Source: Pontibacter sp. HSC-36F09 (lineage in GTDB: Bacteria; Bacteroidota; Bacteroidia; Cytophagales; Hymenobacteraceae). Taken from it: a DNA stretch of 64,000 nt. The stretch covers positions 62,001-126,000 of the forward strand of contig NZ_JALKAA010000007.1 of assembly GCF_024171605.1 (NCBI RefSeq), given 5' to 3'. Both the position numbers and the translations under genes were made by a program. The notes beneath the pieces are model-generated. The model had not been told where the DNA came from and did no database searches. It saw nothing but the letters and a program-made list of their open reading frames with translations. Positions 1 to 64,000 of the stretch are shown piece after piece; the first letter of the stretch is position 1; the number at the start of each line of letters is the position of its first letter.

Positions 1-408
1 TAGGTTGATGTAAACCAGGCAGACTGCTGTGATGCCGGCGATAAAAGCGATTCTGTTTGCCGGCAGGTTGTTTCGCCAGGCGAAGTAGGCCATCAGGGGC
101 GGCAGCACAAAAAAGCTGAGGTTGCGCGGGTAGTAAAAGTCCTCGCTGATCGGGAAAATGGCGGGCAACTTAACGAGTATACCTGCCACCAGCGCAGCGA
201 TCACCACAAACAAAAATTCCCGGTTGAAGCGCCAGAAAACATCCTCCGCTTCGTAGTTCAGTCGTTCGTGCCAGAAGTCAGCCAGCGCAGTGTCATGTAC
301 CTGCGGGTAAATGCCGCTGAACTCCTGTTTGAAGCCTGCCTTGTTGGACCGGTACAGCTTCTCCAACTGCCCGGGATTGTCAAGATGCGATAGTATTTGC
401 TCTTTCAT
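1..408 (-). CDS. Partial membrane protein, possibly DUF4153-like
   Basis: An open frame on the minus strand starts at the ATG at 408-406 and runs off the left edge of the window, so only about 136 N-terminal residues are visible. It begins MKEQILSHLDNPGQLEKLYR, a soluble helical N-terminus of about 70 residues. This is followed by hydrophobic stretches (roughly residues 68-85 and 100-135) that look like membrane helices. The N-terminal pattern resembles Bacteroidota proteins annotated as DUF4153 or unknown membrane proteins, but I cannot confirm the family from this fragment. It lies downstream of the small membrane gene at 458-796 on the same strand with a 49-base gap, so the two may be co-transcribed. 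Function unknown. Confidence 0.6.
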   Translation of the reverse strand, partial: MKEQILSHLDNPGQLEKLYRSNKAGFKQEFSGIYPQVHDTALADFWHERLNYEAEDVFWRFNREFLFVVIAALVAGILVKLPAIFPISEDFYYPRNLSFFVLPPLMAYFAWRNNLPANRIAFIAGITAVCLVYINL

Positions 409-457
409 GGGTCTATACTTGTAATGTTTTTTATCGGAATAAATGCAGTGAAATGGC

Positions 458-796
458 CTAGTGCCACAGCGTGCCGGCCAAACCCAGCACAGAGCCAAGC
501 CAAAGACCTACCACATAAATCAGCGCACTTAGCACCACCGCGATGCCCTTGTGTAGGCCAAGACTGCGGTGATAATGGAGGAGCATGCAGTTAATAAAGC
601 CGCCGAGTGCACCGGCCATCGGCACGATGAGGAGTGGTCTCAGCATCCACAGCTTGCCCCAGGCCGGATCAGGATGCTGCACACCCGCCAGAAAGAGTGC
701 GATCAGGGCTAATCCGAAGGCGGCGCCTGTCAGGGCGCGTCTGCCAGCCGCGGCAGGCTGCACAGGTTGGTTTTGATATTCGTTTTGCTGTACCAT
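458..796 (-). CDS. Small three-helix membrane protein
   Basis: A protein of 112 residues with a polar Gln-rich N-terminus (about 22 residues) and three hydrophobic segments at roughly residues 23-42, 52-73 and 83-109. There is no signal peptide and no motif that I can tie to a function; similar short Bacteroidota proteins are left as hypothetical. The ATG at 796-794 is preceded, 48 bases upstream, by a 17-bp palindrome (844-860). The same palindrome sits just ahead of the membrane-protein/regulator pair at 877-1816. The shared site suggests this gene is controlled by the HTH_34 regulator encoded next to it. The gene probably forms a transcription unit with the partial membrane gene further left. 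Confidence 0.6.
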   Translation of the reverse strand: MVQQNEYQNQPVQPAAAGRRALTGAAFGLALIALFLAGVQHPDPAWGKLWMLRPLLIVPMAGALGGFINCMLLHYHRSLGLHKGIAVVLSALIYVVGLWLGSVLGLAGTLWH

Positions 797-843
797 GTTA
801 TTGCTGTGTTATAGTTAGTAAGTGTTTTATTTGTTAATAAAGT

Positions 844-860
844 ACTTTGAGGTTCAAAGT
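844..860. promoter_or_regulatory. Probable operator of the HTH_34 regulator, copy 1
   Basis: The site is a perfect inverted repeat, ACTTTGA-N3-TCAAAGT (arms 844-850 and 854-860). It lies between the regulator stop codon (877) and the start of the small membrane gene (796). An almost identical sequence, including the flanking AGT, occurs at 1825-1841. Regulation by the neighbouring winged-helix protein is inference from position and symmetry. Confidence 0.5.
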
Positions 861-876
861 GAAGAGACAAAAAAAA

Positions 877-1185
877 TTAATCGCTCTGTCTGTTATTCAA
901 AATCAGTTGCTCCAAGGCATCCAGGTGGCTTTTAAAAGCTTCCCGACCGGCATCCGTGGCCTGATAAGTGGTGTTGGGTTTACGGCCAACAAACTGTTTT
1001 TCTACTTGCAGGTACTTGGCTTCCTCCAGCGCCCGCAGGTGACTGGCCAGGTTGCCATCGGTCAGTTGCAGGGTTTCTTTCAGGGTATTGAAGTCCACCC
1101 TGTCGTCCACCAGCAGCACCGACATAATGCCCAGCCGTGCCTTGCTTTCGAAGGCTTTGTTTATATTTTCCAGATACTCTTTCAC
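877..1185 (-). CDS. Winged-helix transcriptional regulator (HTH_34 type)
   Basis: A DNA-binding protein of about 102 residues of the MarR-like HTH_34 group. I chose the GTG at 1185-1183 because the product then begins MKEYLENINKAFESKARL, the usual start of this family. A longer frame reaching 1227 would overlap the upstream gene and add residues unlike the family. Helices around VDFNTLKETLQLTDGNLASH form the helix-turn-helix, and the wing follows at about residues 65-85 (VEKQFVGRKPNTTYQ). It lies 7 bases downstream of the membrane gene at 1193-1816 and is clearly in its operon. These small regulators usually repress their own operon and bind DNA as dimers. The two palindromes at 844-860 and 1825-1841 are the obvious candidate targets. 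Confidence 0.8.
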   Translation of the reverse strand: MKEYLENINKAFESKARLGIMSVLLVDDRVDFNTLKETLQLTDGNLASHLRALEEAKYLQVEKQFVGRKPNTTYQATDAGREAFKSHLDALEQLILNNRQSD

Positions 1186-1192
1186 CGGTCTG

Positions 1193-1816
1193 CTAGCGTT
1201 CGTATTTAAAGTACACCAGCGCGCCATACACTATGTGCAACATACCAAAACCCACGGTCCAGAGCATCAATCCATAGCTGACAAACACACTGGCTACCAG
1301 GCCAAGAATAATTTCAATGATGCCCAGATAACGGATATCGCCTAAGGTATACTTGCTGCCATTGAGTAGTGCCAAACCATAAAAAACCAGCATGGCCGGT
1401 GCTACCAGGTATAAGATGCCATGGTAAAGCAGGACGCCACAGAACACACCACCAGCAGCCAAAGGTATAGCCAGGTTCAGGAGCAGACGCTTCGATTGGT
1501 TATCCCAGGTGCGCTGGTTCTTCTTGCGGGCATTGCGCGCCGTAAAGTAGGTGGCGGTGCTAAAAGCCAGTGCTAATACCCCAACCGCTACCACCAGCAT
1601 AAAAAGAACGTTTTCACGACTGAAATTACTGGCCAGATCATCGTAATAATTGATGTTGTGCTGACTGAAGTACCATTTCACCACGGCCGCTCCCACCAGT
1701 GCCGACAAACCTGCAAATACGCCCGACAAACCACTTAGGGAGATAAAGCGGGAAGATCGATCCATAATGTTGCGGATCTCGTGCAGGGCTTCTAACTGGT
1801 CTTGCTGCTGGTTCAT
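1193..1816 (-). CDS. Multi-pass membrane protein paired with HTH_34 regulator
   Basis: A protein of 207 residues whose N-terminal 20 residues are polar (MNQQQDQLEALHEIRNIMDR). About six hydrophobic segments follow, at roughly 22-46, 70-94, 110-128, 130-150, 160-180 and 182-203. Such proteins are commonly found in Bacteroidota directly before a small winged-helix regulator, exactly as here; their function is not known. The start codon at 1816-1814 lies only 8 bases from the palindromic operator at 1825-1841. A bound regulator would therefore cover the promoter or leader, which fits autoregulation of the two-gene operon. I see no enzyme or transporter signature. Confidence 0.7.
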   Translation of the reverse strand: MNQQQDQLEALHEIRNIMDRSSRFISLSGLSGVFAGLSALVGAAVVKWYFSQHNINYYDDLASNFSRENVLFMLVVAVGVLALAFSTATYFTARNARKKNQRTWDNQSKRLLLNLAIPLAAGGVFCGVLLYHGILYLVAPAMLVFYGLALLNGSKYTLGDIRYLGIIEIILGLVASVFVSYGLMLWTVGFGMLHIVYGALVYFKYER

Positions 1817-1824
1817 TTTAAAGT

Positions 1825-1841
1825 ACTTTGAGTTTCAAAGT
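1825..1841. promoter_or_regulatory. Probable operator of the HTH_34 regulator, copy 2
   Basis: The site is a perfect inverted repeat, ACTTTGA-N3-TCAAAGT (arms 1825-1831 and 1835-1841). It begins 8 bases ahead of the start codon of the membrane-protein/regulator operon. The only differences from copy 1 at 844-860 are in the spacer. Confidence 0.55.
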
Positions 1842-1929
1842 TAATACAGGTTTACGTAAAGTCAAGACATGAGGATAAATAAATTTGAAGAATTTAAAGA
1901 GAGTATGGAATTAGCCTAAACTTAGGAAA

Positions 1930-2454
1930 GAGCTTTCAGGTTTGAGAAAGCGAACTGCTAATACGAGCCTGCAGCTCTTTATGCTCTTCGGGACATCTAT
2001 GTCCCGAAGTTTTCTGTTGGGGATGTACACATCCCCGTATGTAGGTTAAGGTTTGCAGGTATACGGGGAATAGGAAATCCCCTGCCGTTTGCTTTCGGAT
2101 AGATAAATCCAAAAGAGCCCGTTGCCTGTTCTCTGTGTGCAGGTATACAGGGGCAAGGATGTCCCCGGCAAAAATGCTTCCGGACATAGATGTCCGGAAG
2201 AGCGTAATTTTATTAACTCTATGCGCGGGTCTGGAGACACGCAACAGTTGGGGGTAGGGGCCCTCAATTACGATTCGGATTGATAAATCCGATTCAGCTA
2301 TACCTGCGAGAATCGGTTATACCTGAATTATTTTATACCTACTTAAAGCAGCTGAACCTAACCGAATCAGCTATACCTATCCCGAAACTAAAAAGCATTG
2401 GCCATATCCCAGGTATACAGCTAATGCCATGCAGGTATAGCCCGTCGTTCCAGA
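1930..2454. repeat. Intergenic palindrome-rich repeat region
   Basis: The 638-base gap between 1817 and 2454 carries no convincing gene; open frames in it are short and made of repeats. It holds perfect palindromes: 1986-2009 (core GGGACAT..ATGTCCC), 2019-2036 (GGGGATGT/ACATCCCC) and 2177-2200 (CTTCCGGACAT..ATGTCCGGAAG). Six to eight AGGTATA/TATACCT heptamers lie between 2046 and 2440. The first two palindromes recur in the same order and spacing at 58219-58265, downstream of hemA. A related piece with GGATTTATCAATCC occurs around 14770. The region therefore belongs to a dispersed, partly decayed intergenic repeat family. No transposase is associated. Confidence 0.65.
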
Positions 2455-3420
2455 CTATTTTTCCATCTCCTTTAGCTTAACAGGCTTCCTGAGTTTTTCA
2501 GACTCCCACAAGGCCACAAAGGGCTCTTCATCAGCGGCCCAGTAACCTCGCTTCATAAAGCCGGTGTTGAACCCAAAGGCTGCTTTACCGGTACTATCCA
2601 TCGCCAGAATTCCGCGGTCACCCTCCAACTTATCGGCATGCAACTCGATGGCTTTGTCGGTAGCCGACTGCAACGAGTTGCCGGCATACTTCATCATGGC
2701 ATATACCTCGTGCGCGAGCACACCGCGCATGATCGCTTCGCCCTCGCCGGTGCAGCTTACGGCGCATACTTCGTTGTTGGCGAAGGTACCCCCTCCGATG
2801 ATCGGTGTATCCCCGACGCGGCCTTTCATCTGGTCAGTCAGGCCACCAGTGGAAGTAGCGGCTGCCAGGTTGCCGTTGATGTCCAGAGCAACAGCGCCTA
2901 CTGTATCAGACATGGAGCCGGGCATTCTTTTCTTCTCGGCCTTTTCTTGCTGCTTGTCAAGCCAGGCCTCTCTTTTCTCAGGCGTCACGAAGTACTCCGG
3001 CCCTTTGAGTGGCAGGTTGTTGGCGAGGGCAAATTCCTCGGCGCCGGTACCTACCAATAGGCAGTGCTTGCATTTCTGAAGAATCACCTTCGCCAGACTG
3101 ATCGGGTGCTGCACATAGCGCACACCGCCCACAGCCCCGACCCGAAGGGTATTGCCGTCCATAATAGCGGCGTCAAACTCCGTCTCTCCCCGTTGTGTCA
3201 GGCTTGCGCCCCGTGCGGCATTGAACACCGGGTTCTGCTCCATGCTGTTGACTGCCGCTTCCACAGCATCCAAGGCGCTGCCGCCTTTTTCCAGCACGTT
3301 GTACCCTTCTTTCAGAGCGTCTGCCAAACCTTCTCTGTATGCTTCTTCCTTTTCCTTGTCAAGCTCGCTGGGCTTCACTGTCTCCGCCCCGCCATGAATT
3401 GCAATCGCAAATTTTTTCAT
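2455..3420 (-). CDS. iaaA: Isoaspartyl peptidase / L-asparaginase (Ntn-hydrolase)
   Basis: A protein of 321 residues of the plant-type asparaginase family, which self-cleaves to free a catalytic threonine. The cleavage site is visible as GSMSDTVGAVALD, giving Thr173 as the predicted nucleophile. It is followed by NLAAATSTGG and the substrate-loop GRVGDTPIIGGG. There is no signal peptide, so it should act in the cytoplasm. These enzymes hydrolyse isoaspartyl dipeptides and asparagine. The gene lies directly downstream of cyanophycin synthetase on the same strand. The likely job is therefore to split beta-Asp-Arg released when cyanophycin is degraded, and this context is the main argument for the peptidase role. 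A strong hairpin at 3495-3533 separates the two genes. Confidence 0.9.
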   Translation of the reverse strand: MKKFAIAIHGGAETVKPSELDKEKEEAYREGLADALKEGYNVLEKGGSALDAVEAAVNSMEQNPVFNAARGASLTQRGETEFDAAIMDGNTLRVGAVGGVRYVQHPISLAKVILQKCKHCLLVGTGAEEFALANNLPLKGPEYFVTPEKREAWLDKQQEKAEKKRMPGSMSDTVGAVALDINGNLAAATSTGGLTDQMKGRVGDTPIIGGGTFANNEVCAVSCTGEGEAIMRGVLAHEVYAMMKYAGNSLQSATDKAIELHADKLEGDRGILAMDSTGKAAFGFNTGFMKRGYWAADEEPFVALWESEKLRKPVKLKEMEK

Positions 3421-3494
3421 AGTTGTTCTTTTTAATTGGATCTCTGGTAATGTGAGGCGCTCTTTTCTGGTTTTATTTGTTCGTACTACAATGC

Positions 3495-3533
3495 TTCAGC
3501 GGCTGCCATCTGGTTCTAGAGGCAGCCGCTGAA
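3495..3533 (-). terminator. Hairpin between cphA and iaaA
   Basis: A perfect 13-bp stem (3495-3507 with 3521-3533) closes a 13-base loop just after the cphA stop codon. There is no T-run after it on the minus strand, so it could be an mRNA-stabilising or attenuating hairpin rather than a full terminator. Confidence 0.55.
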
Positions 3534-3547
3534 GGGGAGAAACTGAT

Positions 3548-6199
3548 TTAGAATGAATCCTGCTCGAGCGAGGAAATATGCCGGTGCTGAATGATGCGGA
3601 AACTCTCCACCATTTTTACAGAATCCGGAATGTCTTCCGAGAACAGGGCGATGAAGGAGCCCTCCGGGGCATATTCCATGGCATGGGCCAGGGCACGGCT
3701 TTCCTGGTTAATCTCCGTCAGTTTCATATCAGGCTTCACCGACATGATGCCCTGCTTGAGCAAGCCGTTGATCTCATCTCCGGTTCTACCGCGCAGGTCC
3801 TTGTCCTGCCGGATGATGATCTCATCGAAGGTTTCGGCTGCAATCCGTCCGATCTCGATGGTGTCCTCTTCCAGACGATCTCCCACACCCGCTATGATGC
3901 CAATCTTGTAGGAAGCGTGCACATTGTCGATAAAGTCAGCGATGGCCTCCATGCTCGCAATGTTGTGGGCATAGTCGATGAGCACTTCGTAACGGGGCAG
4001 CTGGAAGAGGTTCATGCGGCCTGGCGTGGTCTCCGCGGAAGGTATAAACGTGCGCAGGGCTGTTTTGAGCTCGGCTATCTCGAAGTGGTTGATATACCCG
4101 GTCAGCGCAGCTGCCAGCACGTTCTGGATGTTAAAGCGGGCCCGGCCCCCAAAGGTCAGCGGGATGTCGGCAACGCGGTCTACCCGTATCTTATAAGTGT
4201 TCTTGAAGATGGAAATATACCCGTTTTCGAGCACAGCGGCCAGTCCGCCTTTGCTAATGTGCTGCAGAATGCGTGGATTATTTTCATCCAGACTGAAGAA
4301 GGCCACCTTACAGGAAAGTCCGGTCGCCATTTCAAACACCAGGTCATCGTCCGCATTGAGCACGGCATAGCCATTCTGGCACACTGTGCGCGGGATCACC
4401 GCCTTCACCTCGGCCATTTCCTCTACCGTATTGATGTCCCCCAGACCCAGGTGGTCTGCCGACACGTTAGTGACGATACCGATGTCACACTGCCGGAAGG
4501 CCAGGCCTGAACGCAGCATGCCGCCCCGGGCACACTCCAGCACAGCATAGTTCACAGTTGGGTCCTTGAGCACAAACTCGCTGCTGTAAGATCCGGTGGT
4601 GTCGCCTTTGATGATCTTTTTATCCTGTATGTAGATGCCGTCGGTAGTAGTATACCCAACCTGGAAGCCTTTGAACTTGAGCATATGCGCTACCAGGCGG
4701 GTGGTGGTGGTTTTACCGTTGGTACCCGTAATAGCCACAATAGGTATACGGGTTGGGCTGCCGTGCGGGAAAAGCATGTTGATGATCGGCTCGGCCACGT
4801 TGCGGGGCAAACCTTCGGTCGGGGAGATGTGCATGCGCAGGCCGGGAGCGGCATTCACCTCGATTACAGAACCTCTTGTCTCGGGCAGCGGAATGGCGAT
4901 GTCGGTCGTCATCACATCTATGCCGCACACGTCGAGTCCGATGATGCCGGCGATGCGCTCTGCCATGAGCACATTGTAAGGGTGTACAATATCTGTCACG
5001 TCAGTGGCCGTACCACCGGTGCTCAGGTTAGCCGTGCTTTTCAGGTATAACACTTCGCCGGCTGGCAACACCGATTGCAGCGTCAGTCCTTTGTCCTTGA
5101 TCAGATTGCGGGTATGCTTGTCGACTTTGATGTGCGTGAGCGCCTTTTCATGTCCTATACCTCTTCTGGGGTCCTTGTTCACTTCCTTCACCAGCTGCTG
5201 TATGGTCGAGATGCCGTCGCCGGTAACCATAGCGGGCGTGCGTCTGGCGGCAGCAGTGAATTTGCCATTGATGACCAGCAGGCGGTAATCGTCGCCGGTG
5301 ATGAACTGCTCCACCATCACTTTTTTGGAGTAACGCTGTGCCTCAATCAGGGCACGCATAGCTTCTTTCCAGGTATGGATGTTGATGGTAGCGCCCTTTC
5401 CCTGGTTTCCGTCCAGCGGTTTTATGACCACCGGGTAACCCAGTTCATCTATTGCGGTCTCCATTTCATCGGCGTCGATCACAATGCTGCCGTGCGGCAC
5501 TGGTATACCTGCCTCCTCCAGTATCAGCTTGGTAGCGTTTTTGTTGCCGGCGTTCTCTACCGCAAAAAAGGAGGTTCGGGAAGTCATGGCCGCCTGTATG
5601 TGTTTTTGGTGGACGCCGTACCCCAACTGGATAAGCCCGCTGCGATGGTTGTTGATATACGGTATACCTCTGCTCACGGCTTCAGACACAATCGCCTCTG
5701 TGGTCGGACCAAAGTACTCGTCTTCTCTGATCTGGTGCAGTTTAACGATGTCCTGCAGGATACTGGGCTTTTTGCCCTTGGCCATCAGTTCGGCAATGCG
5801 CACTGCGGCATGGGCCGCATACTCACCGGCACGTTCCTGCTGATAGGAAAAAAGCACATAGTCCACGCCGGGTGCGGGACCGGCATAGCGCCTTCCGTAA
5901 CCACTGTCCATGCCGGCCAGCGTCTGTAGCTCGAGTGCGATGTGCTGCACCACCTTGCTAAATGTAGTGCCTTCGCGCACGAGCTTGAAAAAGCCACCGG
6001 GTGTTCCTTTGGTAGAGCGATGCTCATACATACCCGGGAAAAGCTTTTCCAGCCGCTCCGGGAATTGAGGTACTTCATTGGTGAGAATATCCTGCAGGCT
6101 TTCCAGGTCAAGCTTCAGGACAATAATTTTAGGATGCTTGATGGACCAGTAGTTTGGTCCACGCATGATCCTCATTTCAAGTATTTTCATTGCTTTCAA
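3548..6199 (-). CDS. cphA: Cyanophycin synthetase
   Basis: A protein of 883 residues that builds cyanophycin (multi-L-arginyl-poly-L-aspartate), a nitrogen and carbon storage polymer, using ATP, aspartate and arginine. The order of domains is an N-terminal region (MKILEMRIMRGPNYWS), an ATP-grasp domain from about 200 to 480 (with VVIKPLDGNQGKG and VIEVNAAPGL), and a Mur-ligase-like domain. The Mur-like P-loop ITGTNGKTTTTRL lies near residue 490. The length is usual for CphA. The start may be the ATG at 6199 or, closer to family members, the one at 6190. iaaA follows on the same strand. I see no cyanophycinase gene (cphB) in the window, so depolymerisation must be encoded elsewhere. Confidence 0.93.
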   Translation of the reverse strand: MKAMKILEMRIMRGPNYWSIKHPKIIVLKLDLESLQDILTNEVPQFPERLEKLFPGMYEHRSTKGTPGGFFKLVREGTTFSKVVQHIALELQTLAGMDSGYGRRYAGPAPGVDYVLFSYQQERAGEYAAHAAVRIAELMAKGKKPSILQDIVKLHQIREDEYFGPTTEAIVSEAVSRGIPYINNHRSGLIQLGYGVHQKHIQAAMTSRTSFFAVENAGNKNATKLILEEAGIPVPHGSIVIDADEMETAIDELGYPVVIKPLDGNQGKGATINIHTWKEAMRALIEAQRYSKKVMVEQFITGDDYRLLVINGKFTAAARRTPAMVTGDGISTIQQLVKEVNKDPRRGIGHEKALTHIKVDKHTRNLIKDKGLTLQSVLPAGEVLYLKSTANLSTGGTATDVTDIVHPYNVLMAERIAGIIGLDVCGIDVMTTDIAIPLPETRGSVIEVNAAPGLRMHISPTEGLPRNVAEPIINMLFPHGSPTRIPIVAITGTNGKTTTTRLVAHMLKFKGFQVGYTTTDGIYIQDKKIIKGDTTGSYSSEFVLKDPTVNYAVLECARGGMLRSGLAFRQCDIGIVTNVSADHLGLGDINTVEEMAEVKAVIPRTVCQNGYAVLNADDDLVFEMATGLSCKVAFFSLDENNPRILQHISKGGLAAVLENGYISIFKNTYKIRVDRVADIPLTFGGRARFNIQNVLAAALTGYINHFEIAELKTALRTFIPSAETTPGRMNLFQLPRYEVLIDYAHNIASMEAIADFIDNVHASYKIGIIAGVGDRLEEDTIEIGRIAAETFDEIIIRQDKDLRGRTGDEINGLLKQGIMSVKPDMKLTEINQESRALAHAMEYAPEGSFIALFSEDIPDSVKMVESFRIIQHRHISSLEQDSF

Positions 6200-6529
6200 G
6201 CTTCAGGTTAGAGCCTGTAAAAAACAGGTCGCAGGCCGCTAGGGCTATGCTTAAGATTTGTACGGATAAGGCAGCGATTGGGAGAACGTTAATGCAGCAA
6301 ATAGAGCCTGATATACTTTAAAATGAGTAGTTCAGTCAGGAATGAGTAGTTCGCCAAAATAAAAGGTGGTTAGTACAGGCTCGCCTTCCGTATTTGTACG
6401 CCTTTTAGTAAAACGCCTAACCTAAGCCTGCCAATTTAAAAACCCCTGCCTCCTTGGATCGTTTAATAAGTGCATGTTTTGTATAAATCAATATTTAATA
6501 AATCATATAATACTATTTAATACAACGCT
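6200..6529. other. Divergent intergenic region with short direct repeat
   Basis: This is a 330-base, fairly AT-rich gap between the divergently transcribed cphA and the low-complexity protein gene. It should hold both promoters. A 12-base direct repeat AATGAGTAGTTC occurs at 6322-6333 and 6341-6352, 19 bases apart. I see no gene or hairpin in it. Confidence 0.4.
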
Positions 6530-7417
6530 ATGGCAAGAGATTATCAGGATGACTATGGTGGGGAAGGTTACCCGTCTCACCAGGAGAACCAGGGTTTTTT
6601 TGACCGGGTAGGCGATAAAATCAGCAGTGCCTGGGAGCGTATAAGGCGCGATGATGACGACCAGAGTCACAGCCGCAGTGCACATTACCCTTACTCAGGA
6701 GAAAGTGATCGCGGAGGCTACCGCTCTTCTGCTTACGGTTTGCGGGATTCCGGAAGCCATGAGCAGGACAGGGGTTATGGGCAATCCCAGCTGGGCAGGT
6801 ATAGTCCGCAGCGTTCTGAAGGCAGCAATTATGGGGATACTTCCCGATCCGGACAGGGCTGGGCCAGCAGCGGTTACAGTGGCCGTATGTCTGATTACGG
6901 AAGCTCTTCGCAGCAGCGCGGGCAGTCACAGGACTATGGTTTTGCATCCTCGCAGGGGAGCGGTTATGGACGAAGCGGTTCCCCTTACGGAGCTGGCTCC
7001 AGCGGGGGTGAGTATGGTGCTTCGGGGCAGGCAGACTATGGCAGCACACAGCGCGGCTACGGCAGCTCGTCTGGCTACGGGGATTCATCAGCAGGCTACG
7101 GCAGAAGCTCTATGGGCTTTCCACGTGGTTCCGACTACGGAAGTGGCGGCTCGGGCTCTATGGGAGGCGGCTATTTCGGAAGCGGGGCAGGACCCTGGAG
7201 CGGTGGACCTTACGGCGACACTGGCACCGCAGGCTACAGAGCGGGCAGTGGCTCGCAGCGCAACGTGGGCGGCAGCTCGGGGTCGGGAACACAGGACAGT
7301 AGCAGCTCCATGGGTAGCACAGGTGGCTACAGTAGCTCTGACTATGATTATTCCCGCAGGGAGCAGCTGCGCCGGGGCCAGCCTGAACAAAGCTACGGCA
7401 GTGACTGGGATAGATAA
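6530..7417 (+). CDS. Gly/Ser/Tyr-rich low-complexity protein
   Basis: A protein of 295 residues. The first 45 residues (MARDYQDDYGGEGYPSHQ, then GFFDRVGDKISSAWERIR) resemble the N-terminus of Bacteroidota stress-associated proteins that carry an FDRAGDEVRSWFGD-like element. From about residue 45 to the end the sequence is built almost wholly of Gly, Ser, Tyr, Gln, Arg and Asp, with many SGYG, DYGS and GYGR motifs. It has no signal peptide, no membrane segment and practically no aliphatic residues. This composition is like prion-like or phase-separating domains, although function cannot be read from it. An overlapping frame (6651-7517) exists, but it is an Ala-rich shadow. The gene ends at a shared bidirectional terminator (7437-7467). 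Confidence 0.75.
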   Translation: MARDYQDDYGGEGYPSHQENQGFFDRVGDKISSAWERIRRDDDDQSHSRSAHYPYSGESDRGGYRSSAYGLRDSGSHEQDRGYGQSQLGRYSPQRSEGSNYGDTSRSGQGWASSGYSGRMSDYGSSSQQRGQSQDYGFASSQGSGYGRSGSPYGAGSSGGEYGASGQADYGSTQRGYGSSSGYGDSSAGYGRSSMGFPRGSDYGSGGSGSMGGGYFGSGAGPWSGGPYGDTGTAGYRAGSGSQRNVGGSSGSGTQDSSSSMGSTGGYSSSDYDYSRREQLRRGQPEQSYGSDWDR

Positions 7418-7436
7418 CACTCTTCAAATAAAAAAT

Positions 7437-7467
7437 AAAAAAGGGATCGCTTGCAGCGGTCCCTTTT
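7437..7467. terminator. Bidirectional terminator
   Basis: The stem AAGGGATCGC/GCGGTCCCTT (one T-G pair) has flanking A and T runs on both sides. It serves the low-complexity protein gene on the plus strand and the STAS gene, which ends at 7468, on the minus strand. Confidence 0.85.
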
Positions 7468-7815
7468 TTATTTGGCAATCATTTGCCTGGCGTCTTCTAC
7501 AGTTTCTGCCGACTTGATCAGGCGGTCGAGGCCCAGGATCTCAAATACGTTCCGGATTTTAGGCGGCATGTTCACCATCACCAGATCCATCTCCTTTAAG
7601 TTGCAGGCCTGAAAGGCAGCCAGCAGCACACCAAGTCCGGCCGAAGAAATATAAGTCAGCTCACTGCATTCGATCAGCACAAAGCCCGACGAGGCAGCAA
7701 TTGCCTCTTCCAATGCATTGTCGGCGTATACAGACGAACTGGCGTCAAGCTCTCCCTTGAATCGAAGCAATGCCCCTTTGCCAATCGTATCTGTCGTCAC
7801 GCTAAAAGTTTTCAT
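7468..7815 (-). CDS. STAS-domain anti-sigma factor antagonist
   Basis: A protein of 115 residues consisting of a single STAS domain, as in SpoIIAA/RsbV. Partners of this family are serine kinases that bind a sigma factor or other target and phosphorylate a conserved serine in the STAS protein. Here the loop reads YISSAGLGVLL, and Ser58 aligns with the SpoIIAA phosphorylation site. The preceding Asp of SpoIIAA is replaced by Ser57. No kinase or phosphatase partner (RsbW or RsbU type) is encoded nearby, so it is an orphan switch component in this window. It shares a terminator with the convergent low-complexity protein gene. Confidence 0.85.
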   Translation of the reverse strand: MKTFSVTTDTIGKGALLRFKGELDASSSVYADNALEEAIAASSGFVLIECSELTYISSAGLGVLLAAFQACNLKEMDLVMVNMPPKIRNVFEILGLDRLIKSAETVEDARQMIAK

Positions 7816-8300
7816 CTATCGTTGTTTTCTTCTCTTGATCAATCGCCGGCTTTTTGGGCCGTTCATATCCGCTCTATGAAGCGATCAGTTTGTGTTATTG
7901 CCTTTCATACGCAAAAATGCAACTCAGGCTGTCTCGCTTCAGGTGAGCATGCTTTCAAAGGTATAAGAAAAATCTTCCTTTCAATGCTATTCTTACCAGT
8001 CTGTGACCACTTGATGTTTAATTCCGATTATAATCGTAGTAAATACGTATACGATTCCGTAGTAAATACTGAATTTTTGCTATTGCATCTGTTTTAAGTG
8101 TCATGTAGGGCAGGCGCAATTGTACATTCAGTTATTTATGATGAAAATTGTTGGCAAAAGGGTAGTCTGGTTGAATAACCTTTAGGCCGGCTGCCTTCTA
8201 TTCGATCTTCTTCATAGCATGCCCGGCTTTTTCTACTTTTCTTGACCATAAAACTGCTGGACGAAGAGGTTACTTGTGACCTTTGATTCAAACTTGAAAA
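7816..8300. other. Intergenic region, no gene seen
   Basis: This 485-base, AT-rich gap lies between two divergent genes (STAS protein and LuxR-type response regulator). The one plus-strand frame (7822-8097) has an implausible composition and no family resemblance. A -7-like GACCTTTG lies at about 8277-8284, close to the response regulator start. I see no repeat or RNA. Confidence 0.35.
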
Positions 8301-8957
8301 ATGATAAACCTTATAATCACGGATGACCACAAAATAGTACGCGATGGCTTGAAAGCACTGTTGAAAGACCATGGTGCAGTGCGTGTGGTTGGTGAAGCTG
8401 CCAGTGGTAGCGAATTGCTCGATCTGTTGCCTGAAGTAGAAGCTGATATTGTGCTGATGGACCTCAGTATGCCAGGAATGGACGGTTTTGATACGGCAAC
8501 CCAAATCTTTGACCGGTACCCAGATCTGAAAGTGGTGGTGCTCTCGATGCTAAGCCACGAAAAATACGTGAACCAGATGATGGAGCTCGGTGCTTCAGGC
8601 TACATTCTGAAAAATGCGGGTAAAGACGAATTGCACTGTGCCCTTCAACTCATTGCGCAGGGTTGCCGCTACATCAGTCCGGAAGTGACGCTGGAACTGC
8701 TTCGTAAAATAAAGCAGCTGCCAATCGAGCGGCCCGCATCAAACGGAAATGAGGAGGAACACCGCGAGCTCTCTAAGCGTGAACTGGAGGTTCTTTCCCT
8801 GATCGGAGAGGGCTTTACTAATGCCGAGATTGCCGATAAGTTGTTTACAAGCAAACGTACTGTCGAAACCCACCGGCAAAACCTGCTCGACAAAACCAAA
8901 GCCCGTAATACGGCGGCGCTTATCAAATACGCCCTGCAGCGCAGGCTGATTTCCTGA
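8301..8957 (+). CDS. LuxR/NarL-family response regulator
   Basis: A protein of 218 residues with a receiver domain (about 1-120) and a LuxR-type helix-turn-helix (about 150-215). The acidic pocket is DD at positions 8-9 and the phosphoacceptor is Asp54 in VLMDLSMPG. Thr/Ser and Lys switch residues are visible in VVVLSML and YILKNAG. The output domain contains LSKRELEVLSLIGEG and the recognition helix SKRTVETHRQNL. It is an orphan here: no histidine kinase gene is adjacent. Proteins of this type commonly act on promoters as dimers after phosphorylation. Its target cannot be told from the sequence. Confidence 0.9.
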   Translation: MINLIITDDHKIVRDGLKALLKDHGAVRVVGEAASGSELLDLLPEVEADIVLMDLSMPGMDGFDTATQIFDRYPDLKVVVLSMLSHEKYVNQMMELGASGYILKNAGKDELHCALQLIAQGCRYISPEVTLELLRKIKQLPIERPASNGNEEEHRELSKRELEVLSLIGEGFTNAEIADKLFTSKRTVETHRQNLLDKTKARNTAALIKYALQRRLIS

Positions 8958-9085
8958 GATTGAAAAAATTTCTGATGTAGCCTAAGCACTTCTTATCCTG
9001 GCGCTTTTGTCGGAAGGCGTGGCGTTTCGCAGCTAACTTCTGGGTATGGCAAAGTCCCCTGGCTTTGGTATCTTCGTATTTTGAA

Positions 9086-9979
9086 ATGAAAATATTGCCC
9101 CAGAGCGCTATGCAACAGAATCGAACCGTCGCACGACTACTTTTCGCTGAAGAAACAGACATGGGCGACCTGCCGCTGCGACAGCCACTGCCCACCCGTC
9201 AGGTAGAGCAGTACGATCCTTTTCTGCTGTTGCACCATCTTACCACCACCATCCAACAGTCGGATTATCCCTATAAGCTTGGGGTAGATCCGCATCCACA
9301 CCGTGGTTTTTCGCCAGTCACGTTTGTGTACCAGGGAGGCGTGCACCACCGCGACTCGCGTGGCAACGACAGTGTGGTGTGGGCCGGTGGCACGCAGTGG
9401 ATGAATGCCGGACGGGGTATTATGCACAGCGAACGCCCTCCGCGTGAAATGCAGGAGCAGGGGGGAGTGCAGGAGATCGTGCAGCTGTGGGTGAATACCC
9501 CGGGCATGCTTAAGATGGAGCAGCCTGCTTATTTCGCCCTGCAATCCGAAGATACCCCTACGATCTCTGAAGACGAAGGGCGCGTACAGATTGCAGTGGT
9601 GGCAGGAGAATACAGCGGCACAAGAGGACCCGTCAAAACGCCGAGCCCTGTGATGGTGCTGCGTCTTACCTTACAGTCCGGTGGGCGTTGCTCTATACCT
9701 ATACCTGCCTATCACAACGCCATGCTATACCTGCTGGATGGTCAGGTAACACTGGAAGGCTTTGGCCTGATTGAAGGCCTGCACCTGGCGCTCCTGAACC
9801 GAGATGGCGAAACCTGCACCATAACTGCCCGCCAAGACACGCGTCTGTTATTGCTTTCCGGAGAACCGCTGGACGAGCCACTGGCTATGCACGGGCCTTT
9901 TGTGATGAACACCCAAACCGAAGTGATGCAGGCCATGCGCGATTACCAGATGGGAAAGATGGGCATGTTGTTCGAATAA
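9086..9979 (+). CDS. Pirin family protein
   Basis: A protein of about 297 residues of the pirin/bicupin family. The N-terminal cupin shows the metal site: HPHRGFSPVTF (His-x-His), then HHRDSRGNDSV and NAGRGIMHSE, giving the usual three His and one Glu. Pirins bind iron and include quercetinases and redox-sensing transcription cofactors; the substrate here is unknown. Several in-frame ATGs exist at 9065, 9086 and 9110. I use 9086, but 9110 (MQQNRTVARLLF) is also possible. The gene stands alone and is followed by a strong terminator at 10106-10147. Confidence 0.85.
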   Translation: MKILPQSAMQQNRTVARLLFAEETDMGDLPLRQPLPTRQVEQYDPFLLLHHLTTTIQQSDYPYKLGVDPHPHRGFSPVTFVYQGGVHHRDSRGNDSVVWAGGTQWMNAGRGIMHSERPPREMQEQGGVQEIVQLWVNTPGMLKMEQPAYFALQSEDTPTISEDEGRVQIAVVAGEYSGTRGPVKTPSPVMVLRLTLQSGGRCSIPIPAYHNAMLYLLDGQVTLEGFGLIEGLHLALLNRDGETCTITARQDTRLLLLSGEPLDEPLAMHGPFVMNTQTEVMQAMRDYQMGKMGMLFE

Positions 9980-10425
9980 ACGGAGATGAGTAAAGTTTAC
10001 CAAAGAATTTTCACTGTCAGCTATATAACGGAACTCATCTGCCCGGAATATTGAACAGCGTGGCTTAAGAAAATGATGTTGGCAAAATAAACATGTATAA
10101 CGCAGCCACAAAAAAGGCTCTCCTGATTGGGAGGGCCTTTTTTGTGGGGTAGATTTTGCTCCTGAGAAATAAACTGTATCACTTTGGCTGTGTTATAAGT
10201 ATATTGTACTTAAGCTTTTTCGGGCATAAGGTCGGTTGCGACTCTTTTGATGATGCTGCATCACAGCGGCAATCGCTCGAAAACGGCATACAAGCAGTAG
10301 AATAGGTAATATTTTCAAATTTTGATGTATTATGCTGTTCGCTGCTTTCATTTTAGTACATAGCAGAGCCAGGGGCAAGTGCCACAGCAAATCTTTGTAG
10401 AAAAATAAACAAGTAGCATTTAATT
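9980..10425. other. Intergenic region between pirin and phosphorylase genes
   Basis: This 446-base gap contains the pirin terminator (10106-10147). Downstream of it is an AT-rich stretch that should hold the alpha-glucan phosphorylase promoter. No gene or further repeat is seen. The phosphorylase start at 10426 has no clear ribosome binding site. Confidence 0.4.
10106..10147 (+). terminator. Terminator after the pirin gene
   Basis: A long stem, CCACAAAAAAGGC..CTCC pairing with GGGAG..GCCTTTTTTGTGG, has a 5-base loop. It carries T-runs in both directions. Confidence 0.85.
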
Positions 10426-12072
10426 ATGACAGTATACAACAAGTGGTATCATCCTTACGAGATCAACGAGAAGTATCAGAAGCGCGTGGCCTACTTCAGC
10501 ATGGAGTTCGGCATTCACCAGGCACTTAAGACCTATTCCGGGGGGTTGGGTTTCCTGGCTGGTTCGCACATGCGCAGTGCGCACGACCTGCGCCAGAACA
10601 TGATCGGCATTGGTATACTCTGGAAATACGGCTACTACGACCAGACCCGCAACGACGACCAGACCATGCGGGTTCAGTTTCAGAAAAAGTACTATGCCTA
10701 CCTGGAAGACTCCGGCATTATGGTGACGGTGAACGTGAACGGCCACCCCGTAAAAGTGAAAGCCCTGGTGCTGCGCCCCGAAGTATTTGGCACAGTGCCC
10801 ATGTATTTTCTGACCACCAACATCCCCGAGAACGATCACCTGGCACGTACCATCACCTTTCATCTCTATGACAGGGAACCCTCGACCCGTATTGCACAGA
10901 GCATTGTGCTGGGTATAGCCGGTGCAAAAGTAGTAGAGGAACTGGGTGGTGCTGACATCTACCACATGAATGAGGGGCATGCCCTGCCGCTGGCTTTTTA
11001 CCTGAACGAGAAATTCAGGAACGCAGACGATATGCGAAAACGCATCGTGTTTACGACCCACACTCCCGAGAAAGCCGGAAACGAAGTGCACGATATTCAC
11101 CTGCTCAACAAAATGTCTTTCTTCAACAACACCTCACTGGAAGAGGCACGCCGCATGACAGGGATGCACGGCAATTTCTTTGACTATACCCTGGCTGCCT
11201 TACGGATTGCCAGAATTGCCAATGGCGTATCGCAACTGCATGGCCAGGTGGCGCGCGACATGTGGTACGAGAATGAAAATGTGTGCGAGATCAAGGCTAT
11301 CACCAATGCACAGAACGCCCGTTTCTGGATGGACAACACCATGAGGCAGGCGCTGGAGCGCGACGATACCCAGGCCCTGGTGCAACGAAAGGCGGACATG
11401 AAACAGGACTTGTTCGAAATTGTGGCTGACCAGACCGGCAAACTTTTCCGGAAGGATGTGCTCACGGTGGTATGGGCCCGTCGCTTTGCCGCCTACAAGC
11501 GGGCTGACTTGCTGGTGCACGACATCGAGCGGTTTTTTGAGATGATTTCAAATAAGTCACAGCCTGTTCAAGTGATCTGGGCCGGTAAACCTTACCCATT
11601 CGACGAGGGCGCTGTGAGTGTGTTCAACAGCCTGGTCAACCTCTCTTACCAACAAAAAAACTTCGCTGTGCTGACTGGATATGAGATTGGCTTGTCCCGT
11701 AAACTGAAGCAGGGGGCTGACATTTGGCTGAACACACCGCGCCGTCCGCGCGAAGCCTCAGGAACCAGTGGCATGACAGCCGCCATGAACGGGGCCGTAA
11801 ACCTTTCGGTGTTGGATGGGTGGTTGCCGGAGTTTGCCCGACACGGTGAAAACAGCTTTGTGCTGCCGGTAGTAGATACCAGTTTGGCTGATTCGATGCA
11901 GGATGAGATTGACCACAAGAACCTGATGCGCATACTGGAGAATGAGGTGATTCCGACGTACTACAACGACCGGGGTAAGTGGATGAATGTCGTGAAGCAG
12001 AGCATGCGCGATGTAATGCCTTTCTTTGACTCAGACCGCATGGCGCACCAGTACTACGAGCAGATGTATTAA
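10426..12072 (+). CDS. glgP: Short alpha-glucan phosphorylase (GT35-like), PLP lysine replaced
   Basis: A protein of 548 residues, shorter than the 700-850 usual for glycogen phosphorylases. The N-terminal part has VAYFSMEFGIHQ and YSGGLGFLAGSH, as in the alpha-glucan phosphorylase family. The middle contains IYHMNEGHALPLA, and the C-terminal part has LNTPRRPREASGTSGMT followed by AAMNGAVNLSVLDGW. In phosphorylases the lysine after GTSGM or GTGNM binds pyridoxal phosphate. Here the codon at that position is ACA (Thr), so the cofactor lysine is absent. The enzyme may be a non-phosphorylase glucan-active protein or may bind the cofactor differently. Similar short proteins are, to my memory, present in related Bacteroidota. 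The gene is monocistronic and ends at a shared terminator (12116-12157). Confidence 0.8.
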   Translation: MTVYNKWYHPYEINEKYQKRVAYFSMEFGIHQALKTYSGGLGFLAGSHMRSAHDLRQNMIGIGILWKYGYYDQTRNDDQTMRVQFQKKYYAYLEDSGIMVTVNVNGHPVKVKALVLRPEVFGTVPMYFLTTNIPENDHLARTITFHLYDREPSTRIAQSIVLGIAGAKVVEELGGADIYHMNEGHALPLAFYLNEKFRNADDMRKRIVFTTHTPEKAGNEVHDIHLLNKMSFFNNTSLEEARRMTGMHGNFFDYTLAALRIARIANGVSQLHGQVARDMWYENENVCEIKAITNAQNARFWMDNTMRQALERDDTQALVQRKADMKQDLFEIVADQTGKLFRKDVLTVVWARRFAAYKRADLLVHDIERFFEMISNKSQPVQVIWAGKPYPFDEGAVSVFNSLVNLSYQQKNFAVLTGYEIGLSRKLKQGADIWLNTPRRPREASGTSGMTAAMNGAVNLSVLDGWLPEFARHGENSFVLPVVDTSLADSMQDEIDHKNLMRILENEVIPTYYNDRGKWMNVVKQSMRDVMPFFDSDRMAHQYYEQMY

Positions 12073-12115
12073 TGCGAATGATTTTCCTGACAAAGGAAAT
12101 TATAACAAAAGCACA

Positions 12116-12157
12116 AACAAGAAGCGCTGTCCCTTCACAGGAACAGCGCTTCTTGTT
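12116..12157. terminator. Bidirectional terminator
   Basis: A stem of about 15 bp (AACAAGAAGCGCTGT with ACAGCGCTTCTTGTT) lies between the convergent phosphorylase gene and the M28 peptidase gene. Flanking A/T runs are present. Confidence 0.85.
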
Positions 12158-12172
12158 TAGGTATGGCCTTGT

Positions 12173-13825
12173 TTAGTTGGCTTGTCTGCCGAAGCGGCTT
12201 CCGAAGAAATCGCCTTGCTTCCAGCTTGGCCGCTCAGTTGTATTCGCTACCTGGTAGCTGATCAGGAAATTGAGCTGTACATACTTTTTGCCGGCATCAA
12301 AATCGAAGGTGCTGGTGACTTCGTCCTGTGGCAGGTGGTAGTGCACCTTGCGCCACTGCTCCACCTGCTTGTTGAGGTTGTTCAGTCCGTCTTTAGTTTT
12401 GTTGCCATACTTGATGTGCAAGGCAGGTATACCCTGCATCACAAAGCTGTACTGGTCGCTTCGGATAAAGCGCATTTGCTCCGGCTCCGGGTCTTCCTCC
12501 ACCGTCATACCCAGATGTCGCGCGGCATTGGCCACTTCATTTTCCAGCGTCGAGTGGTTCGCGCCCAGTCCCACCACCGACAAAAGAGGCGCGATGATGG
12601 TCGGCATATCGGTGTTGATGTTAGCTACGATCTGCTCTACCGGAACTGTTGGGTAGCGGGCGAAGTAGGCGGAGCCCAGCAGGCCCATTTCCTCGGCAGT
12701 TACCATCACGAGCAGCACGGAACGCTTCGGTTTTTCTTTCAGTCTGGAGTAGATCTTTCCGATCTCGAGCACACTGGCCACACCCGAGGCGTTGTCGTGC
12801 GCACCGTTGTAGATGGAGTCACCGTTTACGGGGCGGCCTATACCTACGTGGTCGAGGTGGGCGCTGTGTACCACATATTCGTCTTTCAACTGTGGGTCAG
12901 ACCCGGTTATTTTGCCGATCACGTTGTGGCTTTCAAAGTCGTTGTAGTTGGAGGTATAGCTAGCGCGCAGGGTATGGTTGAGTGGGGTAGAAGCAGGCTT
13001 GCCTTGCTTCAGTTGCTCGCCGAGTTTGGCCATTTCTATACCTGTTCCTTTCAGAAGCTGTTCAAAAGTAGCGGCGTTGATGTTGGCCAAAACGCCGATC
13101 TTGTCAGACACATAGTTACGCGACACAGCTACTTTTCCGTTCGGATCCATGACGCTATACGTACCGCGCGCCAGGTTGGCAACGCCCGCCTTCGGGTTAT
13201 CTGTAGCCACAATTACGCCTACGGCACCTTTTTCGGCAGCGATCTTCAGTACCGTCATCATGTCGCGGCTGTAGGCCGAAACGGTAGAAGGAAAGCTGGC
13301 AGGCGCACCACGCATCACCACCACGATCTTGCCGTTCACATCTATACCTGCATAGTCGTCGTAGCCCAGGTCAGGCGCGCTGATGCCGTAGCCGGCGAAT
13401 ACCAGCGGAGCTTCTATGCTCACCTTAGGCTCTTCAGCATGTGGGTATACCGAGAAGTCCTTGTTGTAGGTCAATTGTATTTCTGAGCCCATCGAGTCGG
13501 CTAGGCTCATGCTGGCCTCTTTGCCCGGAAATGACTGGCGCAGGCGTACGAGTTGCAAATAGGTGCCATTCTCGCCGCCGGGTTCTATACCTGCTTTTTG
13601 GTAATGCTCCACCACATAGTCCACCGCCATCTGGTAGCCTTCGGTGCCGGGCTTGCGACCCAGCAGACGATCATCAGCCAGGTATTGGATGTGGGCTTTA
13701 ATATCGTTTGGCTTTACTTTTTTAAGCGATTTTTCAACCGGTTTGTCAAGCGCCAGCTTCTGGGCGGAGGCACTCCCTTGCAGCAAAAGACCACAGGAAA
13801 GGGCTAGAAAGAGAAAGCGTTTCAT
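12173..13825 (-). CDS. Secreted M28-family zinc peptidase with PA domain
   Basis: A protein of 550 residues with a Sec signal peptide (MKRFLFLALSCGLLLQGSASAQ). A PA (protease-associated) insert spans about 130-290, including VFAGYGIS and GKIVVVMRG. The C-terminal M28 di-zinc aminopeptidase domain shows HLDHVGIG, NGAHDNASG, VTAEEMGLLG, NTDMP and PALHIKYG, which supply the His/Asp/Glu ligands and the catalytic Glu. M28 peptidases remove N-terminal residues from peptides. This one should work in the periplasm or outside the cell. It is transcribed alone. A perfect hairpin (13873-13915) and a tiny hydrophobic ORF lie upstream. Confidence 0.9.
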   Translation of the reverse strand: MKRFLFLALSCGLLLQGSASAQKLALDKPVEKSLKKVKPNDIKAHIQYLADDRLLGRKPGTEGYQMAVDYVVEHYQKAGIEPGGENGTYLQLVRLRQSFPGKEASMSLADSMGSEIQLTYNKDFSVYPHAEEPKVSIEAPLVFAGYGISAPDLGYDDYAGIDVNGKIVVVMRGAPASFPSTVSAYSRDMMTVLKIAAEKGAVGVIVATDNPKAGVANLARGTYSVMDPNGKVAVSRNYVSDKIGVLANINAATFEQLLKGTGIEMAKLGEQLKQGKPASTPLNHTLRASYTSNYNDFESHNVIGKITGSDPQLKDEYVVHSAHLDHVGIGRPVNGDSIYNGAHDNASGVASVLEIGKIYSRLKEKPKRSVLLVMVTAEEMGLLGSAYFARYPTVPVEQIVANINTDMPTIIAPLLSVVGLGANHSTLENEVANAARHLGMTVEEDPEPEQMRFIRSDQYSFVMQGIPALHIKYGNKTKDGLNNLNKQVEQWRKVHYHLPQDEVTSTFDFDAGKKYVQLNFLISYQVANTTERPSWKQGDFFGSRFGRQAN

Positions 13826-13872
13826 TCAGATTAGTTTGGTTTACTCACCAAATATAAGAGAAATGTAGGTAT

Positions 13873-13915
13873 AGCGCCTAACCTATACCTCTTGCTCAGG
13901 TATAGGTTAGGCGCT
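13873..13915. repeat. Perfect 18-bp inverted repeat carrying the AGGTATA heptamer
   Basis: Arms 13873-13890 and 13898-13915 are perfectly complementary around a 7-base loop. One copy of TATACCT/AGGTATA sits in each arm next to the loop. It lies between the tiny ORF at 13921-14016 and the M28 peptidase start. It has no clear T-run, so it may be an mRNA hairpin, a terminator of the small ORF, or simply a paired copy of the window-wide repeat. Confidence 0.7.
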
Positions 13916-13920
13916 GAGAA

Positions 13921-14016
13921 CTATTTTTTGCGTGATTTCCTTCGCTCTGCCCACCGCAGGTATAAGGTCAGCGTTGTCAGCAAAGACAGGAAGAGCAGCA
14001 GGCTCAGGATTTTCAT
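13921..14016 (-). CDS. Predicted 31-residue single-helix membrane peptide
   Basis: A short frame begins at the ATG at 14016-14014. It encodes MKILSLLLFLSLL, then TTLTLYLRWAERRKSRKK. The product has one hydrophobic helix followed by a strongly basic tail, the layout of an inner-membrane micropeptide with its C-terminus in the cytoplasm. It lies 38 bases downstream of the stop codon of the hypothetical gene at 14055-14687, on the same strand, so it could be co-transcribed. A perfect hairpin follows 5 bases after its stop codon, which supports a real transcript end. No ribosome binding site is evident. I do not recognise a family. Confidence 0.45.
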   Translation of the reverse strand: MKILSLLLFLSLLTTLTLYLRWAERRKSRKK

Positions 14017-14054
14017 ACCGCAGGATTTGCTGTTTCAAAGAAGGTATACGGTTC

Positions 14055-14687
14055 TTATCCGGCTTTCGCTCCTTTCTGATGCGCCAGGTAACTGGTTAAT
14101 TTGTCCCACTGCAGCCCCTGAAATCCGGCCCAACCGCCTTCCGCGATCAGGGTGTTCAGCACGGAGCGTGCACCGGATTCCTCGCCCTGGTTGTTGATGT
14201 ATTCATTCCTGCCAATTTCGGAGGCAATCAGTCTTGTGCCCTGCAGCTCCACCCGAAACGTACTGCTGGCTTCTTTGGTGAAAAAGTGCTTGGTAACTGC
14301 CTCCTCCTCAGCCGGCGGATTGGGCTTTTCGCTGGGATGCACCGCGAACTCCGCCAGGTTGTCCTCCTGACGGATACTGGAAACATTCACCCAGTTCTCT
14401 ACATTGGAGGCAGGTAGCGTGATCTTCACGAAGTACCCGATCTGCGGTGTATCCGCCATCGTTTTCCGCCCTCTGTCATCGTACAGCTCGAAGGTAGAAT
14501 TGATGCCTTCCAGCTTTGACCACAAATTTACGTTGAACAGCTTTCTCTTCGACTCTTCAAAAGCTGCCCGCGCACTGGCTACATCCGGGTAATCCTGTTC
14601 GTTCCGGTACTGCTTGTCCTTCGATTCCTCTCCCTTCAGGACCTTTACTTCTTCTTTTACTTTATCGACTATTTTCTTGATGCCCAT
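14055..14687 (-). CDS. Hypothetical protein, 210 residues
   Basis: I chose the ATG at 14687-14685, giving MGIKKIVDKVKEEVKVLKGE. The longer frame upstream runs through an intergenic repeat. The N-terminal 30 residues form a Lys/Glu-rich amphipathic helix. The rest is a mixed alpha/beta protein with no signal peptide and no membrane segment. Its region IGYFVKITLPASNVENWVNV could be a small beta domain. I do not recognise a family or catalytic motif. It may share a transcript with the 31-residue peptide downstream. Confidence 0.6.
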   Translation of the reverse strand: MGIKKIVDKVKEEVKVLKGEESKDKQYRNEQDYPDVASARAAFEESKRKLFNVNLWSKLEGINSTFELYDDRGRKTMADTPQIGYFVKITLPASNVENWVNVSSIRQEDNLAEFAVHPSEKPNPPAEEEAVTKHFFTKEASSTFRVELQGTRLIASEIGRNEYINNQGEESGARSVLNTLIAEGGWAGFQGLQWDKLTSYLAHQKGAKAG

Positions 14688-15119
14688 GGTATTTAATTGA
14701 ATGATTGAACTACGACACCTCCTCCACGTGCGGGGACGAAAGTGAGGGTAGGGACAAGGCCTCTTCTGCTCAGTCGGATTTATCAATCCGGTAGCCAACT
14801 GTCGGGTCTTCAGTCACACGTGCGCCTTTAACAGGTATACGAGGATTGGAAAATCACCTGCCGCTTACCTCAGGATTGATGAAACCCTCAGGGCCATTTT
14901 GTGTCACTACTCTTTAACTAAACCTGCCTATACCTTACGCACAAACGCGACCTACGGTATAGGCTATTCCTGCACTAATTGCCCTGTTTTATTCGAAGCC
15001 ACAGGTATAGGTGACAAAAAACAAGCCCTTCCACCAAAGGCAGAAGGGCTTGCAGGGTAAGGGTTTAGGTATAATATGAGATGCTCGGAACGCTACCTTC
15101 AGGTATAGCGGAATGTAGT
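14688..15119. repeat. Intergenic region with dispersed-repeat fragments
   Basis: This 432-base gap lies between the norB end and the hypothetical gene. It contains a palindrome around GGATTTATCAATCC (about 14772-14793) and GGACGAAAGTGAGGGTAGGG-like text. These recall the repeat families at 1930-2290 and 58190-58340. Five AGGTATA/TATACCT heptamers are present. The norB terminator is at 15022-15052. No gene is seen. Confidence 0.5.
15022..15052 (-). terminator. Terminator of norB
   Basis: A perfect 10-bp stem (CAAGCCCTTC/GAAGGGCTTG) is followed on the minus strand by TTTTTTG. It lies about 70 bases past the norB stop codon. Confidence 0.85.
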
Positions 15120-17420
15120 TTAAGATCGAGCTTGTTTCGCCGGAGTTTCCTTTTCAATCAGCGGTGTCACATCCTCGTCTTCTTCCAGAGACCAGCCGGT
15201 TTTCAGGCCGATGATGAACCAGGCCAAAGCCAGCACACCACCCGCAAAAATCGTGTCACCGATCACACGCAGCCAGCGCAGGACGTTCATCGTGTCGGTT
15301 TGCATGAACTCCATAGAGCGGGCATACCACAGGCCGTGCTCCACACTCGCCCAGGTCTGCATCAGACCGATTGGCAGCACACTTATCAGCACCATCAGGG
15401 CAAGGCCGATGTTGATAGACCAGAAAGCAAAGCTGATCACCCCGTCTTTCCAGCGACGTCGTTTCGAAAGTCCTTTGAGCACGAACAGCATCAGGCCAAT
15501 GCCCAGCATACCGTATACCCCGAACAGCGCGGTGTGGGCGTGAACCGGAGTCGTGTTCAGCCCTTGCATATAGTAGAGCGCAATTGGCGGGTTAATAACG
15601 AAACCGAACACACCGGCGCCTATCAGGTTCCAGAAAGCCACCGCCACGAAAGAGTAGATCGGCCATTTGTAGGCTTTGATCCAGAGCGTGAGCTTGCTGA
15701 TTTGCAGGTTGTGGTAAGCCTCGAAACCGATGAGTACCAGTGGCACCACTTCGAGTGCACTAAAGGTCGCACCCAAGGCCATTACTGCAGTAGGCGTGCC
15801 GCTGAAGTACAAGTGGTGGAACGTACCGATGATACCGCCGAACAGGAAGATAATGGTGGAGAATAGCACCGTAGACGTTGCCATTTTGGTATCAAGCAAG
15901 CCCATGCGCACGAACAGGAAGGCGATCACTACGGTGGCGAACACTTCGAAGAAACCTTCTACCCACAGGTGCACCACCCACCAGCGCCAGTACTCGGCAA
16001 TAGCCAGATTGGTATGCTGCCCCCACATCAGGCCAGAGGCGTAGAAGATGGCAATGGCAGCAGATGAGATCAGGAACATACCCAGCAGGTGGCGTCCCTC
16101 TACATCGTTACGGAAGGCAGGCAGAATGGCACGTACCATCAGGCCCAACCACAGGAACAAGCCCACCAGCAGGAAGATCTGCCAGAAGCGGCCCAGGTCC
16201 ACATATTCATAGCCTTGGTGACCGAACCAGAAGTTCTCAGCATAGCCCAGTTTCTGCATGATGCCATACCACTGACCAGCCAGCGAACCAGCCACAATGA
16301 TGAGCAGGCAAACGAACAGGAAATTAACACCCAGCTTCTGGAATTTAGGTTCGTGACCCGACACGGCAGGAGCGATGTACAGACCAGTAGCCAGCCAGGA
16401 AGTAGCGATCCAGAAGATGGCCAGCTGCACGTGCCAGGTACGGGTGATGGAGTAGGGGAGGTACTCCGCCAGCGGGAAGCCATAGAGCGCTTGGCCTTCG
16501 ACACCATAGTGCGCCGAGACAACACCGAGCGTCACCTGCACCAGAATCAAAGCAGTTACGATCCAGAAGTATTTCAGCGTCGCTTTCATGGAAGGCGTGG
16601 CCGTCAAGCCCAACAGGGGATCCTGCTTCGGCAGTTTGGAGTGGTCGATCTCCTCTTCGCGGTTAGAAGCATAGTAGTAAGCCAGCATCCCCACCCCCGC
16701 AATCAGGATGATAACCGAGAAACCGGTCCAGATGATGAGGTCGGAGCTGGGCTCGTTGGCCACCAGTTTCTCGGCAGGCCAGTTGTTGGTATAGGTGATC
16801 TTTTTGCCCGGACGCTCCGTTACGCAGGCCCATGAAGTCCAGAAGAAGAACGTGTTGAGCTTCTCCATACGCACCGGGTCTTCCACGGTGTTATCCTTCA
16901 TGGCATAGGCGTCGCGGCGCTTGGCCAGCGCCGGATCGTTCATGAACAGGCCGGTGTAATGCTTGCCCACTTCTGCAATCGCCTCGGCACGCAGGTCCGT
17001 CACGGTCAGTATACCTGTCTCGGGGTCGTACGTGTTGGCGCGGATGTGCTTCTGCAGACGGGCTTCGAGCATGGCTTTTGTTTCTTCGTCCAGCTCGTCA
17101 TACAGCCCGCCTTTTTCCTGCTGAGCCCAGTAATCCAGGAAGTACATGGCCTCCTTGTGCAGCCAGTCGGCACTCCAGTCAGGTGCAATGTAGGCGCCGT
17201 GTCCCCAGATTGATCCTAATTGTTGCCCGCCCGTCGACTGCCAGACATTCTGCCCGTCTTTAATATCATCTCCTGTAAACAGGATTTTCCCGGAAGTGGT
17301 GACCACCTTAACAGGTATAGGTGGAGCCTCTCTGTAAATCTCGATACCGTAGTATCCTAGAACGGCGAAGGAGCCGACTATTACGGCAATGAACCCCAGC
17401 CATAGGTTTCTGTATTTCAT
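15120..17420 (-). CDS. norB: Quinol-dependent nitric oxide reductase (qNOR)
   Basis: A protein of 766 residues that reduces two NO to N2O at a haem b3/non-haem iron site, taking electrons from quinol in the cytoplasmic membrane. The N-terminal extension after the first helix (TGDDIKDGQNVWQSTGGQQL, then GSIWGHGAYIAPDWSADWLH) is the cytochrome-c-like domain of qNOR, which lacks a CxxCH site. About 13 further helices form the oxidase-like core. They include ITRTWHVQLAIFW, HLWVEGFFEVFATVV, GTFHHLYFSG and HAHTALFGVYGMLG, which carry the haem and iron histidines. The gene is also called norZ. It is divergent from the cupin and nos genes and has its own terminator. A Crp/Fnr-type palindrome and a -7 element lie at 17636-17678. 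Confidence 0.95.
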   Translation of the reverse strand: MKYRNLWLGFIAVIVGSFAVLGYYGIEIYREAPPIPVKVVTTSGKILFTGDDIKDGQNVWQSTGGQQLGSIWGHGAYIAPDWSADWLHKEAMYFLDYWAQQEKGGLYDELDEETKAMLEARLQKHIRANTYDPETGILTVTDLRAEAIAEVGKHYTGLFMNDPALAKRRDAYAMKDNTVEDPVRMEKLNTFFFWTSWACVTERPGKKITYTNNWPAEKLVANEPSSDLIIWTGFSVIILIAGVGMLAYYYASNREEEIDHSKLPKQDPLLGLTATPSMKATLKYFWIVTALILVQVTLGVVSAHYGVEGQALYGFPLAEYLPYSITRTWHVQLAIFWIATSWLATGLYIAPAVSGHEPKFQKLGVNFLFVCLLIIVAGSLAGQWYGIMQKLGYAENFWFGHQGYEYVDLGRFWQIFLLVGLFLWLGLMVRAILPAFRNDVEGRHLLGMFLISSAAIAIFYASGLMWGQHTNLAIAEYWRWWVVHLWVEGFFEVFATVVIAFLFVRMGLLDTKMATSTVLFSTIIFLFGGIIGTFHHLYFSGTPTAVMALGATFSALEVVPLVLIGFEAYHNLQISKLTLWIKAYKWPIYSFVAVAFWNLIGAGVFGFVINPPIALYYMQGLNTTPVHAHTALFGVYGMLGIGLMLFVLKGLSKRRRWKDGVISFAFWSINIGLALMVLISVLPIGLMQTWASVEHGLWYARSMEFMQTDTMNVLRWLRVIGDTIFAGGVLALAWFIIGLKTGWSLEEDEDVTPLIEKETPAKQARS

Positions 17421-17458
17421 AAAGGGTAAAAATTTGAGTGGTTTATGTAGAGTTAAAA

Positions 17459-17602
17459 TTAAAATTCAAGGACTGGGACTTCCATAGTCGCATTTTTTGA
17501 TAGCTCTCCAGCGATGTAGGCTCCATCAGGTTTATACCCCACCATGTCCTGCCTGCTCAGCGGCTGCACCAGCACACTCATTATTATAGCAAGCCGTTTC
17601 AT
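17459..17602 (-). CDS. Possible 47-residue leader protein ahead of norB
   Basis: A short frame runs from the ATG at 17602-17600 to TAA at 17461-17459. It encodes MKRLAIIMSVLVQPLSRQDM and a further 27 residues ending in VPVLEF. It lies 38 bases ahead of norB on the same strand and 34 bases after the predicted minus-strand -7 element, so it would be the first frame on the norB transcript. It has no recognisable family and is short enough to occur by chance. It could be a leader peptide or remnant. Confidence 0.3.
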   Translation of the reverse strand: MKRLAIIMSVLVQPLSRQDMVGYKPDGAYIAGELSKNATMEVPVLEF

Positions 17603-17635
17603 GGCATTCTCAATTCTTTTGTTTTCGAACTGCTG

Positions 17636-17678
17636 CAAAGGTCATACAGGGTTATAAGGAGAAAAATGACATAGGTCA
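17636..17678 (-). promoter_or_regulatory. norB promoter with Crp/Fnr-type operator
   Basis: On the minus strand the palindrome TGAC-N4-GTCA (17678-17667) is followed by a -7-like GACCTTTG (17643-17636, one mismatch to TAnnTTTG). The two start exactly 35 bases apart. The same spacing is seen at the cupin, nos1, thioredoxin-like and hemA promoters, which places the operator near -41, as for class II activators. Confidence 0.55.
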
Positions 17679-17731
17679 CTAATAAAAGAGACTAAGGTCT
17701 TCTATTGTTTTGCAGCTCAGTAATACCTTTG
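17667..17731 (+). promoter_or_regulatory. Cupin-gene promoter with two tandem Crp/Fnr-type operators
   Basis: TGAC-ATAG-GTCA (17667-17678) and AGAC-TAAG-GTCT (17689-17700) lie 22 bases apart, two helical turns. They are followed by the -7 element TACCTTTG (17724-17731), 35 bases after the start of the second palindrome. The arrangement is repeated base for base in spacing at 18287-18351. The first palindrome is shared with the divergent norB promoter. Confidence 0.65.
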
Positions 17732-17813
17732 TACAAGTGTTACGGCTATGTTAAGTCCCTATACCTAGAGCGAGTTTATTTCTATATATAGTATTTTATA
17801 TATACATTGAGAT

Positions 17814-18215
17814 ATGAATGAAACTGACAAGTCACAGCAATCCGGCAGCCCTCAGGACAGTGGGAAAGACAAAATTTTACTCACCACAGATCTTACAACC
17901 CTGGCGCACGAGCTGAAGGGGGAGGAGAACTGGCAGAAAATCGGGCGGGGGTCCAGGACGATCTTTAAGTCCGAAACATTGCGCATCGTGTTGAACGTGA
18001 TGCAGGCGGGCTCTGAAATAAAACCGCACCAGGCACCGGGACCCATCAGTGTGCAGGTGGTTGAAGGCCGGATCAGATTCATCACAGAAGAGCAGTCGGT
18101 AGAGCTGGCAAAAGGGCAAATGCTAACTCTTCAGGCGCATGTGCGACACAGCGTCGAGGCCCTGGAAGAGGCAGCTTTTCTGCTGACCGTTTCTCCGCTT
18201 CCCTCCAGATCTTAA
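17814..18215 (+). CDS. Cupin-domain protein, denitrification-linked
   Basis: A protein of 133 residues with a single small cupin barrel. An N-terminal polar tail (about 25 residues) precedes the fold. The cupin motifs are weak: KPHQAPGPISVQVVEGRI, then LAKGQMLTLQAHVRHSVEA, leaving His residues as possible metal ligands. Its position between divergent norB and the nos operon, behind the same tandem operators as nos, points to a role in NO or N2O metabolism. It might be a sensor, a quencher of reactive nitrogen or a small binding protein. No catalytic function can be stated. Transcription probably starts near 17735. Confidence 0.75.
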   Translation: MNETDKSQQSGSPQDSGKDKILLTTDLTTLAHELKGEENWQKIGRGSRTIFKSETLRIVLNVMQAGSEIKPHQAPGPISVQVVEGRIRFITEEQSVELAKGQMLTLQAHVRHSVEALEEAAFLLTVSPLPSRS

Positions 18216-18286
18216 CCAACTTGAGTATCAGTGTTAAAAGAATTCAAAGCTGCACGTGTATTTTTTATATACAGAAGCGAAAAAGA

Positions 18287-18351
18287 TGACGAAGGTCACT
18301 ATTAAAAGAGATAAAGGTCTTTTAATAAAAAACACGCTGATAATACCTTTG
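18287..18351 (+). promoter_or_regulatory. Promoter of the first nos operon with tandem operators
   Basis: TGAC-GAAG-GTCA (18287-18298) and AGAT-AAAG-GTCT (18309-18320) are 22 bases apart. They precede the -7 element TACCTTTG (18344-18351), with 35 bases from the second palindrome start. This duplicates the layout at 17667-17731. The spacing and symmetry fit a Crp/Fnr-family activator; the encoded receiver-Crp protein (55759-56820) is the obvious candidate. Confidence 0.65.
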
Positions 18352-18483
18352 TATTGTAAATGAAAGCCAAATAGTACCCAGTAAAGAGGAGTTCAGCGCC
18401 TAAAAAAACATCAAAACAGGATCTGATCCTCACAGTGCAAAACAGTAAAAACCATGAAACCCAAAAAACAAAAAACAACAATC

Positions 18484-18966
18484 ATGAAATCGATCAAATC
18501 CGCTGCTTTACTTTTCCTTGCTGCTCTGGTATTCTACAGCTGCTCATCTGACAACACCGCCACCACCGAAACAACACCGGAATCAGGTCTGGCACATCAG
18601 GCACCCGCAGCCCCAGTGGAAGATGACGGAAAAGGTATAGGCCCCATCACATCAGTTGAAGTAGGAGCAGACATAGACCAGGCTTTGGCTGCTGAGGGTA
18701 AATCTATTTTCGAAGGCAAGTGCTCTGCCTGCCACCAGTTGTCTGACCAGAAAATTGTAGGTCCTGGCTTGCTGGGCGTAACAGAAAAGCGCAAGCCGGA
18801 GTGGATCATGAACATGATCATCAACCCGGAGGAGATGACCAAGAAGGACCCTGCTGCTAAAAAACTGCTGGCTGAGCACTTAACGCAAATGACCAACCAG
18901 AACATTAACGAGACAGATGCCAGAGCTTTGCTTGAATTCCTGCGTCAGAACGACACAAATTCTTAA
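18484..18966 (+). CDS. Lipoprotein c-type cytochrome, nos operon 1
   Basis: A monohaem cytochrome of about 160 residues, expected to be lipid-anchored in the periplasm and to pass electrons to NosZ. I prefer the ATG at 18484 (MKSIKSAALLFLAALVFYSC), because it starts a normal lipoprotein signal with the acylated Cys at residue 20; an upstream ATG at 18454 adds ten residues. The haem site is CSACH (about residues 80-84). A later Met in the MNMIINPEEMTKK region is the probable sixth ligand. The gene is 30 bases ahead of nosZ. Its twin is at 25192-25737, with a nearly identical C-terminal half but a different N-terminus. Confidence 0.9.
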   Translation: MKSIKSAALLFLAALVFYSCSSDNTATTETTPESGLAHQAPAAPVEDDGKGIGPITSVEVGADIDQALAAEGKSIFEGKCSACHQLSDQKIVGPGLLGVTEKRKPEWIMNMIINPEEMTKKDPAAKKLLAEHLTQMTNQNINETDARALLEFLRQNDTNS

Positions 18967-18996
18967 TCAAAAAAAACAGCAAAAACCATAACCACG

Positions 18997-21015
18997 ATGA
19001 AATCATTATTCACCACCATCAAAAAAGCGGCTCCTGCTGCGGCCTTTACGCTGGCACTGGCCGGCGGTGCGGTACTGCAGGGTTGCAGCAGCGGACCTGG
19101 CGAAGGTAGTGCCACGGCTGCAGGTGTTGCCTCAGACGCTGCGCAGGCAGTGTATGTAGCACCGGGCAAGCATGACGAGTACTACTCTTTCCTGTCTGGC
19201 GGTTTCAACGGACAGATGTCTGTGTACGGACTTCCTTCCGGCCGTCTGCTGAAGATCATCCCGGTGTTCACGCAGCACGGTGAGAACGGCTACGGCTACA
19301 ACGAAGAGTCGAAAGCCATGCTCAACACTTCACACGGTTTCGTGCCTTGGGACGACCTGCACCACCCGAAACTGTCACGCACCAACGGTATGACAGACGG
19401 TCGCTGGTTGTTTGCAAACGGTAACAACACACCACGTGTGGCACGTGTCGACCTGTCTACTTTCGAGACTGTAGAGATCATGGAGATTCCGAACTCTGCC
19501 GGTAACCACTGCTCGCCATACCCAACTGACAACAACGAGTACGTGATTGCAGGTACACGCTTCTCTGTGCCACTCGACATGAAAGGCGGTACAGCTGACG
19601 TGAGCATGGACGAGTACAAGGACAAGTTCCGCGGCTCTATCTCCTTCATCAAAGTTGACCAGGAGAAAGGCGACATGGAGCTCGACTTCCAGATCCTTGT
19701 ACCAGGCTTCGACTACGACCTGGCAAACGGTGGCAAAGGCCCGTCTTCTGACTGGGTGTTCTTCACCACTTATAACACAGAACGTGCAGGTTCATTGAAG
19801 GAGCTTGGTGCATCGCAGAACGACCGCGACTACCTGGCTGCTGTGAACTGGAAACTGGCTGCCAAGTATGCCGCAGAAGGCAAAGCGAAGGAAATGCCAG
19901 CCTACTACTACCACAACAAAATGGACAAGGATACACACATCGCCAAGTCTACTATCAAGAAGACAGTGCGCTACCTGCTTCCGGAAGATTGCCCGGGCAT
20001 GATGTACCTGATCCCTGCGCCTAAGTCACCACACGGCATCGACGTGGACCCAAGCGGCGAGCACATGGTAGTGAGCGGTAAACTGGCTGCGACTATACCT
20101 GTATTCTCTTTCTCTAAAATGCAGAAGGCGATTGAAGACAAGGCTTTTGACGGTGAGATCAACGGTATCCCAGTGTTCAAATACGAGTCTGTGCTGAAAG
20201 CAGAAGTGCCGGAGCCAGGTCTTGGACCATTGCACACCGAGTTTGACGGAAAAGGCAACGCCTATACCTCTATGTTCGTGTCTTCTGAAGTAGTGAAATG
20301 GAAACTGAGCGACTTCACTGTAGTAGACAGAATGCCGGTTTACTACTCAGTTGGTCACTTGATGATCCCTGGTGGTGATACGCACACACCGGATGGCAAA
20401 TACCTGGTAGCAATGAACAAGATCACCAAAGACCGCTACCTGCCAACTGGTCCTGAACTGTCGCACTCTGCTCAGTTGATCGATATCAGCGGCGAGAAAA
20501 TGCGCATGCTCCTTGACTTCCCGACCGTAGCTGAACCGCACTACGCACAGGCCATCAAAGCTGAGAAAGTAGCACCTAACAGTGTGAAATTCTACGACCT
20601 GGCCAAGAACAAGCACCCACATGCGGTGAAGAAAGAGGCTGATGCCAGCGTGACCCGCGAAGGCAACGTAGTGAGAGTGAAAATGACGGCCATCCGTAGC
20701 CACATGACCCCGGACAACATCGAAGGTGTGCAGGTAGGCGACACCGTACTCTTCCACGTGACCAACCTCGAGCAGGACTGGGACGTACCGCACGGATTCG
20801 CGGTGATGGGCGCCAACACAGCCGAAACACTGATCATGCCGGGCGCTACGCAAACGCTGCGCTGGGTACCGAAGAAAGCCGGTGTGTTCCCATTCTACTG
20901 CACCGACTTCTGTTCTGCACTCCATCAGGAAATGCAAGGCTACATCAGAGTATCTCCTAAAGGCTCTCCTGTACCGATTTCCTTCTCAACAGGCAAAAAG
21001 AAGCCTGCCGCTTAA
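18997..21015 (+). CDS. nosZ: Nitrous oxide reductase, clade II, copy 1
   Basis: A periplasmic multicopper enzyme of 672 residues that reduces N2O to N2. The N-terminus is a Sec-type lipoprotein signal ending in LQGC (Cys30), not a Tat signal, which marks clade II NosZ. The beta-propeller carries the CuZ histidines, visible in DDLHHPK (His122/123), AGNHCSPYP, PHGIDVDP, LHTEF and HYAQ. The C-terminal cupredoxin domain has the CuA motif YCTDFCSALHQEM (Cys635, Cys639, His643, Met646). All ligand motifs look intact. The second copy at 25754-27796 shares more than 80% of residues by eye. A strong hairpin directly after the stop codon (21043-21082) probably limits transcription of the accessory genes relative to nosZ. 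Confidence 0.97.
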   Translation: MKSLFTTIKKAAPAAAFTLALAGGAVLQGCSSGPGEGSATAAGVASDAAQAVYVAPGKHDEYYSFLSGGFNGQMSVYGLPSGRLLKIIPVFTQHGENGYGYNEESKAMLNTSHGFVPWDDLHHPKLSRTNGMTDGRWLFANGNNTPRVARVDLSTFETVEIMEIPNSAGNHCSPYPTDNNEYVIAGTRFSVPLDMKGGTADVSMDEYKDKFRGSISFIKVDQEKGDMELDFQILVPGFDYDLANGGKGPSSDWVFFTTYNTERAGSLKELGASQNDRDYLAAVNWKLAAKYAAEGKAKEMPAYYYHNKMDKDTHIAKSTIKKTVRYLLPEDCPGMMYLIPAPKSPHGIDVDPSGEHMVVSGKLAATIPVFSFSKMQKAIEDKAFDGEINGIPVFKYESVLKAEVPEPGLGPLHTEFDGKGNAYTSMFVSSEVVKWKLSDFTVVDRMPVYYSVGHLMIPGGDTHTPDGKYLVAMNKITKDRYLPTGPELSHSAQLIDISGEKMRMLLDFPTVAEPHYAQAIKAEKVAPNSVKFYDLAKNKHPHAVKKEADASVTREGNVVRVKMTAIRSHMTPDNIEGVQVGDTVLFHVTNLEQDWDVPHGFAVMGANTAETLIMPGATQTLRWVPKKAGVFPFYCTDFCSALHQEMQGYIRVSPKGSPVPISFSTGKKKPAA

Positions 21016-21042
21016 CCTAAAGGTATAAGCCGGGCAATACAA

Positions 21043-21082
21043 AAGCGGAGGTTGCCCAAAGCAACCTCCGCTTAATTTTTAA
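21043..21082 (+). terminator. Intrinsic terminator directly after nosZ copy 1
   Basis: A perfect 13-bp stem (AAGCGGAGGTTGC/GCAACCTCCGCTT, 5-base loop) is followed by TAATTTTTAATTTT. It sits inside the operon, before the next gene at 21106, so it is likely a partial terminator. A counterpart is present after the second nosZ. Confidence 0.8.
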
Positions 21083-21105
21083 TTTTCACCTTAAAATAAA
21101 CAAGG

Positions 21106-21708
21106 ATGAAAGCTTACCTCAAAGTGCTGATGATGATAGCCTCGCTGTCTCTCGGTTTATTATTTCTCTTTCCGATGTGGAAGATCTACCTGCTGGCTCC
21201 CCAGTATCCCGAGGGACTGGAGATGCACATCTGGGTAAACAAAATTTCAGGTGATACGGACGGAGCTCTCCAGAACTTCAATATTCTAAACCACTACATT
21301 GGTATGGAGCCAATCCACGCCGACTCGTTCGCCGAACTCAAAATTATGCCTTATATCGTCATCTTCTTTATGGTGACAGGTATACTGGTAGCCCTGCTGG
21401 GCAAAAGAAAACTGGTGCTTTCCTGGGTTGTGCTGCTGATGATAAGCGGTGCCGTAGGTATAGCCGACTTCTACTTGTGGCTCAATAAATTCGGCACCAA
21501 CCTCGACCCGACTGCCCCGATCAAGGTACCGGGTATGACATACGTGCCGCCGCTTCTCGGAAGCAAAACGCTGCTCAACTTCGACGCTCTGTCGCTGCCT
21601 GCATGGGGTAGCTTAGGTATAGGGCTGGCAATATTGCTGGGAGGTCTGGTATACTTCTTCAGCCGCAGCACGGTGCAAGTGAAAAGTGCAAAAAAAGTGA
21701 TGGCATGA
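21106..21708 (+). CDS. Nos-operon integral membrane protein, copy 1
   Basis: A protein of 200 residues. Hydrophobic segments lie at about 5-25, 84-103, 107-127 and 165-190, with a periplasmic-looking loop between the first two (EMHIWVNKISG, ILNHYIGMEPIH) and another with IKVPGMTYVPPLL. It sits between nosZ and nosL in both nos operons. In other clade II organisms a polytopic protein called NosB follows nosZ and is needed for N2O respiration. This may be its counterpart, but I cannot show homology. Conserved His and Met residues in the loops could bind copper or haem. It overlaps nosL by four bases (ATGA). Confidence 0.85.
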   Translation: MKAYLKVLMMIASLSLGLLFLFPMWKIYLLAPQYPEGLEMHIWVNKISGDTDGALQNFNILNHYIGMEPIHADSFAELKIMPYIVIFFMVTGILVALLGKRKLVLSWVVLLMISGAVGIADFYLWLNKFGTNLDPTAPIKVPGMTYVPPLLGSKTLLNFDALSLPAWGSLGIGLAILLGGLVYFFSRSTVQVKSAKKVMA

Positions 21709-22172
21709 AATCTCTTAGCCTATACATGAGTTGCCTGGTGCTGTTGTTTGTGGTCCTGCTGGCAGGATGCCAGGTAAAGCCACAACCCATAGCCTACGGC
21801 GAGGTGAATTGCGCCCACTGCCAGATGACGGTGTCAGACAACAGGTATGGCGCTGAGATGATCAATGACAAAGGCAAACCGTTTTACTTCGACTCAGCCG
21901 AGTGTCTGGCCCTATACCTGGACCAGAACCCGGATCAGGCAGTAAAAGCGGCCTACGTGCTGGTAACAGATTTCACTAAACCCGGTGAACTGATGGTCGC
22001 CCGTAGTGCCAGTTTTATACAGAGCAAAGAGCTCCCAAGCCCGATGGGCATGTACCTGACGGCCGTGGCAGATGAAGCCACAGCTACCAAAATGCAACAG
22101 CAAGTAGGCGGTCGCCTGCTGAACTGGGAACAGGCCATGACAGCCGTTAAGAACAATGAAAAACCTGAGTAA
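21705..22172 (+). CDS. nosL: Copper chaperone NosL, copy 1
   Basis: A periplasmic lipoprotein of 155 residues with signal and lipobox LLAGC near residue 22. The copper(I)-binding motif is visible as CAHCQM, followed by SDNRYGAEMINDKGKP and a second conserved block FDSAECLALYL. NosL delivers copper for maturation of the CuZ site of NosZ, together with the NosDFY transporter. The gene overlaps the preceding membrane protein by 4 bases and nosD by 17 bases, so all are translated from one message. The twin is at 28477-28944. Confidence 0.93.
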   Translation: MKSLSLYMSCLVLLFVVLLAGCQVKPQPIAYGEVNCAHCQMTVSDNRYGAEMINDKGKPFYFDSAECLALYLDQNPDQAVKAAYVLVTDFTKPGELMVARSASFIQSKELPSPMGMYLTAVADEATATKMQQQVGGRLLNWEQAMTAVKNNEKPE

Positions 22173-23454
22173 ATATCTAATAGTTTGCACCGCATATGCT
22201 TTGGTGTGCCTGCTGGGAAGCCCTGCTGCTTTCGGCGACACACTAAAGGTATGCACCACCTGCGAGTACCACTCCGTGAAAGAAGCCGTGCGCCAGGCGA
22301 AAGCCGGCGACATTGTGCTTGTGGATGGAGGCGTGTACAAGGAGTCAGGTATAGAAATCACCCAGCCCATCAGTCTGATCGGGCGCAACAACCCCGTAAT
22401 CGATGGCCAGAACAGCGGCCAGATCATTACCATCAAATCTTCCAACGTAAAACTGGAAGGCTTTACAGTGCAAAACGTGGCCGTGAGCTACATGCGCGAC
22501 GACGCTGCCATCCGGGTGGCAGACCGCCAAAACATCCAGATACTGAACAACACGGTGCTCAACACTTACTTTGGCATATACCTGCAAAACGCCGACAACA
22601 GCGTGGTAAAAGGCAATGTGGTAAAAGGGGAGAACACCGGAAAGATAGAATCATCGCTGGGCAATGCCATACACGTGTGGCGCACCGACGGTGCCGAGAT
22701 TAGTAACAACAGGGTAGAGGGTCACCGCGACGGCATCTATTTTGAGTACGTCACAAACAGCCAGGTGCACGAAAACATCAGCGAGCGCAACAACCGCTAT
22801 GGCCTGCACTTTATGTTCTCGGATGGCAACGTGTATACTCAAAATATTTTCCGGAAAAACGGAGCCGGTGTGGCAGTGATGTATACCCGTAATATCCGGA
22901 TGGAGCACAACACCTTTGAAGATAATTGGGGCGCAGCCGCCTACGGACTGCTGCTGAAGGATATCTCGCAAAGTGTTATCCTAAACAACACATTCCGCAG
23001 AAACACCACCGGCATTTATATGGAAAGTTCCAGCCGGCTCGACATCAACAGCAACGATTTTGAGCGCAACGGTTGGGCCATACGCCTGCTGTCGAGCTGC
23101 ATTCAGGATACCTTCCGGCTCAACAACTTTACCGGCAACTCCTTTGATGTGAGCACCAACGGCAGCCCCACCATGAACCTGTTCGAGGACAACTACTGGG
23201 ACAAATACAGTGGCTACGACCTTGACAAAGACAAAACAGGGGATGTGCCCTACCGGCCGGTGAGTTTGTACTCTATGCTGGTAGAGCGGGTACCGCCTTC
23301 GGTGATGTTTATGCGCAGTTTTATGGTTGACCTGATGGATAGTATCGAACGGGTGCTGCCGAGTTTTATACCTGAGACACTGGTCGATGACCGACCTCAA
23401 ATGAAGAAAATAGATCATGATAGCGATAGAAAACTTGTCCAAAACCTACGGTAA
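22156..23454 (+). CDS. nosD: NosD, periplasmic beta-helix maturation protein, copy 1
   Basis: A protein of 432 residues with a Sec signal (cleavage near AFGD). An N-terminal pair of cysteines (VCTTCEY) is followed by a right-handed parallel beta-helix of repeating short strands (about 70-340, with many NN turns). The C-terminal region is amphipathic. NosD works with the NosFY ABC transporter in supplying sulfur or copper for CuZ assembly. It overlaps nosL at its 5' end and nosF by 38 bases at its 3' end. Its counterpart in the second operon is 442 residues long, because the reading frame continues further into nosF. Confidence 0.92.
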   Translation: MKNLSKYLIVCTAYALVCLLGSPAAFGDTLKVCTTCEYHSVKEAVRQAKAGDIVLVDGGVYKESGIEITQPISLIGRNNPVIDGQNSGQIITIKSSNVKLEGFTVQNVAVSYMRDDAAIRVADRQNIQILNNTVLNTYFGIYLQNADNSVVKGNVVKGENTGKIESSLGNAIHVWRTDGAEISNNRVEGHRDGIYFEYVTNSQVHENISERNNRYGLHFMFSDGNVYTQNIFRKNGAGVAVMYTRNIRMEHNTFEDNWGAAAYGLLLKDISQSVILNNTFRRNTTGIYMESSSRLDINSNDFERNGWAIRLLSSCIQDTFRLNNFTGNSFDVSTNGSPTMNLFEDNYWDKYSGYDLDKDKTGDVPYRPVSLYSMLVERVPPSVMFMRSFMVDLMDSIERVLPSFIPETLVDDRPQMKKIDHDSDRKLVQNLR

Positions 23455-24124
23455 GCTGAAGGTGCTCGATAACCTGAGCGTGAACTTTGACGGCGGCCGT
23501 GTAGTATCGATTATTGGCCCGAATGGCGCGGGCAAAACCACCATGAGCAAGTGCATCCTGGGCATGGTGCTGCCCGACAGCGGCGACATTAAATTCAACG
23601 GGGAGAGCGTGCTAAAACATCACGCCTACCGCAGCCAGATCGGCTACATGCCACAGATCGGAAAGTACCCGGAGAACATGAAGATCCGGCAGGTGATCGA
23701 GATGGTGCGCGACATCCGCAAAGACGCCACCGTGATTGACGAAGAACTGATTGGCCTCTATGGCCTCCAAAATATATATGACAAAAGAATGGGCTCCCTG
23801 TCGGGCGGCACGAAGCAGAAAGTGAGTGCGGCACTGGCCTTCCTCTTCGACCCGCAGGTGCTTATTCTCGATGAGCCGACCGCCGGCCTCGACCCGATCT
23901 CGGCGGAAATACTCAAGTGTAAGATCCTGAAAGAGAAGAAAAAGGGCAAGCTCATCCTGATCACCTCGCACATCATGAGCGAAGTAGAGGAAGTGGCCGA
24001 CGAGGTGATGTGCCTGATGGACGGCGCCGTGAAATTCCACGACACGATCTCCGGTATCAAGCAGAACACCAACGAGGAGCGCCTGAGCCGTGCCATTGCT
24101 AAAATTATGAATGAGGAGGACTAG
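23417..24124 (+). CDS. nosF: NosF, ABC transporter ATPase, copy 1
   Basis: An ABC ATPase of 235 residues that powers the NosDFY maturation transporter. The Walker A motif GPNGAGKTT is near residue 34, the signature LSGGTKQK near 129 and Walker B LILDEPTAGLD near 149. The H-loop follows as ITSHIMSE. It begins inside the 3' end of nosD and is followed after three bases by nosY. DNA around the signature motif is nearly identical to the second copy, while the first 36 codons differ much more. That uneven pattern suggests gene conversion between the copies. Confidence 0.95.
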   Translation: MIAIENLSKTYGKLKVLDNLSVNFDGGRVVSIIGPNGAGKTTMSKCILGMVLPDSGDIKFNGESVLKHHAYRSQIGYMPQIGKYPENMKIRQVIEMVRDIRKDATVIDEELIGLYGLQNIYDKRMGSLSGGTKQKVSAALAFLFDPQVLILDEPTAGLDPISAEILKCKILKEKKKGKLILITSHIMSEVEEVADEVMCLMDGAVKFHDTISGIKQNTNEERLSRAIAKIMNEED

Positions 24125-24127
24125 ACC

Positions 24128-24895
24128 ATGAACAAGATCATCAAGTACGTACTGTATGACATTATCCGGAACAAGATCGTAGTGGCCTATACCTTGTTCC
24201 TGCTGTTGCTTTCCATTGGCCTTTTCAACTTGGGCAGTAGTCCGGAAAAGGGTCTGCTGAGTCTGCTCAACCTGGTGCTTCTGACCGTACCGCTGATCAG
24301 CATCGTCTTTGCCACCACCCACTTCTACAACTCCTACGAGTTCATGGAACTGCTCGTGTCGCAGCCGATAAAACGCAGCAAGATCTTTATGAGTGAGTTC
24401 CTGGGCGTAACCTTGTCCTTGTCAGCCGCGATCCTGATAGGTATAGGTATACCAGTAGTGCTGTTCGCGCCGGGCGCTACGGGCCTATACCTCGTGTTGA
24501 CGGGCGTGTTCATCACCTTCATCTTCGTGGCCATGGCCTTCCTGGCCTCGGTCATCACGCGCGACAAAGCCAAAGGTATAGGTATAGCCCTGATGCTCTG
24601 GTTCTACTTCGCCCTGATCTACGACGGCATTGTGCTCTTCATCCTCTATTCTTTTGGAGACTACCCACTCGAGTACGCCACCCTGGCGCTGACGGCCCTG
24701 AATCCGGTGGACCTGGGCAGGGTGATGGTGCTGCTCAACCTGGACGTCTCGGCCATGATGGGCTACACGGGCGCGTTGTACAAGAGCATTTTCGGCAGCG
24801 GCTGGGGCGTGGGCATCGCCTTCCTGGTGCTCGTGCTTTGGGTAATGGTGCCACTGCTGCTCTCCAGAAGGGCCTTTACCAGAAGGGATTTGTAG
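24128..24895 (+). CDS. nosY: NosY, ABC transporter permease, copy 1
   Basis: A membrane protein of 255 residues with six predicted helices, forming the permease of the NosDFY system in the cytoplasmic membrane. It begins MNKIIKYVLYDIIRNK and contains IVFATTHFYNSYEFMELL. By eye it differs from the second NosY at about 15 of 255 positions, making it the best conserved gene of the two operons. It is the last gene of operon 1. A terminator follows at 24949-24983. Confidence 0.94.
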   Translation: MNKIIKYVLYDIIRNKIVVAYTLFLLLLSIGLFNLGSSPEKGLLSLLNLVLLTVPLISIVFATTHFYNSYEFMELLVSQPIKRSKIFMSEFLGVTLSLSAAILIGIGIPVVLFAPGATGLYLVLTGVFITFIFVAMAFLASVITRDKAKGIGIALMLWFYFALIYDGIVLFILYSFGDYPLEYATLALTALNPVDLGRVMVLLNLDVSAMMGYTGALYKSIFGSGWGVGIAFLVLVLWVMVPLLLSRRAFTRRDL

Positions 24896-24948
24896 CATGG
24901 GAAAAACCCCCTTTGCTACATCATAAAAATTGAAAGTGTTTGTGTGTT

Positions 24949-24983
24949 AAAGAGTGCAGGTCGAAAGGCCTGCGCTCTTTTGC
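24949..24983 (+). terminator. Terminator between the two nos operons
   Basis: A 12-bp stem (AAAGAGTGCAGG/CCTGCGCTCTTT, one T-G pair) with an 8-base loop ends in CTCTTTTGCG. It separates nosY copy 1 from the second operon. Confidence 0.8.
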
Positions 24984-25191
24984 GTTTTAGCCAAAGGCTT
25001 TTTCAAGTCTGGTTAGGGAGTTCTTCTATTTTAGAATTTTTGCCTCGGGTGTCAGGAAAAAGTATTAAAAAATCGAGTTCTGAAAAGTGCGGCAAGGGCA
25101 TGGGAAACACCCCCAAAATAAACCGTAAACACTATAGTGCGTACACATTCGCAGTAATGCTTAACAGAAATCCAACTAAACCATCAAAACT
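24984..25191 (+). promoter_or_regulatory. Upstream region of the second nos operon
   Basis: This is the only space for a promoter of operon 2. I find neither the TGAC-N4-GTCA palindromes nor an exact TAnnTTTG here. A short palindrome CACTATAGTG lies at about 25130-25139. A frame at 24944-25195 overlaps the cytochrome start and looks spurious. Control of this operon therefore seems to differ from operon 1. Confidence 0.4.
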
Positions 25192-25737
25192 ATGACAAAT
25201 CAGTCTTCTTCCCTAAAGAAATTACTTCGAGATCAATTGCCCGGATCTATCAGGTATGGCGTTGTGGCCCTTTTTTGTGGCTCTTTGCTTTTTAGTTGTT
25301 CATCAGGTGATAATGAAAAAAATGCAACTGAGTCTCAGGAGCAAACCGGGCTGGCACACCAGCAGGAGCAGGCCCCTGTAGAGGATGATGGCAAAGGTAT
25401 AGGACCAGTTTCTTCTATAGAAGTAAGTGAGAACATTGATGATGCCCTGGCTGCTGAGGGTAAGACAATTTTTGAAGGGAAATGTTCTGCCTGCCACCAG
25501 CTAACCGACCAGAAAATTGTCGGCCCGGGCTTGTTGGGGGTAACAGAAAAGCGCAAGCCGGAATGGATCATGAACATGGTGATCAATCCGGAGGAAATGA
25601 CCAAGAAAGACCCTACCGCCAAGAAACTATTGGCTGAGCACCTGACGCAAATGACCAACCAGAACATTAACGAGACGGACGCACGCGCTATACTGGAGTT
25701 CTTAAGACAAAATGACCTCCAGGCACAAGGAAAATAA
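25192..25737 (+). CDS. Lipoprotein c-type cytochrome, nos operon 2
   Basis: A monohaem cytochrome of 181 residues, the counterpart of the one at 18484-18966. Its signal peptide has a longer basic and polar N-terminus and a lipobox ending at Cys36 (LLFSC). The haem motif is CSACH at 98-102. The following region (DQKIVGPGLLGVTEKRKPEW and onwards) is almost the same as in copy 1. Electron donation to NosZ copy 2 is the expected role. The gene is the first of operon 2 and is 16 bases ahead of nosZ. Confidence 0.9.
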   Translation: MTNQSSSLKKLLRDQLPGSIRYGVVALFCGSLLFSCSSGDNEKNATESQEQTGLAHQQEQAPVEDDGKGIGPVSSIEVSENIDDALAAEGKTIFEGKCSACHQLTDQKIVGPGLLGVTEKRKPEWIMNMVINPEEMTKKDPTAKKLLAEHLTQMTNQNINETDARAILEFLRQNDLQAQGK

Positions 25738-25753
25738 TTAAACCCTAAAGAAC

Positions 25754-27796
25754 ATGAAAGTACTTAACCGCAATTTAAAAAAGATAGCACCCAGGATCGG
25801 CGTCTTGTTTACGCTGATGGCGGGTGCGGTACTGCAGGGATGTGGAGGAGGGGAAGGAGGTCAGAAATCAGATGTAGTGGACTCTGAGGCCTCGGCTGCA
25901 GTTTATGTTCCACCTGGACAGCATGATGAATACTACTCTTTCCTTTCTGGAGGTTTCAACGGGCAGGTATCGGTATATGGCCTCCCTTCCGGCAGACTGC
26001 TCAAAGTGATCCCTGTTTTCTCGCAATTCGCTGAAAACGGCTACGGCTATAACGAGGAAACCAAACCAATGCTGATGACCTCTCACGGTTTCGTGCCCTG
26101 GGATGACCTGCACCACCCGAAACTGTCGCGCACTGATGGTACGGCGGATGGCAAGTTCCTGTATGTGAATGGCAACAACACACCGCGTGTGGCAAAAGTG
26201 GATCTGACTACTTTTGAGACCGTAGAGATCATGGAGATCCCGAACTCTGCCGGTAACCACTGCTCGCCATACCCAACCAACAATAACGAATACATTCTGG
26301 CAGGTACCCGCTTCTCAGTTCCCCTGGATCTGGAAAAAGGTGGCATGGGAGATGCAAGCCTGGAGGAGTATGAAGACAAGTTTAGGGGCTCTATCTCTTT
26401 CATCAAAACAAATGAAGAGGATGGCCACATGGAGCTGGACTTCCAGGTGCTGGTGCCCGGTTTTGACTATGACCTGGCAAACGGTGGTAAAGGACCTTCC
26501 GAAGACTGGGTGTTCTTTACGACTTACAACACAGAGCGGGCCCGCACTTTGAAAGAGCTCGGCGCCTCGCAGAACGACCGCGACTACCTGGCCGCCATCA
26601 ACTGGAAACTGGCTGCCAAGTATGCCGCAGAGGGCAAGGCGCATGAAATGCCAGCCAACTATTACCATAACACGATGGACCATGGTTCGCACCAGGCTAA
26701 ATCCAATGTTATAAAAAAGGTTCGGTACCTGCTGCCGGAAGAATGCCCGGGCATGATGTATCTGATACCGGCGCCTAAGTCGCCGCACGGCATTGACGTG
26801 GACCCAACTGGGGAGTACATGGTAGTGAATGGCAAGCTGGCTTCGTCCTTGCCAGTGTTCTCTTTCTCTAAAATGCAGAAGGCCATCGAGAACAAGGATT
26901 TTGACGGCGAGGTAAATGGTATTCCGGTATTCAAGTACGAGTCTGTATTGTATGGCGAAGTAAAAGAGCCGGGTCTGGGACCATTGCACACCGAGTTCGA
27001 CAACAAAGGCAATGGCTACTCTACCATGTTCGTGTCGTCGGAAGTGGTGAAGTGGAATGTGAAAGACCTGAAGGTATTGGACAGAATACCGGTTTACTAT
27101 TCGCCGGGCCACTTGATGATTCCGGGTGGAGATACTAAGGAGCCAAACGGCAAATATCTGGTGGTGATGAACAAGATCACCAAAGACCGCTACCTGCCGA
27201 CCGGGCCAGAACTGGTGCATGCTGCCCAACTGATCGACATCAGCGGTGATAAAATGAGGCTGCTCCTCGACTTCCCGACCCTGGCAGAACCGCATTACGC
27301 GCAGGCGATCGAAGCAGATAAAGTGGCGCCGAACAGCGTCAAGTTCTTCAAGCTCGGTGAGAATACCCACCCGGATGCCGTGAAAAAAGAGTCTGACGTG
27401 AGTGTGACGCGCAACGGCAAGACGGTGAAAATTAACATGACTTCCATCCGAAGCCACTTTACCCCAGACAACATTGAAGGTGTGCAGGTGGGTGACACTG
27501 TACTCTTCCACGTGACCAACCTGGAGCAGGACTGGGACGTGCCGCATGGCTTCGCCGTGATGGGCGCCAACAACTCCGAGACGTTGATCATGCCGGGCGC
27601 CACACAGTCGCTACGTTGGGTGCCTAAACAGCCAGGCATATATCCTTTCTACTGTACGGACTTCTGTTCTGCCCTCCACCAGGAGATGCAGGGCTACGTG
27701 CGGGTGTCGCCAAGAGGATCTAACCCTGCTATCAAGTTCTCGACTGGCGAGAAGCGACCGGTACCGCCGGCCCAGGCAAGTGCAAATATTAAATAA
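25754..27796 (+). CDS. nosZ: Nitrous oxide reductase, clade II, copy 2
   Basis: A second complete NosZ of 680 residues with Sec lipoprotein signal (LQGC, Cys30), intact CuZ histidine motifs (DDLHHPK, NHCSPYP, HGIDVDP, LHTEF, HYAQ) and CuA motif YCTDFCSALHQEM (Cys634, Cys638, His642, Met645). Compared with copy 1, the differences are spread through surface regions; within a 135-residue stretch near the N-terminus I counted about 22 substitutions. The C-terminal tail is longer and ends AQASANIK. Both copies therefore look functional. A terminator-like hairpin follows (27813-27855), as after copy 1. This gene contains no AGGTATA heptamer, unlike most of the window. Confidence 0.97.
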   Translation: MKVLNRNLKKIAPRIGVLFTLMAGAVLQGCGGGEGGQKSDVVDSEASAAVYVPPGQHDEYYSFLSGGFNGQVSVYGLPSGRLLKVIPVFSQFAENGYGYNEETKPMLMTSHGFVPWDDLHHPKLSRTDGTADGKFLYVNGNNTPRVAKVDLTTFETVEIMEIPNSAGNHCSPYPTNNNEYILAGTRFSVPLDLEKGGMGDASLEEYEDKFRGSISFIKTNEEDGHMELDFQVLVPGFDYDLANGGKGPSEDWVFFTTYNTERARTLKELGASQNDRDYLAAINWKLAAKYAAEGKAHEMPANYYHNTMDHGSHQAKSNVIKKVRYLLPEECPGMMYLIPAPKSPHGIDVDPTGEYMVVNGKLASSLPVFSFSKMQKAIENKDFDGEVNGIPVFKYESVLYGEVKEPGLGPLHTEFDNKGNGYSTMFVSSEVVKWNVKDLKVLDRIPVYYSPGHLMIPGGDTKEPNGKYLVVMNKITKDRYLPTGPELVHAAQLIDISGDKMRLLLDFPTLAEPHYAQAIEADKVAPNSVKFFKLGENTHPDAVKKESDVSVTRNGKTVKINMTSIRSHFTPDNIEGVQVGDTVLFHVTNLEQDWDVPHGFAVMGANNSETLIMPGATQSLRWVPKQPGIYPFYCTDFCSALHQEMQGYVRVSPRGSNPAIKFSTGEKRPVPPAQASANIK

Positions 27797-27812
27797 GATT
27801 AGCTGATTGTGA

Positions 27813-27855
27813 AGGACAGCGGAGTTTGTTAAATCCAGGCTTCGCTGTCTTTTTA
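27813..27855 (+). terminator. Terminator directly after nosZ copy 2
   Basis: The stem GACAGCG/CGCTGTC with a longer loop is followed by TTTTTAT. Its position matches the hairpin after nosZ copy 1, though the sequence is unrelated, so the arrangement has been kept or regained independently. Confidence 0.65.
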
Positions 27856-27878
27856 TACCCTAAACTAAACGGAAAAAG

Positions 27879-28460
27879 ATGCGCATATACCTGAGAATAC
27901 TGATGGTCGTGGCAGCTTTGTCACTTGGTACACTGTTTCTCCTCCCGATGTGGAAGATATACCTGGAGGCGCCGCAATATCCCGAAGGGTTAGAGTTGCA
28001 CATCTGGATAGACAAGCTGGGCGGCAGCTCGGACCACGTACTGCAGAATTTCAATATCCTGAATCACTACATCGGGATGGAGGCAATTCACCCCGAATCT
28101 TTTGCCGAGCTCAAGTATATGCCCTATATTGTCATTTTCTTTATGGTGACGGGTGTGATCGTGGGGCTGCTTGGCAGGAGGAATTTGGTGCTGTACTGGG
28201 TTATCCTGTTGGCTATAGCAGGCGCTGCCGGTATTGCCGACTTCTACTGGTGGTTGTACAAATTCGGAACCAACCTCGATCCCACTGCTCCGATCAAAGT
28301 ACCAGGCATGACGTACATTCCGCCCTTGCTGGGCCATAAAGCACTACTCAATTTCAATGCGCTCTCGCTGCCCGCCTGGGGTAGCATAGGCATCTTCCTG
28401 GCTATCGTCATAGGCGGACTCGTATACCTATTAAGCAAGCGTAAAATCAATTCTACTTAA
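27879..28460 (+). CDS. Nos-operon integral membrane protein, copy 2
   Basis: A protein of 193 residues, counterpart of the one at 21106-21708. It has the same helices and loop motifs (LPMWKIYLEAPQYPEG, ILNHYIGMEAIHPESFAEL, PTAPIKVPGMTY). The shared residues in the loops, especially the His and Met positions, are the best pointers to its active region. The C-terminal basic tail is shorter. Unlike copy 1 it does not overlap nosL; a 16-base gap follows. It may be the counterpart of NosB of other clade II systems, judged by gene order only. Confidence 0.85.
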   Translation: MRIYLRILMVVAALSLGTLFLLPMWKIYLEAPQYPEGLELHIWIDKLGGSSDHVLQNFNILNHYIGMEAIHPESFAELKYMPYIVIFFMVTGVIVGLLGRRNLVLYWVILLAIAGAAGIADFYWWLYKFGTNLDPTAPIKVPGMTYIPPLLGHKALLNFNALSLPAWGSIGIFLAIVIGGLVYLLSKRKINST

Positions 28461-28476
28461 CCCGAAAATCTTCGAC

Positions 28477-28944
28477 ATGTTACACAAACCCACCCTTTAC
28501 ACACTGAGCCTCCTACTCCTACTTTTTGGAACGGCGGGCTGCTCAGTGGAGCCAAAACCTGTGCCCTATGGTGAGGCCAATTGCACCCATTGCCAGATGA
28601 CAGTGTCGGATAACCGGTATGGCGCTGAACTGGTGAACGACAAAGGAAAGGCTCTTTACTTCGACGCGGCCGAGTGCCTGGCGTCCTATACCCTGGAACA
28701 GGCTGAGATAAGCGACAAAGCGGCTTATCTGCTGGTAACAGACTTTGCTAACCCGAATACCCTGATTGAGGTGGACAAGGCGCATTTCCTGCAAAGCGCA
28801 GAGTTGCCAAGCCCCATGGGCATGTTCCTGTCCGCTGTGGCGGACGAGGCGACGGCCAACAAGATGCAACAGGAGTATGGAGGCCGCCTGCTGAACTGGG
28901 AGGAGGTTAAACAAGCCGTGAGGAATAATGAGAAACCCGAGTAA
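28477..28944 (+). CDS. nosL: Copper chaperone NosL, copy 2
   Basis: A lipoprotein of 155 residues with lipobox GTAGC and the copper motif CTHCQM, then SDNRYGAELVNDKGKA and FDAAECLASYTL. The length is the same as copy 1. The C-terminal half is well conserved, with SPMGMFLSAVADEATANKMQ. It overlaps nosD by 17 bases, exactly as in operon 1. The expected role is copper delivery for NosZ maturation. Confidence 0.93.
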   Translation: MLHKPTLYTLSLLLLLFGTAGCSVEPKPVPYGEANCTHCQMTVSDNRYGAELVNDKGKALYFDAAECLASYTLEQAEISDKAAYLLVTDFANPNTLIEVDKAHFLQSAELPSPMGMFLSAVADEATANKMQQEYGGRLLNWEEVKQAVRNNEKPE

Positions 28945-30256
28945 ACATATTATAATCTGGACAGCATGCGCCTTTGTGCTGCTGCTGACGAGCCTGCAGG
29001 CTGTCGGCGGCACCTTAAAGGTGTGCACTACCTGCGAGTATCGTTCGGTGAAAGAGGCCGTCAGCAAAGCCAAAGCTGGCGATGTGGTGCTTGTGGACGG
29101 AGGCACGTACAAAGAGTCAGGTATAACGATCACCCAACCCATCCGTCTGATCGGGCAAAACAACCCGGTAATAGACGGCAATAACAGCGGCCAGATCATT
29201 ACGGTGGCTTCTGACAACGTCACCATTCAGGGCTTCACGCTGCAAAACGTGGCCACCAGCTATACCCGCGATGATGCGGCTATCCGGGTCAAGCAGCAGA
29301 ACAACATCCAGATACTGAACAATACTATCCTGAAGACCTACTTCGGGATATACCTGCAGTACGCAGACAGCATCGTCATCAAAGACAACGTGATAAAAGG
29401 GGAGAACCTGGGCAGGACGGAATCCTCGCTCGGCAATGCCATCCACCTGTACTACACCGACGACGTGCAGATCATCGGGAATGATGTGCAGGGCCACCGG
29501 GACGGCATCTACCTCGAGACAGTGAAGAACAGCAAGGTAGTACGTAACATCAGTCACCAGAACATGCGCTATGGTCTGCACTTTATGTTTTCAGATAACA
29601 ACGTGTACACTCATAACACCTTCCAGAAAAACGGGGCCGGTGTGGCCGTGATGTATACCACCAACGTCCATATGGAGTATAACACCTTTGAGGACAACTG
29701 GGGCGCCGCCTCCTACGGACTACTCCTGAAAGAAATAAACAACAGCTTTATTCACAACAACATTTTCCGGCGCAACACCACCGGTATACACATGGAAAGC
29801 TCCAGCCGCCTGGATTTCAAAAACAATGTTTTCGAGCGTAACGGCTGGGCTATCAAATTGATGACCACGTGTATAGACGATACTTTCCGGTTGAACAACT
29901 TCACTGGTAATTCTTTTGACATCAGCACCAACGGGAATGCACAGCACAACTACTTTGAGCATAACTACTGGGACAAATACACGGGATACGACCTGGATAA
30001 AGACGGCATAGGCGATGTGCCCTACCGGCCGGTGAGCCTATACTCCATGCTGGTGGAGCAGGTGCCGCCTTCCATTATGTTCATGCGCAGCTTTATGGTA
30101 GACCTGCTGGACAACATGGAAAAAGTAATGCCAAGTATCATCCCCCAGACCCTGGTGGACGAAAAGCCCTTAATGAAGAAGATAGATCATGATAACAATA
30201 GAGAATTTGTACAAGTCCTACGGCAAACTGCAAGTGCTCCGTGGCGTGAGCGTTAA
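28928..30256 (+). CDS. nosD: NosD, periplasmic beta-helix maturation protein, copy 2
   Basis: A protein of 442 residues with a Sec signal, the cysteine pair VCTTCEY and a parallel beta-helix, as in copy 1. The 3' end overlaps nosF by 68 bases, against 38 bases in operon 1. The stop codon used in copy 1 has been lost, adding the tail RQTASAPWRER. The extension is read from DNA that also encodes the NosF N-terminus and is probably neutral. Confidence 0.92.
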   Translation: MRNPSKHIIIWTACAFVLLLTSLQAVGGTLKVCTTCEYRSVKEAVSKAKAGDVVLVDGGTYKESGITITQPIRLIGQNNPVIDGNNSGQIITVASDNVTIQGFTLQNVATSYTRDDAAIRVKQQNNIQILNNTILKTYFGIYLQYADSIVIKDNVIKGENLGRTESSLGNAIHLYYTDDVQIIGNDVQGHRDGIYLETVKNSKVVRNISHQNMRYGLHFMFSDNNVYTHNTFQKNGAGVAVMYTTNVHMEYNTFEDNWGAASYGLLLKEINNSFIHNNIFRRNTTGIHMESSSRLDFKNNVFERNGWAIKLMTTCIDDTFRLNNFTGNSFDISTNGNAQHNYFEHNYWDKYTGYDLDKDGIGDVPYRPVSLYSMLVEQVPPSIMFMRSFMVDLLDNMEKVMPSIIPQTLVDEKPLMKKIDHDNNREFVQVLRQTASAPWRER

Positions 30257-30902
30257 GCTCGAAGAAGGTAAAGTTATATCGATTATAGGCCCGAATGGCG
30301 CAGGCAAAACCACCATGAGCAAGTGCATCCTGGGCATGGTGCTGCCCGACAGTGGCGATATTAAAATTAACGGGGAGAGCGTGCTCAAAAAACACCTCTA
30401 CCGCAGCCAGATCGGGTACATGCCCCAGATCGGCAAGTACCCGGAGAACATGAAGATCCGGCAGGTGATCGAGATGGTGCGCGACATCCGTAAAAAGGCC
30501 GCCGTGATCGACGAAGAACTGATTGGCCTCTATGGCCTCCAAAATATGTATGACAAAAGAATGGGCTCCCTGTCGGGCGGCACGAAGCAGAAAGTAAGCG
30601 CCGCGCTGGCCTTCCTCTTCGACCCGCAGATCCTGATTCTGGACGAACCAACTGCCGGCCTCGACCCGATCTCGGCCGAGATCCTGAAAGGTAAAATCCT
30701 GAAAGAGAAAAAGAAAGGAAAGCTGGTGCTCATCACCTCGCATGTGATGAGCGAGATTGAGGAAGTGGCCGACGAGATACTCTGCCTGGTAGACGGCAAT
30801 GTGATGTTCTATGAAACTATTTCTGACCTGAAAGCACAAACGCAGGAAACACGCCTGAGCCGTGCGGTCGCTAAAATCATGAACGAAGGGAGGGTGATAT
30901 AA
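30189..30902 (+). CDS. nosF: NosF, ABC transporter ATPase, copy 2
   Basis: An ABC ATPase of 237 residues with Walker A GPNGAGKTT, signature LSGGTKQK and Walker B LILDEPTAGLD. It resembles copy 1 most closely in the central part (about residues 38-165). It is more diverged in the first 36 residues and near the C-terminus, where copy 2 ends in NEGRVI rather than NEED. It should pair with NosY copy 2, but exchange of subunits between the two transporters seems likely given the conservation of NosY. Confidence 0.95.
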   Translation: MITIENLYKSYGKLQVLRGVSVKLEEGKVISIIGPNGAGKTTMSKCILGMVLPDSGDIKINGESVLKKHLYRSQIGYMPQIGKYPENMKIRQVIEMVRDIRKKAAVIDEELIGLYGLQNMYDKRMGSLSGGTKQKVSAALAFLFDPQILILDEPTAGLDPISAEILKGKILKEKKKGKLVLITSHVMSEIEEVADEILCLVDGNVMFYETISDLKAQTQETRLSRAVAKIMNEGRVI

Positions 30903-30905
30903 GCC

Positions 30906-31673
30906 ATGAACAAGATCATCAAGTACGTATTGTATGACATTTTGCGCAGCAAGATCGTTGTCGCTTATACCTTGTTCCTGCTGTTGCTCTCCATCGGCCT
31001 CTTCAACCTGGGCGGCAGCCCCGACAAAGGTTTGCTAAGCTTGCTGAACCTGGTGCTGCTGACTGTGCCACTGATCAGCATCGTCTTCGCCACCACCCAC
31101 TTCTACAACTCCTACGAGTTCATGGAGCTTTTGGTCTCCCAGCCCATCCGCCGCAGCAAGATCTTTCTGAGCGAGTACCTGGGCGTGTCCCTTTCCCTGT
31201 CTGCCGCTTTTTTGATCGGGGTCGGTATACCGGTGCTCTTGTTCGCGCCCGGGGCCACTGGCCTCTACCTTGTGCTCACGGGCCTCTTCATCACCTTCAT
31301 CTTCGTGGCCCTGGCTTTTCTGGCCTCGGTCATTACCAGGGATAAAGCCAAAGGTATAGGCATTGCGCTTATGCTCTGGTTCTACTTTGCCCTGATCTAC
31401 GACGGCATCGTGCTCTTCATCCTTTACTCCTTTGGCGACTACCCGCTTGAGTACGCCACCCTGGCGCTGACGGCCCTCAACCCGGTGGATCTGGGCCGGG
31501 TGATGGTGCTGCTCAACCTGGACGTCTCGGCTATGATGGGCTACACGGGCGCGTTGTACAAGAGCATCTTTGGCAGCGCCTGGGGCGTGGGCATCGCCTT
31601 TCTGGTGCTCGTGCTTTGGGTAATGGTGCCACTGCTGCTCTCCAGAAGGGCCTTTATTAGGAGGGATCTTTAG
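30906..31673 (+). CDS. nosY: NosY, ABC transporter permease, copy 2
   Basis: A six-helix permease of 255 residues, about 94% identical by eye to the NosY at 24128-24895. Most changes are conservative and cluster in the stretch around RRSKIFLSEYLGVSLSLSAA. It ends the second nos operon. A strong bidirectional terminator (31703-31753) follows. Confidence 0.94.
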   Translation: MNKIIKYVLYDILRSKIVVAYTLFLLLLSIGLFNLGGSPDKGLLSLLNLVLLTVPLISIVFATTHFYNSYEFMELLVSQPIRRSKIFLSEYLGVSLSLSAAFLIGVGIPVLLFAPGATGLYLVLTGLFITFIFVALAFLASVITRDKAKGIGIALMLWFYFALIYDGIVLFILYSFGDYPLEYATLALTALNPVDLGRVMVLLNLDVSAMMGYTGALYKSIFGSAWGVGIAFLVLVLWVMVPLLLSRRAFIRRDL

Positions 31674-31702
31674 GTCCGGTAGAAAAGCTAATCATCTGCT
31701 AT

Positions 31703-31753
31703 ACACCCAAAAAAAATCCCCGTCTTGCGAAAGGCGGGGATTTTTTTGGGTGT
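31703..31753. terminator. Bidirectional terminator after the second nos operon
   Basis: A long stem, ACACCCAAAAAAAATCCCCG with CGGGGATTTTTTTGGGTGT, has T-runs on both strands. It ends nos operon 2 and the convergent small lipoprotein gene. Confidence 0.9.
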
Positions 31754-31757
31754 GATG

Positions 31758-31988
31758 TTATCGTCGAGTTGTATCGGTTGTATTCGACACAGTGTCTACT
31801 TCGAAAGCTGCTGTGTCGTCCTGCATGTCAAGTTGTGGGCTTACCTCTTCACCAGCTCCGATTTCTACGCTTTCATCTATTGTTTCGGCGTCGCGTGTAT
31901 TGGCGTCATCGGCGGTGTCACGTGTGGTATTGTCAGAACTGCAGGAGAAGAAGAAAATACCAACAAAAATTATAAGTGTCTTTTTCAT
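31758..31988 (-). CDS. Small acidic lipoprotein
   Basis: A protein of 76 residues with a lipoprotein signal (MKKTLIIFVGIFFFSC, acylated Cys16). The tail is about 60 residues rich in Asp, Thr and Glu, with no predicted fold. The mature part looks unstructured. I know no function for such short acidic lipoproteins; they may simply decorate the outer membrane. It is monocistronic and shares its terminator with the nos operon. The signal sequence and acylation site are the evidence that it is a real gene. Confidence 0.6.
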   Translation of the reverse strand: MKKTLIIFVGIFFFSCSSDNTTRDTADDANTRDAETIDESVEIGAGEEVSPQLDMQDDTAAFEVDTVSNTTDTTRR

Positions 31989-32088
31989 AGTCGTACGTAT
32001 TGGTTTGAACTCTCTAAAACGAGTTTAAAGCGGCTTCGTTTCAAAGTATAGTGCTGACAACCAGCTACAACATGATGAGGAGACACAA

Positions 32089-32136
32089 AAAAACCACCCC
32101 GTTCATGACCTTAGCCAAGCGAACAGGGTGGTTTTT
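32089..32136 (-). terminator. Terminator after queD
   Basis: A 16-bp stem (AAAAACCACCCCGTTC with GAACAGGGTGGTTTTT, one mismatch) is followed on the minus strand by a T-run. It lies 18 bases past the queD stop codon. Confidence 0.85.
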
Positions 32137-32153
32137 AAAGTAAGGATTCTTAG

Positions 32154-32603
32154 CTACGCGTTATCCGAGGCATACCACTCCGCAAAGGACTTCTCCGTTT
32201 CCCAAAGCTTGAGGCTATGCAACTCCACGTAATCCGGCAGCAAGTGCCTGAGCCGCTGTTTGAAATCGATCAGCATGTTCTCGCAGGTCGGCTGAAACGG
32301 CGTGAGCACCAGTTTGTGCTCCAGGTGTCGCAGTGCCTCTACCAATTCCAGCGGCGCGTCCTGACGGAGCAGCAAGGCATGGTCGATCGGGTCGATGAGG
32401 GTTTCCTGTACGATCTTCTTGAGATCCTTGAAATCCATCACCATACCGTCATTCGGATGCGTCTCGCTCATGATGGGAGTGCCAATGATGGTTACTTCCA
32501 GCCTGTAAGAATGCCCGTGAATGTTGCGGCAGCCACCCTTGTAGTTCTGGAGGGCGTGCGCGGCTTCAAATGAAAACAGGCGGGTTAATCGTATTCTACT
32601 CAT
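32154..32603 (-). CDS. queD: 6-carboxytetrahydropterin synthase (QueD/PTPS family)
   Basis: A protein of 149 residues. The zinc ligands are visible as His in FEAAH and NIHGHSY, and the catalytic Glu/His region as WETEKSF near the C-terminus. QueD converts dihydroneopterin triphosphate to 6-carboxy-tetrahydropterin, an early step of queuosine and other 7-deazaguanine synthesis. The family also includes 6-pyruvoyl-tetrahydropterin synthases, which cannot be fully excluded. The catalytic Cys of classical QueD is represented by the Cys in YKGGCRNIHGH. The gene starts 6 bases after the 601-residue unknown gene and ends at a terminator. Confidence 0.88.
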   Translation of the reverse strand: MSRIRLTRLFSFEAAHALQNYKGGCRNIHGHSYRLEVTIIGTPIMSETHPNDGMVMDFKDLKKIVQETLIDPIDHALLLRQDAPLELVEALRHLEHKLVLTPFQPTCENMLIDFKQRLRHLLPDYVELHSLKLWETEKSFAEWYASDNA

Positions 32604-32609
32604 ATGCTG

Positions 32610-34415
32610 TTAGATCTTCTGATTCGCCAATTGCAGTTGGTCTTCTGCCTCCAATAATTCATCCAGCATCAGCACGCGCTTATCGAGTTGGTCCTTGAAA
32701 AGTGTCGGCACCAGTTCCTTGTAATAAGCTATACCTTGTTGCAGGTTTTGCCAGAAAATCTGCAGGTATTTTTCCTGCTTATCGGTCATGGTTTCCTGTA
32801 GTTCGGCCTTCTTGTTCTTCCAATATTGTACGTACATGTTCAGCTCGTTGATGAACACATGCGGACGATAGGTGTTGTTCAGCACGTTCACGCGACCGTA
32901 GATATGGTCGACCATTTCCTGCAGTTTAAAGATGTTGGAAAAGTAAGCCAGGTTTGGTCCCGGGCAAATGGCGACAGGGCGAGACGCAACAGCTTTGCGG
33001 GCTATACCTAACTTCACCAGTGCCGTGTTGGCCAATCCTTCGCAGAGGCACTCCTTCTCGAGCACTTTAGCTTCTCTTGCTTTGTATTCCGTTTCCGTTA
33101 GTCCCAATCCCTGCAGCTCCACCAGTTTGTTGCGCTGGTATTTGCGGGAGGCGGTGCAGATAGGTTCTTTGGTGAACTCGGTGTTGGATACCAGGTGCTT
33201 TTTTTCGCAAGGGCTGCCCGGTTTGCCACGCTCGATGCGGGCCAGCGTCAGCGCTTCGGAACTGGTGCCACGCAGCGAATTGAACGGTACACCAAGCGGC
33301 GAGATCGGACTCAGGTATAGGTCTTCTTTTTTCGCTCGGGCAAGCTTCTCCATGGTTTCGGCGTCAACGGTCGTGGCTTCGGGTACAAGCAGGAACGGCG
33401 TGCCCCATCCGGCGGCGTCCATGTCGTAGTGCTCCAACAAAAAGTTGTGCTCATCTGATGTGCCGATGCCGCCCTGTACGGTGATGTGCATGGTAGGCGC
33501 AGTTTCAGGTATAGCGTAGCCTTTGGTCGCGAGGCTGTTGCTGAACAAGGTATAGAGCTCGTCCTGCATCGCCTGCCGGTTTTGCTTGAACTCTTCCAGG
33601 ATCGGGCCGAGCAAATAACCGTCCGTAGCGAATGCGTGACCACCGCAGTTCAGACCAGACTCAATGCGGAACTCCGATACCCAGATGCCTTTTTTGGCCA
33701 GTATCTTGCCCTGCACAAATGCCGAGCGGTAGTCGCTCACTTTAATCACCACTTGTTTTTGCAGGTAGCCGTTTTTGTCCGGGAAGAAGCACGGGAACTG
33801 TTCCAGGTAACTGTATAGGCGCATGTTCATACCTGCCGAAAAAATTACCGAAGCGTGCACCGTGCTTTTGGCAAAACCACGTAGCGCGGCCAGCGCGTCG
33901 GAGTACTCAGTTGGCAGGGGGTTGCCGTCTTTGTCGTAATTGGTTTTGTCGAGCTTGGTCATGATGTTCACATCAATGCTTCCGGGCACCACGGCCTGGC
34001 GCAACTCATCCTGCATGATTTTCTTCAGCTCCGGATTACTGGTCTGCAGCATTTTTCTGTACATCGCCTTCAGTGGTGCAGGGTCAGGAAGCAACAAAAA
34101 ATACTTGGTCAGGCGCGACTCCGCATCAAAGGGCTCTTGTTTCAAAGCCTCTACCTGGAGTTTCACAATGCGGTCGGCCAGGTTCAGGTAAGCCGTTATG
34201 CGACGGGCACGGTAGTCTTCTTCCTTTTGCGTGATTGGCGTGAAGGGCTCCTGGTATACCTGACTGTAGTATTCACGCATCTGCTCGATCAGGGTATCGT
34301 CGCTGAGTGAGACAACCGATGAGATACCGTACTGCGCCACTTTCATAGGCGAGTCGATGGAGAAGGCCAGGCCCATTACCGGGATGTGGAAGGTGTGCGG
34401 TGTGTTTTTGATCAT
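32610..34415 (-). CDS. Conserved unknown protein with cysteine cluster, possibly a flavin TIM barrel
   Basis: A protein of 601 residues between proline dehydrogenase and queD in one operon-like row. The region at about 180-380 (SVIFSAGMNMRLYSYLEQ, then ESGLNCGGHAFATDG, GGIGTSDEHNFLLEHYDMDA and WGTPFLLVPEATTVD) has the look of an FMN-dependent TIM barrel of the nitronate monooxygenase or IMP dehydrogenase type. The following part (about 400-500) has cysteines in SPCEKKHLV, KEPICTASRK, EKECLCEGLAN and AICPGPNLA that could bind an iron-sulfur cluster. Similar genes sit beside proline dehydrogenase in other Bacteroidota, from memory. A redox enzyme is inferred; substrate and reaction are unknown. 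Confidence 0.7.
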   Translation of the reverse strand: MIKNTPHTFHIPVMGLAFSIDSPMKVAQYGISSVVSLSDDTLIEQMREYYSQVYQEPFTPITQKEEDYRARRITAYLNLADRIVKLQVEALKQEPFDAESRLTKYFLLLPDPAPLKAMYRKMLQTSNPELKKIMQDELRQAVVPGSIDVNIMTKLDKTNYDKDGNPLPTEYSDALAALRGFAKSTVHASVIFSAGMNMRLYSYLEQFPCFFPDKNGYLQKQVVIKVSDYRSAFVQGKILAKKGIWVSEFRIESGLNCGGHAFATDGYLLGPILEEFKQNRQAMQDELYTLFSNSLATKGYAIPETAPTMHITVQGGIGTSDEHNFLLEHYDMDAAGWGTPFLLVPEATTVDAETMEKLARAKKEDLYLSPISPLGVPFNSLRGTSSEALTLARIERGKPGSPCEKKHLVSNTEFTKEPICTASRKYQRNKLVELQGLGLTETEYKAREAKVLEKECLCEGLANTALVKLGIARKAVASRPVAICPGPNLAYFSNIFKLQEMVDHIYGRVNVLNNTYRPHVFINELNMYVQYWKNKKAELQETMTDKQEKYLQIFWQNLQQGIAYYKELVPTLFKDQLDKRVLMLDELLEAEDQLQLANQKI

Positions 34416-34483
34416 GAATGAAAATTCTGTATCAGTTTGATTTTTTTACTTTATATCCTTTCTGTCATTTGACTCAGAGAAGG

Positions 34484-35677
34484 TTACAACCCCCGCCGCT
34501 TCATTTCTGCTTCCAGCAAGCTCAATTCCCTACCCATTTGCCCGGCAATAGAGGTGTTTTCCTCCGCTCTCCTGATCATGTAAGGCAGGGTAGTGGCTAC
34601 GTCGCCGTAAGGCAGGTATTTGGAGACGTTGAAGCCGGCACTTGCCAGATTGTAGGTCAGGTTGTCGCTCATACCGTAGAGTTGCGAGAAGTGTATGCGC
34701 TTCTGGTGATCGGCTATACCCTGGCGGTTGATCTGGTTGACGAGGTAGCGGGTGCTGGCCTCGTTGTGGGTAGCAGCGCAGAGCTCGACGCGGTGCAGGT
34801 TGTGCAGGCAAATGTCAATGGCTCCGTCAAAACTGCGGTCGGTGTCGGCTTTGATATGGAAGACCGGACTTGGATAACCATGCTCGGCGGCCCGTTCCTG
34901 CTCTTTTTCGATGTAAGCTCCGCGCACGATTTTTATACCCAGAATCACATCATACCCTTCGCTTCTTTTGAGCAAATCGGTTAGGTAGGCGATGCGGTCG
35001 GTGCGGTACATTTGCAGCGTATTGAACACCACGGCGCGACGCTCGTTGTAGCGCAGCATCATCTTTTCGGCCAGCTCATCCATGGGTTGCTGCAGCCAGC
35101 TTTCTTCCGCGTCGAGGTATACCGTTATGTTGGTTTCGTAAGCAGTCTTGCAGATCAGGTTCAGCCTGTTTTCGGTACGCTGGTAAGCGGCCTGTTCTTC
35201 TGTAGTCAGTGGTGCGCCTTCCTGCAGTTTCTGGAAAATATCGCGGGAGCCTAAACCTGTCAGCTTCACGCTGATGTAGGGAATTTCCCCTGTCACTTTT
35301 GCCAGCCGGATGTTGCGCATGATCTCGTCGAGCACGTGGTCAAATCCGGCTTCGTCTTCTTTGGCTTCGGCGGCGTAGTCGAGCACGGTGTGAACCCTTG
35401 CGTTGGCCATGCGGCGGATGGCGCGTTGGGCCTCCTGTGCTGTTTCGCCCCCGCAGAAGTGGCTGTAAATGGTACCTTTCACGAGGCCCTTGATCGGAAG
35501 CCCCAGCTTAAGTGCCCAGACCGAGGCCAGGCCGCCCAGCTTTACCAAAGTGGGTTTGCCCATCATCTTAAACAGGAAGTGGGCGAGTTTAAGCTCCTTG
35601 TCCGTTTTGTTGCTGAAAGCGATCTTCAGGTCGTTCGGGTCGAAAGTGCTGGTCGGTTGTATGGTTGTCGTACTCAT
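34484..35677 (-). CDS. Proline dehydrogenase
   Basis: A monofunctional FAD-dependent enzyme of 397 residues that oxidises L-proline to pyrroline-5-carboxylate and feeds electrons to quinone. It is a PRODH (beta/alpha) barrel with the typical blocks YISVKLTGLGS, VYLDAEESW, GIKIVRGAYIEKE, ATHNEAS, FSQLYGMSD and YLPYGDV. The pyrroline-5-carboxylate dehydrogenase half found in PutA is absent, as usual in Bacteroidota. The 601-residue gene follows after 68 bases. The 375-base region upstream contains the operators of the divergent thioredoxin-like gene. Confidence 0.92.
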   Translation of the reverse strand: MSTTTIQPTSTFDPNDLKIAFSNKTDKELKLAHFLFKMMGKPTLVKLGGLASVWALKLGLPIKGLVKGTIYSHFCGGETAQEAQRAIRRMANARVHTVLDYAAEAKEDEAGFDHVLDEIMRNIRLAKVTGEIPYISVKLTGLGSRDIFQKLQEGAPLTTEEQAAYQRTENRLNLICKTAYETNITVYLDAEESWLQQPMDELAEKMMLRYNERRAVVFNTLQMYRTDRIAYLTDLLKRSEGYDVILGIKIVRGAYIEKEQERAAEHGYPSPVFHIKADTDRSFDGAIDICLHNLHRVELCAATHNEASTRYLVNQINRQGIADHQKRIHFSQLYGMSDNLTYNLASAGFNVSKYLPYGDVATTLPYMIRRAEENTSIAGQMGRELSLLEAEMKRRGL

Positions 35678-35916
35678 GTATGTGGCTGTTCTTTGGATGA
35701 AAGTGTTTCTAATTCAGGTATAGCAGTTTATTAGGTCAGCAGGGTTTGGAGTTGGGGCATAGTCATTAGGGCAATATCCGCGACTATATTAAATGTCAAC
35801 TGGGCATTGGGCCACCAAATAACCGATGCAGCATGGCAGGTAGATACGAGCTTGGATGAAGGCACAAGTTAGCCCTGTTCCTACACCCCGGAAATGAGGA
35901 TAGTTAGTCTAAATAA

Positions 35917-36028
35917 TGACATAGATCATTTTATGTGTATTTGTTTTTACAATTGAATTAAGGTTTGTTAAATATTGTATGTGAGTGACTTAAGTCATTT
36001 TATAGTGTGGTAGGTTTGGCTAGACTTG
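35917..36028 (+). promoter_or_regulatory. Promoter of the thioredoxin-like gene with two Crp/Fnr-type palindromes
   Basis: TGAC-ATAG-ATCA (35917-35928) and TGAC-TTAA-GTCA (35986-35997) lie in the 375-base gap 35678-36052. The second starts exactly 35 bases before TAGACTTG (36021-36028), a one-mismatch -7 element. An exact -7 match, TAGGTTTG, is at 36011-36018. The rest of the gap shows nothing else. Confidence 0.55.
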
Positions 36029-36052
36029 CAGTAAAATTAAACTACTCGTCAT

Positions 36053-36700
36053 ATGAACACCCCTGATATACTTACTCCAGAACTAATCAACCCGCTGACC
36101 TATCAAAGCTTCAAAAAACTGGTGGATACCCTTGTGGCCGAAAACCAGACGACAGGCCCGGAACAGACCGAAGAGCGCATCGCCTTCACCAAACTCAACC
36201 AACAGCGCATGAAGCGTGTGGAAAAGCAATTCAAAATGGATCCTGAATTGTTGGCGGCTCTGCAACAACCGCGCTCGGAGTGGCATTGGGTGGTACTGGT
36301 GGAGTCGTGGTGCGGGGATGGAGCGCAACAGCTGCCAGCATTGGCCGCTATCGCCGAGGCGGTTCCTACTATCGAACTGACCATTATCCTGCGAGACGAA
36401 AACCCGGCCTGGATGGACACCTGCCTCACCAACGGCAGCCGCGCTATACCTAAGCTGATCTGCCTGAACGCTGAAACGAACGAGCGCATCTTTACCTGGG
36501 GACCGCGACCGCTGGCGATACTTGAGCAGGTGCTGCAGTTTCGGGAGATAAATCAAGCCGCTACGAAAGAGGAGATACACACCTTGGTACACACTCTTTA
36601 CGCCAAAGACCGCAGTCAGTCGCTACAGCAGGATTTGCTCAGGCTGGTGCAGCAGGCTATACCTGTGACAGGTGAAGGGCAGGAAGTCCTGTCCAGATAA
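36053..36700 (+). CDS. Thioredoxin-like protein with single-cysteine CGD motif
   Basis: A protein of 215 residues with a thioredoxin fold from about residue 75 to 175. The active-site region reads VVLVESWCGDGAQQLP, so only the first cysteine of CxxC is present. This is the pattern of the thioredoxin-like proteins common in Bacteroidota, and it makes a disulfide reductase role unlikely in the usual form. The cis-proline is in SRAIPKLICL. No signal peptide is present, so it is cytoplasmic. Its promoter carries the same operators as nos and hemA, which links it to nitrogen-oxide or low-oxygen stress. It might act as a thiol or nitrosothiol handler. Confidence 0.8.
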   Translation: MNTPDILTPELINPLTYQSFKKLVDTLVAENQTTGPEQTEERIAFTKLNQQRMKRVEKQFKMDPELLAALQQPRSEWHWVVLVESWCGDGAQQLPALAAIAEAVPTIELTIILRDENPAWMDTCLTNGSRAIPKLICLNAETNERIFTWGPRPLAILEQVLQFREINQAATKEEIHTLVHTLYAKDRSQSLQQDLLRLVQQAIPVTGEGQEVLSR

Positions 36701-36711
36701 ACAGGTTTCGA

Positions 36712-36719
36712 TACCTTTG
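36712..36719 (+). promoter_or_regulatory. -7 element ahead of the lipoprotein/oxidase-like pair
   Basis: TACCTTTG is an exact match to TAnnTTTG, 82 bases ahead of the lipoprotein gene. No TGAC-N4-GTCA palindrome is present at the usual distance. Confidence 0.4.
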
Positions 36720-36801
36720 AGCAGATAAGTTGATTTAGTGAGAAGTTGGGATGATGTGCTATATCTAAAATCCTTTCCAATAACCTTTAAAAAAACTTCA
36801 A

Positions 36802-37242
36802 ATGAAACTAGTTATCATTGCGATTTTCCTGGCCAGTTTAACCTCCATGTGCGGCACTGAGCGTGACCTGGAAACAGAACATGCTGAAGTGATGCACGAA
36901 GAGCAGGTCCTGGCCCTGAACGGCACCGAACGCTGGAAAGCCGACGAGCCAACCAATCGCCACATGGCCCAGTTGCAGGGTATGGTGCAGGAGTTTAACC
37001 TGCAGGCCGAGAACAATTCTGCAGCAGCTTACAACGATCTGGGTACTTCAATGAAAGCGGAAATGCAGGAGCTCTTTAAAGACTGCCGCATGAAAGGCCC
37101 TTCCCACGACATGCTGCACGTATACCTGATGCCATTGGTGGAGGATGTAAATATGCTTGCTGAAAAAGATGAGCACGAGTCTGAAGCGGCCTTTGCGCGT
37201 GTAAGTGCGCGACTACAGGAATACAATCAGTACTTTGAGTAA
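36802..37242 (+). CDS. Small secreted helical protein
   Basis: A protein of 146 residues with a short hydrophobic N-terminus (MKLVIIAIFLASLTSMC). It is probably a lipoprotein signal with Cys17 acylated, although the lipobox TSMC is weak. The mature part is helical, rich in Glu, His and Met (HAEVMHEEQ, HMAQLQGMV, HDMLHVYLMPLV). These residues could bind metal or haem as in four-helix bundles. The next gene, an oxidase-like membrane protein, starts four bases after the stop, so they form one unit. The function is unknown; a partner role in a respiratory or NO-linked complex is a guess from context. Confidence 0.6.
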   Translation: MKLVIIAIFLASLTSMCGTERDLETEHAEVMHEEQVLALNGTERWKADEPTNRHMAQLQGMVQEFNLQAENNSAAAYNDLGTSMKAEMQELFKDCRMKGPSHDMLHVYLMPLVEDVNMLAEKDEHESEAAFARVSARLQEYNQYFE

Positions 37243-37245
37243 ACG

Positions 37246-38559
37246 ATGACCGGAGTCAGTCAAAAGCCACAGCAGTTACCACGAACAGGACAGGATACCC
37301 TGGTGCGGGCACGCATCGCGCTGGGGTATTTTGCGTTGGTGGCAGTGCTGGGGCTTTTTTTGCGCTGGCTGATGGTGTCGCCTGTGGACGGCGTCAATTT
37401 TAAATATTTCCTGCATGCGCACTCGCATGTAGCGTTGTTGGGCTGGCTTTACTGCGCTTTTTTTGCTGCCTTGCTTTACATTTTTCCGGTGGCTACCTCT
37501 GCTGCGCGTAAGTCATTCCGACGGCAGTTTTTCCTGACGCAGGTATCGGTGCTGGGCATGCTGTTTACCTTTCCGGTGCAGGGCTATGCGCTGTTTTCCA
37601 TCATTTTCTCGACGATGCACATTTTGCTCAGCTACTGGTTTGCCCGCAGCTACTGGAAGCATGTGCAACTTAACATCGACACCCGCACACACGCCACTTC
37701 CCTGAAGTACATCGGGGCGGCTTTGTTGTTTATGGTGGTATCATCTATCGGTCCTTGGGCCATGGGGCCAATTATGGCGAAGGGCACCATTGGCGGTGAA
37801 CTCTACTACTCAGCCATCTATTTCTACCTGCATTTCCAGTACAACGGCTGGTTTACTTTTGCGGTGCTCGGGCTTCTGTTCTGGTTTCTGGAGCACCACC
37901 AGGTATACTTCAACCGAGGCTGGGCCATGCGGGCCTTCTGGTTACTCGCTTTATCTTGTCTGCCAGCCTATGCGCTCTCGGTGCTGTGGACCAAACCGGC
38001 GGACTGGGTATACGCCATCGGGTATTTGTCGGTGGCGATGCAACTGGCGGGTTTGCTATACCTGATAAAAGTGGTGCGGTGGGTATGGGCGGAAGCAGTG
38101 CTTTTGCTCATACCCTGGGTACGTATTTTGGTAGGAATGGCGCTGGTATTTTTCGTGCTGAAACTGGCTTTGCAAACTGCTTCTGCCTTTCCGTATATGG
38201 CCGATCTGGCTTATAAACTCCGTTACTTCATCATCGGCTATCTGCACCTGTCGCTACTCGGTTTTGTGTCGCTATTTGTGTTGGCTTTCCTGTTGCAGCA
38301 AGGCCTCTACCGGCTCGGCAGGTATAGCGGTATCGGGCTGACGCTTTTTCTGACCGGCTTCTTCGCCACGGAATTGATGCTGTTCGGGCAAGGCACTCTG
38401 CTCTGGCTCGGGCTGTCGGCTTTGCCGAGTTTCAACTGGCTGATGTTCTGGGCGAGTGTGCCTATGCCAGTGGGGTTGGGGTTGTTTTTTCTGGGGCAGC
38501 TGGGGTTAAAGGTGAGTGGGGTGGGGAGATTGTCTAAATCAGGATTTACAGGATTTTAG
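37246..38559 (+). CDS. Haem-copper-oxidase subunit I-like membrane protein
   Basis: A protein of 437 residues with about 12 membrane helices. Histidines sit in helices as in NnrS and cytochrome oxidase subunit I relatives: FLHAHSHVALLGW (about residue 48), STMHILLSYW, YLHFQYNGW and GYLHLSLLGF. The full ligand set of an active oxidase is not clear to me, so electron transfer or NO handling are both possible. It is co-transcribed with the small secreted protein. The C-terminus appears altered: the last residues (KSGFTGF) are encoded by an intergenic repeat rather than conserved sequence. A comparable protein is encoded at 47579-48907. Confidence 0.75.
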   Translation: MTGVSQKPQQLPRTGQDTLVRARIALGYFALVAVLGLFLRWLMVSPVDGVNFKYFLHAHSHVALLGWLYCAFFAALLYIFPVATSAARKSFRRQFFLTQVSVLGMLFTFPVQGYALFSIIFSTMHILLSYWFARSYWKHVQLNIDTRTHATSLKYIGAALLFMVVSSIGPWAMGPIMAKGTIGGELYYSAIYFYLHFQYNGWFTFAVLGLLFWFLEHHQVYFNRGWAMRAFWLLALSCLPAYALSVLWTKPADWVYAIGYLSVAMQLAGLLYLIKVVRWVWAEAVLLLIPWVRILVGMALVFFVLKLALQTASAFPYMADLAYKLRYFIIGYLHLSLLGFVSLFVLAFLLQQGLYRLGRYSGIGLTLFLTGFFATELMLFGQGTLLWLGLSALPSFNWLMFWASVPMPVGLGLFFLGQLGLKVSGVGRLSKSGFTGF

Positions 38560-38673
38560 GATTGAGATATAAATTTGTTGCGTGGAATGTCTCTTAAAGA
38601 AAGCCACCCACTTTTTTAATGAATTTCATTCCTTATTGCTACTTTTGGCAAATGGCTGATAGCTATTAGTTTT

Positions 38674-40092
38674 CTATTCATATGTTGGAAATACAATTAC
38701 CTCTCCCAATTGATTATGAATTGCATCTCTACATTTTTTTGCGAATTCTAGGTCGTTCTTCTCGAGAACAATTTTACAGACACCATATAAGTCACTCGTC
38801 CTAATTAGGCCAATTTTTTCTCTTTTAGCCCCTGATTTGCATTTGATTGTAAAGTCCAAAGTCCTTTCTTTAGGAGAAATAAGCCGTTGAGGATTACCAA
38901 ATAATAATCCAAAAGCCTTTTCAATAACATCTTCCTTTTCAAAGTCTGCATTCAACCCATCCAAAAGCTGTCTGAATTTTGAAACATCAATATCCTTATT
39001 ATCCTTTCCTTCACACTCTCCTATATATCTATACCCGTCTGGTGATAGAATAATTTGGTCTAATTCTAATTCTCCATCATCGTAATTTTCAGCGATATAG
39101 CCTAATATCCTTAATCCTTTTAAAACTGCTAATTCAAGTGGTTTACCTGTTTCATAAAGCAAACCTTTTAGACTCTCTTGTTCTTCAAGTACTTTATTCA
39201 ATTCTATAAGGTCATTGTTTTTCTTCTCAATTTCTCTCTCAATTTTTTTTATGTACTTTTTTGTTTCGTTAGCATTCTCAAGAGCATATTCTTCTAAGCC
39301 AATCCATTCAGGTTTTGGGGTTTTTGGTTTCTCACTCTTAATCGATTTATCAATTGAAACCAATGAATTTGTTAAAATCTTACCAAGCCTAATTGCTTCA
39401 TCAGCCCAATATTCTTCTTCTGTTTCTTCTTCATACTTCGTGAATTTACTGTCTTTGAAATCAAAGTATGGTAGAAAAACAACATGCCCATCTTTTATTT
39501 TAAGCGAAGCCCCTAGAATCCTATCTCCATTTTTAGTTGTAAAAATGCCTTTTAAATCCTTAGGTGACTTCAGGTATACTTCATAGCTAAATAAATCTTT
39601 AAAATGTTTGAATAGGTCGTTAACTAAATCTGACTTAGGTATTACATTTTTGCCTGTAGCAGAATGATATTCCATAAAGCTAAATGGCAAAAAATCGTAA
39701 TTTGAAAAAGGTGAGACGTGGTGTGTTGTTTTTTGATTTCTACCTGTTCCACTTATGTCTTTTTTGCCTGTATAAATATAGAAATCATGCTTGGGGGGTA
39801 GAGTAATAAAAAGTGTCCTGCCTGTCTCAATAAAATGCAACAATTCCTTCTGCCAATGTTTTGAATGTTCTTTGATTAACGCAGAAGACTCCTTATTGTA
39901 AAGCTTTTTACCTTCATATTCTCCACTGCCCCAAAAACTATTTCCACTATCATAGGTAGAGTATTTAGTCGTTGATAAGTCCGGTGAAAATACCGCAATA
40001 TCAGTGTCAGCGAGAGATGAAAAACTATCTAAACGGATGAAATCATCATCTTCACTTGGAAAGTCAAATCCTATACCCTTAACTTCTTTCAT
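38674..40092 (-). CDS. Unknown protein: GATase-like N-terminus, coiled coil, C-terminal PD-(D/E)xK-like domain
   Basis: A protein of 472 residues in an AT-rich island. Residues 25-215 look like a glutamine-amidotransferase-like or flavodoxin-like fold (DIAVFSPDLS, TGRTLFITLPP, DGHVVFLPYF). Residues 270-315 are a Lys/Glu-rich coiled coil. The C-terminal part contains GKPLELAVLKGLRILGY, ELELDQIILS and YIGECEGK; Asp345 with Glu361-x-Lys363 would form a PD-(D/E)xK nuclease core. It lies 79 bases downstream of a second nuclease-like gene on the same strand. No known defence system matches that I can recall. An anti-phage function is inference from the fold, the composition and the pairing. Confidence 0.6.
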   Translation of the reverse strand: MKEVKGIGFDFPSEDDDFIRLDSFSSLADTDIAVFSPDLSTTKYSTYDSGNSFWGSGEYEGKKLYNKESSALIKEHSKHWQKELLHFIETGRTLFITLPPKHDFYIYTGKKDISGTGRNQKTTHHVSPFSNYDFLPFSFMEYHSATGKNVIPKSDLVNDLFKHFKDLFSYEVYLKSPKDLKGIFTTKNGDRILGASLKIKDGHVVFLPYFDFKDSKFTKYEEETEEEYWADEAIRLGKILTNSLVSIDKSIKSEKPKTPKPEWIGLEEYALENANETKKYIKKIEREIEKKNNDLIELNKVLEEQESLKGLLYETGKPLELAVLKGLRILGYIAENYDDGELELDQIILSPDGYRYIGECEGKDNKDIDVSKFRQLLDGLNADFEKEDVIEKAFGLLFGNPQRLISPKERTLDFTIKCKSGAKREKIGLIRTSDLYGVCKIVLEKNDLEFAKKCRDAIHNQLGEVIVFPTYE

Positions 40093-40123
40093 TTAGTTTT
40101 TTTTAAGTTGCAGTCAATGGTTG

Positions 40124-40153
40124 AGCTAAAAAGCAGTTAAATGCTTTTTAGCT
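40124..40153 (-). terminator. Hairpin between the two nuclease-like genes
   Basis: A perfect 12-bp stem (AGCTAAAAAGCA/TGCTTTTTAGCT) closes a 6-base loop in the 79-base gap. It has no strong T-run, so it could be an attenuator or mRNA stabiliser setting the ratio of the two products. Confidence 0.5.
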
Positions 40154-40171
40154 GTTATTGGTGGAAGTATA

Positions 40172-41218
40172 TTATCTATTAAGTGTTACAAGCATATCGT
40201 CTATCTTTCTTCTCAAAAATTTTGTTGGTTCATCTCCACTATCTCTAATATCAAGCATTTCACAAATATCCTTATTATCTAATATTACTATAAGTTTGCC
40301 AGCTTCTTTCAATGATCCTTTGGCGGTTTTTATTGCATTCTCATCTGCTCCGTTTCTAGCAATTATAAAGCTTATAGACCGCAGAGCAGTTAAATAAAGA
40401 TACTTTTCCGTTGTTAGAATTTGCCCTTGTTTAATTTTGTCTGTATAATTTTTAAATTCAAAAACTATATACCTTGCATGAAAATCATTTGAAAGTTCAG
40501 CCCAAAAATTGTTTTGAAAGGAAATAATTCTACACAGTAAATCATATCTATTCAGCCCATCATCTGTGGTAAGCTGCTTTTCCCAAAGAGTTAAATCAGT
40601 TTTCTTATCAAAAAGATATTTAAGTATTTCTATGCATTTGTTTTCATATTTGGAAGCTTCGGTCTTTCCAGGTTTTATTTCATTTAGCTCTTTGCATAAT
40701 TGTTTTCCTTTAGAAGGACGCTGTTGAGCTTTTATTGCTGTTTCGGAGAATATAGCATTAAAGATGATTGTTTCTTTGAAATTATTATCAACAATTGTAA
40801 TATCATCTAAGGGTGCTCTCCAGGCTCTAGAAACAATATTTTGTAGATCATAGAATAGTTCAGCAAAGTCAATTGACAAGGCGAATAATTCCTTTATATC
40901 CCATACTGTCACACCCGTTTCACTATACAACTCCTGTTTAAGGCTTGGAGTAATTAGACTGGATACTATCAATACTAGCCTAATATTATCTCTGTCTTTA
41001 AAGGAAGATAATTTGTAACATGCAGTACGCAATAAATCAATTCTTGGGAATTTAGAATGGTAGAGTTTAGCCTCAATATAAAAGATTTCATTTTCAAATG
41101 TTGACAAAAAGTCAAATTGACTATTAGCCGGTTCTTCTACTTTAAACTTATTTCTCTTTAATATTTTACTTACTAAATTTTCAAAATCTTCATATAACGA
41201 GTTTTCTTCTTGTTTCAT
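40172..41218 (-). CDS. Protein with two PD-(D/E)xK nuclease-like domains
   Basis: A protein of 348 residues from the same AT-rich island. The N-terminal domain (1-115) has an Mrr-like layout: SLYEDFENLVSKILKRN, then Asp36 in FDFLST and Glu49-x-Lys51 in YIEAKLY. The C-terminal domain (about 190-320) repeats it: ENKCIEILKYLF, Asp226 in NRYDLLC and Glu254-x-Lys256 in VFEFKNY. Two nuclease cores in one chain, followed by a third in the next gene, suggest a DNA-cutting system, perhaps a restriction-like defence. No methyltransferase, helicase or ATPase accompanies them. The annotation rests on motif spacing only. Confidence 0.6.
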   Translation of the reverse strand: MKQEENSLYEDFENLVSKILKRNKFKVEEPANSQFDFLSTFENEIFYIEAKLYHSKFPRIDLLRTACYKLSSFKDRDNIRLVLIVSSLITPSLKQELYSETGVTVWDIKELFALSIDFAELFYDLQNIVSRAWRAPLDDITIVDNNFKETIIFNAIFSETAIKAQQRPSKGKQLCKELNEIKPGKTEASKYENKCIEILKYLFDKKTDLTLWEKQLTTDDGLNRYDLLCRIISFQNNFWAELSNDFHARYIVFEFKNYTDKIKQGQILTTEKYLYLTALRSISFIIARNGADENAIKTAKGSLKEAGKLIVILDNKDICEMLDIRDSGDEPTKFLRRKIDDMLVTLNR

Positions 41219-41418
41219 TATTGCTTAGTTTGCTCTTTATTTATATTATCACCAACTACTGTGTAAAAGTCTCTAGGGCGTTTATACCTCATATATGGAA
41301 AGGTACGTTTGTAAAGATTAGTGATTTTTCAATCTTACTAAGACCTACTAGTGGCATTCAAAGAAACTAATATAGCTCTTTTTATATAATGGCCCAGATA
41401 ACTACCCTAAACAAAAAA

Positions 41419-41452
41419 AAACAGGAGCGCCTATACCCAGACGCTCCTGTTT
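41419..41452 (-). terminator. Terminator after nrdJ
   Basis: The 11-bp stem AAACAGGAGCG/CGCTCCTGTTT is followed on the minus strand by a run of T. It lies 18 bases past the nrdJ stop codon. Confidence 0.85.
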
Positions 41453-41470
41453 CATTTCCACTAAACTCCC

Positions 41471-44400
41471 TTAACTACACCCCAAACTATTCCCACAGTT
41501 TAGGCATTTGTAGCAGGTGCCGGAGCGGATGGTGATGTGGCCGCAGACGTTGCAGATGGGGGCGTCGCCCATCATGCTGGCCAGCACTTGCTGAGTCTGC
41601 TCCATCAGCACGGTGCGGCTTTGGGTCACCAGAGTATAGCCATTGGTTTTCACATCGGTGGCCGGCTCGGGCTGGGCCGCTGGCGTGGCAACGGCAGGTA
41701 TAGCCGGGGCGACTGGCGTGGCCGGTTCCAAGTTCTTCTCACTCGGCACATGCACGAGGTCTTCGCGCTTCAGGTACTCGTAGCCGAGGAGACGGAAGAG
41801 GTAGTCGAAGACCGAGGTGGCGGACTTGATGTTGGGATGCTCCACGCGGCCCGCCGGCTCGAAGCGGGTGAAGGTGAAGCGGTTCACGAACTCTTCCAGC
41901 GGCACACCATACTGCAGCCCCAGCGACACCGCAATAGCGAAACAATTGAGGATGGAGCGGAACGAAGCGCCTTCCTTGTACATGTCGATGAACACTTCGC
42001 CGAGCTCACCGTTCGGATACTCGCCCGTGCGGATGTACACGGTATGGCCGTCAATCTTGGCTTTCTGGGTGAAACCGGTGCGCTTGTCCGGCAGCTTGCG
42101 GCGCTCCACCATGTGGGCGAGTTGCTTGCGGAACGGCTCGTTGGCGGCGTCTTCTAGAATGGCTTTGGCCGCCTGCAACACTTGTTCGGCACTAATGCTG
42201 TTGTCGGTCTGCGGTAATTCCGTGTCTGGTGCTTTGTCGGTTTCAGCTTTTTGGCTACTCGACGAGAGCGGTTGCGAAAGCTTGCTGCCGTCACGGTAAA
42301 TCGAACAAGCTTTCAGGCCCAGTTCCCAGGACAGGTGGTAGCAACGGGCCACTTCTTCGCGGGTGGTTTCGTTGGGCAGGTTGATGGTCTTGGAGATAGC
42401 CCCGGAAATGAACGGCTGCACGGCGGCCATCATCTGGATGTGTCCTTCGGGCTTGATGAAACGCTTGCCCTTGTGCCCGCAGCGGTTGGCGCAGTCAAAC
42501 ACCGGGTAGTGTTCTTCGCGCAGGTATGGGGCGCCTTCAGTAGTCATGGTGCCGCAGATATAGTCACTGGCTTCTTCTATCTGTTGGTAGGTATAGCCCA
42601 GCGCGCGCAACAGGTTGAAGTCAGGCAGGTTGTAGAGTTCGGGCACAAAACCAAGCCGCTGCAGACAAGCTTCTCCCAGATTGTACACACTGAACAGCGA
42701 GGCCACATCATAGGCTGTCAACAGGCCCGCTTCCAGCTGCTGGATTTCCTCTGGCGTGAAGCCGGCAGCAGCTAGTGACGTCTCGTTGATGTGAGGAGCG
42801 CCCTTGAACGTGGCGTGGCCTTTGGCGTAGTTCACGATGGCCTGCATTTCGGCTTCGGTATAGCCCAGTTTGCGCAGCGCGGCAGGTATAGACTGGTTGA
42901 TGATCTTGAAATAACCGCCACCGGCCAGCTTCTTATACTTCACCAGCGCAAAGTCCGGCTCTACGCCCGTCGTGTCGCAGTCCATCAGCAAACCGATAGT
43001 GCCCGTCGGGGCGATAACCGTGGCTTGCGCGTTGCGGTAGCCGTGTTTCTGGCCCAGTTCCAAGGCTTCGTCCCACGCAGCGCAGGCGGCTTGGTGCAGG
43101 TAGTCGGGGCAAAGGGCAGGGTCGAGCGGCTGCGCAGGTATAGCCAAACCTTCGTAGGCTTCAGGCTGGTTGTGCGCAGCCGCACGATGGTTGCGGATGA
43201 CGCGCAGCATGGCATCTGCGTTAGGCTTATACTTCGGAAAAGCCCCCAGTTCAGCGGCCATCTCGGCAGAAGTCGCATAGGAGGTACCCGTCATAATTGC
43301 GGTCAGCGCGGCGGCTACGGTGCGGGCTTCGTCGCTGTCGTAAGCCAGTCCCTGCACCATCAGCAAAGCGCCGAGGTTGGCATAGCCGAGCCCGATGGTA
43401 CGGTAATCGTAGGAGCGTTGCGCCACTTCTTCGGAGGGGAACTGGGCCATCAGCACCGAAATTTCCAGCACCATCGTCCAGAGGCGGCAGGCGTGGCGGT
43501 AAGCGGCCACATCGAATGTCTGCGTGGAAGCATCAAAAAAGCGAATCAGGTTGAGCGAGGCGAGGTTGCAGGCTGTGTTGTCGAGGAACATGTATTCCGA
43601 GCAGGGATTCGAGGCGCGGATAGGTCCTTCATCGGGACAGGTATGCCATTCGTTAATAGTCGTGTCGAACTGCAGTCCCGGGTCGGCGCAGGACCAGGCC
43701 GCGTCGGCTATCTGGTCCCACAACTCGCTGGCAGGTATAGATTGCATCACCTTACCCGTAGAGCGGGCATGCAGGTGCCACGGTTCGTCGTTTTGTAAGG
43801 CCTTAAAGAAGGAGTTCGGTACACGCACCGAGTTGTTCGAGTTCTGGCCCGACACGGTGTGGTAGGCTTCCCCGTTGTAGTCCGAAGGGTAACCCGCCGC
43901 AATCAGGGCCGCCACTTTTTTCTCTTCTGCTTTTTTCCAGTTAGTGAATTCCACAATCTCGGGATGATCGAGGTCGAGGCACACCATTTTGGCCGCCCTT
44001 CTCGTCGTACCACCCGACTTAATCGCTCCTGCCGCACGGTCGCCAATTTTCAGGAAGGACATCAGGCCAGAAGAGCTGCCACCGCCGCCAAGCGCTTCGT
44101 CTTTGCCCCGGATGCTGGAGAAATTGGTGCCCACGCCAGAACCATACTTAAAGATGCGCGCTTCCTGCACCCACAGGTCCATGATACCGCCTTTGTTCAC
44201 CAGGTCATCTTCCACCGCCAGTATAAAACAGGCATGCGGCTGCGGACGTTCGTAGGCCGAAGTCGATTCTTTCAGCTTCCCGGTTTTGGGGTCTACATAA
44301 TAATGTCCCTGTGCTTTACCGGTTAATTTATAAGAGGAGTGGAGGCCCGTATTGAACCACTGCGGTGAGTTAGGCGCGGCATACTGTCCGAGGAGCATGT

Positions 44401-44770
44401 ACACTAGTTCGTCGTAAAAAGCCTGCGCGTCTTCCTTGGTCTTAAAGTAGCCATTCCCTTCGCCCCAGCTTCTCCAGCAGTCGGCCAGACGATGCACCAC
44501 CTGCTTCACCGATTTTTCTGCTCCCGTGCTGCCATCTGGCTGCGGAACACCCGCTTTGCGCAGGTACTTCTGGGCAAGTATATCAGTTGCAATTTGCGAC
44601 CAGTTCGCGGGCACCTCCACGTCTTTTATCTCAGCCACGATGCCGCCGGAAGGGTCGCGGATAGTAGAGGACCTTTTTTCATAGTCATACAAGGTATAGG
44701 GGCTCTCACCCTGCCGAGTAAAAAAGCGATGGACCGGTAGGCCATCGCTTTTTGCGTGCTCTTTTTTCAT
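41471..44770 (-). CDS. nrdJ: Adenosylcobalamin-dependent ribonucleotide reductase (class II)
   Basis: A protein of 1099 residues that makes deoxyribonucleotides using coenzyme B12, with or without oxygen. The catalytic barrel has the class II motifs [20 protein letters not shown] and later [20 protein letters not shown]. The C-terminal extension ends in a zinc-ribbon-like cysteine cluster (CNVCG, [8 protein letters not shown]), as in NrdJ proteins that are reduced through their C-terminus. An internal linker is rich in Pro, Ala and Thr. Oxygen independence suits an organism that respires N2O. I see no cobalamin riboswitch in the 192 bases upstream. Transcription ends at 41419-41452. Confidence 0.95.
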   Translation of the reverse strand: [1099 protein letters not shown]

Positions 44771-44840
44771 AAAATAGTTGTTGGGTTAAAGGTATGATTC
44801 TCAGTTGCTTAACTTTCGCCAGAAGCTGCTGTAAATGGTT

Positions 44841-44918
44841 TGATAAATATATCAGAAAAATATTTAAGAAAAAAAGACCTTTTTATCTTTTATTTTGTTC
44901 TGCCTGTGTATACCTTTA
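44841..44918 (+). promoter_or_regulatory. Possible promoter of the RIC gene
   Basis: Two imperfect palindromes, TGAT-N6-ATCA (44841-44854) and AGAC-N6-ATCT (44875-44888), precede TACCTTTA (44911-44918), a near -7 element. The centre of the second palindrome lies the same distance from the -7 box as in the nos promoters, but the spacer is two bases longer. This is a weak match only. Confidence 0.3.
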
Positions 44919-44962
44919 CATCGGCAATCATTTATAACAGAACAATTCAACAAAAAAACACC

Positions 44963-45919
44963 ATGGAAACCATAGACAAATTAGACGTAACTGTACTGGA
45001 ACCACGCATGAAGCACCCGACCATTTTCCAGTGGTTTGACAAATTGAATGGCGGCGAAGCTTTTGTGATTCACAACGACCACGACCCGAAGCCACTGTAC
45101 TACCAGTTGCTGGGTGAGCGCGGTAATATCTTTAAGTGGGAATACCTGTTGCAGGGACCGGAAATATGGGAAGTGAAAATCTCGAAACTGACTCCTGAAG
45201 AAGGAGAGACAGTAGGTGAACTCGTAGCCAAAGACTACCGCAAGGCACAAGTGTTCAAGAAGTATGGCATCGACTTCTGTTGCAACGGTAAAAAATCATT
45301 GAAGCAGGCTTGCGAAGAAAAAGGTATCAGCCAGGAGCAACTGGAGTACGAACTCAACGCTATGCCAGAGAAAACTGCTGAGACCTCACGCGGAAACGAA
45401 TACGACAAATGGGACCTGGGCTTCTTGGGCGACTACATCGTAAACATGCACCATAGCTATGTGCGCGAGGCTATACCTGCGCTGTACGAATATACTACCA
45501 AAGTAGCCCGTGTACACGGTACCCGTCACCCCGAAGTGATCGAAGTAGCCAAGCACTTTGTGAACGTAGCTAACGAGCTGGAATCTCACATGCCGAAAGA
45601 GGAGCGCGTGCTGTTCCCGTTCATCAAGCAGATGGAAGAGGCTAAGAAAAATGGCGTGAAGATGGACCGTCCGGCCTTCGGCAGCATCCAGAACCCAATC
45701 AACATGATGGAGATGGAGCACGAGTCAGCCGGTGGCGAAATGGAGGCTATCCGCAAGTTGACAGATGACTTCACTTTGCCAGCCGACGCCTGCGCCACGT
45801 ATAGAGTAATGTTCTCGAAACTAGAAGAATTCGAGAACGACCTGCACCGCCACATCCACCTCGAGAACAACGTGCTGTTCCCGAAAGCGCTGGAGCTGGA
45901 GAAAGAAGTGCTGAAGTAA
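44963..45919 (+). CDS. ric: Iron-sulfur cluster repair di-iron protein (RIC/ScdA/YtfE) with DUF2249 head
   Basis: A protein of 318 residues from the ATG at 44963; an earlier frame start at 44840 adds an unlikely hydrophobic leader. The first 75 residues form a DUF2249 domain (LEPRMKHPTIFQWFDKLNGG). They are followed by the ScdA N-terminal domain with YGIDFCCNGKKSL (Cys106-Cys107) and a hemerythrin-like di-iron domain with MHHSYVREAIP, ESHMPKEERVLFP and HRHIHLENNVLFP. RIC proteins repair Fe-S centres damaged by NO or peroxide. The fused DUF2249 head is less common. It is the first gene of a nitrosative-stress cluster running to 49691. Confidence 0.92.
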   Translation: METIDKLDVTVLEPRMKHPTIFQWFDKLNGGEAFVIHNDHDPKPLYYQLLGERGNIFKWEYLLQGPEIWEVKISKLTPEEGETVGELVAKDYRKAQVFKKYGIDFCCNGKKSLKQACEEKGISQEQLEYELNAMPEKTAETSRGNEYDKWDLGFLGDYIVNMHHSYVREAIPALYEYTTKVARVHGTRHPEVIEVAKHFVNVANELESHMPKEERVLFPFIKQMEEAKKNGVKMDRPAFGSIQNPINMMEMEHESAGGEMEAIRKLTDDFTLPADACATYRVMFSKLEEFENDLHRHIHLENNVLFPKALELEKEVLK

Positions 45920-45923
45920 CCCC

Positions 45924-46065
45924 ACGGCCCTCTCTTAAAAACAGGGGAGGGAGCTCAAATAACGCCTTCGTTCCGAATGCTTTTGGGGACGAGAGCAAAG
46001 GGACAGAAACAAACCAACCTTCTCAACTCCCCCTCCTGATTTAGGAGGGGGTTGGGGGAGGTAAA
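45924..46065. repeat. Intergenic C/G-run repeat with hairpin
   Basis: This gap between the RIC and hemerythrin genes holds CCCCCTCCT/AGGAGGGGG (46029-46051, 9-bp stem) followed by a GGTTGGGGG-like tail. An earlier CCCTCT..AGGGGAGGG pair lies near 45930. Such C-run/G-run elements are common intergenic repeats in Bacteroidota. Confidence 0.5.
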
Positions 46066-46076
46066 ACACCACAACT

Positions 46077-46580
46077 ATGACAACTGCAACCAAACCACTG
46101 AAACGAGACAAAAGCCTGGTGCCGCTCTCCCGCGAACACCACTTCGGACTGCTGTTCTGCTGGAAACTGAAGCAAGGTATGGCCAACGGCACTTCTTTTG
46201 AGCTGATGCGCCAGTACACCGATTATTTCTGGAAAAACATTCTGAAAGCACACTGCCAGGAGGAGGAAGTGATCGTGAAAAGACTTTTGCCCAAAGATGA
46301 TGTGAATTTTATCAGAATACATGAAGAGCACCAGCTGATCGAAGCCATCATCGGCCTGATCAATGAGCAAAAGAACCTGAATACCTCCCTGATAGCCACC
46401 TTGCAGCAAGACCTGACAGACCACATCCGCTGGGAAGAACGCGAGCTGTTCCCATACCTGCAGACGGTGGCCGACCCAGAGGAACTGGCTGACATCGGCC
46501 GGCTGCTGGAGCATGACCTAAAAGAACCGGTAGATGAGTTCGAGCCCGCTTTCTGGGAGAAAAAAGCAAAGGCCGCTTAA
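46077..46580 (+). CDS. Hemerythrin-domain protein
   Basis: A protein of 167 residues with a four-helix HHE domain. The likely iron ligands are in LSREHHFGLLF, HCQEEEVIV, IHEEHQLIEAII and HIRWEERELFPYL. Proteins of this type bind O2 or NO at a di-iron centre or buffer iron. Its place between RIC and a DUF2249 protein, with the next gene starting 2 bases after its stop codon, argues for a role in NO or iron-sulfur stress. No signal peptide is present. Confidence 0.88.
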   Translation: MTTATKPLKRDKSLVPLSREHHFGLLFCWKLKQGMANGTSFELMRQYTDYFWKNILKAHCQEEEVIVKRLLPKDDVNFIRIHEEHQLIEAIIGLINEQKNLNTSLIATLQQDLTDHIRWEERELFPYLQTVADPEELADIGRLLEHDLKEPVDEFEPAFWEKKAKAA

Positions 46581-46582
46581 CG

Positions 46583-47401
46583 ATGGAACTGTCTGCCACC
46601 ACCCGAATCTCAACTATACTGCGGGAGAACCCTGCAGCGATAGAGGCCATCGTATCGATCAACAAGCACTTTGAAAAGCTGCGGAACCCCGTGCTGCGCA
46701 AGGTGCTGGCTTCGCGTGTGACCATCGCCGATGCTGCCCGCATTGGCAAGTGCCGGGTGGAGGATTTCTATGAAAAACTTGAACCGCTGGGCTTCAGCGT
46801 CGCTTCAAAACCAACCCACAGCAAAAGGGCTATACCTATGGAAAACGATGTTTTGGAAAGACCCGACTTTATGGCGAATCTAAAGCAGGAGGACACCGTT
46901 GTGCTGGATGTGCGCGACACCATCGCCAAAGGAGACGATCCTTTTCTGCAGATCATGGATGCGGTGAACAAGCTTAGTCCCGAACAGGTGCTTTGCATAG
47001 TCAACACCTTCGAGCCTATTCCGCTGATCGCTATCATCCGCCCCAAAGGCTTCGAGTACTATACCGAAACGTTGGGGCCCAACCTGGTGAAGACATACTT
47101 TAAGAAACAAAGCGCTGGGGAAGAGGTAAAAGTAAATTCAACTGGTATCGAGGAAAACTTCGATGAACTGTTGGCCAGGTATAGCGGCAAGCTGCAGCAA
47201 ATAGACGTGCGCCAGATGGAAATGCCACAACCGATGGTATCTATACTTGGTGCACTGGAAACGCTGCCGAAGGACGAGGCGCTGTATGTGCATCACCGTA
47301 AAGTTCCACAGTTCCTGCTGCCACAATTGACAGAGCGGGGATTTAAGGTGAGCATCAAAGAAGTTGGGCCGAATGAGGTATATTTGTTGATATACAGGTA
47401 G
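46583..47401 (+). CDS. DUF1858-like plus double DUF2249 protein
   Basis: A protein of 272 residues in three parts. Residues 1-75 resemble DUF1858 (ISTILRENPAAIEAIVSINK), a small helical domain found with hemerythrin and RIC proteins. Residues 95-175 and 200-272 are two DUF2249 domains (VVLDVRDTIAKGDDPF, QIDVRQMEMPQPM), related to the SirA/TusA fold. The DUF2249 head of the RIC protein is encoded in the same cluster. The function of the family is unknown, but it is regularly found beside denitrification and NO-stress genes. It is tightly coupled to the hemerythrin gene upstream. Confidence 0.85.
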   Translation: MELSATTRISTILRENPAAIEAIVSINKHFEKLRNPVLRKVLASRVTIADAARIGKCRVEDFYEKLEPLGFSVASKPTHSKRAIPMENDVLERPDFMANLKQEDTVVLDVRDTIAKGDDPFLQIMDAVNKLSPEQVLCIVNTFEPIPLIAIIRPKGFEYYTETLGPNLVKTYFKKQSAGEEVKVNSTGIEENFDELLARYSGKLQQIDVRQMEMPQPMVSILGALETLPKDEALYVHHRKVPQFLLPQLTERGFKVSIKEVGPNEVYLLIYR

Positions 47402-47429
47402 CCACCATTCTGCACCAATGCTGTCAATT

Positions 47430-47528
47430 TAAGTGATTTTTGTCATTTCGATCACCGGGAGAAATTTGGATATTGTGAACAGTAATTAATGTTTTCAGAT
47501 CTCTCATTGCATTCGAGATGACAATGAA
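47430..47528. repeat. MITE-like inverted repeat element
   Basis: A unit of about 35 bases at the left (TGTCATTTCGATCACCGGGA onward, from about 47437) is repeated in inverted, imperfect form at the right (about 47495-47527, CATTCGAGATGACAATGA). The whole forms a roughly 95-base stem-loop. A single left half occurs again at 54432-54470. The motif (TCATTTCGA..GAGAA) is a dispersed repeat often seen in Bacteroidota. It lies between the DUF2249 gene and the oxidase-like gene. Confidence 0.6.
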
Positions 47529-47578
47529 AGAAGTGAAACTAGTCAGAGCTAAAAACCAACAATTCAACAACCATACGC

Positions 47579-48907
47579 ATGAGCGCTGCAACTGTATCTA
47601 ATTCACCCTCCAAATGGCTTGTGCTGCCGCACTATGCCTTCGCGGCGGTGTCTTTTGTGGTGCTGTGCCTGCTGCTGGTCTTCTCAACCGATGCCTTTGG
47701 CGGGCATTATTTCCACCCTAAACTACTCACCCTCACACACGTAGCGGCGCTGGGTTGGGCGACCATGATCATCTTCGGCTCCGTTTATCAGCTGCTGCCG
47801 GTGGTGCTGGATGTGCGGCTTTACAGTGAGAAGCTAGGATCCTGGGCCTTTGCCTTGCTATCGACTGGTACGATACTGCTCACCATTTCCTTCTGGAATT
47901 TCTGGGTAGGCACCACTATGCATATAGCGGCCTGTTTGCTCTTTATATCCTTTTTACTCTTTGCTTATAACGTAGTGCAAACTGCCCGACAAGTGAAAAA
48001 ATGGGGGATAGAGGCCGACTTTATGGTAACCTCCGTGGTCTGGCTCGTGGCGACTGGGCTGGTAGGCGTGCTGATGGTTTTCAACTTTCAATATCCTTTT
48101 CTGCCACAGGACCATGTGCATTATCTGCAACTGCACGCGCACATAGGTATGGCGGGCTGGTTCCTGCTCCTGATCGTAGGCGTAGGCTCCAAACTGATCC
48201 CGATGTTCCTGCTGGCGCACCCCGAAGATACCCGTAGTCTGAACTGGAGTTATTACCTGATCAACGGTGGACTCGTGCTTTTTGCGGCAGACCATCTGTT
48301 TCTGCACACCGGTTTCTATGCACTCTATGCGCTTATGGTTGTAGCAGGTATAGCCTGCTTCCTTTACTTCCTGTACCTGGCCAAATGCCTCGGCAAACGG
48401 CCCGACCTGGACTTAGGTATGAAACAGACATTTGTGGCCCTGACGCTGCTGATCCTGCCCATCGTGCTCGTATTTGTAGTGACGTTGCAATTCGGACTGC
48501 CGCAACGCCTGCTGTCGGCGCTATACCTGGTGTATGGACTTTCCATCTTCTTCGGCTTCGTGTCGGCGCTGATATTGGGGCAGACATTTAAAACGCTTCC
48601 CTTCATCGTCTGGATGCACAGTTACGAAGATTATGTGGGCCGTTTCAAAACACCTATGCCGAAGGACATGTATAGCGTAACATTGCTGCGCTGGCAAAAT
48701 ATCGCCTACATTGTCGGGCTGGTGGGATTACTGGCTGGCGTGTTGTTGGCCGAGCAAACTGTTATTTTGGTGGGGGCAGTGGTCCTGAGTATTGCGGCGG
48801 TGCTGTATGCCGGCAACGTGTTTAAAGTGCTGCTGCACAAGGTGAAAGATTTAAAACCATTTGGATATGAAAACGCAGGAACAGGAGCTCGTCAACGAAG
48901 CGTATGA
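47579..48907 (+). CDS. Haem-copper-oxidase subunit I-like protein of the NO-stress cluster
   Basis: A protein of 442 residues with about 12 membrane helices. Conserved helix motifs include LTLTHVAALGWATMIIFGSV, GTTMHIAACLLF, LQLHAHIGMAGWFLLL and FLHTGFYALYAL. These hold the histidines typical of NnrS and oxidase subunit I relatives. The partner subunits of a terminal oxidase are not encoded nearby. Related genes in other Bacteroidota are annotated as cytochrome oxidase subunit I and occur with RIC and NO reductase. A role in NO handling or haem-linked electron transfer is inferred. Its 3' end overlaps the MIP18-like gene by about 40 bases. Confidence 0.8.
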   Translation: MSAATVSNSPSKWLVLPHYAFAAVSFVVLCLLLVFSTDAFGGHYFHPKLLTLTHVAALGWATMIIFGSVYQLLPVVLDVRLYSEKLGSWAFALLSTGTILLTISFWNFWVGTTMHIAACLLFISFLLFAYNVVQTARQVKKWGIEADFMVTSVVWLVATGLVGVLMVFNFQYPFLPQDHVHYLQLHAHIGMAGWFLLLIVGVGSKLIPMFLLAHPEDTRSLNWSYYLINGGLVLFAADHLFLHTGFYALYALMVVAGIACFLYFLYLAKCLGKRPDLDLGMKQTFVALTLLILPIVLVFVVTLQFGLPQRLLSALYLVYGLSIFFGFVSALILGQTFKTLPFIVWMHSYEDYVGRFKTPMPKDMYSVTLLRWQNIAYIVGLVGLLAGVLLAEQTVILVGAVVLSIAAVLYAGNVFKVLLHKVKDLKPFGYENAGTGARQRSV

Positions 48908-49187
48908 AGCGCTCAAGTATATCATCGACCCGGAGATCGGCATAAACATTGTCGACCTGGGGCTGGTATACAAAGTGACCCTGAAGGAAGAGGAGGAGAA
49001 GCTGCATGTAGAATTGACGCTCACTACGCCGGGCTGCCCCATGAGTGGTACCATCACGACAGCGGCCAGGCAAATGCTGGACAAGCGCTTCCCGAACCTG
49101 GATATTGAAGTAGAACTGGTATGGCTTCCGCCGTGGACGCCGGATATGATAAGTGAGGAAGGCATGCGACAATTAGGAAATACCTGA
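48867..49187 (+). CDS. MIP18/DUF59 Fe-S assembly protein (SufT/PaaD-like)
   Basis: A protein of about 106 residues from the ATG at 48867; another ATG lies at 48861. Conserved motifs are YIIDPEIGINIVDLGLVY and TTPGCPMSGTI, including the reactive cysteine of the DUF59 family. These proteins assist maturation of iron-sulfur proteins. The start lies inside the 3' end of the oxidase-like gene, showing translational coupling. Next to RIC and an Rrf2 regulator it suggests a repair and re-assembly set for Fe-S clusters after NO exposure. The following nadA also encodes an Fe-S protein. Confidence 0.9.
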   Translation: MKTQEQELVNEAYEALKYIIDPEIGINIVDLGLVYKVTLKEEEEKLHVELTLTTPGCPMSGTITTAARQMLDKRFPNLDIEVELVWLPPWTPDMISEEGMRQLGNT

Positions 49188-49217
49188 TAGATTTGCGTTC
49201 CGTTTTAATATAAGGTT

Positions 49218-49691
49218 ATGCTTTCGAAAACAACAGAATATGCCCTGCGATCCATCGTATACATTGCGATGGCTGATGAAGAAGGCAAGCGCGTGGGCAT
49301 AAAAGAGATAGCCAACGAACTGGAACTGCCCACCCATTTTATAGGCAAGATCCTGCAAGACATGGTGCGCAAAGGCGTCATCGCCTCCATCAAAGGCCCG
49401 CATGGCGGTTTCTTTCTGCACCGGCCCGCCAGCGAAATAAGTTTATTGGAAGTCATAAACATTATAGACGGACTCGAAGCCTTTAGAAAATGTGGCATGG
49501 GCATGAAACAGTGCTCCGACACACACCCTTGTCCCCTGCACGATGAAATCAAGGTATACCGCAACCACCTGTTGCAGGTGTTCCGCGAGAAAACGATACA
49601 GAGCTTGGTGGACGATGTGAAAACCGGCAAATATTTCATTAAAAACCAACCCGAAGAAGTGCTGAACGGCCAAGCCCGCGGCATCGCTTAA
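49218..49691 (+). CDS. Rrf2-family Fe-S transcriptional regulator (NsrR/IscR-like)
   Basis: A protein of 157 residues with an N-terminal winged helix (MLSKTTEYALRSIVYIAMAD, then IKEIANELELPTHFIGKILQ). Three cysteines, Cys92, Cys99 and Cys105 (KCGMGMKQCSDTHPC), sit in the Rrf2 Fe-S ligand region. The spacing C-x6-C-x5-C is close to IscR and NsrR. Such proteins sense NO or Fe-S status and repress repair genes. It ends the cluster starting with RIC and is the natural candidate for its local regulator. A C-terminal extension of about 40 residues is present. Confidence 0.9.
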   Translation: MLSKTTEYALRSIVYIAMADEEGKRVGIKEIANELELPTHFIGKILQDMVRKGVIASIKGPHGGFFLHRPASEISLLEVINIIDGLEAFRKCGMGMKQCSDTHPCPLHDEIKVYRNHLLQVFREKTIQSLVDDVKTGKYFIKNQPEEVLNGQARGIA

Positions 49692-49709
49692 ACAACCCTG
49701 AAACATACA

Positions 49710-50753
49710 ATGACAGCGACCCTGACACAGGGTGCCTTCTCTGAAAAATTCAGAGCCATGCACCCTTTTGCCCAAACCGAAGAGATTACCGCCCTGCAGG
49801 AGGTGGTAGAGGAGATCAGAGAACTGAAGCGCGAGAAGAACGCGGTGATCTTGTCGCACTTCTACATGTCGCCTGAGTTGCAGGTGCACCACAACGACGG
49901 AGGTATAGCCGACTTTGTGGGCGACTCGCTCGGGCTAAGTGTTGCCGCCAAGAGCGTGGAGGCCGACAATATCATTTTCTGTGGTGTGAAGTTCATGGCT
50001 GAAACCGCCAAGATACTGAACCCGGCCAAGCAGGTTTTGTTGCCAAGTTTTGAGGCAGGCTGTTCCCTGGCCGAAAGTATAACAGGTGCCGATGTGCGCA
50101 AACTCAAAGCGCAGTACCCGGGTGTGCCGGTGGTGGCCTACATCAACACCTACGCCGAAACCAAAGCCGAAGCCGACATCTGCTGCACCTCCCGCAACGC
50201 TATGGACATTGCCCGTTCTTTTGACTCCGACCGCCTGATTTTCCTGCCAGACCTGTTCATGGGCCGCAACCTGCAGACCCGCATCAAAGCTGAGACAGGC
50301 AAGGAACTGATTCTGTGGGAAGGCAAGTGCGAGGTGCACGAGCAGTTCACGCCGCAGCGTATCAACGGGCTCAAACTGATGTACCCCGAGGCGCAGGTAC
50401 TCGTGCACTGGGAAGTGCCGGACGATACCGTAGCCGATGCCCTGACCGGTGCCGGTGGAGTAGTAGGCAGCACCTCTGACATTCTTCGTTTTGTGGGTGA
50501 AAGCAAGTCACGGCAGTTCATACTGGGTTCGGAGTGCGACCTGGGTGCGACTTTGCGTGGTATGTATCCGGAGAAGGAATTCATCGTGCCTTGCATCAAG
50601 TGTCCGCACATGAAACAGATCACGATACAACGTACGCTGCAGGCCTTGCGGGCCATCGGCACCGAGGAGGAGCGCATGTATACCGTGGATTTAGACCTGG
50701 ACATTCGCCAGCGGGCTTTGCTGCCTATCGAGCGCATGTTGAAATTTACCTAA
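49710..50753 (+). CDS. nadA: Quinolinate synthase
   Basis: A 4Fe-4S enzyme of 347 residues that condenses iminoaspartate with dihydroxyacetone phosphate to quinolinate in NAD synthesis. The three cluster cysteines are in FCGVKFMAET, DICCTSRNA and VPCIKCPHMK. Further motifs are ILSHFYMSPELQ and YINTYAETKAE. The enzyme is oxygen- and NO-sensitive, which fits its place 18 bases after the Rrf2 regulator. nadB follows with its ATG six bases past the nadA stop codon. Confidence 0.95.
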   Translation: MTATLTQGAFSEKFRAMHPFAQTEEITALQEVVEEIRELKREKNAVILSHFYMSPELQVHHNDGGIADFVGDSLGLSVAAKSVEADNIIFCGVKFMAETAKILNPAKQVLLPSFEAGCSLAESITGADVRKLKAQYPGVPVVAYINTYAETKAEADICCTSRNAMDIARSFDSDRLIFLPDLFMGRNLQTRIKAETGKELILWEGKCEVHEQFTPQRINGLKLMYPEAQVLVHWEVPDDTVADALTGAGGVVGSTSDILRFVGESKSRQFILGSECDLGATLRGMYPEKEFIVPCIKCPHMKQITIQRTLQALRAIGTEEERMYTVDLDLDIRQRALLPIERMLKFT

Positions 50754-50759
50754 TTGAAA

Positions 50760-52370
50760 ATGAAGGCGCCGGATTTTGATTTCGTGGTGTTAGGCAGTGG
50801 CATTGCAGGGCTTACGTTTGCCTTGCAGGCCGCTGCCCATGGCCGCGTGCTGGTGCTCTGCAAAGCTAACTTCTCCGAAACCAACACTGCCTACGCGCAG
50901 GGAGGTATAGCCGCCGTCCTTGATCCAACCGACTCTTTCGAGCAGCACGTGCATGATACACTGGAGGCCGGTGCCGGACTCTGTGACGAGGTAGCTGTGC
51001 GTTACATGGTGCAAGAGGCGCCGGCTGCTATCCGCTGGCTGCAAGGTATAGCCGTAGGTTTCGACAAGGCAGCATCAGGCGATATGGCCCTTGGGCTGGA
51101 AGGTGGCCACAGCCATCACCGCGTTGTGCATGTAAAAGACCATACGGGCCGCAGCGTGCAGCAAGCGCTGGGAAAAGCGGTGCGGCGTCACCCCAACATC
51201 TTCGTGCAGGAACATCAGATGGGTATAGAACTACTCACCGATACCAGCAGTACAGGTACGTTTTGCTATGGCGTACAGGTGCTGGATCTGCACACACAGG
51301 AGGTGCGGTCTATACCTGCACAAGCGGTGGTGCTGGCCACTGGCGGCTCCGGTCAGGTATACCAATATACCACCAACCCAGGTATAGCCACCGGCGACGG
51401 ACTGGCCATGGCTGCCCGTGCGGGAGCCGATATCCAGCACATGGAGTTCTTCCAGTTTCACCCGACTGCTTTATATCAACCCAACGGCGAAGTTTTCCTG
51501 ATCAGCGAGGCGCTGCGGGGAGCGGGAGCGGAGCTGGTTTTGCCGGACGGCAGCCGCTTCATGCACCTGTATCATCCGCTGGGTTCTTTGGCCCCCCGCG
51601 ACATTGTTGCCCGCGCCGTACTCACCGAAATGCAGCGCCACCAAAGTCCCTGCCTATACCTGGATGTGCGCCATTTACCTGCCGGCAAGGTTCGCGAAAA
51701 CTTTCCTTCTATTTATCATAAGTGTACCACTATTGGCATTGATATCGAGAAGGAGCTTATACCTATTGTTTCGGCGGCGCATTACCAGTGCGGTGGCGTG
51801 AAAACAAATCTGAGTGGGCTGACGTCCATTGAGCGGCTTTATGCGATAGGAGAAGTGGCTTGCACGGGCGTGCATGGTGCAAACCGGTTGGCCAGTAACT
51901 CGCTGCTGGAAGGAGTGGTATTTGCCCAGCGTGCGGCAGATCAAATCGCGCGTTCAACTTCTGACCAGCTGGAGGCCATGCCTGACCTGGACTCAGGTAT
52001 AGACAGTGTAGGTACGATGTGGCTAGGTATGCAGGCAGAGCTAACGCGTAAACGGGCAGAACTGCAGAAACTGCTCTGGGAGCAGGCCGGTATTGTACGC
52101 TCCGTAAAAGGGCTGTTGCACTGCCAGGCTCAGATCGAATCCTTGCAGCGGAAGGTGAAAGGTATAGCCGACCTGACAGGTATACAGCAGGAAGTTCAAG
52201 AACTGCAAAATCTGCTTACTGTTGCCGAACTCATAACCAAAGCCGCCCTGGCCAGGCGAGAAAGTATTGGAGGACATTTTATTACGGAAACACTTCCTGA
52301 CAAGCGAAGTAGCCAGGATAACAAGGTTTTAGTGGATATTCCTGAAACAGGTATACGTGCTCTTTTTTGA
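50760..52370 (+). CDS. nadB: L-aspartate oxidase
   Basis: A flavoprotein of about 536 residues that oxidises aspartate to iminoaspartate for NadA. The FAD-binding motif is VVLGSGIAGLTFALQAA at the N-terminus. Active-site blocks follow: NTAYAQGGIAAV, GGHSHHRVVHVKDHTG, MEFFQFHPTAL and GANRLASNSLLEGVVF. I use the ATG at 50760 rather than the in-frame TTG at 50754. nadC is not in the window. The gene carries an unusually dense set of AGGTATA heptamers (about eleven). Confidence 0.95.
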   Translation: MKAPDFDFVVLGSGIAGLTFALQAAAHGRVLVLCKANFSETNTAYAQGGIAAVLDPTDSFEQHVHDTLEAGAGLCDEVAVRYMVQEAPAAIRWLQGIAVGFDKAASGDMALGLEGGHSHHRVVHVKDHTGRSVQQALGKAVRRHPNIFVQEHQMGIELLTDTSSTGTFCYGVQVLDLHTQEVRSIPAQAVVLATGGSGQVYQYTTNPGIATGDGLAMAARAGADIQHMEFFQFHPTALYQPNGEVFLISEALRGAGAELVLPDGSRFMHLYHPLGSLAPRDIVARAVLTEMQRHQSPCLYLDVRHLPAGKVRENFPSIYHKCTTIGIDIEKELIPIVSAAHYQCGGVKTNLSGLTSIERLYAIGEVACTGVHGANRLASNSLLEGVVFAQRAADQIARSTSDQLEAMPDLDSGIDSVGTMWLGMQAELTRKRAELQKLLWEQAGIVRSVKGLLHCQAQIESLQRKVKGIADLTGIQQEVQELQNLLTVAELITKAALARRESIGGHFITETLPDKRSSQDNKVLVDIPETGIRALF

Positions 52371-52411
52371 GAATAGGGTCGTACTGCTTATATTTAGGAA
52401 AATAAACACAC

Positions 52412-53956
52412 TTGGAAGAGTACGAAAATTCATCTAATCAGCTTTTAGACAATGCGTCTCGACTGAAAGCCATCATCGAAACGGCGATCGATGGCATCAT
52501 CACCATCGACCGCAGAGGCATTGTAGAAACTGTTAACCCGGCAGCGGCGCATATTTTTGGCTATCAGCCGGAGGAGATTATCGGTAATAACGTGAGCATG
52601 CTCATGCCGGAGCCCGACCATAGCCTGCACGATAAGTACCTCGACAACTACCACCGCACGGGGGTAGGGCAGATCATCGGCAAGGGTCGCGAAGTGCTGG
52701 GCAAAAAGAAAAACGGCACCGTATTTCCGTTCCTGCTCAGCATCAGCGAGGTGAACCTGCACGACAAGCAGATCTTTACGGGCATCATCCACGACATCAC
52801 TGATCTCAAAAAAACGGAGGTCGCGCTGCGCGAAAGCGAAAGCCGGATCAACTCCATCATCCAGACCGCTGTGGATGGTATCATCACCATCGACATGCGC
52901 GGTGTCATCGAGATGATCAATCCCTCCGCCTGTAAGCTGTTCGGTTATGGCGAATCAGAGGTGATTGGCCGGAAGATTAACATGCTCATGCCAGAGCCTG
53001 ATAAGAGCCTGCATGATAACTACATGCACCACTACCACGAGACCGGCGAGAAGCGCATCATCGGTATAGGTCGCGAGGTAACTGGCCTCAAAAAAGACGG
53101 TACCATTTTCCCGCTATTCCTGAGCATCAGCGAAGTGAAGCTGGCCGACCGCAAGGTATACACCGGATTCATACACGACATTACCCGCCAGAAAATAACC
53201 GAAGAGCGCCTGCGCCGCTATGCCGCCGAACTAGAAAGAAGCAACCGCGAGCTGCAGGATTTTGCCTACGTGTCATCGCACGACCTGCAGGAGCCCCTGC
53301 GCAAGATCCAGGCCTTCGGCGACCGCCTCAAGCTAAAAGAGTACGAGAACCTGAGCGAGCAGGGCAAGGACTATGTGGACCGCATGCTCAACGCGGCCGT
53401 TCGGATGCAGAACCTGATCAACGACCTGCTCACCTTTTCCAGAGTTACTGCCAAATCCAAGCCGTTCGTAGATACAGACCTGAACCAGATTGTACGCGAC
53501 GTGATATCGGACCTGGAAATTGCCATCGAAAACGCCCATGCCAAAGTGGAGGTGGGGGAACTACCTGTCATACAGGCGGAGCCTACTCAGTTGCGCCAGT
53601 TGTTGCAGAACCTGATCAGCAATGCCATCAAGTTCCGCAGAGACGATATTGCCCCTGTGGTAAGGGTATACGCCAAAGAAGTACAGCTGAAAGCCCACAT
53701 GACCTCCACCCCGGGCGACGAGCTGGTGGAACTGCATGTGGAAGACAACGGGATCGGCTTCGAGGAGAAGTACCTGGACCGGATCTTCAACATCTTCCAG
53801 CGACTGGAAGGGCAGAAGTACGAAGGCTCCGGTATAGGGCTGGCCATTTGCCGTAAAATCGCGATCCGACATGGAGGCGATATTACAGCCAGAAGTAAAC
53901 CGGGGGAGGGTACGCATTTTATTGTTACTTTAGCAAAAACTCACCTGCAGGAATAA
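52412..53956 (+). CDS. Histidine kinase with two FixL-like PAS domains
   Basis: A protein of 514 residues, cytoplasmic, starting at a TTG (no ATG is available upstream). Two PAS domains (about 15-135 and 145-260) each resemble the haem PAS of the oxygen sensor FixL. They have MPEPD..SLHD with the haem-ligand histidine position kept (His73 and His201), and IIGKGRE and IIGIGRE with the oxygen-contact arginine (Arg93 and Arg221). Then come HisKA with His290 in SSHDLQEPLR, and the ATPase domain with QNLISNAIKF, VEDNGIGF and GSGIGLAI. It is followed after 6 bases by a CheY-like response regulator. A haem-based O2 or NO sensor is inferred; haem content is not shown. Confidence 0.85.
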   Translation: MEEYENSSNQLLDNASRLKAIIETAIDGIITIDRRGIVETVNPAAAHIFGYQPEEIIGNNVSMLMPEPDHSLHDKYLDNYHRTGVGQIIGKGREVLGKKKNGTVFPFLLSISEVNLHDKQIFTGIIHDITDLKKTEVALRESESRINSIIQTAVDGIITIDMRGVIEMINPSACKLFGYGESEVIGRKINMLMPEPDKSLHDNYMHHYHETGEKRIIGIGREVTGLKKDGTIFPLFLSISEVKLADRKVYTGFIHDITRQKITEERLRRYAAELERSNRELQDFAYVSSHDLQEPLRKIQAFGDRLKLKEYENLSEQGKDYVDRMLNAAVRMQNLINDLLTFSRVTAKSKPFVDTDLNQIVRDVISDLEIAIENAHAKVEVGELPVIQAEPTQLRQLLQNLISNAIKFRRDDIAPVVRVYAKEVQLKAHMTSTPGDELVELHVEDNGIGFEEKYLDRIFNIFQRLEGQKYEGSGIGLAICRKIAIRHGGDITARSKPGEGTHFIVTLAKTHLQE

Positions 53957-53962
53957 TTATCT

Positions 53963-54409
53963 ATGAAATCAAACAGATCTATTGTGATACTGATAGCCGA
54001 CGACGACGCCGAAGACCGCATGCTCATAAAAGAAGCGCTGGACGAAAACCGACTGAGCAATGCGATACAGTTTGTAGAAAACGGCGAAGAGCTGATGGAC
54101 TACCTGCACAACCGCGGCCGGTTCACCGATAAGGAGAAATACCAGACACCCGGCCTTATTCTGCTCGATCTGAACATGCCGAAAAAAGACGGTCGCGAGG
54201 CGCTGAAGGAAATAAAAGCCGACGAACACCTGCGCGTGCTGCCCGTGGTGGTACTCACGACCTCCAAGGCCGAAGAGGACATTCTGCGCACCTACGATCT
54301 GGGCGTGAGCTCTTTCATCACCAAGCCGGTCACTTTCAGCTCGCTCGTTGACGTGATGCGCACCCTGAGCAAGTACTGGTTTGAAATTGTAGAACTGCCC
54401 AAACCGTAG
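53963..54409 (+). CDS. Single-domain response regulator (Rcp1-like)
   Basis: A receiver of 148 residues without an output domain. The acidic pocket is DDD (13-15), the phosphoacceptor Asp69 (LILLDLNMPKKDG), and the switch residues are VVLTTSKAEEDI and ITKPVTF. The size and the long loop before Asp69 are typical of Rcp1-type receivers that partner phytochrome-like or PAS kinases. It starts 6 bases after the PAS kinase gene and should be its direct phosphorylation partner. It has no DNA-binding part, so signals pass on by protein contact or phosphorelay. Confidence 0.9.
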   Translation: MKSNRSIVILIADDDAEDRMLIKEALDENRLSNAIQFVENGEELMDYLHNRGRFTDKEKYQTPGLILLDLNMPKKDGREALKEIKADEHLRVLPVVVLTTSKAEEDILRTYDLGVSSFITKPVTFSSLVDVMRTLSKYWFEIVELPKP

Positions 54410-54420
54410 GTTTGAGTGCT

Positions 54421-54475
54421 GAGTTATACCTATTTTGTCATTTCGACCAACGGGAGAATTCTGGATAATTAAGTT
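54421..54475. repeat. Half copy of the MITE-like repeat
   Basis: The sequence from about 54432 (TTTGTCATTTCGACCAACGG and onward to CTGGAT) matches the left half of the element at 47437-47469. The inverted right half is missing. Confidence 0.5.
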
Positions 54476-54529
54476 CTTAACTCAATACTCTGCACCCGCG
54501 ACAAAACCCCAAACTCCCAAACTCAATAT

Positions 54530-55762
54530 ATGCTTGACAGAATACGTGTTTTGCTGGTGGATGATGATGAGGATGATTTCATCATTGCGCGGGATATTAT
54601 GGACGATATACCCGGGCGCAACTATGTGCTCGAGTGGGCGCCTTCCTTTAGCAAAGCAATTGACATTATCAGGGAGCAGAGGCATCATGTATACCTGGTC
54701 GATTTCAGGCTGGGGGCGCATGATGGGCTGGAATTGATTGAGCAGGCGGTAAACGAAGGTATAGCAGCACCGTTTATTCTGCTGACAGGCCAGAGCGACC
54801 GCGAAACCGACGAGAAAGCTATGCGGGTCGGAGCGCAGGATTACCTGGTGAAGGGTACTTTCAATCCTTACGATCTGGAGCGCTCGATCAGGTATAGCAT
54901 TGAACACGCCAAGAGCCTGACCGAAATTCAGAAGCTGAACACCGAACTGGAGCAGCGTGTTGAGGAGCGTACACAGGAACTGGCAGCAGCAATACAAAAC
55001 CTGGAGAAGGCAAACCGGACGCTAAAAAAGGCGCAGACTGAAATATACAAGGCACTGCAGAAGGAGAAGGAACTGCACGAACTCAAGTCGCGCTTCGTGA
55101 CCATTGCCTCGCATGAGTTTCGCACGCCGCTCAGCACGGTTCTTTCCTCAGCATCGCTTATCACCAAGTATAAAACTGCCGAAGACGATGAAAAGCGCCT
55201 GAAACACGTGGGCCGGATCAAATCGGCGGTGCATAACCTGACCAATATCCTGAACGACTTCCTCTCGATCAGCAGGATGGAGGAGGGGAAGATCAACAAC
55301 GTACCAAGTACCTTTGATCTGCAGGGTTTCTCGGCAGAAGTGGTCGACGAAATGCAGGGCTTCCTGAAAGAGGGGCAGCGCATTGACTACCGGCACGAAG
55401 GCACGCAGCAGACGGTATACCTGGACAAGCAGCTCATGCGCAACGTCATGATCAACCTGCTCTCCAATGGCAGCAAATACTCAGGAGAGGATAGTACGAT
55501 CTGGTTTACGACCTCTATACTAAGGGATGTCGTGATGCTGGAAGTGCGGGACGAGGGGATCGGTATACCTGACGAAGACAAAACGCACTTGTTTACGCCT
55601 TTCTTCAGAGCGCAGAACGTTACCAACATACAGGGAACGGGTCTGGGGCTGAACATCGTTAAAAAATATGTAGAAATAATGGGTGGCGAGTTGTGCTATG
55701 AAAGCCAACTGGGCCACGGCACCACCTTCACCATCACTTTGCCATATACCGCACAGATATGA
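54530..55762 (+). CDS. Receiver-histidine kinase hybrid
   Basis: A protein of 410 residues with an N-terminal receiver (phosphoacceptor Asp58 in YLVDFRLGAHDG). A coiled-coil linker follows (about 125-185, ELEQRVEERTQELAAAIQN). The HisKA domain has His195 in TIASHEFRTPLS, and the ATPase domain has MINLLSNGSKY, VRDEGIGIPD and GTGLGLNIVKK. It has no input sensor of its own and probably takes phosphate from the PAS kinase or the single receiver. It overlaps the next gene by 4 bases (ATGA), so this kinase and the receiver-Crp protein are made together and very likely interact. Confidence 0.9.
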   Translation: MLDRIRVLLVDDDEDDFIIARDIMDDIPGRNYVLEWAPSFSKAIDIIREQRHHVYLVDFRLGAHDGLELIEQAVNEGIAAPFILLTGQSDRETDEKAMRVGAQDYLVKGTFNPYDLERSIRYSIEHAKSLTEIQKLNTELEQRVEERTQELAAAIQNLEKANRTLKKAQTEIYKALQKEKELHELKSRFVTIASHEFRTPLSTVLSSASLITKYKTAEDDEKRLKHVGRIKSAVHNLTNILNDFLSISRMEEGKINNVPSTFDLQGFSAEVVDEMQGFLKEGQRIDYRHEGTQQTVYLDKQLMRNVMINLLSNGSKYSGEDSTIWFTTSILRDVVMLEVRDEGIGIPDEDKTHLFTPFFRAQNVTNIQGTGLGLNIVKKYVEIMGGELCYESQLGHGTTFTITLPYTAQI

Positions 55763-56820
55763 AAAAGATATTACTGATTGAAGATAATCAGGAGATACGG
55801 GAGAACACAGCTGAGATCCTGTCACTGGCCAACTACCAGGTAATTGAGGCACCTAACGGCAGACTGGGCGTTGACCTGGCTAAAAAAGAACACCCGGACC
55901 TGATCATCTGCGATATCATGATGCCCCAGCTCGATGGCTACGGCGTGCTGCACATGCTCAGCAAATACCCCGAAACGGCGAGTATTCCCTTCGTATTTCT
56001 GACTGCCAAATCAGAAAAAGAAGACTTCCGCAAAGGCATGAACCTGGGCGCAGACGATTACCTGACAAAGCCCTTCGATGATGTGGAGTTGCTGGATGTG
56101 GTGGAGATGCGCCTGAAGAAAAATGAGATCATGAAGGCTGAGTTTCAGCGCAACGTGCAGGGCCTCGACAACTTTATACAGGAGGCAAAAGGGTATGAGG
56201 AGCTCAACAAACTGATCTCCGAAAACCGTCGTGTGACGGTGTTCCGCAAAAAACAGCATTTGTTCTCGGAAGGCAATTATCCTAGCAACTTGTATTTCCT
56301 GAATAAGGGCAAGATCAAGACCTACAAATCGAACGAAGAAGGCCGTGAGTACATCACCTGCCTCTACAAAGACGGTGATTTTATCGGCTACCTCGATTTG
56401 CTGGAAGAGAAGGCCTACCGCGAGTCGGCGATGGCGCTGGAGGACTCCGAGGTATACATCATTCCGCGCGAGGACTTCTATACCTTGCTCTACCAGAACC
56501 GCGACGTAGCAGGCAAGTTCATCAAGATCCTGTCCGATAACCTGGCCGACCGGGAAGAGCGCCTGCTGAAACTGGCCTACAACTCGGTGCGCAAGCGTGT
56601 AGCGGAAGCGTTGCTGTTCGTGGAAAGGCAGTACAAGGAGGACCCGAACTACAAGTCAGAAGTATCGATCACGCGCGAGGATCTGGCCAGTATTGTGGGA
56701 GCCTCCAAAGAGACGGTTATCCGCACCCTGGCTGATTTTAAAGACGAGCACCTGATCGACACCCGCGGCAGCAAGATCACGATTCTGAATGCGCAGAAAC
56801 TGGAGCGGATGCGGAATTAG
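55759..56820 (+). CDS. Receiver-Crp/Fnr fusion transcription factor
   Basis: A protein of 353 residues joining a response-regulator receiver (1-120, phosphoacceptor Asp52 in LIICDIMMPQLDG) to a Crp/Fnr-type regulator. The latter has a cNMP-like barrel (about 150-265, SEGNYPSNLYFLNKGKIK) and a C-terminal helix-turn-helix (about 300-350) with recognition helix GASKETVIRTL. The Glu and Arg there match the DNA-reading residues of Crp/Fnr proteins and fit half-sites containing TGA. No cysteine cluster of Fnr is seen, so sensing is probably through phosphorylation by the adjacent kinase. It is the best candidate for binding the TGAC-N4-GTCA sites ahead of norB, nos and hemA. Confidence 0.9.
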   Translation: MKKILLIEDNQEIRENTAEILSLANYQVIEAPNGRLGVDLAKKEHPDLIICDIMMPQLDGYGVLHMLSKYPETASIPFVFLTAKSEKEDFRKGMNLGADDYLTKPFDDVELLDVVEMRLKKNEIMKAEFQRNVQGLDNFIQEAKGYEELNKLISENRRVTVFRKKQHLFSEGNYPSNLYFLNKGKIKTYKSNEEGREYITCLYKDGDFIGYLDLLEEKAYRESAMALEDSEVYIIPREDFYTLLYQNRDVAGKFIKILSDNLADREERLLKLAYNSVRKRVAEALLFVERQYKEDPNYKSEVSITREDLASIVGASKETVIRTLADFKDEHLIDTRGSKITILNAQKLERMRN

Positions 56821-56851
56821 TGGAAACATTGACATTTCTTCTGCCTGAAAG

Positions 56852-56894
56852 TGACGAAAGTCATACTTTCCGAACCCAGGTTTTAAGAAATTTG
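56852..56894 (+). promoter_or_regulatory. hemA promoter with Crp/Fnr-type operator
   Basis: TGAC-GAAA-GTCA (56852-56863) starts exactly 35 bases before GAAATTTG (56887-56894), a one-mismatch -7 element. The ATG follows 22 bases later. The spacing matches the norB, cupin, nos and thioredoxin-like promoters. Confidence 0.6.
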
Positions 56895-56915
56895 CATTGT
56901 ATCTGAGAGAAAGAC

Positions 56916-58178
56916 ATGCAAAACCAGTTTAAAGCCCTTACATTATCTTACAAGCAAGCACCTATCGCCATTCGTGAAGCCGTATCGCTGAACGAGATCG
57001 GCTGTCGTAATCTGCTCGATAAGATACGCGAGTTTACCAGTGCGCAGGATGTGATGGTGCTTTCTACCTGTAACCGTACAGAGGTATACTACGCCGCTGC
57101 ACAGGACCTTTCCCGCGAAATCATCAAACTGATTGCGATTGAGAAGGGCTTTATCGCAACAAAAGAAATTTCAACTTATTTCCAGCACATCACCGATCAC
57201 CAGCAGGCAGTGCAGCACTTATTTTATGTGTCGCTCGGACTGGAGTCGCAGGTGGTGGGCGATATGCAGATACTGAATCAGGTGAAAAAAGCCTACCAGT
57301 GGGCAGCCGATGCCGATATGGCCGGTCCTTTTCTGCACAGGCTGATGCATACCATTTTCTATACCAACAAGCAGGTATTTAACCAGACCGCCTTTTTTGA
57401 CGGTGCTGCTTCGGTATCGTATGCCACGGTGGAGTTGGTAGAGGAACTGACCAGAGGTATGGTTGATCCGCGTGTATTGATGATCGGGGTAGGGGAGATC
57501 GGTGCCAACGTGTGCGACAACTTCGGCAAGTCGAAGATCAGCAACGTGACCATCGCCAACCGCACGCATCATAAGGCGCTTGAACTGGCGCAGAAAACCA
57601 ATGCGCGTGCTATTTACTGGGAGAACGTTTGGGAAGAAATGGCGAATGCAGATGTGGTGATCTCGTCTGTGCCAGGCGACTGCTTCTTTATCGGACAGGC
57701 TGATGTAGCACAGTTAGGTGAAAATGCACCACAGTTTTTTGTGGACCTTTCCATGCCGCGCAGCATCGATGCTGCCATTGAAGCCTTGCCAAACGCCAAG
57801 GTATACAACGTAGACAATATTCGTAACCGTGCCACGGAGGCGCTGACCATGCGTATGGCCGCTATACCTCAGGTGAAGGAAATCATTGCGGAAGCCATGG
57901 TTGAATTCAACGCATGGACCCGCGAGATGGCGATGTCGCCGGCCCTGCAGCAGTTCAAGAGTCGCCTGGAGGAAATCCGTCAGCAGGAGCTGGCCCGCTA
58001 TACCAAAAAGCTGGGCGATGAGCAGAAAGAACTCGTGGAGGCCATCACCAAAAACATCCTCAACAAGATCGTGAAACTACCAGCCCTGGAGCTGAAGGCT
58101 GCCTGCCAGCGTGGTGAGTCTGAGGCGCTGCTCGAAGGTCTGAGCGCGCTCTTCAACCTGGATAAGCAGGAAGCCTAG
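56916..58178 (+). CDS. hemA: Glutamyl-tRNA reductase
   Basis: A protein of 420 residues that reduces glutamyl-tRNA to glutamate-1-semialdehyde with NADPH, the first committed step of haem synthesis in most bacteria. The nucleophile is Cys52 in VLSTCNRTEVYY. Other motifs are GLESQVVGDMQILNQVKKAY and the NADPH site VLMIGVGEIGANV. The C-terminal dimerisation helices are present. The Crp/Fnr-type operator just upstream suggests that haem supply is raised when nitrogen-oxide respiration is induced, as known for hemA in several denitrifiers. The gene stands immediately after the sensor-regulator cluster. An intergenic palindrome repeat follows it. Confidence 0.95.
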   Translation: MQNQFKALTLSYKQAPIAIREAVSLNEIGCRNLLDKIREFTSAQDVMVLSTCNRTEVYYAAAQDLSREIIKLIAIEKGFIATKEISTYFQHITDHQQAVQHLFYVSLGLESQVVGDMQILNQVKKAYQWAADADMAGPFLHRLMHTIFYTNKQVFNQTAFFDGAASVSYATVELVEELTRGMVDPRVLMIGVGEIGANVCDNFGKSKISNVTIANRTHHKALELAQKTNARAIYWENVWEEMANADVVISSVPGDCFFIGQADVAQLGENAPQFFVDLSMPRSIDAAIEALPNAKVYNVDNIRNRATEALTMRMAAIPQVKEIIAEAMVEFNAWTREMAMSPALQQFKSRLEEIRQQELARYTKKLGDEQKELVEAITKNILNKIVKLPALELKAACQRGESEALLEGLSALFNLDKQEA

Positions 58179-58214
58179 GCTATACCTGAAATGCCGTCAA
58201 TAAAAGTAATTGCT

Positions 58215-58340
58215 CTTTGGGACATCTATGTCCCGAAGCTAACTGTTGGGGATGTCCACATCCCCGTATGCTGGTAAACGCGGACTTGGATGCCCACAGC
58301 AGATGGGGGTAGTGCCCTCTATAAGATCCGGACAAAGGTG
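58215..58340. repeat. Intergenic palindrome repeat, second copy
   Basis: Palindromes GGGACAT..ATGTCCC (58219-58234) and GGGGATGT..ACATCCCC (58248-58265) are in the same order and spacing as at 1986-2036. They are followed by a GGGGGTAGTGCCCTC piece resembling 2250-2265, and by GATCCGGACA..TGTCC text. The element is downstream of hemA. Confidence 0.65.
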
Positions 58341-58392
58341 TCCAAATCAGCTTTCCTTAAATTGAGGGTATTGGGGTTATACCTGACAAGGC

Positions 58393-59007
58393 TTAATAAT
58401 ACTTGATCGGGATTGAGAAAACCTTCAGAATGTCGGGCACTTTAAACCGCGCTTCCCGCTGATCTTGCTGTATTTTCTGACCATATCGAAAGTTGGCGTC
58501 CGCATTCATGGCGGGCATTTCCGTAATCGATTTGTAAACGAAGGGCGGAGGTATAACGGGGAGTTGATCTTTAGGGTCTTCAGGGAGTCTGGTGCGAAGA
58601 ACGGCTTGTCTCAGATCATATTCCGTTGCCCAAGGCATCACATCTACTGTGGGCAACTTATTCTCTTTTCTTTCGAGCACAATTTTTAGCGTCAGCTGGT
58701 TTTCGCTAGTCTCCGCAGGTATAGCCAGGTATAGCTTCTCGTAACCGAGGGCCCCGAATACCACCGTATCGCCTGCCACAACCGGCATCGAAAAATAACC
58801 GCTTTTGCGTGTATATGTCCCTCTTGTGGTGCCCGGCACATACACGGCCACGCCTTCCAGAGCCGTGACGCTATCGCTTGCATACACCATACCTGAGAAC
58901 TGAATCACCTGTTTAGCTATAGGCCGACTGTGCTGTCCCAGCGTTGCTGTGCTAACCAGGAGTAACAACAGAAAAGTAGCAACGGAGAGAACCAGGTTTC
59001 TTTTCAT
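58393..59007 (-). CDS. Secreted CarboxypepD_reg-like protein
   Basis: A protein of 204 residues with a Sec signal (MKRNLVLSVATFLLLLLVST, cleavage near LGQ). A single CarboxypepD_reg-like beta-sandwich spans about 35-115 (FSGMVYASDSVTALEGVAVY, GTYTRKSGYFSMPV, DTVVFGALGYEK). The C-terminal part is unrecognised. Such domains in Bacteroidota occur in outer-membrane or surface proteins. This one lacks a TonB receptor part. It is 24 bases downstream of a second secreted protein with the same domain (59032-59877), so they probably form an operon. Confidence 0.8.
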   Translation of the reverse strand: MKRNLVLSVATFLLLLLVSTATLGQHSRPIAKQVIQFSGMVYASDSVTALEGVAVYVPGTTRGTYTRKSGYFSMPVVAGDTVVFGALGYEKLYLAIPAETSENQLTLKIVLERKENKLPTVDVMPWATEYDLRQAVLRTRLPEDPKDQLPVIPPPFVYKSITEMPAMNADANFRYGQKIQQDQREARFKVPDILKVFSIPIKYY

Positions 59008-59031
59008 AGTGCGCAGGTATAGCCGGAACCG

Positions 59032-59877
59032 TTATTGCCTCACCGTGACATAAGCCGCCAACCGGCCACCTACACCTTTTTCCCAGTCGCCCAGGCTGGC
59101 TTTTCGGGAGTAGAAGCTGCCACCGAGCGCAGCGCCGTAAGTGAAAATGTATTTCTCGTGCTTGCTGTAATCGGGCAGGTACTCTATACCTAAAAAGAAA
59201 TCCTCGTCTACCACCAGGCCATACTGCTCAAGCGGAACCGTGACCCAGCCCTGCGTAAGCGGCAGCCGCCTGATGATGCTCTTCTCGACCAATCGCTCAC
59301 CCGGCATACCTGCTGTGTTCTTATACAGATTAATGCGGAAGGTAGCGGAATCGAGTTTGATGCTGCGCAGGTATACCGTGGCAGACAGAATTTCGGAAGT
59401 TTTGTTGTTGAGGTTGATAAACTTGCCCAGTTCCGAGATGTCCTCTGAGTGAACAGTTTCAGCAGAACCATAAAGAAATGGATTGCGAGAAGTGGTGCCG
59501 ATTTTTTTGATCTTAGACGCTTTGCTGCTGATGACAACTTCGCGCAATGCGGTGGTTTTTTCGGTGAGCTCGAAGTGGGTGCTGTGGTCGGAGAGGATAG
59601 AAGAAACTGGCAGCGAAAGCTCGTTGTACCCAATGGCTGAGAAAGTAAGCGTGTCCTGCCGGTTTTCTTCTTTCAGGTTGATTTTAAAGCTGCCGTCCGG
59701 CCTGGTTGCCGTCCCTATGTTCTTCTTTTTGACGCCGATGTTGACGTAAGGTATAGCCTCCTGCTGTGCTGCGCTCTGAACGGTACCGCTTATCTGAAAG
59801 CCTTGTCCAAAGGTGATGCTGGTTGTGAGCAGCAAGATAAAAGTGATAAGCAGTCGGGTCAGTTTGTTTTCTGGCAT
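59032..59877 (-). CDS. Secreted CarboxypepD_reg-like protein with C-terminal beta domain
   Basis: A protein of 281 residues with a Sec signal (MPENKLTRLLITFILLLTTS, cleavage near FGQG). It has a CarboxypepD_reg-like domain at about 27-105 (FQISGTVQSAAQQEAIPYVN, GTATRPDGSFKINL, DTLTFSAIGYNELS). The C-terminal 150 residues look like a beta-sandwich (ATVYLRSIKLDSATFRINLY, LTQGWVTVPLEQYGLVV) of the type found in extracellular Bacteroidota proteins. Function is unknown. It is encoded ahead of the related gene at 58393-59007. Confidence 0.8.
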   Translation of the reverse strand: MPENKLTRLLITFILLLTTSITFGQGFQISGTVQSAAQQEAIPYVNIGVKKKNIGTATRPDGSFKINLKEENRQDTLTFSAIGYNELSLPVSSILSDHSTHFELTEKTTALREVVISSKASKIKKIGTTSRNPFLYGSAETVHSEDISELGKFINLNNKTSEILSATVYLRSIKLDSATFRINLYKNTAGMPGERLVEKSIIRRLPLTQGWVTVPLEQYGLVVDEDFFLGIEYLPDYSKHEKYIFTYGAALGGSFYSRKASLGDWEKGVGGRLAAYVTVRQ

Positions 59878-60057
59878 TGTGTGAATCTCCTGATGGTTTT
59901 AGCTAGTTGATCCCTGTTTAGGCATAGCTGTTATCTGGAAGATTCAATTTTTGTAACATAGGTTGCAAGTGCCATGGCAAATCTCGCAACAATGGATTGG
60001 TGATCGGTTTCTTGCTGCTGAGCAGCAATGCTTTAACAAATATCTGGTGTAGGTGTT

Positions 60058-60573
60058 TTAAAAGAACTCTTTTGGGTATTTTACTTCTCCGCTTATACCT
60101 GCCAGACCATTTTCGACAAGTTCCACAGCCATAGCGTTTGCATCAGGAACCTCGAAAGGAAAGGTTATTCCGAAAGTGGATGCTCGTTTGTAGCCGAAAC
60201 GGGGATAGTAGTTTTCGTGGCCTACCAAAATAAATGAGGTATAGCCTAAGCTTTTGGCGACTTTGTGCGCCTGTTCAATCAGCATGGCACCTATACCTTG
60301 GTGCTGGTAGGCAGGCAGTACCGCCACTGGCGCCAACGAGAGTGACTCAAACAGCTGTTGTTTGTTTTTGATTTCAAGCTTAGTCAGCAAGATGTGGCCA
60401 ACTACTTTCACTCCCTTCACCGCCACCAGCGAAAGCTTAGGTATAAAAGAATTTGATTTGCGAAGGCGTTCCGCCAGAAACTGCTCCTTATGATCGCTCA
60501 TTTTCAAATCACGGAAAGCCTGCTCTATTAATAAAAATACAGAGGGATAGTCTGTGGGATTCTCCTGTCGAAT
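60058..60573 (-). CDS. GNAT N-acetyltransferase lacking an ordinary start codon
   Basis: The visible acetyltransferase core has LAPVAVLPAYQHQGIGAML (acetyl-CoA loop) and HENYYPRFGYKRAS, typical of YhbS-like GNAT enzymes. The first TTG at 60507 would begin inside the conserved N-terminal helix. The frame continues upstream without a stop and encodes IRQENPTDYPSVFLLIEQ and AFRDLKMSDHKEQF, the normal family N-terminus. No ATG, GTG or TTG precedes this part; ATT at 60573-60571 or ATC at 60579-60577 is where the start should be. The gene either uses a rare start codon or lost its start when the SUKH genes upstream were inserted. Substrate unknown. Confidence 0.6.
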   Translation of the reverse strand: MRQENPTDYPSVFLLIEQAFRDLKMSDHKEQFLAERLRKSNSFIPKLSLVAVKGVKVVGHILLTKLEIKNKQQLFESLSLAPVAVLPAYQHQGIGAMLIEQAHKVAKSLGYTSFILVGHENYYPRFGYKRASTFGITFPFEVPDANAMAVELVENGLAGISGEVKYPKEFF

Positions 60574-60669
60574 GTGGATGGTAGGTAGTTTATACCTTGT
60601 CGTACTTGCAACGGGTTTGCCTGATAAGGTGTGCGAGGCGGAGCTGAAGCATATATGTTCTTTTATATT

Positions 60670-61473
60670 TCAGACAAACTCACTCAAAGGTCTTATGGCT
60701 ATAGAACTTTCTCTTAGTTTAGCTAAAGCCCTTTTTTCAGTTTCTTCATTTGAAAAGCTAATCAATAAACTACTTTTTGCAACTTCAGGAAACCTTGTAG
60801 CTTCACCATTTGCCAGTTGTTTCAGTTCATTATACCTATCATCATCTCTTCTCACAAATCCTTTAGGTACTAAGTTTGGACTGAGCCACATCCATTGTCC
60901 ATTTATATTACTTCGATATATCGGGTAGCCTTGTTCGTAAGAGTTAGGGGCTTCAAATTCGACACCTAAACTTTGCTCTATATCTTTAGCAACTTTCTCA
61001 ATTGATTCATTGGTTTCTATCACAAACTCTCCATCAGTTTTAACAACTAACTTAGACAAATATTCAGCGAAGGAATCTGCTACTATGGATTGAATCTCAC
61101 TATCTGGCGCAATCAAAGCAATTTGCGGATTTAACCTGTCTTGTCTGTAATCAAGGCACATAAACAAATGCCCGTCGTCATCAAATGGAACAAGTCCGTC
61201 TAATTTGAAACTTACCCAGTCATTATATTCAGACCAATCGACATCGGTCAAGGAAGGATAATGTGGTCCGATACCATAAATGAGAGTATGTTCAAACCCT
61301 GGTAGCGTTTTTCTAATATAACCGCCATTTTGTGTTTTTAACAGTTCGATATATTCATTTGGCAGTTTGTACCCGATTTTCTTCTCTGCATCTTCAAGTA
61401 ACTCAGCTGTCAATGGTGGTTGAATATAAGGCAAGTAGAGAGGCTTTTCCCAGATTGATTCCAATTCATTCAT
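60670..61473 (-). CDS. SMI1/KNR4 (SUKH) family protein
   Basis: A protein of 267 residues from the ATG at 61473; a longer frame upstream gives an implausible N-terminus. The SUKH fold is visible as LTAELLEDAEKKIGYKLPNE, then YIELLKTQNGGYIR. It continues with LVPFDDDGHLFMCLDYR and ADSFAEYLSKL. SUKH proteins are mostly immunity proteins against polymorphic toxins. No toxin gene is adjacent, so this is an orphan immunity gene or a cellular relative. The C-terminal 100 residues form an additional domain. The DNA is AT-rich compared with neighbours, and a second SUKH gene lies upstream. Confidence 0.8.
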   Translation of the reverse strand: MNELESIWEKPLYLPYIQPPLTAELLEDAEKKIGYKLPNEYIELLKTQNGGYIRKTLPGFEHTLIYGIGPHYPSLTDVDWSEYNDWVSFKLDGLVPFDDDGHLFMCLDYRQDRLNPQIALIAPDSEIQSIVADSFAEYLSKLVVKTDGEFVIETNESIEKVAKDIEQSLGVEFEAPNSYEQGYPIYRSNINGQWMWLSPNLVPKGFVRRDDDRYNELKQLANGEATRFPEVAKSSLLISFSNEETEKRALAKLRESSIAIRPLSEFV

Positions 61474-61538
61474 TATTTGCCAATTGAATATAACGACTAG
61501 TATAAAATACGTGCAAGCCATCGGTCGTGGCATGTTTT

Positions 61539-62135
61539 TTATACCTTGTTATGTGGTGATTTTTCTTGGGTTTTATGCGTTTCTGTCCAATCTTTTAGGT
61601 GTGAGTCAAACTCTTTGAACATATCCTCAAAATTGGTTGCATATTCTTCTGTTTCTTCAAACTCATCCTCATGAGTAAGGGTAACAATCGGATAGTCGTT
61701 TTCCGCAGATCCTTTGTTTGCATTAAATGCTACAACTCCGTAATCAGATAAACGGGCAAAAGGCAGGTAATTTCTCTCTACCAGGTTCCAGTAGTATTCT
61801 TCTATTTCTTCCTTTGTATTGCTAACTAATTTTTCTGGGATATTAGGAAAGAATGATACTCCATATTCCCCTAATTGAAGTTCAAGGAAATGTCGGTGTT
61901 GGAGAAACATTTTGTAAGTTGAGGGAAGTTTATGTCCAAAGTAGTCCTCAAGTTCTTTGATTTCTTTATCCGTAACCGTTGAATTGATTGGCTTCCAGTA
62001 TACAGAATCCTCAAACTCACCCATTTTTTCTGCGTCAAGCATTACCTGAGGCACTTCTTTCTCTGGTGCGAAGAGGCCTCCGATTTCCTGCATGAAGGCG
62101 AAATATTTATCAACAACCACTTTAATCTTATTCAT
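61539..62135 (-). CDS. SMI1/KNR4 (SUKH) family protein
   Basis: A protein of 198 residues with a helical N-terminus followed by a SUKH core: VTDKEIKELEDYFGHKLPST, then YKMFLQHRHFLELQLGEYGV. It continues with LPFARLSDYGVVAFNAN and the acidic stretch HEDEFEETEEYATNFEDMFK. It is a likely immunity protein for a toxin not present here. Sequence similarity to the neighbouring SUKH protein is low, so the pair looks assembled rather than duplicated. The gap between the two genes contains an imperfect inverted repeat (ATAAC..GGTATAAAA with TTTTATAC..GTTAT) that may mark a cassette border. Confidence 0.8.
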   Translation of the reverse strand: MNKIKVVVDKYFAFMQEIGGLFAPEKEVPQVMLDAEKMGEFEDSVYWKPINSTVTDKEIKELEDYFGHKLPSTYKMFLQHRHFLELQLGEYGVSFFPNIPEKLVSNTKEEIEEYYWNLVERNYLPFARLSDYGVVAFNANKGSAENDYPIVTLTHEDEFEETEEYATNFEDMFKEFDSHLKDWTETHKTQEKSPHNKV

Positions 62136-62210
62136 TTCTATTATTCAAAATACCACATAACTACTGTGTAAACATCACTATGTCGTATATCCGCCATATA
62201 GGCGAACAAT

Positions 62211-62522
62211 TTATACCAACCCCGCTCCACCCAACACTTCCAGTTCCTGGCCTTTCTCGGGTCTGCCAGCCAGCAGGGGCATGGCTTGTGCGATGAGCTC
62301 TTTCGCACCGGGCACCTGAAGGGAGTTGTCGTGGTCTTCTTTGCTGTCCCAAACCTCGGTTACCCATACGGCATCAGATCCGGTGCTTTCCTGGCTTACC
62401 AGGTATAGCCGACACCCTTTTGCTGTTGAAACCAGCTTAGAAGCTTCCAGGAGAATCCGGGCAAGTTGTGCGCCATTACCGGCTGTCGCTTCTAGTTTTC
62501 CATGCAGACCGTATTTGCTCAT
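62211..62522 (-). CDS. Antibiotic biosynthesis monooxygenase-like protein
   Basis: A protein of 103 residues with a dimeric alpha/beta ferredoxin-like (ABM) fold. Family features are HGKLEATAGNGAQLARILLE, then GCRLYLVSQES and VWVTEVWDSKEDHDNSLQ. Members include YgiN-type quinol monooxygenases and small haem-degrading enzymes; many have no known substrate. It is monocistronic and lies next to the AT-rich SUKH genes, but its composition is like the rest of the genome. Confidence 0.85.
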   Translation of the reverse strand: MSKYGLHGKLEATAGNGAQLARILLEASKLVSTAKGCRLYLVSQESTGSDAVWVTEVWDSKEDHDNSLQVPGAKELIAQAMPLLAGRPEKGQELEVLGGAGLV

Positions 62523-62719
62523 AAGTCAGGTATAAAAGTGTAAGGTATGTTACTGCTATACCTATCAAGTGAGTGATATAGCTACTAAATATAGAAATTA
62601 TCTATGTATTTGTTATTCCATAGCATTATAAGTGGCTACTAAAATCATACTATCGGCAAACATGCTTCATTTTATTCCTGCATATCATAGTCATTCATGG
62701 ATTGCTTGTTGACAAACAT

Positions 62720-62764
62720 AAAAAAACAGCAGCCGATCCACCCCGGTCAGCTGCTGCTTTTTTT
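62720..62764 (-). terminator. Terminator after the SusD gene
   Basis: The stem AAAAAACAGCAGC/GCTGCTGCTTTTTT has a 16-base loop and T-runs on both strands. It lies about 60 bases past the SusD stop codon. The remainder of the 303-base gap 62523-62825 shows no gene. Confidence 0.8.
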
Positions 62765-62825
62765 ACTATTAAAGTCAGAAAGTCCGATTTACTACTAAAC
62801 CCTCAAACTCCTAAATTCACTAACT

Positions 62826-64000
62826 CTACTGGTCCCACCACAGTGGCTCTGACAAGACAGGTGAATCCGGGGTATTTGGGTTCTTGCTGGTCTCACCCTG
62901 CGGATATGCCAGTCTGCGGATGTAAGTAGGCAGCGCCGCATTGGCAGGCAGCGTGAAGCTGGCATATTGGTAATCGTAGCGTCTGGCATCGTTCCAGGCT
63001 TCCGGGTTGAGGTACGTCACCACATACTTCTCCTTGAAAATCAGGTCGAGGGTCAGGTTGGCGGCTCCCACACCTACCACGGGGTTGCTCAGGTAAGCTT
63101 CCCGCTCTGCCACCGGTACTTCAAGCTTGTCCATGTTGGCGCGTATACCTTCCAGATAAGCGTTATAGGCGCGCTGCCTATCACCTGCACGGAAAGCCGC
63201 TTCCGCTTCAACGAACTTCATCTCGGCATAGGAGACAATGGTAAGTGGAGACGCTTCGCCAGTTAAAGGGGAGTTGCGCGAGATGTATACCTCGTCCTTC
63301 ACCGTGTTGTTGGCCGGGCCCACGTTGCCTACGCCGTTCGGAGTGCCTACGTAAGTACCAGTCACCGTTGGGTCCGTGATACGGGATATGCGGGGGTCCA
63401 CTACGCCATAGGTGGTACCATTGAGGTGGTTTACCAGCTGCTCCGAAAGCCAGCCACCCAATATAAGGGAGGCATTGCTTCGCGCTACTTCAGCCCAGGG
63501 ATTCCGGAGCGCGAACACGGCCATCTCGGCATCGTCGGCATTGGACTTGTATGAGTTCTCTACTGCGCTCAGCACAGCAGCGGGGTCATAGGATGGTTGC
63601 TTGCTCACTTTGTTGAGTAATCTGGCTTTTAAGGCGTACGCTGTCTTGATCCACGCATCCTTGTCGCCGCCATGGATCAGGTCGTTGGCATCGTCGAGCA
63701 CTACCTTAGAATCGGTTTTCTGGAGTTCGGCTATACCTTCGTCAAGCAGGCGCAATTCCTCGGCATTCAGCTCTTCCTCTGTATCAAAACCAGGGGTCAG
63801 GGTGCTGTTGACGAAGCCCTCTGAATACGGCGCATCGCCCCAGAGGTCTGTCACCAGGCTCAGGTGATAGGACATCAGGATGTTGGCCACGCCCACATAG
63901 TCCGAGGCGCCTTCCTCTATACCTTTCTGCCTCATGTCGTAGATGTCGGCCATAGCCAGGTATAGCGCATCCCAGGTGCCGGTATAATCTGTTACCTGGT
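62826..64000 (-). CDS. SusD/RagB family outer-membrane lipoprotein, partial
   Basis: The frame runs off the right edge, so the signal peptide and first part are missing; about 391 residues are visible. Helical TPR-like segments and typical SusD blocks are present: VANILMSYHLSLVTDLWGDA with PYSEGF, AYALKARLLNKVSKQPSY, SYAEMKFVEAEAAFRAGD and IFKEKYVVTYLNPEAWNDAR. SusD proteins bind oligosaccharides or other nutrients at the cell surface and cap a SusC-type TonB transporter, which should be encoded just upstream outside the window. It belongs to the SusD-like 2 group with a short C-terminus. The substrate cannot be predicted. Confidence 0.92.
   Translation of the reverse strand, partial: QVTDYTGTWDALYLAMADIYDMRQKGIEEGASDYVGVANILMSYHLSLVTDLWGDAPYSEGFVNSTLTPGFDTEEELNAEELRLLDEGIAELQKTDSKVVLDDANDLIHGGDKDAWIKTAYALKARLLNKVSKQPSYDPAAVLSAVENSYKSNADDAEMAVFALRNPWAEVARSNASLILGGWLSEQLVNHLNGTTYGVVDPRISRITDPTVTGTYVGTPNGVGNVGPANNTVKDEVYISRNSPLTGEASPLTIVSYAEMKFVEAEAAFRAGDRQRAYNAYLEGIRANMDKLEVPVAEREAYLSNPVVGVGAANLTLDLIFKEKYVVTYLNPEAWNDARRYDYQYASFTLPANAALPTYIRRLAYPQGETSKNPNTPDSPVLSEPLWWDQ

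What the first reader, a model, noticed from the sequence alone, without database searches (positions are those of the whole stretch)
18454..31673. Two complete nos operons in direct tandem
The same seven genes (cytochrome c lipoprotein, nosZ, membrane protein, nosL, nosD, nosF, nosY) occur twice in the same order, and all copper and ATPase motifs are intact in both. Duplication of a whole N2O-reduction operon, including the maturation machinery, is unusual. The copies have diverged to different degrees (NosY about 6% by eye, NosZ about 15-20%), which suggests an old duplication with selection or gene conversion rather than a recent assembly artefact.
Basis: partly seen in the sequence, partly recalled or inferred. 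Interest (0 to 1): 0.85.

Follow-up and report, generated by a model that had tools for sequence, protein, structure and literature searches.

The report
Paired nos operons with split regulation
This bacterium carries two complete, long-diverged sets of genes for destroying the greenhouse gas nitrous oxide side by side; about a third of the genomes examined in its genus do the same, both sets look kept intact by selection, and only the first has the usual control region, so the pair looks like two differently controlled versions of one machine.

Summary
Confirmed. Window 18454-31673 (a Pontibacter genome) holds two complete seven-gene clade II nos operons, A then B, in direct tandem. 18 of 50 Pontibacter genomes have it, one of them a single contig, so it is no assembly artefact. 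It is unusual: 0 of 13 nosZ-bearing genomes of other genera in the family, and only the window's own of 128 in a draw from the phylum, have two full-length nosZ. A and B are old lineages; each also occurs alone in other Pontibacter and in the genus that includes Rufibacter. The downstream units form one clade in a five-gene tree and a B-type nosZ tree, suggesting one origin; some single-gene trees are less clean. High NosY identity reflects gene conversion, mainly in nine related species: synonymous sites are homogenised too. New here: every upstream unit (18/18) and nearly every single operon examined has a conserved double-dyad promoter module; no downstream unit does (0/18); a terminator-like hairpin lies between the units in 18/18. 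Both units show purifying selection. Most likely they are two separately regulated N2O-reductase systems with an interchangeable NosY; the functional part is inference. Multiple nos clusters were known; I saw no report of this arrangement. New variant of a known kind.

The parts
17667..17731 (+). Second copy of the double-dyad promoter module (one mismatch), upstream of a cupin gene
17814..18215 (+). Cupin-domain gene between the qNor-like gene and unit A; preceded by the same module
   Evidence: (PF07883)
18287..18351 (+). Double-dyad promoter module of unit A: TGACnnnnGTCA (18287-18298), AAAAGA-N8-TCTTTT (18304-18323), TAnnTTTG box (18344-18351)
   Evidence: AAAGA-N8-TCTTT and the box 39 nt after its start in 18 of 18 tandem unit 1, the dyad in 0 of 18 unit 2; full pattern with up to 3 mismatches only twice in the genome, both here
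18454..18966 (+). Unit A cytochrome c (putative lipoprotein)
18997..21015 (+). Unit A nosZ (clade II, Sec type)
21106..21708 (+). Unit A membrane protein (NosB-like by position)
   Evidence: no Pfam or NCBIfam match
21705..22172 (+). Unit A nosL
   Evidence: PF05573
22156..23454 (+). Unit A nosD
   Evidence: TIGR04247
23417..24124 (+). Unit A nosF (ABC ATPase)
24128..24895 (+). Unit A nosY, gene-converted with unit B nosY
24949..24980 (+). Terminator-like hairpin after unit A (14 pairs)
   Evidence: a hairpin in 18 of 18 tandem genomes; fold of 24930-25000, z -5.48
24981..25191 (+). Leader of unit B: lacks the double-dyad module; last ~80 bases look conserved among nine species
   Evidence: (alignment read by eye)
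25192..25737 (+). Unit B cytochrome c (putative lipoprotein)
25754..27796 (+). Unit B nosZ (clade II, Sec type)
27879..28460 (+). Unit B membrane protein (NosB-like by position)
   Evidence: no Pfam or NCBIfam match
28477..28944 (+). Unit B nosL
   Evidence: PF05573
28928..30256 (+). Unit B nosD
30189..30902 (+). Unit B nosF (ABC ATPase)
30906..31673 (+). Unit B nosY
31712..31745 (+). Terminator-like hairpin after unit B, different in sequence from the one after unit A

Best explanation
Two complete clade II nitrous oxide reductase operons from two long-separated lineages (A and B) sit in tandem as separate transcription units and are both maintained. Shown by comparison: both intact and under purifying selection; A always upstream, B always downstream; A preceded by a conserved promoter module that B lacks; a terminator-like hairpin between them; in nine related species nosY is repeatedly overwritten between units by gene conversion while the other genes stay distinct as whole genes. 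Inferred: A is the regulated operon, switched on by a CRP/FNR-type sensor acting at TGACnnnnGTCA with a second factor at AAAAGA-N8-TCTTTT; B is driven from its own leader or by limited read-through, so the cell has two N2O reductases made under different conditions. Each reductase keeps its own cytochrome c donor and its own NosL, NosD and membrane protein, while the permease NosY is interchangeable between the units.
For: Same A-B order and strand in 18 of 50 Pontibacter genomes, the window's included. Median dN/dS 0.03-0.16 for each gene of each unit over 11 chosen close pairs. AAAGA-N8-TCTTT (up to one mismatch): 18/18 tandem unit 1, each with TAnnTTTG 39 nt after its start; 0/18 unit 2; 14/15 A-only, 9/10 B-only, 6/6 outgroup operons. 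In unit 1 leaders the most frequent perfect dyad of shuffles reaches 4 of 18 at most (shuffled in 2-mer blocks). Full module only twice in the genome, reversed control 0. Hairpin 38-56 nt past upstream nosY in 18/18; window copy z -5.48. Gene conversion: in G009 nosY copies differ at 1% of fourfold sites, nosF at 39%, nosZ at 59%; identity 97-100% in the twelve 60-base windows after the nosY start, 57-67% in the two before, 35% beyond the stop; 'all upstream nosY one clade' rejected, p-AU 1.4e-5, while up and down copies of nosZ (support 100), nosF (97) and nosD (67) split in one step. Interchangeable NosY (inference): G003 (P. roseus) has 13 of 14 genes, lacking only downstream nosY. Collapse scar: G011, a single operon whose cyt to nosF fall with the upstream units and whose nosY falls in the converted clade, ends in a hairpin like the one that follows unit B in relatives (by eye). 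Seven NosZ sites separate A from B at 90% or more in 33 and 28 rows; one (V452P) lies two residues before a putative CuZ histidine.
Against: No expression or activity data: differential use is inferred. The leader of B is not shown to be a promoter; read-through would couple B to A. Terminator-like sites as a class are no commoner than chance in this region (16 found, 14.6 expected), and one search had no shuffled control. TGACnnnnGTCA alone is hardly commoner than chance in the window (29 with up to one mismatch, 22.3 expected, 4 of 100 shuffles as many); the combination is what stands out. Direction B to A rests on modest support (81-87). In the other nine tandem species whole nosY genes stay apart or one is missing, so sharing of NosY is not general, although G004 has three adjacent windows at 93-100%. 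nirK, as a niche proxy, does not separate tandem (11 of 18) from single-nos (12 of 22) genomes.
Confidence: 0.55

Rival explanations
1. Dosage: the two units are functionally equivalent and the second is expressed by partial read-through past the hairpin, giving more enzyme in a fixed ratio.
For: Same gene set, same putative copper ligands in both; no module and, in 17 of 18, no TAnnTTTG box within 300 bases of the downstream unit.
Against: NosZ copies are 78% identical with type-specific sites; conversion spares nosZ; a hairpin with T-rich tail in 18 of 18.
Confidence: 0.25
2. Ancestral in-place tandem duplication in a common ancestor of Pontibacter and the Rufibacter-containing genus, followed by many losses of A or of B.
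For: A and B types are each found alone in both genera; many single operons share flanks with the tandem locus; G011 looks like a later loss. Single-gene trees of the membrane gene, nosL, nosD and nosF place some B-only operons among the downstream ones, several forks weak.
Against: In a five-gene tree all 18 downstream units form one clade without the 10 B-only operons (99), as in a B-type nosZ tree (98); in the larger nosZ tree G025 falls among them. Placing downstream nosZ of G012/G013/G039 with their species relatives G014/G020 is rejected (p-AU 0.0075; 6.4e-5; the group was chosen after the trees had been seen).
Confidence: 0.35
3. The tandem arose when a B-type operon without its promoter module was joined downstream of a resident A-type operon once (or twice) and was then passed on vertically and as a block between species.
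For: Single clade of downstream units; module dyad missing in all 18 of them but present in 9 of 10 B-only operons; upstream and downstream parts of the five-gene tree agree for most of the nine other tandem species, G003 and G004 excepted, and differ from the rpoBC tree.
Against: Upstream units are one weak clade (45) or two; junctions and mobile elements were not searched for systematically; the matching test on the A side was not significant (p-AU 0.075); the single-gene trees are mixed.
Confidence: 0.5
4. Assembly artefact or a decaying redundant copy.
For: None for the window; one relative (G028) has an N-run and a repeated stretch inside its downstream nosY.
Against: 18 genomes, one of them a single 4.34 Mb contig; an open frame for every gene in all 18 except one absent nosY in G003; dN/dS far below 1.
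Confidence: 0.01

Closest known systems
Single clade II (Sec-type) nos cluster of Bacteroidota
   Same: Same gene content as the single operons of relatives: cytochrome c, nosZ, membrane protein, nosL, nosD, nosF, nosY; NosZ well over the TIGR04246 cut-off
   Different: Present twice, in tandem, with different leaders
Multiple dispersed nos clusters in Schinkia (PMC13274427, passages seen)
   Same: Several divergent nos clusters in one genome, nosZ of one genome more unlike each other than like those of other species
   Different: Four nosZ dispersed in the genome; here two adjacent operons, with gene conversion between them
Dechloromonas aromatica and Wolinella succinogenes two nosZ (PMC2907700, passages seen)
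   Same: Two nosZ close together
   Different: In D. aromatica two identical nosZ with nosD in a cluster said to lack nosRFYL; no second complete operon described
Two-nosZ MAGs of Danish wastewater (PMC11409646, passages seen)
   Same: 15 of 401 clade II MAGs hold two different nosZ, 10 of them Bacteroidota
   Different: None within 45 genes of each other
Calidifontibacillus erzurumensis MAG with two nos clusters (PMC11388526, passages seen)
   Same: Two nos clusters in one genome
   Different: Only one of them has nosL; adjacency not stated in the passages seen

Membership tests
Clade II (Sec-dependent) NosZ | TIGR04246 score above the curated cut-off | tested here: met
   923 and 908 bits against 625
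Clade II (Sec-dependent) NosZ | CuA and CuZ ligand residues present (identity of ligands recalled) | tested here: met
   Conserved in 61 of 61 A- and B-type rows; alignment to solved NosZ
Clade II (Sec-dependent) NosZ | N2O reduction activity | not testable with these tools
   No experiment possible
Complete nos operon | nosZ with nosD, nosF, nosY and nosL | tested here: met
   Both units
In-place tandem duplication | The two copies are each other's closest relatives at the time the tandem formed | tested here: inconclusive
   A and B occur alone elsewhere and downstream units look like one clade; single-gene trees are mixed; ancestral duplication with losses is not excluded
Concerted evolution (gene conversion) of paralogues | Synonymous sites homogenised within a genome in a bounded tract | tested here: met
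   nosY in nine related species; as whole genes the others keep the up/down split: one change for cyt, nosL, nosD, nosF and nosZ, two for the membrane gene
FNR/HcpR-type regulated operon | Dyad with core TGACnnnnGTCA upstream (HcpR-like TTGACnnnnGTCAA, PMC1274295, passages seen) and its regulator | tested here: inconclusive
   Core positionally conserved upstream of unit A, 14 of 18 exact and 4 of 18 with one mismatch; no binding protein was sought

The most novel reading that the evidence does not exclude
A stable two-isoenzyme N2O-reducing locus: the enzyme, its electron donor and its dedicated maturation proteins diverge as two matched sets under two different control regions, while the permease gene nosY is kept common to both by repeated gene conversion and can even be dropped from one unit; the downstream unit has a single origin and moves with its partner between species as a block.
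Probability: 0.35. Interest if true: 0.7.

Novelty: new variant of a known kind. Interest (0 to 1): 0.52.

Why it matters
Why some N2O reducers keep several nosZ is open: PMC11409646 calls the purpose unclear and PMC13274427 speaks of intriguing questions (passages). Here the question becomes testable: related species carry A alone, B alone, or A plus B at loci that often share flanking genes, with a clear difference in leaders, a natural nosY loss and an apparent natural collapse of the tandem. It also suggests which maturation proteins are matched to a given NosZ (cytochrome, NosL, NosD, membrane protein) and which is interchangeable (NosY).

Tried and rejected
Assembly artefact: rejected (18 genomes, one single-contig). 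NosY similarity by strong purifying selection alone: rejected, because fourfold sites are homogenised too. Link of the tandem to nirK: none seen, 11 of 18 against 12 of 22 single-nos genomes; 2 of 10 nos-less genomes have nirK. Placing downstream nosZ by species relatives: rejected, group chosen after seeing the trees; not significant for upstream nosZ (p-AU 0.075). 18 downstream plus G025 as one clade: best tree (support 72), but disfavoured (p-AU 0.041). A-type monophyly in the five other genes: the best tree puts the nine window-clade upstream units and G011 outside A2 plus B (95), but A as one clade is not rejected (p-AU 0.31, 42 thinned rows). Sigma-70-like promoter scan: 13 found, 13.2 expected, no use. 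Structure prediction was not run: as described the tool returns no coordinates, so distances from the type-specific sites to CuZ could not have been measured. Dropped rows: G064, G069, G070, G087 and G092 were left out of every nos tree; G078 and G093 also; G177; G099, G102 and G103 (searches were built before the ten loci, G177 among them, were fetched). Searches used 33 A-type or 28 B-type rows with six others each; only the tandem rows. One search used 11 chosen close pairs. One search left six tests unfinished; four were taken up on smaller sets, two (all upstream rows alone; all seven rows of genus g6) were not. In the phylum draw at most three candidates a genome were scored, so a second weak copy could be missed.

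Full report
WHAT IS THERE. Unit A (18454-24895) and unit B (25192-31673) each hold cytochrome c, nosZ, membrane protein, nosL, nosD, nosF and nosY on the + strand. Paralogue identity runs from 94% (NosY) down to 64% (NosL); NG86 dS is 1.2-1.95 for nosZ, the membrane gene, nosL and nosD, not computable for the cytochrome, and 0.66 for nosF and 0.63 for nosY. The window is G000:C7:62001-126000 of a 4.43 Mb genome. Its genus is Pontibacter: 15 of 18 named records tested (L033-L050) are Pontibacter records identical at six of six probes to same-genus genomes of the search; the other three are two Rufibacter (genus g6) and one Adhaeribacter.

HOW COMMON. Of 50 genus genomes, 40 have clade II nosZ: 18 have two, 22 one, 10 none. 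All 18 are direct tandems in the order A, B, among them P. virosus, P. lucknowensis, P. chinhatensis, P. roseus, P. burrus, P. amylolyticus and P. populi, and one single-contig genome, G030. In the family, 53 of 204 genomes have nosZ and only these 18 have two; 0 of 13 nosZ-bearing genomes of other genera do. In a draw of 395 genomes from the phylum, 128 have a match and only the window's genome has two full-length genes; one further genome has two adjoining partial hits that look like one split gene (at most three candidates scored a genome).

HISTORY. In the nosZ tree the upstream copies fall in one clade (A) and the downstream copies in another (B), support 97 each, together with 12 A-only and 6 B-only Pontibacter and 3 A-type and 4 B-type operons of genus g6. 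Four Pontibacter operons (G019, G023, G027, G031) lie outside both. Among tandem rows the up/down split needs one change for cyt, nosL, nosD, nosF and nosZ, and two for the membrane gene. The 18 downstream units are one clade without the 10 B-only operons in a five-gene tree (99) and in a B-type nosZ tree (98); in the larger nosZ tree G025 falls among them, and single-gene trees of the membrane gene, nosL, nosD and nosF mix some B-only rows in, several forks weak. Upstream units are one weak clade with G011 and G029 (45) or two clades. On an rpoB-rpoC tree of 57 genomes tandem, A-only, B-only, other-nos and nos-less genomes are mixed (23 changes, shuffled mean 32.5), and keeping the downstream nosZ of G012, G013 and G039 with their relatives G014 and G020 is rejected (p-AU 0.0075, 6.4e-5; chosen after seeing the trees). 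So A and B appear to have diverged before the present tandem arrangement, and the arrangement was probably made once on the B side and then partly moved between species. An ancestral duplication with many losses remains possible.

GENE CONVERSION. In nine related species (G000, G048, G040, G028, G010, G009, G005, G015, G047) the two nosY copies intermingle in the tree. Fourfold-site difference between the nosY copies is 0.01-0.33 in eight of the nine and 0.49 in G015, against 0.51-0.60 for nosZ in the same nine; nosF lies between (0.31-0.41), so small patches there are possible. In G009 near-identity starts close to the nosY start and ends at its stop, at 60-base resolution. In the eight other tandem species with both nosY copies the whole genes stay apart, though G004 has three adjacent windows at 93-100%. 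G011 looks like the product of recombination here: a single operon with A-type genes up to nosF, converted-clade nosY and a hairpin like that after unit B. G003 has lost the downstream nosY without a remnant.

REGULATION. A module of TGACnnnnGTCA, AAAAGA-N8-TCTTTT and TAnnTTTG at fixed spacing stands upstream of unit A. With one mismatch allowed, AAAGA-N8-TCTTT is found upstream of 18/18 tandem unit 1, 14/15 A-only, 9/10 B-only and 6/6 outgroup operons, and 0/18 tandem unit 2, within 600 bases. TAnnTTTG is the Bacteroidetes -7 element (recalled). The complete module, up to three mismatches, occurs twice in the genome, at unit A and upstream of the cupin gene beside it. The first dyad resembles the HcpR core TTGACnnnnGTCAA of PMC1274295 (passages). 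A hairpin with a T-rich tail follows upstream nosY in 18/18 (no shuffled control; as a class such sites are no commoner than chance here, 16 against 14.6; the window's folds at z -5.48). The last ~80 bases before unit B look conserved among the nine species, G028 being shorter there (by eye), so a separate control element is plausible but unproven.

FUNCTION. Median dN/dS is 0.03-0.16 for each gene in each unit over 11 close pairs, so both units appear to be used. Seven NosZ positions separate the types at 90% or more; V452P lies two residues before the putative CuZ histidine H454 (ligand recalled). NosD has three such sites, the other five proteins none. The simplest reading is two matched reductase systems made under different conditions with an exchangeable NosY. 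The steps shown are sequence facts; condition-dependent use and exchange of NosY are inference.

LITERATURE. Seven searches of the library showed, in the titles and abstract starts listed, no description of a tandem of complete nos operons or of nos genes in Pontibacter. Listed were 15 of 16, 9 of 9 (15), 6 of 6 (30), 30 of 35 (31), 12 of 2,729 (59), 7 of 7 (71) and 15 of 22 (72). The nine papers that hold both 'Pontibacter' and 'nosZ' were not opened. Passages of seven papers were seen: PMC11409646, PMC2907700, PMC13274427, PMC1274295, PMC11131594, PMC11102522 and PMC11388526. [quoted passage not shown] I could not check whether any of these is a tandem of complete operons.

Noticed in passing
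window 18997-19090 and 25754-25850: NosZ signal peptides end in a lipobox-like LQGC in both units; a simple lipobox pattern is met in 36 of 36 tandem NosZ and 35 of 42 others, so NosZ may be a lipoprotein here.
   Followed up: partly
window 17667-17731: A second copy of the nos promoter module stands upstream of a cupin gene (17814-18215) next to a divergent qNor-like gene (15120-17420, minus strand); the cupin gene may belong to the same regulon.
   Followed up: partly
L120 (G003, Pontibacter roseus) 17747-17835: Downstream nosY is missing without remnant; nosF is followed by a short hairpin and the PTPS gene.
   Followed up: yes
L112 (G028, Pontibacter virosus), downstream nosY: N-run with a repeated stretch inside nosY: probably an assembly gap, so its length is not real.
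   Followed up: partly
L135 (G011): Single nos operon that looks like a collapsed tandem: A-type genes, but a hairpin like that after unit B.
   Followed up: partly
L145-L148 (G023, G027, G031, G019): A third nos type in four Pontibacter species outside A and B; all four have the qNor-like gene upstream, and G023 and G031 also share downstream flank genes with the window.
   Followed up: partly
window 44872-44891: A perfect AAAAGA-N8-TCTTTT dyad far from nos, without the other module parts.
   Followed up: no
window 3548-6199, minus strand: Cyanophycin synthetase-like gene next to an asparaginase-family gene (2455-3420): a possible cyanophycin storage pair.
   Followed up: no
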